Origin: Anaerolinea sp.
Lineage (GTDB): Bacteria; Chloroflexota; Anaerolineae; Anaerolineales; Anaerolineaceae
Direction: 5' to 3'
Length of the DNA: 28,788 bases
Assembly: GCA_029975965.1 (NCBI GenBank)
Contig: JARKOV010000173.1
Coordinates: 1 to 28,788, forward strand
Below the pieces are notes generated by a model. The model ran no database searches and was not told the origin of the DNA. It saw only the letters and a list, made by a program, of their open reading frames with translations. Positions within the stretch are counted from its first letter, which is position 1. Each line of letters begins with the position of its first letter. Shown one piece after another: positions 1-28,788 of this stretch. The position numbers and the translations under genes are program-made.

Positions 1-16
1 GCGCGCATCGGCTTCA

Positions 17-251
17 TACCCTGATAACCATGATCTTCTCATGGTCGCTTGATAAGCGATCAAAACACCCATCCCCCCAACCCCCTTCCTTTGAGGAAGG
101 GGGCGAAGCTTGAAGATTGAGGTTGTTTTCGCCGCCGGATAGCGGCGAAAACAACCTCAAAACTCCGTTTTTCCCCTCCCCATTTTTGGGGAAAGGGCAG
201 GGGGAGGGGTTGTCCGACAATACTTTGAGAAAACCGTACCCTGATAACCAT
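17..251. repeat. Compound palindromic element (MITE-like) flanked by a 15-bp direct repeat
   Basis: The identical 15-mer TACCCTGATAACCAT lies at 17-31 and 237-251. Between the copies are three nested hairpins. The first pairs 81-89 with 95-103 (CCCCCTTCC / GGAAGGGGG). The second is a perfect 19-bp palindrome, 117-135 with 142-160. The third pairs 173-181 with 201-209 (CCCCTCCCC / GGGGAGGGG). The C-rich left end (about 71-89) and the G-rich right end (about 188-212) are imperfect inverted repeats of each other, as in a miniature inverted-repeat element. A second element with the same order of parts lies at about 26239-26412. No gene is seen here. The mobile-element reading is inference. The direct repeats are not immediately adjacent to the inverted ends, so they may not be a target-site duplication. 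Confidence 0.6.
117..160. repeat. 19-bp perfect inverted repeat, 6-nt loop
   Basis: Arms 117-135 and 142-160 are exact reverse complements, with loop CGGATA at 136-141. The inner part reads CGCCGC / GCGGCG and the outer part is AT-richer. No T-tract follows on either strand, so it is not a canonical intrinsic terminator. It is the central palindrome of the compound element at the left edge of the window. Confidence 0.9.
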
Positions 252-257
252 ACAATC

Positions 258-286
258 TTGACTTGAATGGTCAAAGAAATTACACT
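258..286 (+). promoter_or_regulatory. Promoter of the M4 protease-emfourin pair, with operator-like palindrome
   Basis: A -35 TTGACT at 258-263 is followed after 17 nt by a -10 TACACT at 281-286 (4 of 6 consensus). Transcription would start near 293. The -35 lies inside a symmetric TTGAC-N7-GTCAA (258-274), which could be a repressor operator. A transcription start near 293 makes the GTG at 298 an unlikely start codon and supports the ATG at 340. Prediction from sequence only. Confidence 0.5.
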
Positions 287-339
287 GGTACTGTGAAGTG
301 CGAATCTATGCCATGACAAGAAATGAGGTAAACAACCCG

Positions 340-1473
340 ATGAAACACGGCTCGATCTCTTGCATTCTCCCTCCGTACATGCTTGACCAGATTGCGCAAA
401 ACGGGACAGCCGAACAGCGTGAAAAGGCGGCAGCGACCGCGCAAACCTCCGCGATGTTCCGGGCAGAGCGCACCGAAACGGCGGCGCGTGGGGTCGTGCC
501 GCGCGCGCCGATGGCACAGGCGGCCAAGCAGCGCGCGGTGTACACCGCCAACTTTGGCTCCACCCTGCCGGGGCAATTGGTGCGCGCCGAAGGCGCGCCG
601 CCGACCGGCGACCTGGCGGTGGATGAAGCATACGACGGATCGGGAGCCACGTATGACCTGTATTGGGACGTCTACAAGCGCAACTCGATCGACGGGGCGG
701 GGCTGCGCCTGGATTCGACGGTGCATTACCAGCGCGGCTACGACAACGCTTTTTGGAACGGGCAGCAAATGGTCTACGGCGACGGCGATGAGGACCTGCC
801 GGCCAGCCAGCGCCTGTTCAACCGCTTCACCATCGCCATCGACGTGATCGGTCACGAGTTGACTCACGGGGTGACGCAGTACACCGGCAACCTGGTTTAC
901 TTCAACCAGCCTGGCGCGTTGAACGAATCCTTCTCGGATGTGTTTGGCAGCCTGGTCAAACAGCGCAATTTGAGCCAGACCGTCGATCAGGCCGACTGGT
1001 TGATCGGCGCGGGTCTGATCACCCCGAACGTCAACGGGGTGGCGCTGCGCTCGATGAAAGAGCCCGGCACGGCTTACAACGACCCCGTGTTGGGCAAAGA
1101 CCCGCAGCCGGGGCATATGGACAACTACGTCAACACGACCAGCGACAACGGAGGCGTGCACATTAATTCGGGCATTCCCAACCGCGCCTTCTACCTGACG
1201 GCGATGGAGCTGGGCGGATTCGCCTGGGAAAAGGCCGGCCAGATCTGGTACGTCACGCTGCGCGACCGCATCCAGTCGACCTCGAACTTCCAGGCGGCAG
1301 CCGACCTGACCCACACGGTGGCCGGCGAGCTTTTCGGGGTAAACAGCCTCGAACAGCAGGCGGTCAAGAACGGCTGGGCGGGCGTGGGCATCAGCGTGGG
1401 CGGCGACACGGGCGGCGGCGAGAGCCCGGGCTGTGTCACCAGCCTGCTGCGCTTCCTTGGCATCCGCTCTTGA
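340..1473 (+). CDS. M4 family metallopeptidase, protealysin-like
   Basis: Zinc endopeptidase of the thermolysin family, 377 aa. The zinc site is complete: HELTH at residues 172-176 with catalytic E173, third ligand E196 in GALNESFSD (the thermolysin spacing of 20), and the transition-state His at about 274 in VHINSG. The N-terminus is short and has no signal peptide. It carries a PPYML segment like the compact propeptide of protealysin-type enzymes, not the long FTP propeptide of secreted thermolysin. The ATG at 340 is chosen because GAGG at 325-328 precedes it; GTG 298 and ATG 313 are in frame but lie too close to the predicted transcription start. The emfourin gene follows directly, the known two-gene arrangement for this group. 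Without a signal peptide it may act in the cytoplasm or leave by a non-classical route. Confidence 0.95.
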   Translation: MKHGSISCILPPYMLDQIAQNGTAEQREKAAATAQTSAMFRAERTETAARGVVPRAPMAQAAKQRAVYTANFGSTLPGQLVRAEGAPPTGDLAVDEAYDGSGATYDLYWDVYKRNSIDGAGLRLDSTVHYQRGYDNAFWNGQQMVYGDGDEDLPASQRLFNRFTIAIDVIGHELTHGVTQYTGNLVYFNQPGALNESFSDVFGSLVKQRNLSQTVDQADWLIGAGLITPNVNGVALRSMKEPGTAYNDPVLGKDPQPGHMDNYVNTTSDNGGVHINSGIPNRAFYLTAMELGGFAWEKAGQIWYVTLRDRIQSTSNFQAAADLTHTVAGELFGVNSLEQQAVKNGWAGVGISVGGDTGGGESPGCVTSLLRFLGIRS

Positions 1474-1564
1474 GCGAAACATGACTCCGGCGGGTCGCAG
1501 GCGCAGCGCCCGGCTCATCCAGGCGCGCGGCAGCCAGACCCGCGGGGCAGACGGCGGAGGCAAA

Positions 1565-1873
1565 ATGATCATCCATTTCGAACGCACCGGCGGGTTCGCC
1601 GGAATTTCCCTGCGGGCGGTGATCGACTCGGACCTGCTCGAACCGGAGGAGCAGCGGACCTTGGAGGAGATGATCGAATCGATCGGCTTTTTCGACCTGC
1701 CGCCCGAATTGACCAGCAGCCGGCCCGGTGCAGACCGCTTCCATTACGCGTTGAGCGTGCAATCCCATGGCGAGCGCCACACGGTGGAGATGGACGAAGA
1801 GGCGGTGCCGGAGGATATGCTGCCCTTCCTGCAGCAGTTGTCTTTGCTGGCGCGGCGCTTTCGCCAGATGTAA
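1565..1873 (+). CDS. Emfourin-like protealysin inhibitor
   Basis: A 102-aa acidic protein that starts with a short strand and the segment FERTGGFAGI, then has a DLPPE segment and a final helix. This matches the emfourin family as I know it: small, tight-binding inhibitors of protealysin-like M4 peptidases, encoded immediately after the enzyme. GGAGG at 1556-1560 sits 4 nt before the ATG at 1565. In-frame starts at 1433 and 1481 would add an Arg/Gly-rich tail unlike the family. The pair probably forms one transcript, with the inhibitor keeping the protease in check in the same cell. Recognition rests on remembered family features plus gene order; no alignment was run. Confidence 0.85.
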   Translation: MIIHFERTGGFAGISLRAVIDSDLLEPEEQRTLEEMIESIGFFDLPPELTSSRPGADRFHYALSVQSHGERHTVEMDEEAVPEDMLPFLQQLSLLARRFRQM

Positions 1874-2064
1874 ACCGGCTGGTTAAGCTCCGTTTCTGCA
1901 GGCGCCGGCGGCGCGCGGTCTAGCAAGTGACGGCGTGCCGCCGAATTGCTCCGATGAGGCGGTTCTCCCGGCGAGTTTGTGCCACTTGTCAGACAGGATA
2001 CTTGTACCTTGTGCAGGGGAAAGTTATCACTACCCTCTGACATGCGGTTGATACATAATGAAAG

Positions 2065-2083
2065 AGTGCGAGCAATTCGCACT
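2065..2083. promoter_or_regulatory. Operator-like inverted repeat before the 2-oxoacid oxidoreductase operon
   Basis: AGTGCGA (2065-2071) and TCGCACT (2077-2083) are exact inverted repeats around GCAAT. The repeat lies 35 nt before the first start codon, inside a 245-bp gap. No convincing -35/-10 pair was found: TTGATA at 2048 has no -10 at the right distance, and TTGTAC-N17-TATCAC (2002-2030) is weak. The repeat could be a repressor site or a small leader hairpin. Confidence 0.35.
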
Positions 2084-2118
2084 GATTTTGCCTGATTTAT
2101 CCTATAAGGAGGAACCGC

Positions 2119-2364
2119 ATGCCCGTTCAGGGACGAGTGGTTGTCAGCGAACTGTACTGTAAGGGTTGCGAGTTATGTGTGGGCGCCTGCCCGCAGAATG
2201 CGCTGCGTTTGTCTGCCGAGCGCATCACCGCCAAGGGCTATCACCCGGCCGAGCTGGCCAACGATGCGTGCACCGGCTGCGGCATTTGCGCGGTGGTCTG
2301 CCCAGAAGCCGCCATCGTCGTTTACCGCCAATCGTTGCGCAGGCGCGCGGGCGTGGAAGCATAA
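2119..2364 (+). CDS. 2-oxoacid:ferredoxin oxidoreductase, delta (2x4Fe-4S) subunit
   Basis: An 81-aa bacterial-type ferredoxin subunit. It has two Cx2Cx2Cx3CP cluster motifs, at C14-C17-C20-C24 and C51-C54-C57-C61, spaced as in 8Fe ferredoxins. It would carry electrons from the TPP-containing subunit to soluble ferredoxin. A strong AAGGAGG at 2106-2112 precedes the ATG. The alpha subunit follows after 10 nt, then beta and gamma, so this is the first gene of a four-subunit operon. In PFOR/VOR/KOR enzymes with separate subunits, the delta subunit alone does not reveal the substrate. Confidence 0.92.
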
Positions 2365-2374
2365 GGGGAACGCT

Positions 2375-3499
2375 ATGGCAAAAGAATTGCTGAAAGGAAA
2401 CGAGGCCATCGCTGAGGCCGCCATTCGAGCCGGTCTCCAGGCATATTTTGGCTACCCGATTACTCCCCAGACGGAGCTCCTGGAATGGATGTCGCACCGC
2501 ATGCCTGAGCTCGGGAGGGCCTTCGTACAGGCCGAAAGCGAGCTAGGGGCGATCAACATGGTCTACGGGGCGGCGTGTACCGGGGCAAGAGTGATGACAT
2601 CCTCATCCAGCCCCGGTATCAGTTTAATGATGGAAGGGTTGTCGTACATTGCGGGCACCGAGGTGCCGATGGTGCTGGTGGACGTGATGCGCGGCGGCCC
2701 CGGGCTGGGCAACATTGCCCCGGCCCAATCCGATTACAACCAGATCGTTCACGGCGGCGGTCACGGCGATTACCACCCGATCGTGCTCGCCCCCGCCACC
2801 GTGCAGGAGGCCATCGACCTGACCGTGGAGGCCTTCGACCTGGCCGAAAAATACCGCTCGATCGCGGTGGTGTTGATCGACGGCAGCCTGGGGCAGATGA
2901 TGGAACCGGCCGAGCTGCCCCCCATGCGCCCGGTGCGCACCACCTTCCCTGCCTGGGCGGCGACTGGCGCGGCGGGGCGCGAGCGCATCATCCACACTTC
3001 CATCTACCTCAACCCGCCGGACGAGGAGGAAACCAACATCCGCCTGCTCAAGCGCTGGCAAGAGGTGGAAGCCAACGAAGTGCGTTACAAAGAGTATTTC
3101 ATGGAAGACGCGCGCTTCGTGGTGGTGGGCTTCGGCTCAGGCGGTCGGATGGCGCTCTCGGCGGTGCGCCAGGCGCGCGCCGAGGGTATCCCGGTGGGGC
3201 TGCTGCGCCCGGTCACGGTCAACCCGTATCCGAGCCAGGCAATCTCGCGCTTGTGCGAGCGCACCGAGGCCTTCCTGGTGGTGGAGATGAACACCGGTCA
3301 GATGCTGGAAGACGTGCGCATGGCGGTCAATGGGCGCCGACCGGTGGAGTTCTACGGGCGGATGGGTGGCGTGATGCCCTTCCCGGATGAAATCCTGGGC
3401 GAGATTCGCCGGCTTGCGGCGGGTGAAGCCACGCTGGAAGGACACCCGCGCGACCGCTGGCTGCAACGCCTGACCAGTGCCCTTGCCAGTGCCAACTAG
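2375..3499 (+). CDS. vorB: 2-oxoacid:ferredoxin oxidoreductase, alpha subunit (VorB/KorA type)
   Basis: A 374-aa alpha subunit carrying the pyrimidine-binding and transketolase C-terminal-like domains. It opens with a [14 protein letters not shown] segment and has GYPITPQTE (substrate-side loop). The segment [18 protein letters not shown] is what I associate with branched-chain (Vor) enzymes rather than 2-oxoglutarate (Kor) ones. The reaction is oxidative decarboxylation of a 2-oxoacid to acyl-CoA and CO2, with reduction of ferredoxin. The ATG at 2375 is preceded by AAGGGGA. It lies between the delta and beta subunit genes. Family assignment is firm; the substrate (2-oxoisovalerate versus 2-oxoglutarate) is inference. 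Confidence 0.9.
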
Positions 3500-3518
3500 G
3501 TGGGATGAGGAAAAAAAC

Positions 3519-4301
3519 ATGGTTGTTGAACAGGTAGTTCCTGAAGAGATCGTCTACCAGCGGCCTGCCTCGCTGGTGGAGTGCGCCACGCACTACTGCC
3601 CCGGCTGCACGCACGGGGTGGCGCACCGTATCATCGCCGAGGTGATCGACGAGATGGGCCTGCGCGAGCAGACGATTGGCGTGGCCTCGGTGGGCTGCTC
3701 CGTGTTTGCCTACAATTACTTCAATTTCGACTGGGTGCAATCGCCGCACGGTCGCGCTCCGGCCATGGCGACCGGCGTCAAGCGCGTGCTGACCGACCGC
3801 CTGGTCTTCACCTACCAGGGCGACGGCGACATGGCCTCGATCGGGATGGCTGAAGTGGTGCATGCGGCGGCGCGGGGTGAGAACATCACCGTATTCTTCA
3901 TCAATAACGCCAATTACGGCATGACCGGCGGGCAGATGGCCCCCACCACCCTGCCGGGTCAAAAGACCACCTCCTCGCCCCACGGGCGCGACGTGGAATT
4001 GACCGGCTACCCAATCCGCGCCAGCGAGCTGCTTTCCACGCTGGACGGAGCGGCTTACATCGTCCGCCGCAGCCTGCACGACCCCAAGAACATCCGCTTG
4101 GCGAAGAAAGCCGTTCGGATGGCGTTTGAGGTGCAACGGCGCGGGATGGGCTTCTCGATGATCGAGATGCTTTCGGTCTGCCCGACCAACTGGGGGATGA
4201 ACCCGAACCAGGCCACCCAGTGGCTGGCCGAAAAGATGATTCCGTATTACCCGCTGGGCGATTACAAGGTCAGTCCGGCTGTGGCGGAAATCAAGATCTG
4301 A
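3519..4301 (+). CDS. 2-oxoacid:ferredoxin oxidoreductase, beta (TPP-binding) subunit
   Basis: A 260-aa subunit that binds thiamine diphosphate. It shows the TPP motif: GDGD followed by about 30 residues and [11 protein letters not shown]. Early cysteines in [11 protein letters not shown] match the CPGCGH-like segment of these subunits. The ATG at 3519 is chosen because GAGG at 3507-3510 precedes it; an upstream in-frame ATG at 3477 would overlap the alpha gene and has no clear ribosome site. The gamma gene follows after 9 nt. Confidence 0.92.
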
Positions 4302-4310
4302 GGAGGCGGG

Positions 4311-4859
4311 ATGCAGACAGAGATCATCATCTCCGGATTTGGCGGTCAGGGCGTGCTGTTTGCCGGGCAGTTGCTGGCTTACGCCGCCATGGATGAGGGG
4401 CACCACGTCACCTGGATTCCTTCTTACGGACCCGAGATGCGCGGCGGCACGGCCAACTGCACCGTGATCATCTCCGACCAGGAGATCGGCTCGCCGCTGG
4501 TCAAGCATCCTTCGGCGGTCATCGCGATGAATTTGCCTTCGTTGGATAAGTACGAGGAAAGCATGGTGCCGGGCGGCTTGCTGGTGGTCAACGCTTCGAT
4601 CGTCAACCGGGCTCCGGTGCGCGCGGATCTGCGCAAGGTGATGGTGCCGGGCAACGAGATCGCCGAAGCGGCGGGTGACCGGCGCATGACCAACATGGTG
4701 CTGCTGGGCGCGCTGCTGGCGAACCTGCCGATCCTGCCGCTGGAGGCGGTCGAGCGGGCGCTGGAAGCCCACCTGCCGGCGCGCCACCACCGCCTGTTGC
4801 CGCTCAACTACCAGTGCCTGCGCAAAGGCGCGGAGTACGTGGCGCAAGTGGTGAGCTAA
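4311..4859 (+). CDS. 2-oxoacid:ferredoxin oxidoreductase, gamma subunit
   Basis: A 182-aa gamma domain (domain III of one-chain PFORs). It begins with a Rossmann-like GFGGQGVLFAG loop and has the PSYGPEMRGGTANC segment typical of the family; these residues help to bind coenzyme A. GGAGGCGGG directly precedes the ATG. It is the last gene of the operon, followed 18 nt later by a strong terminator. Length and motifs are normal for the family. Confidence 0.92.
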   Translation: MQTEIIISGFGGQGVLFAGQLLAYAAMDEGHHVTWIPSYGPEMRGGTANCTVIISDQEIGSPLVKHPSAVIAMNLPSLDKYEESMVPGGLLVVNASIVNRAPVRADLRKVMVPGNEIAEAAGDRRMTNMVLLGALLANLPILPLEAVERALEAHLPARHHRLLPLNYQCLRKGAEYVAQVVS

Positions 4860-4877
4860 GCCGTCGTCAACCCAATC

Positions 4878-4909
4878 GGGCCGGCGAGCGAAGCGCCGGC
4901 CCTTTTTTT
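4878..4909 (+). terminator. Intrinsic terminator of the 2-oxoacid oxidoreductase operon
   Basis: GGGCCGGCG (4878-4886) pairs with CGCCGGCCC (4894-4902) around a 7-nt loop and is followed by seven T (4903-4909). This is a textbook rho-independent terminator. Confidence 0.93.
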
Positions 4910-4941
4910 ATTTAAAAGGACGGTTTTATCCAATTTTTAAT

Positions 4942-4982
4942 TTGACTTTAATCAAATAATTTTTTATCCTACTAATTACAAT
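4942..4982 (+). promoter_or_regulatory. FNR/CRP-family box and promoter of nrfHA
   Basis: TTGAC-TTTA-ATCAA at 4942-4955 matches 9 of 10 defined bases of the FNR consensus TTGAT-N4-ATCAA. A good -10, TACAAT (4977-4982), would give a start near 4989-4990. That puts the centre of the box (4948.5) at about -41, where class II FNR activators bind. The region is also unusually AT-rich for this genome. An alternative sigma-70 pair, TTGACT-N17-TATCCT (4942-4970), overlaps the same site. The geometry is seen in sequence; oxygen control is inferred from it. Confidence 0.65.
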
Positions 4983-5034
4983 CAATGCGGGATCAAATTG
5001 CCCTGGCACATCACTTTAATCACAGAGGAGGTGT

Positions 5035-5523
5035 ATGAAGTTACCCGTACTCGTCAGCTTGCTCGCCCTGGCAGCGGTCCTCGGCGTTTTGATGTACGCC
5101 AGCAACTTCGCCGTGTACCTGGGCAACGACCCGACCGCCTGCAACAACTGTCACGTGATGGACGCGGTGTACGAGGGCTGGTTTCACTCCAATCACCAGC
5201 AGTGGGCCGCCTGCAACGACTGCCATACCCCCCACCAGTTGATACCAAAATATATCATCAAGGCGACTTCGGGCATGAACCATGTCACCATGTTCACCTT
5301 GGGGCATATCCCCGAACCGCTGCGCGCCAAGGAATCGACGCGCAAAATCATCCAGGCCAATTGCATTCATTGCCACGAGGAAGCCGTGTCGGCCATCGCG
5401 GACGGCGCAATGGACTCCGGGCGCTATTGCTTCGAGTGCCACCGCGACACGGCCCACGGGCAGCGCGGCATTTCGATCCTTCCCTACCAGGACAAAGGCA
5501 CCTGGAGCGCTGAGAAACCGTAA
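5035..5523 (+). CDS. nrfH: NrfH, tetrahaem c-type cytochrome subunit of nitrite reductase
   Basis: A 162-aa NapC/NrfH-family cytochrome. One N-terminal membrane helix (about residues 3-23) is followed by four haem motifs: CNNCH 36-40, CNDCH 60-64, CIHCH 110-114 and CFECH 132-136. It takes electrons from menaquinol and passes them to NrfA on the outer face of the membrane. M42 shortly after the first haem motif is placed like the Met that serves as haem ligand in NrfH. GAGGAGG stands just before the ATG. The nrfA gene follows 99 nt after the stop, probably on the same transcript from the FNR-type promoter upstream. Confidence 0.95.
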   Translation: MKLPVLVSLLALAAVLGVLMYASNFAVYLGNDPTACNNCHVMDAVYEGWFHSNHQQWAACNDCHTPHQLIPKYIIKATSGMNHVTMFTLGHIPEPLRAKESTRKIIQANCIHCHEEAVSAIADGAMDSGRYCFECHRDTAHGQRGISILPYQDKGTWSAEKP

Positions 5524-5622
5524 CGGGCTGCGGGCGATCTGACCGGGTGGAGCTGGCCGGCTATGGGCTACGTTCACCCAGAGGCAGAACAAAGGACATT
5601 CCAAAGAATTGAGAGGAGCAGT

Positions 5623-6918
5623 ATGAAGAAATTTTCTGGAGTCACCCTGATCCTGACCGGCATCATCCTCGTACTGGCGGTTATCCTGGTCGGCGTGATC
5701 TTGTTCCTTCGCAACCAACCCACCGCTCCGCGCGGCGTGGCGCCCATCGTGGCGGTGAAAGCCATGGAGGCCGACAGCTCGATCTGGGGTCAAAACTACC
5801 CCAACCAGTACAGCACGCTGCTCAAGACCGAAACCAACGCCACCAGCACGGTTTATGGTGGCTCGGACCCGGTGGAAAAGCTGGAAGTCGACCCGATGCT
5901 GGTCACCCTGTTTGCCGGGTATTCGTTCGAGAAAGGCTACAGCGAGGACCGTGGGCATTTGAACTCGCTGACCGACGTGCGCAATACGCCGCGCCTTTCG
6001 GATAAGACCCCCGCGACGTGTTATTCGTGCAAGAGCTCGAACAACCCGGCGCTGTGGGCTGAGATGGGCATGGCGGCGTACGACGCTCTGTCCTTCAAGC
6101 AGATGGGCGAGAAGATCGAATACCCCATCGGCTGCGCCAACTGCCACGAGGCGGGCACCATGCGCCTGATCGTGACCAACCCGGCGCTGGATGAGGCACT
6201 CAAAGCCCAGGGAAAAGATTGGCGCACGTTCACCCGCCAGGAAATGCGCACCACGGTGTGCGCCAACTGCCACGTGGAATATTACTTCACCACGGAGGGC
6301 AGCTACCTGACCTTCCCGTGGGAAAACGGCACGACCGTCGAGGAGATCGAGGCGTATTACGACGAAATCGGGTTCACCGACTGGACGCACGCCGATTCGG
6401 GCGCGCCGACGATCAAGATGCAGCACCCCGATTACGAGCTGTACACCGCTAACAGCACGCATTACAACGCCGGGGTCTCGTGCGCCGACTGCCACATGCC
6501 GTACATGCGGGATGGGGCGGCAAAATTCTCCAGCCACAACGTGCACAGCCCGCTGCTGGACCCGGCGCCCGCCTGCGGAACCTGCCACACGGACGTCGAG
6601 TACGTGGTGGCGCGCGTAAACATCATCCAGAAGAGCGTATACGACACGATGATGGCCACCGAGACCGCCCTGGTGGCGGCGATCGAGGCGATTCAAAAGG
6701 CGGCGGCAGCCACGGGAGCCGACGCGACCAGGATCGAGGAGGCGCGCAAGCTGCACCGGGCGGCGCAGTTGCGCTGGGATTTCATCGCCGCGGAAAACAG
6801 CATGGGCTTCCATAATTCGCAGGAGGCGCTGCGCATCCTCGCCGCCGCAACCGACCTCGCCCGCCAGGCGGAGCTGCTGGCCTTCCAGGCGCTGAGCCAG
6901 CCGAGCGCCAGCCGCTGA
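5623..6918 (+). CDS. nrfA: NrfA, pentahaem ammonia-forming nitrite reductase
   Basis: A 431-aa catalytic subunit that reduces nitrite to ammonia with six electrons. The active-site haem has the lysine-type motif CYSCK (133-137). Four CxxCH motifs follow: 171-175, 213-217, 287-291 and 318-322. The CHVEYYF segment supplies E219 and Y220, and KMQHPD supplies K265, Q267 and H268; these correspond to the calcium and active-site residues of known NrfA. A hydrophobic helix at about 7-30 has no obvious cleavage site, so the enzyme is probably membrane-anchored. GAGAGGAG precedes the ATG at 5623; an in-frame ATG at 5563 lacks a ribosome site. Downstream of nrfH, as expected. Confidence 0.96.
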   Translation: MKKFSGVTLILTGIILVLAVILVGVILFLRNQPTAPRGVAPIVAVKAMEADSSIWGQNYPNQYSTLLKTETNATSTVYGGSDPVEKLEVDPMLVTLFAGYSFEKGYSEDRGHLNSLTDVRNTPRLSDKTPATCYSCKSSNNPALWAEMGMAAYDALSFKQMGEKIEYPIGCANCHEAGTMRLIVTNPALDEALKAQGKDWRTFTRQEMRTTVCANCHVEYYFTTEGSYLTFPWENGTTVEEIEAYYDEIGFTDWTHADSGAPTIKMQHPDYELYTANSTHYNAGVSCADCHMPYMRDGAAKFSSHNVHSPLLDPAPACGTCHTDVEYVVARVNIIQKSVYDTMMATETALVAAIEAIQKAAAATGADATRIEEARKLHRAAQLRWDFIAAENSMGFHNSQEALRILAAATDLARQAELLAFQALSQPSASR

Positions 6919-7078
6919 CAATCGCATCTGCTCGTTGTTTTCGCAGCCCGCCGCCTGATCAAGGGAGCGGGCTGCGCTTGTCCTTGGTCGCCGCAGCCTG
7001 TGCGATTTTCCGCGCGAGTAGCCCGCCCAAATAGCCTTTCCGCGGCCTGACAGCTGCTTTACAACCCCCGCCTTCTCC
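6919..7078. other. Gap after nrfA with one hairpin (6942-6976)
   Basis: CGCAGCCCGC (6942-6951) pairs exactly with GCGGGCTGCG (6967-6976). The T content after it is low (CTTGTCCTTGG), so termination of nrfHA here is possible but not clear. No gene is seen before the greA promoter at 7079. Confidence 0.5.
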
Positions 7079-7107
7079 TTGCGATCTGGGGGAATCTGTG
7101 CTAAGAT
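7079..7107 (+). promoter_or_regulatory. Promoter of greA
   Basis: -35 TTGCGA (7079-7084), 17-nt spacer, -10 TAAGAT (7102-7107) with an extended TGC just before it. The predicted start near 7114 leaves a leader of about 120 nt before greA. Confidence 0.55.
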
Positions 7108-7111
7108 ATAG

Positions 7112-7182
7112 GCGTCCTCCAGGGGAAGGACGCATGGCTTTAAAGGTGGAATCCAAAATCGCTCCGCTAGGGAGTGTTTTTT
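7112..7182 (+). promoter_or_regulatory. Structured greA leader with a possible attenuator
   Basis: The predicted leader holds a hairpin GCGTCCT / AGGACGC (7112-7118 with 7127-7133). A second, shorter stem (7160-7165 with 7171-7176, one G-T pair) is followed by six T at 7177-7182, the layout of an intrinsic terminator placed about 50 nt before the greA start codon. Early termination in the leader would give a short RNA and reduce greA expression. The stem is weak, so efficiency is uncertain. Confidence 0.4.
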
Positions 7183-7233
7183 ATCTTTTAAGGCTCGTGC
7201 CATCACCAATAAAGCAACTCACAAGGATTGGAA

Positions 7234-7698
7234 ATGCCCACCTCATTCTTGACGCGTGAAGGTTACGTTAAACTACAAGAGGAACTCGATTACCTGCGCA
7301 CGAAAAAGCGCGAGGAGATCGCTGAGCGCCTGCATGAAGCCATGGAAGGCGGCGAGCTGATCGAGAACGCCGAGTACGAAGCCGCCAAGAACGAACAGGC
7401 CTTCGTCGAAGGGCGGATCAAGGAGCTCGAGGTTCTTCTGGCGACTGCACGCGTGATCGATGATAAAAAGCAGAACAGCGGTACCGTACAGGTTGGCTCG
7501 ACGGTGACCATTTGCGAAAAAGGCGGCGAGCCGGAGGTCTATACCATCGTCGGCGCCGCGGAAGCCAACCCCAGCCAGGGGCGCATCTCGAACGAATCGC
7601 CGCTCGGCAAGGCGCTGCTGAACAAGAAGCCCAACGACAGCGTCCTGGTGGAAGCCCCCCAGGGCTCGTTCGAGGTGGAAATTTTGAAGGTGGAATGA
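7234..7698 (+). CDS. greA: Transcript cleavage factor GreA
   Basis: A 154-aa protein. An N-terminal coiled coil (about 1-75) ends in the acidic tip GGELIENAEYEAAKNEQ, and an FKBP-like C-terminal domain follows. It enters the RNA polymerase secondary channel and stimulates cleavage of backtracked RNA. E44 is conserved, but the first tip acid is E41 where the E. coli protein has D41. AAGGA at 7223-7227 is 6 nt before ATG 7234; an in-frame TTG at 7228 is unlikely. It has its own promoter, leader and terminator and is followed by lysS. Confidence 0.95.
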   Translation: MPTSFLTREGYVKLQEELDYLRTKKREEIAERLHEAMEGGELIENAEYEAAKNEQAFVEGRIKELEVLLATARVIDDKKQNSGTVQVGSTVTICEKGGEPEVYTIVGAAEANPSQGRISNESPLGKALLNKKPNDSVLVEAPQGSFEVEILKVE

Positions 7699-7721
7699 CC
7701 AAGGGGTCCATGGTTTCAGGC

Positions 7722-7758
7722 CCCGCCCGGATTTCCACGTCTGGGCGGGCTTTTTTTT
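7722..7758 (+). terminator. Intrinsic terminator of greA
   Basis: CCCGCCC (7722-7728) pairs with GGGCGGG (7743-7749), extended by about three more pairs inside the loop. Eight T follow at 7751-7758. Confidence 0.9.
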
Positions 7759-7833
7759 AGAGAGGGGTGGGCGACCGCCCGGTTGACTTTTCGGCTTGAT
7801 GCCCCATTGGCTGATGGGATTGAGGATTTCTAC

Positions 7834-9351
7834 ATGAACCTTTCTGATCTCGAAAAAATCCGGGTTGAAAAAATCGAGCGCATGCGGGCCGCCGGGATCG
7901 AGCCTTACCCGACGCGCAGCGAGGTGAGCCACACCACCGCCGAGAGCATCCAGCGCTTTCTCGCCGCCGAAGAGGCCGCCGGCAGCGAGCCGGCGCCGGT
8001 GGAGGTGACGGTTGGCGGGCGTTTGCGCTCGATGCGGTTGATGGGCAAGGTCTACTTCGCGCACATCGAGGACGGGCACGGGCGGCTGCAGCTCTTTTTC
8101 CGCGTCAACGACGTGGGTGAAGCCGGCATGGAGCAATTCCGCGAATACTTCGATCTGGGCGACTTCATCCAGGCCAGCGGAGCGATGTTCCGCACCCGCT
8201 CGGGTGAGGTGACCCTGCACGTGCGCAGCTTTAAAATGCTCGCCAAAGCGATCACCCCGCTGCCTGCCGCCAAGGATGAGGTGGTCGAGGGAGAGGTGGT
8301 GCGCCACGCGGCGCTCACCGACCCCGAGACGCGCTACCGCCAGCGCTACGCCGACCTAGCGGTCAACCCGGACGTGCGCGAGGTGTTCCGCGCCCGGGCG
8401 CGAACGGTCAAAGCCCTGCGCGATTACCTGGACGGGCTGGGCTTCCTGGAAGTGGAGACGCCCATCTTGCAGCCGCTCTACGGCGGGGCTGCGGCGCGCC
8501 CGTTCATCACTCACCACAACCAGCTCAAACAAGACCTCTACCTGCGCATCTCCTTTGAGCTCTACCTGAAACGGTTGATCGTGGGCATGCTCGACCGGGT
8601 CTATGAGATCGGGCGCGATTTCCGCAACGAGGGCGTGTCGTACAAGCACAACCCGGAGTTCACCCAGATCGAGTTTTACATGGCCTATGCCGATTATCTC
8701 AAGATCATGGAGATCACCGAAAACATGATCGCCTACGTGGCTGAGCAGGTGACCGGCAGCCGGGTGGTGACGTACAAAGGCAACCAGGTGGATTTCAACC
8801 CGCCCTGGCGGCGGCTGGAACTGCGCCAGGGGCTCCTGGAAGTGACCGGGATCGACATCGACGCGCACCCCGACGGCGAGTCGCTGGCGGCGGCGATGCG
8901 CGAGAAAGGCATGCAGCCCAGAGCGGGATATTCGCGCGGCAAGCTGATCGATTCCTTGCTGGGCGACTACCTCGAGCCGGCGATCGTCCAGCCGACCTTC
9001 CTCTACAACTACCCGCGCGACATCTCGCCGCTGGCTAAATCGCTGCCGGGTAATCCGCAGATCACCGAGCGCTTCGAAGGGTACGTGGCCGGGATGGAGC
9101 TGTGCAACGCCTTCAGCGAGCTGAACGATCCGCTCGACCAGGAGCAGCGCTTCCTGGAAATGGGACGGGATTACGAGACCGGGGACGAGGAGCGCCACCC
9201 GATGGACGAGGACTACCTGCGCGCCATGTCATACGGCATGCCCCCGCAGGGCGGGTTCGGGATGGGCGTAGACCGCCTGGCGATGCTGCTCACCGACCAA
9301 CACACTATCCGCGAGGTGATCCTCTTCCCGCACCTGCGCGACGTGGAATAG
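7834..9351 (+). CDS. lysS: Lysyl-tRNA synthetase, class II
   Basis: A 505-aa cytoplasmic enzyme that charges tRNA-Lys. An N-terminal OB-fold (about 55-150) for the anticodon precedes a class II catalytic domain. The catalytic domain has the motif 2 sequence FRNEGVSYKHNPEFT starting at residue 263 and the motif 3 sequence GMGVDRLAMLL with D480-R481. The segment YGGAAARPFITHHN is typical of LysRS. GAGG at 7822-7825 lies 8 nt before ATG 7834; an in-frame ATG at 7783 has no ribosome site. A TTGACT at 7783 has no matching -10, so its promoter is unclear; read-through past the greA terminator is possible. Length is normal. Confidence 0.96.
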   Translation: MNLSDLEKIRVEKIERMRAAGIEPYPTRSEVSHTTAESIQRFLAAEEAAGSEPAPVEVTVGGRLRSMRLMGKVYFAHIEDGHGRLQLFFRVNDVGEAGMEQFREYFDLGDFIQASGAMFRTRSGEVTLHVRSFKMLAKAITPLPAAKDEVVEGEVVRHAALTDPETRYRQRYADLAVNPDVREVFRARARTVKALRDYLDGLGFLEVETPILQPLYGGAAARPFITHHNQLKQDLYLRISFELYLKRLIVGMLDRVYEIGRDFRNEGVSYKHNPEFTQIEFYMAYADYLKIMEITENMIAYVAEQVTGSRVVTYKGNQVDFNPPWRRLELRQGLLEVTGIDIDAHPDGESLAAAMREKGMQPRAGYSRGKLIDSLLGDYLEPAIVQPTFLYNYPRDISPLAKSLPGNPQITERFEGYVAGMELCNAFSELNDPLDQEQRFLEMGRDYETGDEERHPMDEDYLRAMSYGMPPQGGFGMGVDRLAMLLTDQHTIREVILFPHLRDVE

Positions 9352-9354
9352 GCA

Positions 9355-9470
9355 GATTGTGTTCCAAGGATTCATTCCGATGTGGGCTTTGCCCCACATC
9401 GGAATGAAAATAAGATTGTGTAATTTATGCTCTGTAAAATGTGGGCTGTGCCCCACATTTTACAGAATAA
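9355..9470. repeat. Tandem pair of conserved-core, variable-arm hairpins
   Basis: Two units, each beginning GATTGTGT (9355 and 9414) followed 8-9 nt later by a hairpin. Unit 1 pairs 9371-9386 with 9393-9408 (16 bp, perfect) around CTTTGC. Unit 2 pairs 9431-9445 with 9452-9466 (15 bp, perfect) around CTGTGC. Both share the core TGTGGG-CTKTGC-CCCACA, while the outer 9-10 bp of the arms differ completely between units. They sit between the convergent lysS and pfkA genes. No T-tract follows on either strand. Confidence 0.85.
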
Positions 9471-9511
9471 AAGAAACGCAATCGAAAATAAATCCCACCA
9501 TCGGTATTGCG

Positions 9512-10492
9512 TCAGCGCGCCAGCATGCGCGCCATCTTGATGTATTCCTGGCTGATCGTTTTCTGGTGCGAGACGACCTGCGAGAGCGGCAGGGGTTCGA
9601 TCTCGCGCCCGACCAGGGCGGTCATCACCCCCGTTTGACCGGCGAGCAGGAATTCGACCGCGCGGACGCCAAAGCGGGTGGCGAGGAAGCGATCGAACGC
9701 GGTCGGCTTGCCGCCGCGCTGCACGTGTCCCAGCACGGTGACCCGCGTGCTGAACCCCAGGTTCAATTCCTCGATCTTTTGCGCCAGCGCGCTGGCGTTC
9801 AAGGCTGCACCCTCTGCCACGACGATGATGCAGTGCGATTTGCCGCGCTTGTAGGCGTCATCCACCGTGGTGACCACTTCGTCGAAGGGCGTCTCGGTCT
9901 CGGGGATGATGACCAGCTCGGCGCCGGTGATGATGCCGGCCTGGATGGCGAGGTAACCGCAGGCGCGCCCCATCGTTTCGACCAGGAAGGCGCGGTTGTG
10001 AGAGGAGGCAGTGTCGCGCAGCTTGTCGATGGCGTCGACGATGGTGTTCAGGGCGGTGTCCACCCCGATGCACATGTCGGTGCCGTAAATGTCGTTGTCG
10101 ATGGAGGCCGGCACGCCGACCACCGGCACCCCTTGCGCCATGAGCGCCATGCCCCCGTTGAGCGAGCCGTCGCCGCCGAGGATCACCAGCGCATCGATGC
10201 TGCCGTTGTTGAGGTTGCGGATGGCCTTGCGCTGACCTTCCGGCGTTTTAAACTCCATGCTGCGCGCCGTGCGCAGGATGGTGCCCCCGCGCTGCAAGAT
10301 GCCGCCCACGTCGCGCGGGCCTAGCTCGCGAAAGCGCCCGTTCAACAACCCTTCGTAACCGTCATCGATGCCGACCACGCGCAGACCGTTGGCCAGGCCC
10401 GTCCGGACCACCGCGCGGATGCCCGGATTCATGCCGGGCGCGTCGCCGCCGGAAGTCATCACGCCGATCGTACGAATGTTTGAGCGAAACAT
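9512..10492 (-). CDS. pfkA: ATP-dependent 6-phosphofructokinase
   Basis: A 326-aa glycolytic kinase that phosphorylates fructose 6-phosphate. It has the ATP-site loop TSGGDAPGMN (residues 13-22) and GGDGS at 106-110, where a Gly in the middle favours ATP over pyrophosphate. The catalytic PASIDNDI segment carries D132; Ser replaces the usual Thr two residues before the catalytic Asp. GAGGG lies shortly before the start codon on the minus strand. The gene begins 21 nt after the end of dnaE, so the two are probably cotranscribed. Confidence 0.95.
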   Translation of the reverse strand: MFRSNIRTIGVMTSGGDAPGMNPGIRAVVRTGLANGLRVVGIDDGYEGLLNGRFRELGPRDVGGILQRGGTILRTARSMEFKTPEGQRKAIRNLNNGSIDALVILGGDGSLNGGMALMAQGVPVVGVPASIDNDIYGTDMCIGVDTALNTIVDAIDKLRDTASSHNRAFLVETMGRACGYLAIQAGIITGAELVIIPETETPFDEVVTTVDDAYKRGKSHCIIVVAEGAALNASALAQKIEELNLGFSTRVTVLGHVQRGGKPTAFDRFLATRFGVRAVEFLLAGQTGVMTALVGREIEPLPLSQVVSHQKTISQEYIKMARMLAR

Positions 10493-10513
10493 AGGCTTCC
10501 CTCGCCAGAAAGA

Positions 10514-13500
10514 TTAGTGAATGCGTAAGGGCTCGATACGGAGGTTTTCTTCTCCCACCAGCTCGACCAGTTTCTGGATGAGCTGGGGCGAAATGCCGGT
10601 GGGATCGTTGGGAAATTCCAACTGGAATTGGCGGCTGCCCTCAAAAATCAGGAAGGCAAAGCGGTCGTGCCCGGGGAAGGAGCGCAACCGCCCATAGACC
10701 ATGCGCAGGCGGCGGACATCCCGCTCGCGGTCGCCGGTCGAGCGCAGGATGACGGTCACGATGCGCGGGTCGTTGCTCTCTTGAGAGGCGTGCTGCAGCA
10801 GCGGCGAGACGAAGAAGGGAGCGGGGGGCACCGGCAGCCCGGCGGCGGTCGCGGCGCGCTGCGGGGCGGCGGCGGGCAGGTCCTCGGGCTCCAGGCGCGA
10901 CTCGGGCACAGGGGTCGCGCCGGGTGCGGCATCTGGCGGCAGATCCACCTCTTGCGCCGCATCGGCGGCTGCCAGCCACTCCGGCACGTGCTGGTCCCAG
11001 TCGGGGGGCTCCTCAGGTGGGACAAGCTCCCCGGGCGCGTCGGCAGAGGTAGACGGCCTGGCCGGTTGCGCGACGGACTCGGGCGACTGCGCCTGCGGTG
11101 CGGCCGGGGCATAGACGGGGGCTTGTTGGACGGGTCGGGGGGCGTGGTTGAGCAGTCCTTCGGCAACGCGGCGAGCTTCACCGGGCGCCGGGACGTACGC
11201 CAGGCCTTCTTCTTCGTCCGACGGCAGGTAATCCTCGCCAAAGGGCGCCTCGGCTGCGGCAAAATCTGCGCCGGAGCTGGCTTCCTGCATGGCGTCTTCC
11301 AGCGACACCTCGACCAGCCGGTCGACCAGCACCTTTGGGTCGCCGCCCTGGTTATCGACCTTGCCCTCGGCGATCAACACGGCGTCGGCCTGGACGAGCA
11401 GGTGGTACCTGTCCCAGGCTTTGGGGAAGATCACCAGATCGAGGTTGCCCTGGATGTCTTCCAGGGTGACGAAGCCCATCGCATCGCCCTTCTTGGTCTG
11501 GTGGTTGCGGTAGCGCGTGACCATTCCGGCAACCGTCACCTGGGCGCGGTCGCGCACCTCGTGGAGCTGGCCCGAAAAATGCGACACCTTGCGTTTCAGG
11601 TAGGGCAGGTAGGGGCTGAGCGGGTGATCAGAGACGTACAAGCCGAGCAGCTCGCGCTCCCATTCCAACTGCTCGCGCGAGTCCATGCCGGGCGTGTAAG
11701 GCAAAACGATGCTGTCCTCGACGCCGGCGATGCTGCCGAAGAAGCTCAACTGCCCGCTCTGCACCGCGCGGAAATGGCTGGCGCTGACGGAGAGCACGTG
11801 GTCGAGCACCTCGAGCAGCGAGCGCCGCGCGCCAAAAGCGTCCAGCGCGCCCACTTTGACCAGGCATTCCAGCGGTCGCTTGCCCAGCGCGCGCAGGTCG
11901 ACCCGCGAGGCGAAGTCGTTGATGCTGGTGAAAGGGCCTTTTTCTCTGCGCGCCTGCAGGATCATCTCCGCAGGAGCCTGGCCGACATTTTTGACCGCGC
12001 CCATGCCAAACCGGATGGCGGCCGTCCCATCCGGCAGGTCTTCGATGCTGAAATCGTATTCGCTGGTGTTGATGTCGGGCGGGAGGACGGCGACGCCCAT
12101 GGCGCGGCAGTCGGCGGTGTAGAGGGCCACCTTGTCCGAGTCGCCTTTGGAAGCCGAGAGCAGGGCGGTCATGTACTCGACGGTATAATGCGCCTTGAGG
12201 TAAGCGGTCTGCACGGCGATCACGCCGTAATCGGCGGCATGAGCCTTGGGGAAGCCGTAGCGAGCGAAGTTCTCCCAATCGTCGAAGATGGCCGTGGCGG
12301 TCTCTGCGGGGATGCCGTTGGCCTGCGCCCCGGCGATGAATTTCTCGCGGTGCTTGAGCAGCACGTCGGCCTTTTTCTTGGCGATCGACTTGCGCAGCTC
12401 GTCGGCCTCCGAAGCGGTGTAACCCGCCAGGTTGACCGCGGCGCGCATGATCTGCTCCTGGTAGACCGGGATGCCGAAGGTCTCGCAGAAGATCGGCTCC
12501 AATTTTTCGTGAATGTACTCGACCGGTTCCTCGCCGTGCATGCGCCGGATGTACTTGGGGATGAACTCCAACGGGCCGGGACGGTAGAGCGCGACCATGG
12601 CGATGACGTTGTCCAGGTTGCGCGGGCGCATCTGCACCAGGAAGCGCGTCATCCCCGTGCCTTCCAACTGGAAGACGCCAGCGGTGTGACCCTGGCTGAG
12701 AAATTCGAAGGTCTGCGGGTCGTCGAGGGGGATGTTGTTGAGGTTGAAGCGCACGCCGTGGCGCTCCTCGATCAGGTCGCAGGCGCGCTGCATGACGGTC
12801 AGCGAGGCCAGCCCGAGGAAATCTACCTTGAGCAGGCCGAGCGAATCGATGATCGACATCTCGAATTGGGTGACCGTCTTGATCGGGCTGTCTTCCGCGC
12901 CGGAAGTCGGCCGGCTGAGCGGCACGTAACGAATCATCGGCTCGTCGCTGATCACCACCCCCGCGGCGTGGGTGCCGGCGTTGCGCACGGCGCCCTCCAT
13001 GCGTCCGGCGGTGTCGATCAGCTCGCGCAGGTATTCCTGCTCGTCGTAGGCATGTTTTAAATCGGGCACCTGCTCGAGGGCTTCTTGCACGGTGACCGGT
13101 TTTCCGGGGATGTTGGGGATCAGTTTGCTGACCCGGTCGACCTCAGCCAGGGGAATGTCCATCACACGCCCCACATCGCGGATGGCGGCGCGCGCGCCGA
13201 GCGTGCCAAAGGTGATGATCTGCGCCACGCGGTCCGCGCCGTAGCGGTCGGAGCAGTAGGCCATCAGCTCGGAGCGGCGGTCGTCCTGGAAATCCATGTC
13301 GATATCGGGCATGGAGATGCGCCCCGGGTTGAGGAAGCGCTCGAAGATGAGCCCGTGGACGAGCGGCTCGATCAGGGTGATATCGAGGGTGTAGGCGACC
13401 ATCGAGCCGGCCGCCGAGCCGCGCGCGTTGTACCAGATGCCGCGATCCCGCGCCTCGCGGCACAGGTCCCAGACGATGAGGAAGTAGGCGTCGAAGCCCA

Positions 13501-14494
13501 TCTGGTGGATGATGCCCAGCTCGTACTCAAGGCGCTGGCGCACTTCAGGGTCTGCACTGCGCGCGCCATAACGACGCTGCAGGCCCTCTTCGCACAAGGC
13601 GCGCAAGTAGGTTTCGGGGGTGTGCCCATCGGGGACTTCGAAACGGGGCAGGTGGTAGCCTTTGGGCGAAAGGTCGACCTCGCAGCGCTCGGCGATGAGC
13701 AGGGTGTTGCTGAGCGCCTCGGGGATCTCGGCGAACAGGCGGCCCATCTCCTCCGGCGAGCGCAGGTAGAAGGAGTCCACGCTCATCCTGAAGCGGTTCG
13801 GCTCGGTGAGCAGGTTGCCGGTCTGGATGCAGAGCAGGATGTCTTGCAGGCGGGCGTCTTCGGGTTGGATGTAGTGCACGTCGTTGGTGGCGATGTATCG
13901 CGCGTTGTAGCGCTTGCCAAGCTGCAGCAACCCACGGTTCACTTCCTGCAATTCGGCGATCTGGTGCTCTTGCAACTCGAAGAAGTAGCGATCGGGGCCA
14001 AAGACCTCGTAGTAAAAGTCGAGCAGCTTCGCCGCCGCCTCGGGGCCTTTTTCGCGCAGGGTGCGTGGCACCTCAGACGACATGCAGCCGGTGGAACAGA
14101 TCAAGCCCTCGGAGTGGGCGGCGAGGAATTCATGGTCGATGCGCGGATAGTAGTAGAAACCGTCCAGTTGCGCCGCGCTGGCGATCTGGAGCAGGTTCTG
14201 GTAGCCGGTCTGGTTCTCCGCCAGCAGCAAGAGGTGGAAAGACTGCTTATCCAGCTTGACGTCTTTGTCCTTCATCCCGCGCGCAGCCAGGTAGGCTTCG
14301 AGACCGATGATCGGCTTGACTCCGTTGGCGTGGGCGGCATTGAAGAATTCAATCGCGCCGAACATGGTGCCGTGGTCGGTGAGAGCCACCGCCGGCATGC
14401 CCAGCTCTTTGGCCCGCGCGGTGAGCTTCTTGACATCCGAGAAGCCGTCGAGCAGCGAGTACTGCGAGTGGACGTGGAGGTGGACAAAGGACAT
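10514..14494 (-). CDS. dnaE: DNA polymerase III alpha subunit, DnaE1 type
   Basis: A 1326-aa replicative polymerase. It starts with the PHP domain (HLHVHSQYSLLDG), then the polymerase core with catalytic aspartates in PDIDMDF, the tandem HhH region, and an OB-fold (about 1000-1060, VTVAGMVTRYRNHQTKKG). A Pro/Ala/Glu-rich linker of about 175 residues (about 1065-1240) then leads to a final folded block of 87 residues. This tail is longer than in E. coli DnaE. The ATG at 14494 is chosen because homology begins at MSFVHLHVHS; upstream in-frame sequence to 14593 would overlap the promoter. The start lacks a clear ribosome site. pfkA follows 21 nt downstream. Confidence 0.96.
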   Translation of the reverse strand: MSFVHLHVHSQYSLLDGFSDVKKLTARAKELGMPAVALTDHGTMFGAIEFFNAAHANGVKPIIGLEAYLAARGMKDKDVKLDKQSFHLLLLAENQTGYQNLLQIASAAQLDGFYYYPRIDHEFLAAHSEGLICSTGCMSSEVPRTLREKGPEAAAKLLDFYYEVFGPDRYFFELQEHQIAELQEVNRGLLQLGKRYNARYIATNDVHYIQPEDARLQDILLCIQTGNLLTEPNRFRMSVDSFYLRSPEEMGRLFAEIPEALSNTLLIAERCEVDLSPKGYHLPRFEVPDGHTPETYLRALCEEGLQRRYGARSADPEVRQRLEYELGIIHQMGFDAYFLIVWDLCREARDRGIWYNARGSAAGSMVAYTLDITLIEPLVHGLIFERFLNPGRISMPDIDMDFQDDRRSELMAYCSDRYGADRVAQIITFGTLGARAAIRDVGRVMDIPLAEVDRVSKLIPNIPGKPVTVQEALEQVPDLKHAYDEQEYLRELIDTAGRMEGAVRNAGTHAAGVVISDEPMIRYVPLSRPTSGAEDSPIKTVTQFEMSIIDSLGLLKVDFLGLASLTVMQRACDLIEERHGVRFNLNNIPLDDPQTFEFLSQGHTAGVFQLEGTGMTRFLVQMRPRNLDNVIAMVALYRPGPLEFIPKYIRRMHGEEPVEYIHEKLEPIFCETFGIPVYQEQIMRAAVNLAGYTASEADELRKSIAKKKADVLLKHREKFIAGAQANGIPAETATAIFDDWENFARYGFPKAHAADYGVIAVQTAYLKAHYTVEYMTALLSASKGDSDKVALYTADCRAMGVAVLPPDINTSEYDFSIEDLPDGTAAIRFGMGAVKNVGQAPAEMILQARREKGPFTSINDFASRVDLRALGKRPLECLVKVGALDAFGARRSLLEVLDHVLSVSASHFRAVQSGQLSFFGSIAGVEDSIVLPYTPGMDSREQLEWERELLGLYVSDHPLSPYLPYLKRKVSHFSGQLHEVRDRAQVTVAGMVTRYRNHQTKKGDAMGFVTLEDIQGNLDLVIFPKAWDRYHLLVQADAVLIAEGKVDNQGGDPKVLVDRLVEVSLEDAMQEASSGADFAAAEAPFGEDYLPSDEEEGLAYVPAPGEARRVAEGLLNHAPRPVQQAPVYAPAAPQAQSPESVAQPARPSTSADAPGELVPPEEPPDWDQHVPEWLAAADAAQEVDLPPDAAPGATPVPESRLEPEDLPAAAPQRAATAAGLPVPPAPFFVSPLLQHASQESNDPRIVTVILRSTGDRERDVRRLRMVYGRLRSFPGHDRFAFLIFEGSRQFQLEFPNDPTGISPQLIQKLVELVGEENLRIEPLRIH

Positions 14495-14597
14495 AGGCGG
14501 TTGGCAGTCGAGTTTCGGAAGTTGGCGGTCGGTGGCGAATGTGCGCCGGACGCCGGCGTGAGGCGATTGTGGGAGGGGAGCGCCCCCTGACACGATT

Positions 14598-14606
14598 ATT
14601 ATAGCA
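14598..14606 (-). promoter_or_regulatory. Extended -10 promoter of dnaE
   Basis: On the minus strand this reads TGC-TATAAT, a perfect extended -10. No -35 is recognisable 17 nt upstream, which extended -10 promoters tolerate. Transcription would start near 14591, giving a leader of about 97 nt. Confidence 0.6.
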
Positions 14607-14709
14607 ATTTATGCCCGGCGGCTTTCTAAGAAAATGGGTGATTTCACGGGTGATCCGCGCCGGAGCTTGAAGGACTCATTATACCTGAGGCGGGCGGAGG
14701 GGAGTCTTA

Positions 14710-14782
14710 AAGAATTGAAGAATGAGGAGTGAAGAATTGAAGAATTGAAGAATGAAGAATGAAGAATGAAGAATGAGGAATG
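14710..14782. repeat. AGAATGA/AGAATTGA microsatellite
   Basis: About nine head-to-tail copies of the heptamer AGAATGA or octamer AGAATTGA, with two variant units. It lies in the gap between the dnaE promoter and the end of the copper genes (14495-14831), which otherwise holds no gene. Low-complexity tracts like this expand and contract by slippage. Confidence 0.85.
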
Positions 14783-14831
14783 ATCGATGGGGAGCGGTGA
14801 TTGGGCAACGAAAATCGTAAATTTACAATAT

Positions 14832-15050
14832 TCAATTTCCCGTTTCTGCCGCAGTATATCCCAGGGCGGCGATCGCCGCGCGCAGGTCGTCTATGCTGAC
14901 CTGCCCCTCGTCGTATTCGACCTCCAGGGTCTGCCGGTGGTAGCTGCCTCGGATGCGGCGGATGCCGTCCAACTCGTCCTCGATGCCCTCGAGGCGCATC
15001 ACGCAATTCGCGCAGTGCATGTCGGGAATGGAAAAGGTGGTTTTCGCCAT
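14832..15050 (-). CDS. CopZ-like heavy-metal-associated (HMA) protein
   Basis: A 72-aa protein that is a single ferredoxin-like HMA domain. The metal loop is MHCANC with C13 and C16. The closing GYTA is typical of copper chaperones. Its start codon overlaps the stop of the TauE/SafE-cupredoxin gene by one base (TAATG on the minus strand), so translation is probably coupled. It likely binds Cu(I) in the cytoplasm and exchanges it with the membrane partner. The ATG at 15050 is chosen by homology; an upstream in-frame extension to 15206 lies wholly within the neighbour gene. Confidence 0.9.
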   Translation of the reverse strand: MAKTTFSIPDMHCANCVMRLEGIEDELDGIRRIRGSYHRQTLEVEYDEGQVSIDDLRAAIAALGYTAAETGN

Positions 15051-16165
15051 TATTGGAAGATGATCTCGCCGGTGAACATGCCCATCGAGCAGGTGAACTG
15101 CATCCGCGTGCCGGCTTTTTGGGGTGGGATCTCCAGCGTCTCGACGCCGGTAGCCGGCAGTAAGGCGGAGAGGTCGAGACCGGGGATGATGAAGGCGCGC
15201 GCGCACGAGTAGGTGCCTTTGGTCACCAGGTTGAGCGTCAGGGTCGTATTGGCCGGGGCGCGCACCCGGTTGGGGGTGTAGCCGTAATCGCCCGCCTCGA
15301 TGGTGATGGTGTCGGCGGAGAGCGGCGTGGCATCCTGCTGGGTGAAGGCGTCGACGCCGGGCGGGGCGAAGGTCTCGAGGCGCTTATCCGGCGAGAGCGC
15401 GCCCGCGATGGCTTGCGGGATGCGCGAGAGCGTGACGGGCGAGCCCATCAGCGCCAGGCCGGTGTCGAAGGTCCAGATGCCCAGGAGGATCAGCGCCACC
15501 GCGGCGACGCGGTTGAAGTTCTTCTCCAGCAGCCCGCCCAGGCGCGTCGCCAGGTAGGTGAGGCCGAAGAAGACCGGGCTGGTGCCCAGGGTGAAGGCGA
15601 AGAGGATCGCCGCGCCCATCAGCGGGTTGGCGGTGCCCACCGCCAGCGCCATCATCGACTGGGTCACCCCGCAGGGGATGAGCACGGTCAGCGCGCCGAG
15701 CAAGAGCGGGGTGAGCGCGCCGGATTTTTTCGAGCTGCGCCGGATGTAGCGGGTGACCCGCGATGGCGGCTCGAAGGTGAAGTAGCGGAAGATGGGGTGC
15801 ACGTTGAGCATGCGCAGGGCGTTGCCCAGCATGAAGATGCCGATAGCGGCCTGCAGGATACCGCGCATGAGCGGCGTGAGCGAAAGCACCGAGCCGAGCG
15901 CGCCGAGCATGAATCCCAACAAGGTGTAAGCGACCAGCTTGGCGAGCAGGAAGAGCAAGATGGGCTGCGCCAGCTCGGCTTTTTGGGGCGGCGCGACTGT
16001 GGCTCCTCTGGCTTTCTTCCCGCTGCCGGAGGTCTGTTTCTGTTGCAACTGGGCTTCCAGTTGATTGGCAAGGGAGGTGGTGATCAACCCGCCCTGGACG
16101 AGCATGCAGCTCAAGCCGCCGGTGGTGATACCGGTAATCAGCGCGGCGAGAAGGACGTTATCCAT
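15050..16165 (-). CDS. TauE/SafE (UreH/DsbD-like) membrane protein with C-terminal cupredoxin domain
   Basis: A 371-aa protein with about six membrane helices (near 5-25, 74-96, 102-120, 147-175, 181-205, 215-237). The PCGVTQSMMALA segment in helix 4 is like the UreH/DsbD/CcdA superfamily. Residues about 285-371 form an outward-facing cupredoxin-like domain with possible copper ligands in TYSCARAF and in the closing CSMGMFTG (C359, M361, M363). The gene overlaps the HMA-protein gene by one base, which supports a copper transport or detoxification role. Export versus delivery cannot be told from sequence. A Lys/Gln-rich cytoplasmic loop lies at about 36-65. Confidence 0.85.
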   Translation of the reverse strand: MDNVLLAALITGITTGGLSCMLVQGGLITTSLANQLEAQLQQKQTSGSGKKARGATVAPPQKAELAQPILLFLLAKLVAYTLLGFMLGALGSVLSLTPLMRGILQAAIGIFMLGNALRMLNVHPIFRYFTFEPPSRVTRYIRRSSKKSGALTPLLLGALTVLIPCGVTQSMMALAVGTANPLMGAAILFAFTLGTSPVFFGLTYLATRLGGLLEKNFNRVAAVALILLGIWTFDTGLALMGSPVTLSRIPQAIAGALSPDKRLETFAPPGVDAFTQQDATPLSADTITIEAGDYGYTPNRVRAPANTTLTLNLVTKGTYSCARAFIIPGLDLSALLPATGVETLEIPPQKAGTRMQFTCSMGMFTGEIIFQ

Positions 16166-16260
16166 AAAAAATTATTTCTCCTGGCATCCAATGCATCTAT
16201 TATACGCGAACTGTAACACGATCAATAGGATAATTTATGTGCAATTCTGGCGGATAAATG

Positions 16261-16758
16261 TCATCTGTTTGGGCGGGGCGCCGGCGGTTCTGAAACGAGG
16301 GCGAGGTTCTTCGGGCCGCGGAAGCCCAGCGTGACCCGCTCGAAGGGCACCGCGTGGGCGCGGTAATACTGCTCGATGGCGTCGAGCAGCTCGTACTGCC
16401 CCAGCTTCTCTTCCGACCAAAAATTGCAGCACGGCACCAGGATCACCGGGCGCGTCAGCGCGCTGGCGGCGACCTCGCGCAGCGCCTCGTCACAGTGCAG
16501 CCCGACGACCAGGTCATAAATAGAGGCAAGGCGGGCGGTGTATTCTTCGGCGCGGTTGCGCACCCCGGTGAGCACGTGGCCGCGCGGGTCGATCACCTCC
16601 GCTGCAAAATGGTATTTCTTCGCCAGGATTCGCGCCAGCATGCCCTGACCGCCAGCCACATCGGCGATGTAGCGCACGCGCCCCCAGTAGCGCCCGGCGA
16701 TGAAATCTGCCAGCACCTCAAAGCGGGCCGGGTCGCCGTGGAATTTATGGCGCGCCAT
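16261..16758 (-). CDS. Methyltransferase-like (Rossmann) protein
   Basis: A 165-aa protein with a SAM-binding-like motif I (IADVAGGQGMLARILA, residues 31-46), an acidic second strand (AEVIDPR, 53-59), and the segment GLHCDEALREV followed by VPCCNFW. The last two resemble the LHxCG and PCC motifs of the RRNAD1/Methyltransf_32 group. It is short for a full methyltransferase but contains the core fold. The substrate is unknown. It lies 18 nt after the DUF3592-like gene and may share its transcript. Confidence 0.7.
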   Translation of the reverse strand: MARHKFHGDPARFEVLADFIAGRYWGRVRYIADVAGGQGMLARILAKKYHFAAEVIDPRGHVLTGVRNRAEEYTARLASIYDLVVGLHCDEALREVAASALTRPVILVPCCNFWSEEKLGQYELLDAIEQYYRAHAVPFERVTLGFRGPKNLALVSEPPAPRPNR

Positions 16759-16776
16759 CGGGTTGCAAATGGGGGA

Positions 16777-17226
16777 TCAGCTATCCAGGTAGGCTTCTTT
16801 GACGGCGGTGTCTTTGGGCCGGTCCGGGTTGACCAGCAGCACCACCCAGTCGCCTTCTTTGATCTTGCGGGTGCGGCGGTTGGTGTGCAGGTGGTTGACC
16901 GAGCGCAGCTTATCCTTTTTGATGCCGTACTCCACCACCACCTGCCCGCGGTCGCGGTAAAAGGAGGATTTGACCACCTTGCCGCGCACCTCCTGCCCGC
17001 CCTCGAAAATCTGGCGGATGCGCAAGAAACGCCACAGCACCAGTCCCAGCGCCACCAGGGTCACCGCCCCGGCCAGGATCAGGTAAAACTGCTCGTCGCG
17101 GAAGCTCCAGTTGAAGATCTTGAAGAGCAGGAAGATGCCCCACAGCGTGCCGATGGTGGTGGCACAGAAGGTGGAGAGATAGTCGGTGTCCAGGATACGC
17201 CAGAAGGTGGGGGTGGGTTTGTCCAT
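16777..17226 (-). CDS. Two-helix membrane protein with DUF3592-like domain
   Basis: A 149-aa protein with two membrane helices (about 24-38 and 48-68). A soluble domain of beta strands follows, with GKVVKSSFYRDRGQVVVEY and a final VVLLVNPDRPKDTAVKEAYL, the pattern of DUF3592 proteins. Function unknown. The ATG at 17226 is preferred to an in-frame TTG at 17232; neither has a clear ribosome site. Confidence 0.65.
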   Translation of the reverse strand: MDKPTPTFWRILDTDYLSTFCATTIGTLWGIFLLFKIFNWSFRDEQFYLILAGAVTLVALGLVLWRFLRIRQIFEGGQEVRGKVVKSSFYRDRGQVVVEYGIKKDKLRSVNHLHTNRRTRKIKEGDWVVLLVNPDRPKDTAVKEAYLDS

Positions 17227-17283
17227 GAGCAAATAATGGATGATGAAAATTGAATGCCGGATGAGCTAGTGGTCGGTCAGGTT

Positions 17284-17336
17284 GATTTTGATGGGTTATT
17301 TTGGGGGCGAAGCCCCCAAAATAACCCATCAAAATC
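17284..17336. repeat. 25-bp perfect inverted repeat, 3-nt loop
   Basis: Arms 17284-17308 and 17312-17336 are exact reverse complements around GAA. The inner core is GGGGGC-GAA-GCCCCC and the outer arms are AT-rich. It lies in the 218-bp gap between two minus-strand genes. No T-tract follows on either strand. The rest of the gap (17227-17444) shows no gene. Confidence 0.92.
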
Positions 17337-17444
17337 CATTTTACACAGCACTAGAGACTATTGTATCAGCTTTGGAAAGGAATTTGAAATTGCTCAAGAG
17401 CCAGAGGCCCGAGAAGCCCGAAAGGATGGCGACGGCCCGTTGTT

Positions 17445-18512
17445 TTACGGTTCGAGGACGATGAGCAGCGAGGAGAGCGCCACGTTGCCGGGGATGCGGC
17501 TGCCCTCCTGGCGCAGGGTCAGGCGCACCGGTGTGGGCGCATCGACCTGGTAGGGAACCTCGACCAGGAAAGGCGTGTGGCTCTGGTCGCCGCCGGGCGG
17601 CTCGACCTGGAAGCTCTGCGCGGCTACCAGCCGCCCGTTCTCGGCGATCAATTCCACGATGACCGGCGAATTGTTGACCGGGCGCGCCAGCCCGCTGATC
17701 AACAGCGACCCGCCGCGCACGATCTGCTGCCCCTGGGGGAAACGCACGATGTAGGGCTCCTGGGTCAGGTCGGGGGCGAAGATTTCGGCGCGCCCCACCC
17801 GCAGCAGCACCAGTTCCACCGAGGTCAGGTAGATGATGCGCCCGTAGCGGTCGCGGGTGGAGACCTGCAGCCGCCCGGTTTCGGCCATCGAGGTGATCTG
17901 GAAGGTCACTTCGGGGTAGAAGGCAATCGAGCGCCCGAGGTACTGGGTGTAGTTGTTGTCCGCGCGGTAGAGCGTGCGCCCATCCTCGCCGAGCAGCTCC
18001 AGGCGGACGAAGCCATCCTCGCCGGGCACGGCGTAAATCTCGGCCTGCACCGGCGATACGACGCGCGAGAGCAGCCCCGGCCGGTCGATGTAGAGCACCG
18101 GCGGCGGCGGGGTGGGCGTGTTGGTGATGGTCGGCGTGCGCGTGATGGTCGGCGTTCGGCTGGGCGTGCGCGTGAGGGTGGGGATGCGCGTGCGCGTGGG
18201 GGTGCGGGTGGGGGTGAAGGTGCGGGTGGGAGTCGGGCTGGGACCCGGGGTGGGCGTATCGGTCGGAGGCGGCGTGGCGGTGGGGGTGTCGCTGGCTTCG
18301 GCGGTGTGGGTCGGGCCGCGGGTGGGGGTGAGCGGGACGGGGGTGATCGAGGCGGTGAGGGTCGGCACGGGGGGCAGGGTGCCCGTCTCGGTCGGCAGCG
18401 GCGAGGGCGTGGCGGTGAGCAAATTGGCGAGCGAGACCGGCCCGCCGCAGCCCGCCAGCAGCAGAGCCAGCAGCGCGAGGAGAAGCACCCGTCTCCCGTC
18501 GCTGGATCTCAT
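17445..18512 (-). CDS. Lipoprotein with Thr/Pro-rich stalk and Ig-like domains
   Basis: A 355-aa secreted lipoprotein. A signal sequence ends in the lipobox LLAGC with C22 as the acylated residue. Residues about 34-140 are a Thr/Pro/Arg-rich stalk built on TPT repeats. The remaining 215 residues form one or two beta-rich domains, the last resembling Gmad2 Ig-like domains (GGSLLISGLARPV ... PVRLTLRQEG). It is probably attached to the outer face of the membrane with the domains held out by the stalk. It starts 1 nt after the LLM oxidoreductase stop. Exact function unknown. Confidence 0.8.
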   Translation of the reverse strand: MRSSDGRRVLLLALLALLLAGCGGPVSLANLLTATPSPLPTETGTLPPVPTLTASITPVPLTPTRGPTHTAEASDTPTATPPPTDTPTPGPSPTPTRTFTPTRTPTRTRIPTLTRTPSRTPTITRTPTITNTPTPPPPVLYIDRPGLLSRVVSPVQAEIYAVPGEDGFVRLELLGEDGRTLYRADNNYTQYLGRSIAFYPEVTFQITSMAETGRLQVSTRDRYGRIIYLTSVELVLLRVGRAEIFAPDLTQEPYIVRFPQGQQIVRGGSLLISGLARPVNNSPVIVELIAENGRLVAAQSFQVEPPGGDQSHTPFLVEVPYQVDAPTPVRLTLRQEGSRIPGNVALSSLLIVLEP

Positions 18513-18513
18513 C

Positions 18514-19383
18514 TCAACCGGCCAGGCGGGGGGCGACCTCGCGCATGAACCGACGCATGGCCCGCTCGCGCTCGGGTTGGCTCTCGGCGATGAAGTGCAG
18601 CGCGGCGTAGCCGGCGCCGGCCTGGTTAAAGGCCTGCAAGCCGGCGGCTACCTCGTCGGGGTTGCCGGCGAGCTGGACGTTTTCGCGCGCCTCGCCATCC
18701 AGCGCGACGGAGATGCGCGGGGCCACCTCGAAGGGGCGTCCGGCCAGCAAGGGGCGAATGACGCGCAGCATGGCGGCGATCTGCTCGGGGGCGATGCCGG
18801 TCGGGTGCCAGCCGTCGGTGAGCAGGGCGGCGCGGCGCAGCGCGCGCGGCGAGTTGCCCGCCGTCCACAGCGGAGGCCCGCCAGATTGCACCGGCCCGGG
18901 GGCAAACTGGGCGCGCTCGAAGCGGTAGTGCTGCCCCTGGTACGAGATGATTCGCCCGCCGCGCCAGAGCGTGCGCAGCACCATGATGGCTTCGTCCATG
19001 CGCTTGCCGCGGTTGGTGAACTCGTAGCCCAGGTTGGCGTACTCGCCCTTCGACCAGCCGATGCCAAGCGCCAGCACCACCCGCCCGCCGGAGAGCACGT
19101 CCAGCGTGGCGAGCACCTTGGCCATCTCGACCGGGTTGCGCTGCGGCAGGATGAGCGCCGAGACCCCCAGGCGGATGCTGCCGGTGCTGGCTGCCAGATA
19201 GGCGAGGGTGGTGACGGCTTCCAGGATCGGCGTGTAGGTGGCGCCGTCGCTTTCGGGCTGCACCATATGGTCGGTGGTCCAGACCGAATCGAAGCCCAGG
19301 CTTTCAGCGGCCAGCGCGGTGTCCAGCACGGCCAGCCGACCGGCTTGTGGTCCGTAATTGGGGAGGATGATGCCGAATTTCAT
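18514..19383 (-). CDS. LLM-class flavin/F420-dependent oxidoreductase
   Basis: A 289-aa luciferase-like TIM barrel. It begins MKFGIILPNYG and carries SLGFDSVWTTDHM and GRVVLALGIGWSKGEY, typical of F420-dependent LLM-class enzymes. Substrate unknown. The ATG at 19383 begins the conserved first strand; seven extra residues up to 19404 would lie within an intergenic hairpin. It lies between the M32 carboxypeptidase and the lipoprotein genes on the same strand. Confidence 0.88.
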   Translation of the reverse strand: MKFGIILPNYGPQAGRLAVLDTALAAESLGFDSVWTTDHMVQPESDGATYTPILEAVTTLAYLAASTGSIRLGVSALILPQRNPVEMAKVLATLDVLSGGRVVLALGIGWSKGEYANLGYEFTNRGKRMDEAIMVLRTLWRGGRIISYQGQHYRFERAQFAPGPVQSGGPPLWTAGNSPRALRRAALLTDGWHPTGIAPEQIAAMLRVIRPLLAGRPFEVAPRISVALDGEARENVQLAGNPDEVAAGLQAFNQAGAGYAALHFIAESQPERERAMRRFMREVAPRLAG

Positions 19384-19395
19384 GAGGTGGTGAGG

Positions 19396-19431
19396 CGGGG
19401 GCATACGAGCGCTTGCGCCCGTATGCCCCCG
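19396..19431. repeat. 12-bp hairpin between carboxypeptidase and LLM genes
   Basis: CGGGGGCATACG (19396-19407) pairs exactly with CGTATGCCCCCG (19420-19431), with a small inner stem in the loop. It lies just after the carboxypeptidase stop on the minus strand. No T-tract follows, so it may stabilise the mRNA end or attenuate rather than fully terminate. Confidence 0.75.
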
Positions 19432-19440
19432 GCAGGTAGA

Positions 19441-20943
19441 TTACAGCCCGTAAATCTGGCTGTACTTGGCTTTCAGGTAGCGCAGGAAAGGCTGCGGGTC
19501 GATCTTGGAGCCGGTCACTTTTTGCACCAGCACTTGCGGCTCGTAAATCGCGCCGTAGCGGTGAATATTCTGGCGCAGCCAACCGAGCAGCTCCGCGAAC
19601 TCACCGCTCTCGGTCTGCTGTTCGAGGTTGGGCAGGTCTTTCTGGATTTTCTCCCACAGTTGCACCGAGACCAGGTTGCCCAGGGCGTAGGTGGGGAAGT
19701 AACCGATGTACCCGCTAGACCAGTGCACATCTTGCAGCACGCCCTGCGCGTCGTTGGGCGGGGTCAGGCCGAGGTAATCCTGCATGCGCGCGTTCCAGGC
19801 GGCGGGCAGGTCTTTGACCTCCAGGCTGCCCTCCATCAGGGCGATCTCCAGCTCGAGGCGCAGCATGATGTGCAGGTTGTAGGTGGCCTCGTCTGCCTCC
19901 ACGCGGATGAGCGAAGGCTGGACGCGGTTGATCGCCTTGTAGAAAGCCTCCAGGCTGACGTTGGCGAGCTGGGTGGGGAAGCGCTCGCGCAGCCGCGGGT
20001 AGAAGTGCCGCCAGAAGGGCAGCGAGCGCCCGACCAGGTTCTCCCACATGCGCGACTGGGATTCGTGCACCGCCATCGAAGCGCCGTTGGCCAGCGGGGT
20101 GCGGCGCAGCGCCGGGTCGAGGCCCAGGTCGTAGAGGGCATGACCGCACTCGTGCATCGTGCCAAAGAGCATCGTGTTGAGGAAGTTGGGATCGACCCGC
20201 GTGGTGATGCGCACGTCGCCCGCGCCGAAGGAGGTGGTGAAGGGGTGGGCGGATTTATCCTGCCGGCCGCGCTGCCAGTCGTAGCCGAAACGGGTGATCA
20301 CCTCGACGCCGAAGTCCCACTGGTCCTGCTCGGGGAACTCCTGGTGCAGGAAGCTCGAATCAACCTGCGGGCGGGCGGCGATCGCCTTGACCAGCTCGAC
20401 CTGTACCGGGCGCACCTGGGCAAAAATAGCCTGCACTTCGGCGGTCTTCATACCCGGCTCGAAGTCGTCCAGTTGTGGATCGTAAACATGGTCGTAGGGG
20501 GCAAAGAAGGTCGAGTATTCGCGGCGCAGTGCGATGATCTTTTCCAGGTGGGGTTGGAAGAGGGGGAAATCGTTGGCCTTGCGCGCTTTGATCCAGGCTT
20601 CTTGCCCGAGGGTGGTTTGTTGGGCGAACTCGTCCACCCAGCGCGACGGCACGCGCACGCGTTTGTCATACTGGCGGCGGGTGACGCGCAGCAGCGCCGC
20701 GGTCTGGTCGTCGGGGGGAAGCTGGGCGGCCTGCGCTTCGAGATCCGCCAGGAGCTCTCCCATTTCCGGAGAAGTCCAGCGCTCATGCTCGAGGCGCGCC
20801 AGGGTGGCGAGCTGGTTGCCGCGGTCTTCTGCGCCGCCCGGCGGCATTTGCGTCTGCTGGTCCCAGCCGAGAACGGCCTGGGCGTGAAACAAATCGTCGA
20901 TTTCGGCCAGGATGGCCTTGAAACGGGTCAATTTTTCCTGCAT
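19441..20943 (-). CDS. Metallocarboxypeptidase, M32 family (Taq type)
   Basis: A 500-aa, mainly helical cytoplasmic carboxypeptidase. It has the zinc motif HECGH at 264-268, the third ligand E294 in HESQSR, and the family segment IRVEADEATYNLH. It removes C-terminal amino acids with broad specificity. Length is normal (about 500). It lies 53 nt downstream of the serA-like gene. Confidence 0.95.
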   Translation of the reverse strand: MQEKLTRFKAILAEIDDLFHAQAVLGWDQQTQMPPGGAEDRGNQLATLARLEHERWTSPEMGELLADLEAQAAQLPPDDQTAALLRVTRRQYDKRVRVPSRWVDEFAQQTTLGQEAWIKARKANDFPLFQPHLEKIIALRREYSTFFAPYDHVYDPQLDDFEPGMKTAEVQAIFAQVRPVQVELVKAIAARPQVDSSFLHQEFPEQDQWDFGVEVITRFGYDWQRGRQDKSAHPFTTSFGAGDVRITTRVDPNFLNTMLFGTMHECGHALYDLGLDPALRRTPLANGASMAVHESQSRMWENLVGRSLPFWRHFYPRLRERFPTQLANVSLEAFYKAINRVQPSLIRVEADEATYNLHIMLRLELEIALMEGSLEVKDLPAAWNARMQDYLGLTPPNDAQGVLQDVHWSSGYIGYFPTYALGNLVSVQLWEKIQKDLPNLEQQTESGEFAELLGWLRQNIHRYGAIYEPQVLVQKVTGSKIDPQPFLRYLKAKYSQIYGL

Positions 20944-20996
20944 ACCTCATCCTTTTCGTCGAAGGTGCGGCCGTCGCGTGGCGGTCGATGGGTTGA

Positions 20997-21938
20997 TTAA
21001 ATCACTCGCCAGCGCAGCGGTTCGCCCTTTAGCGCGGCGATGATCTCGGTGGCGATGTCATACCCGGCGCGCGCCTGGGCCTCCTGCGTCTGCGCGCCGA
21101 TATGCGGCGTGCAGATCACCCGCGGGTGGTTGACCAGGGGCGATTCCCCCGGCGGCTCGGCGGCGAACACGTCCAGGGCCGCCCCGGCCACCTTGCCGGA
21201 CTCGAGCGCAGCCAGCAGGGCTTCTTCATCGACGATTCCACCGCGCGCGGCGTCCACCAGGTAAACGCCCGTCTTCATCTTGCTGAAGGCGGCTGCATCG
21301 AGCATGTTCTTGGTCTCGTTGGTCAGCGGCAGGTGGAGCGAGATGAAATCGGATTCGGCCAGGAGCTGCTCGAAGGAGACCGGCTGCCCGCCGCGCTCGA
21401 GGATGCTCTCGGCGGCTTTCAGGCGGTCGTAGGCGACGATGTTCATGCCGAAGGCCTTCGCGCGGTCGGCGACCGCCGAGCCAATGCGCCCAAAGCCGAT
21501 GATGCCGAGCGTCTTGCCGTACAGCTCGGCGCCTTCGAGCTCCTTTTTCAACCATTTGCCGGATTTCATCGAGCCGTCGGCGCGCGGGATTTCGCGCACC
21601 AGGCTGAGCATCAGGCCGAGGGTCAGCTCGGCGACGGTGACCGTGGTCGCCAGCGGCGAATTGACCACGCGCACGCCGTGCGCCTTGGCCGAGTTGAGGT
21701 CGATGTTGTCCACGCCGATGCCAGCGCGCCCGACCACCTTGAGCGCGGTGCCTGCGTCGAAGACGGCGGGGGTCACCTTGGTGCGGCTGCGCACGATCAG
21801 CGCGTCGTACTGGCCGATTTCCTTGAGCAAGTCCTCCGCCGACAATCCGTTGCGGTCGGCGACATCGCCGATCTCGCTCAGCAGGGCCTTGCCTTTGGCG
21901 TCCAACCCGTCGGTAATGAGAATTTTCCACCCACTCAT
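20997..21938 (-). CDS. D-3-phosphoglycerate dehydrogenase-type 2-hydroxyacid dehydrogenase
   Basis: A 313-aa NAD-dependent dehydrogenase. The nucleotide loop is GFGRIG (148-153), with D171 as probable NAD-ribose ligand. The catalytic set is R232 (ARGGIVDE), E261 (FAAEPP) and H279 (PHIGAQT). It lacks the C-terminal ACT or ASB domains of long SerA proteins, so serine feedback through them is absent. It may act in serine synthesis, but short forms in this family can use other 2-hydroxyacids. GGAGGAGG lies before the ATG. Confidence 0.88.
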   Translation of the reverse strand: MSGWKILITDGLDAKGKALLSEIGDVADRNGLSAEDLLKEIGQYDALIVRSRTKVTPAVFDAGTALKVVGRAGIGVDNIDLNSAKAHGVRVVNSPLATTVTVAELTLGLMLSLVREIPRADGSMKSGKWLKKELEGAELYGKTLGIIGFGRIGSAVADRAKAFGMNIVAYDRLKAAESILERGGQPVSFEQLLAESDFISLHLPLTNETKNMLDAAAFSKMKTGVYLVDAARGGIVDEEALLAALESGKVAGAALDVFAAEPPGESPLVNHPRVICTPHIGAQTQEAQARAGYDIATEIIAALKGEPLRWRVI

Positions 21939-22071
21939 ACAGAGCCTCCTCCATGCGTTGTTTAGTTCGCTTGTGAGCGTATCTTTGCCATGATTTTACC
22001 TTACATCTTGCCAAAGCGCCCGCATCCCAACCCTTCTCCCACGGGGAGATGGGCTGATGGATGGCGGATTG

Positions 22072-22080
22072 TGCTAGAAT
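22072..22080 (+). promoter_or_regulatory. Extended -10 promoter of the DUF3109 gene
   Basis: TGC-TAGAAT (5 of 6 consensus, extended). Transcription would begin near 22087, only about 3 nt before the ATG at 22090, and no ribosome site is present. This suggests a leaderless or nearly leaderless mRNA. No -35 is clear. Confidence 0.5.
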
Positions 22081-22089
22081 CGAGCCACC

Positions 22090-22650
22090 ATGCCAGCCAG
22101 GCCGCTCAACCCGCGCGCGATTAACCCGCGCCTGCTCGAATCCGAGCGGGTGCAGCGCTGCCGTTTGAGCGAGTGCCGGGGCGCCTGCTGCCTGCACGGC
22201 GTGTGGATCGACCTGGCCGAGCGAGACGACCTGCTGGCGCACGCCGGGTTGATCGCGCCGCACCTGCCGCCGGCATTGCGCGATCCGGCAGCCTGGTTCG
22301 ACGGTCGCCAGGAAGCGGATGAGTTCGCGCCGAGCGGCGCGGTGGTGCACAGCAACGTGCTGCCCGACGCGGCGCACTACGGCGGGACGGCCTGCGTGTT
22401 CCTGCGCGAGGATTACAAATGCGCGCTGCAGGTGGCGGGGCAGGCAGCCGGGCTGCATCCCTGGCGATTCAAGCCTTTTTACTGCGTGCTGCACCCGCTG
22501 GACCTGGACGAGCAGGGGCGCATCACGCTGGACGAAACCTCCGCATTGCTGGCGGAGGAAGGCAGTTGCCTGCGCCCGGCGCAACGACCCATCCCGCTGC
22601 GCGAGACGTTCAAGGAAGAGCTGGACTATCTGGCGGGAGATCCATTTTAG
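22090..22650 (+). CDS. DUF3109 / YkgJ-like cysteine-cluster protein
   Basis: A 186-aa protein with eight cysteines: 24, 29, 33, 34, 102, 111, 132 and 160. The first four (CRLSECRGACC) are the hallmark of the YkgJ/DUF3109 group, thought to bind zinc or an Fe-S centre. Function unknown. A predicted extended -10 lies 10 nt upstream and there is no Shine-Dalgarno sequence, consistent with leaderless translation. It is divergent from the serA-like gene. Confidence 0.82.
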   Translation: MPARPLNPRAINPRLLESERVQRCRLSECRGACCLHGVWIDLAERDDLLAHAGLIAPHLPPALRDPAAWFDGRQEADEFAPSGAVVHSNVLPDAAHYGGTACVFLREDYKCALQVAGQAAGLHPWRFKPFYCVLHPLDLDEQGRITLDETSALLAEEGSCLRPAQRPIPLRETFKEELDYLAGDPF

Positions 22651-22689
22651 ATCGACGTGTATCTGGCGAGGAGCCAAAGGAGGCTTGCG

Positions 22690-23607
22690 ATGACCCTGCT
22701 TTACACCACCCTTGGGGCGCTGGACGCCTCGCAGTTGGGCATGATCTTGCCCCACGAGCACATTTTCGTGGACCTGCGCACGCCGGACGTGCCCGGTCAC
22801 GGTCAGGCCGAGGCAGAGCAGGTGGTGGCGTGCATGGCGCCCCAGCTCGAGCGTGCTCGCTCGGTGGGCGTGTCTGCCCTGGTCGAGTGCACGCCCGAAG
22901 GGGTGGGGCGGCGGGTGGACCTGGTGCAGGCGGTCTCGCGGGCGGCGGGTATGCCGGTGGTCGTCGCTACCGGCATCTACCGCGAGCCGTGGGTGCCAGA
23001 TTGGGCGCGGGTCGCGCCGGGGGACATCTTGCAGGGTTGGATGCTGGGCGAGCTGGAGACCGGCATCGGCCAGACGGGCGTGCGTGCCGGGTTCATCAAG
23101 CTCAGCGCCGGGGATGACGGCCTGACCGAGACCGAAAAGAAGATCCTGCGCGCAGCCGGGCGCGCCGGGGCGCTGACCGGCGCGGCGATCGGCAGCCACA
23201 CCATCCGCGGGCGGGTGGTCCTCGAGCAGTTGGACATCCTGGAGAGCTGCGGGTTCGACCCGCGGCGTTTCATCTCGATCCACGCGCAGGCGGAGGAGGA
23301 CTTTGCGCTCAACCTGGAGGTGGCGCGGCGCGGGGCGTGGATTTCTTATGACGGCATCGGCTGGGGCGACGACGACGAGCGCTACATCCAGCGCGTTTTG
23401 AGCATGCTGGCCGCCGGGCATGGCGAGCAGGTGATGCTGAGCATGGACCGCGGCTGGTACGACCCGGCCCAACCGGGCGGCGAGAACGTCCAACCGTTCA
23501 CCTACCTGAGCGAGACGTTCCTGCCCAAGTTGCGCACCGCCGGCCTGGACGACCCGCTCATCCACCGCCTGACCGCCGACAACCCCTTCCGGGCGTTTGC
23601 GCGGTGA
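22690..23607 (+). CDS. Phosphotriesterase-family metal hydrolase
   Basis: A 305-aa TIM-barrel hydrolase. All ligands of the binuclear metal centre are visible: H22 and H24 (PHEHIF), K137 (the lysine that is carboxylated), H170, H198 and D253 (SMDRGWYDP). In this family, members act as phosphotriesterases, lactonases or on unknown phosphorylated sugars; the substrate here is not known. AAAGGAGG stands just before ATG 22690; an in-frame ATG at 22657 lacks this. It follows the DUF3109 gene by 39 nt. Confidence 0.9.
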   Translation: MTLLYTTLGALDASQLGMILPHEHIFVDLRTPDVPGHGQAEAEQVVACMAPQLERARSVGVSALVECTPEGVGRRVDLVQAVSRAAGMPVVVATGIYREPWVPDWARVAPGDILQGWMLGELETGIGQTGVRAGFIKLSAGDDGLTETEKKILRAAGRAGALTGAAIGSHTIRGRVVLEQLDILESCGFDPRRFISIHAQAEEDFALNLEVARRGAWISYDGIGWGDDDERYIQRVLSMLAAGHGEQVMLSMDRGWYDPAQPGGENVQPFTYLSETFLPKLRTAGLDDPLIHRLTADNPFRAFAR

Positions 23608-23628
23608 AACAGGTGCGGGTTATCGGAG

Positions 23629-23671
23629 ATGGGGCAAAGCCCACATTTTGCTGAAAATAAATTACACAATC
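23629..23671 (-). repeat. Degenerate copy of the hairpin repeat at the DMT gene start
   Basis: The reverse complement contains the core ATGTGGGCTTTGCCCCAT (missing 2 nt of one arm) preceded by the 15-mer GATTGTGTAATTTAT. The same 15-mer stands in front of the second hairpin at 9414-9428. The outer arm is no longer complementary. The copy overlaps the N-terminal codons of the DMT permease. Confidence 0.75.
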
Positions 23672-24526
23672 CTCCTGGCTCTTTTCGCCATCGCCTTGTG
23701 GAGCACGCTGGCGCTGCTCGGGTCGCAGTTGGCTCACCTGCCGCCCTTCTTGTTGCTCGGCGTCGCGCTGGGATTGAGCGGGCTGATCGGCTTATTCCGG
23801 CCGCGAGCCTGGCGGGTGCCGCTGCATACGCTGGCGGTGGGGGTGGGCGGCATCTTCGGCTACCATTTCTTTTACTTTCGCGCCTTTGCCCTGGCCCCGG
23901 CGGTGGAAGCCAACCTGATCAATTACCTCTGGCCGCTGCTGATCGTGGCGCTCTCGCCGCTGCTGCTCCCCGGCTACCGCTTGCGCGCCCAGCACATCTT
24001 GGGGGCGCTGCTGGGGCTGGTTGGGGCGGCGCTGATCGTCAGCGGGGGAAAGTTCAATCCAGATACCCGCCACCTGCCCGGCTACCTGTTCGCCGCCGCC
24101 GCGGCGCTGACCTGGGCGGTGTACTCGCTGCTCACCAAGCGCCTGCCGCCCTTCCCGACCGATGCGGTGGCGGCGTTTTGCGCCCTGGGCAGCCTGCTGG
24201 CCTTCGGGTTCCATGCATTGACGGCCGGGTCGTTCGTCGCGCTGGGCAGCCTGACTTCGCGCGAGTGGCTGCTGCTGGCATTGATTGGCCTGGGTCCGAT
24301 GGGCGCGGCCTTTTTTCTGTGGGACGCGGCCCTCAAGCGCGGCGACCCGCGCGTGATCGGCTCGCTGGCTTACCTCACCCCGCTGCTCTCGACGCTCAAT
24401 CTGGTGCTGCTGGCCGGGCGGCCGCTTTCGCCGCTGAGCGGCGCGGCGATGGCGCTGATCGTCGCCGGGGCGGTGGTCGGGACACTGCGCAGAGAAAGGA
24501 ATTCGCATGCCGTTGAGCCTGCCTGA
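23648..24526 (+). CDS. DMT-superfamily permease (EamA type)
   Basis: About 290 aa, with ten predicted membrane helices in two EamA repeats. The segment GYHFFYFRAFALAPAVEANLINYLWPLLIV resembles YddG-like amino-acid exporters. The start is uncertain: no in-frame ATG lies before the first helix. TTG 23648 is preferred; TTG 23597 would overlap the previous gene and CTG 23651 is also possible. The first codons coincide with a relic of an intergenic repeat. It overlaps the HD-domain gene by 20 nt. Substrate unknown. Confidence 0.85.
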   Translation: MLKINYTILLALFAIALWSTLALLGSQLAHLPPFLLLGVALGLSGLIGLFRPRAWRVPLHTLAVGVGGIFGYHFFYFRAFALAPAVEANLINYLWPLLIVALSPLLLPGYRLRAQHILGALLGLVGAALIVSGGKFNPDTRHLPGYLFAAAAALTWAVYSLLTKRLPPFPTDAVAAFCALGSLLAFGFHALTAGSFVALGSLTSREWLLLALIGLGPMGAAFFLWDAALKRGDPRVIGSLAYLTPLLSTLNLVLLAGRPLSPLSGAAMALIVAGAVVGTLRRERNSHAVEPA

Positions 24527-25079
24527 AATCGCGCGCCTGACCGGTGAATACGGGCCAGGTTGGGCGCTGCCCCACGCGCGGCGCGTCTTTGCGCTGGCGC
24601 AGCGCATCGCCGGCGGGCTCCAACCCGATTGGCTGGCGGTGGAATACGCGGCTTACCTGCACGATTGGGGAGCCTTCCAGCGTTACGCCCAGCCGGGGGT
24701 GGCGCATCCGCTGCGCTCGCGCCAGGTGGCGGAGAGCGAAATCCTGCCGCAGTGCGGCCTGGATGGCGAAGTCCGGCTACGCATCCTGGCTGCCATCGAG
24801 CTGCACGATTACCGCGACCCGCGCCCGGCTGAGACGCCGGAGACGCTGGTGCTGCGCGAGGCCGACTGCCTGGATTTGCTGGGGGTGATCGGCATGGCGC
24901 GCGAGTTCGCCTGGGGGCCGAACGACCTGCAGGTGTGCTTGAAGCGCATTCTCGGGCGGCGTGAAGGGATCGGCGAGCGCCTCAGCCTGCCGGCCGCCCA
25001 GGCTTTGGCCGCGGAGCGCCTGGAACACATGGCCCAGGCGCTGGCCTGGTTGGACGAGGAGAGCCTGGGTATCCTATAA
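24507..25079 (+). CDS. HD-domain phosphohydrolase
   Basis: A 190-aa protein with the HD metal motif: H23, then H52-D53 in YLHDWG, and D120 in READCLDL. It probably acts on nucleotides or other phosphate esters. The start lies inside the end of the DMT gene, so translation is likely coupled; AGAAAGGA precedes it. Confidence 0.85.
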   Translation: MPLSLPEIARLTGEYGPGWALPHARRVFALAQRIAGGLQPDWLAVEYAAYLHDWGAFQRYAQPGVAHPLRSRQVAESEILPQCGLDGEVRLRILAAIELHDYRDPRPAETPETLVLREADCLDLLGVIGMAREFAWGPNDLQVCLKRILGRREGIGERLSLPAAQALAAERLEHMAQALAWLDEESLGIL

Positions 25080-25080
25080 A

Positions 25081-25299
25081 TCAACGCACCAGTTGCAGGA
25101 GCGTGGTCTGCACCGCAGGCCCGGCGACCAGCACGCCGACGACCACCCCAGCCAGGCTGAGGATGAAGGCGGGTGCCGACCGCTCGAAGTGCGTCACCAG
25201 GTAAACCCATTGGACCGGCGGGAATAACAGGCAACCCACACCCCACCACACATTGGTCTTGAACGCCAACGCCAGAAACCAGATGGTCCTGGCTTGCAT
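25081..25299 (-). CDS. Small two-helix membrane protein
   Basis: A 72-aa protein with two membrane helices (about 5-33, with WWGVGCLLFPPVQWVYLV, and about 45-65). The pattern KTNVWWGVGCLLFPP resembles small hypothetical membrane proteins in other bacteria. It is convergent with the HD gene, with 1 nt between. The ATG at 25299 is preferred to an in-frame TTG at 25308; no ribosome site is clear. Confidence 0.55.
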   Translation of the reverse strand: MQARTIWFLALAFKTNVWWGVGCLLFPPVQWVYLVTHFERSAPAFILSLAGVVVGVLVAGPAVQTTLLQLVR

Positions 25300-25331
25300 C
25301 AGAATCAAATGGACCCAATGGACTCGGGTGC

Positions 25332-25360
25332 TTGACAGGCGCGGCGAGCGGCGGGAGAAT
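25332..25360 (+). promoter_or_regulatory. Promoter of the response regulator gene
   Basis: A perfect -35 TTGACA (25332-25337), 17-nt spacer, and -10 GAGAAT (25355-25360, 4 of 6). Start predicted near 25367, about 31 nt before the ATG. Confidence 0.5.
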
Positions 25361-25397
25361 TGGTGATGGTGATCGGTGTAACAGGCAGGGAGACCGC

Positions 25398-26129
25398 ATG
25401 CAGATCTGGATCGTGGAGGACAACGCGGCGCTGAGCCGGGCGCTGAAGAGTGGGTTGGAAGCCGGCGGCGCGCAGGTGAGCGGCGTATTCGCGCGCGGGG
25501 AGGAGGTGTTGGCGCAGAGCCCCGCCGAGCCCCCGGAAGCCGTTTTGATGGATGTGCAGCTCGCTGGAAGCCTGAACGGCATCCAGACCGCGGTGGCGTT
25601 GCGCAAGGAATTCCCGCGCCTGCCGGTGGTGTTTTATTCGATCCAGGACGATGAAGATTTCTACCGGGCGTTCCTGCGCAGCGGCATCCTCAGCCATTAC
25701 GCCTATGTGCGCAAGAGCAACTACCTGTTGCCGGAGAGCATCCTGCCCTTATTGCGCGAGGCGCGCTCCGGGGGCAGCTTCATCGACCCGGAGATCGCCG
25801 CGCGCGTGCAGGCAGTGCGCCACAAGGACGCCAACGACCCCCTCGAGCTTCTGGAGCCCAACGAGCGCGCGGTGGCGGCGCTGCTGGCGCAGGGGCTGAC
25901 CAACGAGCAAATCGCCGCGCGCCTGGGCTACCACGACGCCCGTGCGGTCAGCCGCACCAACGGGCAGATCTACACCGCCTGGGGCTTGAACAGCTCGACC
26001 ACCGACGAGAAAGTGGCGCGCACCCGCGCTGCGCTGATCCACCAGCGCCGCGAGCTGGTGGTGTGGGACGAGGAGGGCAACGCGCAGGTGCTGGATCCGC
26101 AAGGCAAGTGGCGGCGGCTGGATAGCTGA
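25398..26129 (+). CDS. Response regulator with C-terminal LuxR-type DNA-binding domain
   Basis: A 243-aa protein. The receiver domain has E7 and D8, the phospho-acceptor D52, S81 and K106. A helix-turn-helix region (about 150-205, LEPNERAVAALLAQGLTNEQIAARLGYHDARAVSRTNGQI in two parts) follows, then a C-terminal tail of about 35 residues with KWRRLDS at the end. No histidine kinase gene is next to it, so its partner is unknown. AGGGAG precedes the ATG. Confidence 0.87.
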   Translation: MQIWIVEDNAALSRALKSGLEAGGAQVSGVFARGEEVLAQSPAEPPEAVLMDVQLAGSLNGIQTAVALRKEFPRLPVVFYSIQDDEDFYRAFLRSGILSHYAYVRKSNYLLPESILPLLREARSGGSFIDPEIAARVQAVRHKDANDPLELLEPNERAVAALLAQGLTNEQIAARLGYHDARAVSRTNGQIYTAWGLNSSTTDEKVARTRAALIHQRRELVVWDEEGNAQVLDPQGKWRRLDS

Positions 26130-26238
26130 GCCTTCCCTCTCCATTCCCCTCCCGAAGGCCGGCGAATGACTCACAGAGCCGAAAACACACATGCCTCGCC
26201 CCGAATTTAATCTTTCATAAGCGCGTTGAGTCGAATAA

Positions 26239-26412
26239 TCCCCACCCCCTGTAATCCCCCGCCCCAAGGCGGGGGAAATCTGGTGAAAAACAGGCAAATG
26301 GGACGCGTTCGCGCCCCATTTGCCTGTTTTTCACGATCCTCTCCCCTTCACCGTTGTATAGACCGGATACATAGATAACAATCGTTCGGGGAAGGGGACG
26401 GGGGATGGGGTT
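26239..26412. repeat. Second compound palindromic element (MITE-like)
   Basis: Same order of parts as the element at 71-212. First, a GC hairpin pairs 26256-26263 with 26268-26275. Second, a central long palindrome pairs 26283-26307 with 26310-26334 (25 bp, one A-C mismatch). Third, a hairpin TCCCCTTC / GAAGGGGA (26342-26349 with 26391-26398) is split by an extra 41-nt insert. The C-rich left end and G-rich right end are imperfect inverted repeats. The central palindrome sequence is different from that of the first element. Confidence 0.6.
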
Positions 26413-26417
26413 CTTCG

Positions 26418-26520
26418 ACATGAATCACCCCGAACATTAAATTCGGGATGATTCATGTGGAGCTTTGGATCTCGCATGTTAATTTCGGTCAATGTGGGCT
26501 TTGCCCCACATTGATCGAAA
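26418..26520. repeat. Two further hairpins, one of the conserved-core type
   Basis: Arms 26418-26434 and 26442-26458 pair over 17 bp with one mismatch around CATTAAA. Arms 26483-26498 and 26505-26520 pair over 16 bp with one G-T pair around CTTTGC; this one has the same TGTGGG / CCCACA core as the hairpins at 9371-9466. The whole gap 26130-26560 contains no gene. It lies between the convergent response regulator and aldo/keto reductase genes. Confidence 0.85.
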
Positions 26521-26560
26521 ATTTAAACCCCCCCGTTTTTAGCGGAGATGAGCGAAAACT

Positions 26561-27562
<1,002 letters not shown>

Positions 27563-27681
27563 GCTGCCTCCTGTAGGGTATAGAAAAGAATAGAGGGTCA
27601 TTTGGCGCCCGCTCAGGCATTGGAGGAGCAAGCCGCAAATTCGAAACCTGGCTCCACTGGCCTGAGCAGTTCCATCGATTC

Positions 27682-27687
27682 ATTATA
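27682..27687 (-). promoter_or_regulatory. Possible -10 of the aldo/keto reductase gene
   Basis: The minus strand reads TATAAT exactly, about 120 nt upstream of the start codon. No -35 is recognisable at 16-18 nt. Confidence 0.35.
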
Positions 27688-27735
27688 ACCCGGCCCGATC
27701 GGGAGTTTACAGCTTTGAAAGTTTGGCAGGAGAGT

Positions 27736-27765
27736 CTGTCAGGGAGGGTGGTTCGTATCTATAAT
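27736..27765 (+). promoter_or_regulatory. Promoter of the small membrane protein-fucosidase pair
   Basis: -35 CTGTCA (27736-27741, 4 of 6), 18-nt spacer, perfect -10 TATAAT (27760-27765). Start predicted near 27772, about 50 nt before the ATG. Confidence 0.5.
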
Positions 27766-27823
27766 AGGAGGGTGAACGCAGGTATCGCCCTACAACCATT
27801 GGTATAACGGTCAGGTGATCTGA

Positions 27824-28180
27824 ATGAATGAACCGACTCCCCAAACCAACCCCCCACGCATGAGCACGCTGAAAGCGGTGCTCATCGGGCAGTTAGTGGT
27901 GAATTTTCCGCTCTTTTTAATCGTCCTGGTGCTTTTCATCCTGGTGGGCGCTTTTTTGCCCGACGACTCGTGGGTGGCGCTGGTCGGGGCAGTGTTGCTG
28001 GGTTACCTGTGGTGGTCGTTCTCGACCCGCAAGTGGCGCGAATGGGCGATATCCAAAGGGGTGCCGCCCCGCGACCTCACCCGCATGGCGGCATTTACTG
28101 GCCTTGCCCGCCCGCGCGACTGGTACATGTACGACATGTTAAACAAGGACGAGGAAAAAGACGAGCGGAACAGGCGATAG
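27824..28180 (+). CDS. Membrane protein of unknown function, two helices
   Basis: A 118-aa protein with two membrane helices (about 18-44 and 49-66) followed by a charged cytoplasmic tail ending in KDEEKDERNRR. No family recognised. The fucosidase gene begins 1 nt after its stop, so the two are likely translated together. An internal in-frame ATG at 27860 is a possible alternative start. Confidence 0.65.
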   Translation: MNEPTPQTNPPRMSTLKAVLIGQLVVNFPLFLIVLVLFILVGAFLPDDSWVALVGAVLLGYLWWSFSTRKWREWAISKGVPPRDLTRMAAFTGLARPRDWYMYDMLNKDEEKDERNRR

Positions 28181-28181
28181 C

Positions 28182-28788
28182 ATGAAGCAATCCACCCGCG
28201 AAATTTCCAGCCGGCTGGCTTTGCCCCCCGAAAAAATGCGGTGGTGGCGCGAGGCAAAATTTGGCATGTTCCTGCACTGGGGTGTCTATGCCATCCCCGG
28301 GCGCGGCGAATGGCTGATGTGGAACGAGCGCATCCCGTTTTCGGAGTACCGCAAGCTGGCCGACCGGTTTAAGCCCAAGAAGTTCAACCCGCGCGCCTGG
28401 GCCGAGGCGGCTCGCGCTGCCGGGATGCGCTACATGGTGTTGACCGCCAAGCATCACGACGGTTTTTGCCTGTTCGACAGCCAGGCGAGCGATTTCACCA
28501 GCGTGAAAACCGCCGCCCGGCGCGATTTCGTGGCCGAATACGTGCAGGCTTGCCGCGAGGCCGGCCTGGGGGTCGGCCTGTACTATTCGCCGCTCGACTG
28601 GCGCTTCCCCGGCTTTTTCTTCCCCGACCTGTACCGCGAGAGCGCCGAAGAGATGAAGCAGCAAACCTACCAGCAGGTGCGCGAGCTGATGACCCAATAC
28701 GGCAAGATCGACATCCTGTGGTTCGACGGTGGGGAGGATGACTGGCTCGGCTTTGGGGGGATCGAATGGGGGCCGGGCGGCTGGCGCT
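28182..28788 (+). CDS. GH29 alpha-L-fucosidase (partial, cut by window end)
   Basis: The first 202 codons of an open frame that runs off the window. The translation has the GH29 pattern: KFGMFLHWGVYAIPG with H32, the segment LTAKHHDGFCLFDS with H91-H92, GLGVGLYYSPLDW, and the nucleophile aspartate D182 in ILWFDGG. It would release terminal L-fucose from glycans. No signal peptide is seen. The C-terminal half is outside the window. It starts 1 nt after the preceding membrane-protein gene. Confidence 0.9.
   Translation, partial: MKQSTREISSRLALPPEKMRWWREAKFGMFLHWGVYAIPGRGEWLMWNERIPFSEYRKLADRFKPKKFNPRAWAEAARAAGMRYMVLTAKHHDGFCLFDSQASDFTSVKTAARRDFVAEYVQACREAGLGVGLYYSPLDWRFPGFFFPDLYRESAEEMKQQTYQQVRELMTQYGKIDILWFDGGEDDWLGFGGIEWGPGGWR

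Follow-up and report, generated by a model that had tools for sequence, protein, structure and literature searches.

Hairpins of an Anaerolinea contig as probable copies of a 70-bp mobile element with covarying arms

Hairpins and nested elements in the window

The DNA under study, here called the window, is a stretch of 28,788 nucleotides from a contig of Anaerolinea sp. It carries three hairpins with the common core TGTGGG-CTKTGC-CCCACA (Table 1). Hairpins 1 and 2 lie between the convergent genes lysS and pfkA, and hairpin 3 lies between a response-regulator-like gene (+) and an aldo-keto reductase gene (-), which are likewise convergent. A. thermolimosa and other Anaerolineaceae headed the best 80 relatives listed for LysS. 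An ORF for the DNA polymerase III alpha subunit (10514-14593, minus strand, 1359 aa) is also present; the NCBIfam DnaE models end at about residue 1100 and leave some 260 C-terminal residues unmatched.

Table 1. Genes, hairpins, elements and direct repeats in the window
Feature	Position	Strand	Description
lysS, lysine-tRNA ligase	7783..9351	+	ORF; true start may be later
element 1, left part	9355..9413	.	left end GATTGTG; holds hairpin 1; split by element 2
hairpin 1	9371-9408	.	16-bp arms, 100% complementary; 6-nt loop
8-bp direct repeat GAAAATAA, left copy	9406..9413	.	target duplication of element 2
element 2, complete 70-bp copy	9414..9483	.	GATTGTG...CGCAATC
hairpin 2	9431-9466	.	15-bp arms, every position paired
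8-bp direct repeat GAAAATAA, right copy	9484..9491	.	target duplication of element 2
element 1, right end	9492..9502	.	ATCCCACCATC
pfkA, 6-phosphofructokinase	9512..10492	-	convergent with lysS
proposed element 3, decayed	26467..26536	.	contains hairpin 3; shared core and arm likeness to L186
hairpin 3	26483-26520	.	16-bp arms, one G-T

An earlier note on this DNA had described three hairpins of near-identical geometry, with G-T as the sole non-Watson-Crick pair and no T-tracts. All of this was confirmed: arms measure 15-16 bp around a 6-nt loop, the one G-T is in hairpin 3, and a terminator scan of 8000-27999 found no site at any of the three. A known RNA family was rejected as well: at gathering scores, Rfam matched nowhere in the window. 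Folded as a single DNA strand, hairpin 1 was better than 200 of 200 dinucleotide shuffles (z -8.1), as were both strands of 9414-9483 (z -8.6 and -6.4); for 26467-26536 (z -4.4) one of 200 shuffles was equally good.

The same hairpin scan found five more strong hairpins in the window, all lacking the core. Four of them (117-160, 19396-19431, 26283-26334 and 26418-26458) have arms of 16-24 bp and differing tips. The fifth, at 17266-17354, is long, with 43-nt arms that are 84% complementary, the tip GGGGGCgaaGCCCCC and the ends CTAGTG...CACTAG; it scored about 30 bits with both element models described below and is possibly a short mobile element in its own right.

The hairpins had previously been treated as standalone palindromes, with the 38-nt hairpin as the unit. 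The hairpins are real, but the actual unit measures 70 bp, has ends of its own and is flanked by 8-bp repeats; the palindromes are parts of insertions that duplicated 8 bp of target, and one of these insertions sits inside another. Hairpin 2 is enclosed by a longer, 32-nt imperfect inverted repeat that spans element 2. When element 2 was excised together with one of the direct repeats, element 1 was rejoined at exactly 70 bp, and its ends then agreed with the family consensus from the related genome G013 at 19 of 26 positions. In the uncut sequence, none of 28,718 windows exceeded 17 matches, a value reached at element 2 itself. These results show that element 2 inserted into element 1, that is, one copy jumped into another. 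Element 1 had no clear target duplication, and element 3 no clear flanking repeat. The gap between lysS and pfkA comprises 160 bases, 12 of which lie outside the elements or the duplication.

The 70-bp element family in a related genome

G013 is one of five genomes assigned to the genus of A. thermolimosa. A first model was built from 17 aligned copies, 15 from G013 and 2 from the window. Its search of G013 gave 150 rows on both strands (150 of 826 first-look candidates were scored), representing at least 86 distinct loci. Fifteen further copies were aligned, of which 7 lay in the surroundings of the 86 loci and 8 were located with an end pattern; the copies in G013 thus number at least 101. 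Their consensus reads GATAGTGTTTCAATTTTTCTGTAAATTGTGGGG-C(TT or AA)G-CCCCACAATTTACAGAAAAAGATACACACGATC. The unit is 70 bp long; its inverted ends are imperfect and span about 13 nt each, and the hairpin in its centre has 19-20 bp and a conserved TGTGGGG tip. The end helix paired in 73.7% of cells in an alignment of 44 copies and in 67.2% in that of 17 copies.

At the 86 loci, with shifts of up to 2 nt allowed, flanking 8-bp repeats were perfect in 33 cases and had one mismatch in 26, which makes 59 with at least 7 of 8 positions identical. Re-paired flanks gave expectations of 0.08, 1.1 and 1.2, respectively. The repeats are a target-site duplication of constant length. Two copies (around 3504 in L148 and in L170) sit inside other palindromes that resemble hairpins or terminators. 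A target preference for palindromes was discarded as weak: a score of at least 10 was reached at 3 of 59 insertion sites versus 0.4% of random positions, and the mean score (4.55 versus 4.18) shows a small excess over random.

BLAST of the lysS-pfkA region matched element 2 at dispersed places in G013, and several of the matches reached beyond the core to span the ends and the flanks of hairpin 2. The closest match (L140, around 3504) has the flanking repeat GAAAATAG, a target almost identical to that in the window; like element 2, this copy may adjoin an older element end. The claim that the outer arms are unrelated between loci holds inside the window but fails across the wider family. Hairpin 2 has arms that agree with the consensus of the family (TCTGTAAAAT versus TCTGTAAATT), and for hairpin 3 a similar pair of arms exists in one G013 copy, L186 (TTTCGATCAAATGG).

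Because the first model included window copies, a second one was made that used 44 copies from G013 alone and was therefore not circular. With this model element 2 scored 58.5 bits (E 3.5e-11 for the full window), the hairpin at 17272-17348 30.5 bits (E 1e-4), element 3 25.5 bits (E 0.0014) and hairpin 1 alone 17.8 bits (E 0.078, not significant). Since the 17272-17348 hairpin outscored element 3, part of such model scores reflects hairpin shape alone; and since hairpin 1 alone was weak, the assignment of element 1 depends on its restored ends. The ends of element 3 were at chance (7 of 26 consensus positions, null mean 6.9), and its membership, which rests on the shared core and the arm resemblance to L186, is less certain.

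Could the window hairpins instead be independent palindromes whose GC-rich tip is shared by convergence? The arms of hairpins 1 and 3 are far from the G013 consensus, neither hairpin 1 alone nor the ends of element 3 reached significance, and Pseudomonas REPs likewise have GC cores with a CTTG tip (PMC3116915). We nevertheless regard convergence as quite improbable, given the match of element 2 to a model free of window copies and the matching ends that element 1 regains, at exactly 70 bp, once element 2 and one repeat are removed. We conclude that two of the hairpins, and probably the third also, are copies of one short mobile element.

A 14-base core was absent from nine of the ten relatives tried first. 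With at most one mismatch, an 18-base core turned up in three of the family's 147 genomes, at ten places in G013, one in G066 and one in G008. Under stricter filters that lose weak matches, the first model hit 5 of the 147 family genomes at E 1e-4 and, at E 1e-6, two of 400 genomes sampled from the order. Many strong matches occurred only in G013 among the genomes searched; outside it the first model reached at most 52.5 bits (ten rows in G055, two each in G007 and G008, one in G012). The G007 locus L206 has the layout of the family with a different arm. G055 has several copies of a hairpin that is built alike but differs in its arms and its tip (TTGTTGGGGAAAGCCCAACAA in L207; also L210 and L212; at most 45.5 bits), possibly a related family. 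An IMG/VR match (L081; 19.7 bits, E 0.019) was dropped as a copy.

The mobilising transposase was not found in G013 among the IS256, IS1595 and ISL3 families and the neighbourhoods of Y1 transposases. The first three were rejected as parents, as PF00872, PF12762 and PF01610 had no match in this genome. Y1 transposase gave three matches, two above the cut-off, and no element copy was present in about 3 kb around each. Single-ended matches were also rejected as ends of a larger element: of the five adjoining ORFs, one encodes a trypsin/PDZ protein, one a SIS-domain protein, and the remaining three had no Pfam match. In L215 two ends face each other in inverted orientation at a distance of 3 kb; this pair was set aside as well, one of the ends being that of an ordinary copy.

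Arm covariation and tip orientation

Arm changes were counted over 19 arm pairs in 96 copies. Of the 86 loci, 82 entered this count, four with a core match below 32/40 being left out; of the 15 further copies, 14 entered and one was left out. The earlier note had held that the arms vary yet stay complementary, an idea that it would have given up if the outer arms aligned as a conserved sequence across most copies. That condition applies in part: the arm columns are 78-99% conserved among the 82 copies, and the arms are variants of one consensus rather than free. The variation itself is nonetheless mirrored, so that the idea survives in a milder form: changes matched on both arms filled 94 cells of 38 types, compared with a mean of 12.3 cells (maximum 24) and 9.1 types (maximum 19) in 1000 shuffles of one arm among copies, where the copies are kin by descent, no tree is used and cells are not independent. 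Fifteen of the 38 types were private to one copy, and the rest may be shared by descent. One-sided changes, at 209 cells, exceeded the mirrored ones. Eight copies had at least two mirrored and zero one-sided changes (shuffle mean 0.02, maximum 1). Examples of mirrored variants are L154 (CTATCCATT), L220 (CTTCAGATT) and L186 (CGATCAAATGG), with the opposite arm matching in each.

The smaller alignments were also examined. For that of 44 copies, 58 of the 86 passed the filter and 28 failed it; a further 14 were left out from among the 58, which makes 42 unused copies in all. In this alignment all five measures were above 500 of 500 shuffles. When partners were slid by 3 columns, the number of both-side cells was 26 and 32 versus 26 for the true pairing, and the covariation score was 0.148 for the true pairing versus at most 0.074 for any slid one. 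In the 17-copy alignment the score was above all 500 shuffles; pairs changed on both sides were unremarkable (7 versus 6.0 in shuffles).

The 4-nt tip occurred in both orientations. With the 86 copies oriented by their unequal ends, it was CTTG in 28, CAAG in 27, TTTG in 8, CAAA in 5 and otherwise in 18. After 20 copies with unclear ends had been left out, the 66 clearly oriented copies had CTTG and CAAG in 24 each, TTTG in 2, CAAA in 3 and others in 13. CATG and CTAG, the one-step intermediates between CTTG and CAAG, were found in none of the 86 copies. Where two copies agreed at 22 or more of the 26 end positions, their tips were inverted in 38 pairs, equal in 34 and otherwise different in 54. 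Inversion was also seen within one recognisable sub-family (L147 and L183 versus L197).

Paired arms could be kept by selection on transcripts at each locus if the hairpins were transcription terminators or other RNA hairpins. The setting between convergent genes that the earlier note had stressed applies to all three window hairpins, and L001, L002 and A. thermolimosa (L003) have hairpins with A/T-rich flanks after lysS, in the last case between lysS and pfkA and without an element there, while the lysS-pfkA gap of the window holds nothing else. Extracts of PMC8794818 further describe CTTG tips as stable in RNA as well as DNA. This setting is not general, however. By a home-made ORF caller, 75 of the 86 G013 copies were intergenic, lying in 52 co-directional, 12 convergent and 11 divergent gaps; such gaps make up 61%, 20% and 19% of gap length, respectively, and copies thus had no preference for convergent genes. 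On the transcribed strand the tip was CAAG in 18 and CTTG in 17 copies, and one-sided changes giving G-T or A-C stood at 66:63, neither with a bias; in rRNA, CUUG is eight-fold commoner than its reverse complement (PMC8794818, in part). Selection on RNA, one of the two causes that the earlier note had offered, found no support in these ratios. Taken together, the missing T-tract and the lack of both convergent preference and strand bias lead us to reject terminators as a general reading and make a general RNA role unlikely; we consider an RNA explanation of the pairing highly improbable. The copies between lysS and pfkA may themselves serve as transcript ends, because little else lies in the gap: two copies nearly fill it, and a transcript end that depends on a hairpin would have to be there.

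Selection might also act on the element itself, as has been proposed for REPINs, if only well-folding copies were mobilised, a change in one arm were offset in the other ahead of the spread of its lineage, and one-sided changes were later decay. Mirrored changes per copy were independent of the intactness of the flanking repeat (0.74 at 8/8, 0.85 at 7/8 and 0.96 at fewer), as if they predated insertion. One-sided divergence of the arms was similar in size to the divergence between flanking repeats and could therefore be decay after insertion. For REPINs, PMC3116915 calls compensatory changes common, and length and hairpin capacity critical. Such selection gives no reason for a tip inverted in half of the copies, though, and copies with perfect repeats were equally mismatched (1.81 one-sided mismatches per copy, versus 1.69 at 7/8 and 1.96 at fewer), so that mismatches do not obviously block insertion, unless the copies are similar in age. 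We regard this as a strong rival, if on the whole a rather unlikely one.

The other cause offered by the earlier note was the copying of one arm onto the other. The excess of mirrored changes and the parity of tip orientations fit it, while selection for a foldable element still competes. Transitions and transversions numbered 37 and 57 among mirrored cells and 129 and 80 among one-sided cells, a transversion richness that agrees with what PMC8604942 remarks about template switching in bacteria. This excess was gone on distinct types (16 and 22 versus 37 and 40; p 0.56) and was discarded as support for template switching.

The reading that we favour as on balance probable is that of a MITE-type, non-autonomous 70-bp family of Anaerolinea-like bacteria whose arms are matched mainly by template switching and of which one copy is nested in another. 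The family duplicates 8 bp of its target on insertion, as shown in G013 and for element 2. At an extruded hairpin, the polymerase would now and then switch template and copy one arm onto the other, which would turn a mutation of one arm into a matched pair or erase it; a switch to the opposite strand would also invert the 4-nt tip. Transposition may additionally favour copies that fold well. Template switching between short inverted repeats is described to lead to both arm homogenisation and spacer inversion (PMC8604942, in excerpt). Passages of PMC8794818 report CTTG loops as stable in DNA and RNA alike and as enriched in rRNA hairpins with instantaneous compensatory changes (2.43% versus 0.01%), and loop inversions in rRNA that include bacterial cases. 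Our analysis suggests that template switching would be the best single account of arm homogenisation and tip inversion together.

It is also conceivable, though unlikely, that the element moves via a folded, self-templated intermediate, so that a jump could reset the arms to full complementarity and would randomise the orientation of the tip. If this were true, the family would be a transposon whose own replication step maintains its palindrome.

Comparison with known systems

Covarying stems are routinely taken as evidence for functional RNA. Here a family of mobile DNA covaries with no sign of strand-specific RNA selection and with a freely inverted tip, and it thereby calls for caution when RNAs are sought in bacteria by covariation. 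Its roughly 100 copies in a single genome offer a natural setting for gauging how often DNA replication itself makes compensatory changes. No description of this 70-bp family was found in the open-access literature as far as its texts were available; in such partial texts, A. thermolimosa appears in one table row (PMC12306157) and GTAG-tagged repeats are reported in Chloroflexi (PMC3733652).

Intrinsic terminators after lysS in the Anaerolinea relatives resemble the window copies in that L003 has a hairpin between convergent lysS and pfkA. Those hairpins have A/T-rich flanks and other sequences, whereas the window copies are insertions without T-tracts.

To our knowledge, REPs insert without target duplication, unlike this family with its 8-bp duplications. 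REPs and REPINs share with it dispersed extragenic palindromes, a GC core with a CTTG tip and compensatory hairpin changes (PMC3116915). In this family, by contrast, the tip and ends are conserved and the arms between them variable. An association with a Y1 transposase (RAYT), typical of REPs and REPINs, was looked for in the 3 kb or so around each Y1 match of G013, and no copy was seen there.

Footprints of template switching in short inverted repeats likewise combine arm homogenisation with inversion of a short spacer (excerpts of PMC8604942 and PMC8794818). The published cases are single events on a tree, whereas here a dispersed mobile family has its tip orientation at parity.

Bacterial MITEs are like this family in being short and too small for a transposase gene, in their inverted ends and target duplication of constant length (8 bp here), and in their many dispersed copies. 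No parent element was found among the transposase families searched. The family differs from MITEs in its length, 70 bp being below the roughly 100-400 bp quoted for them in PMC3116915, and in that most of the unit is one hairpin, with arms that covary and a tip that inverts.
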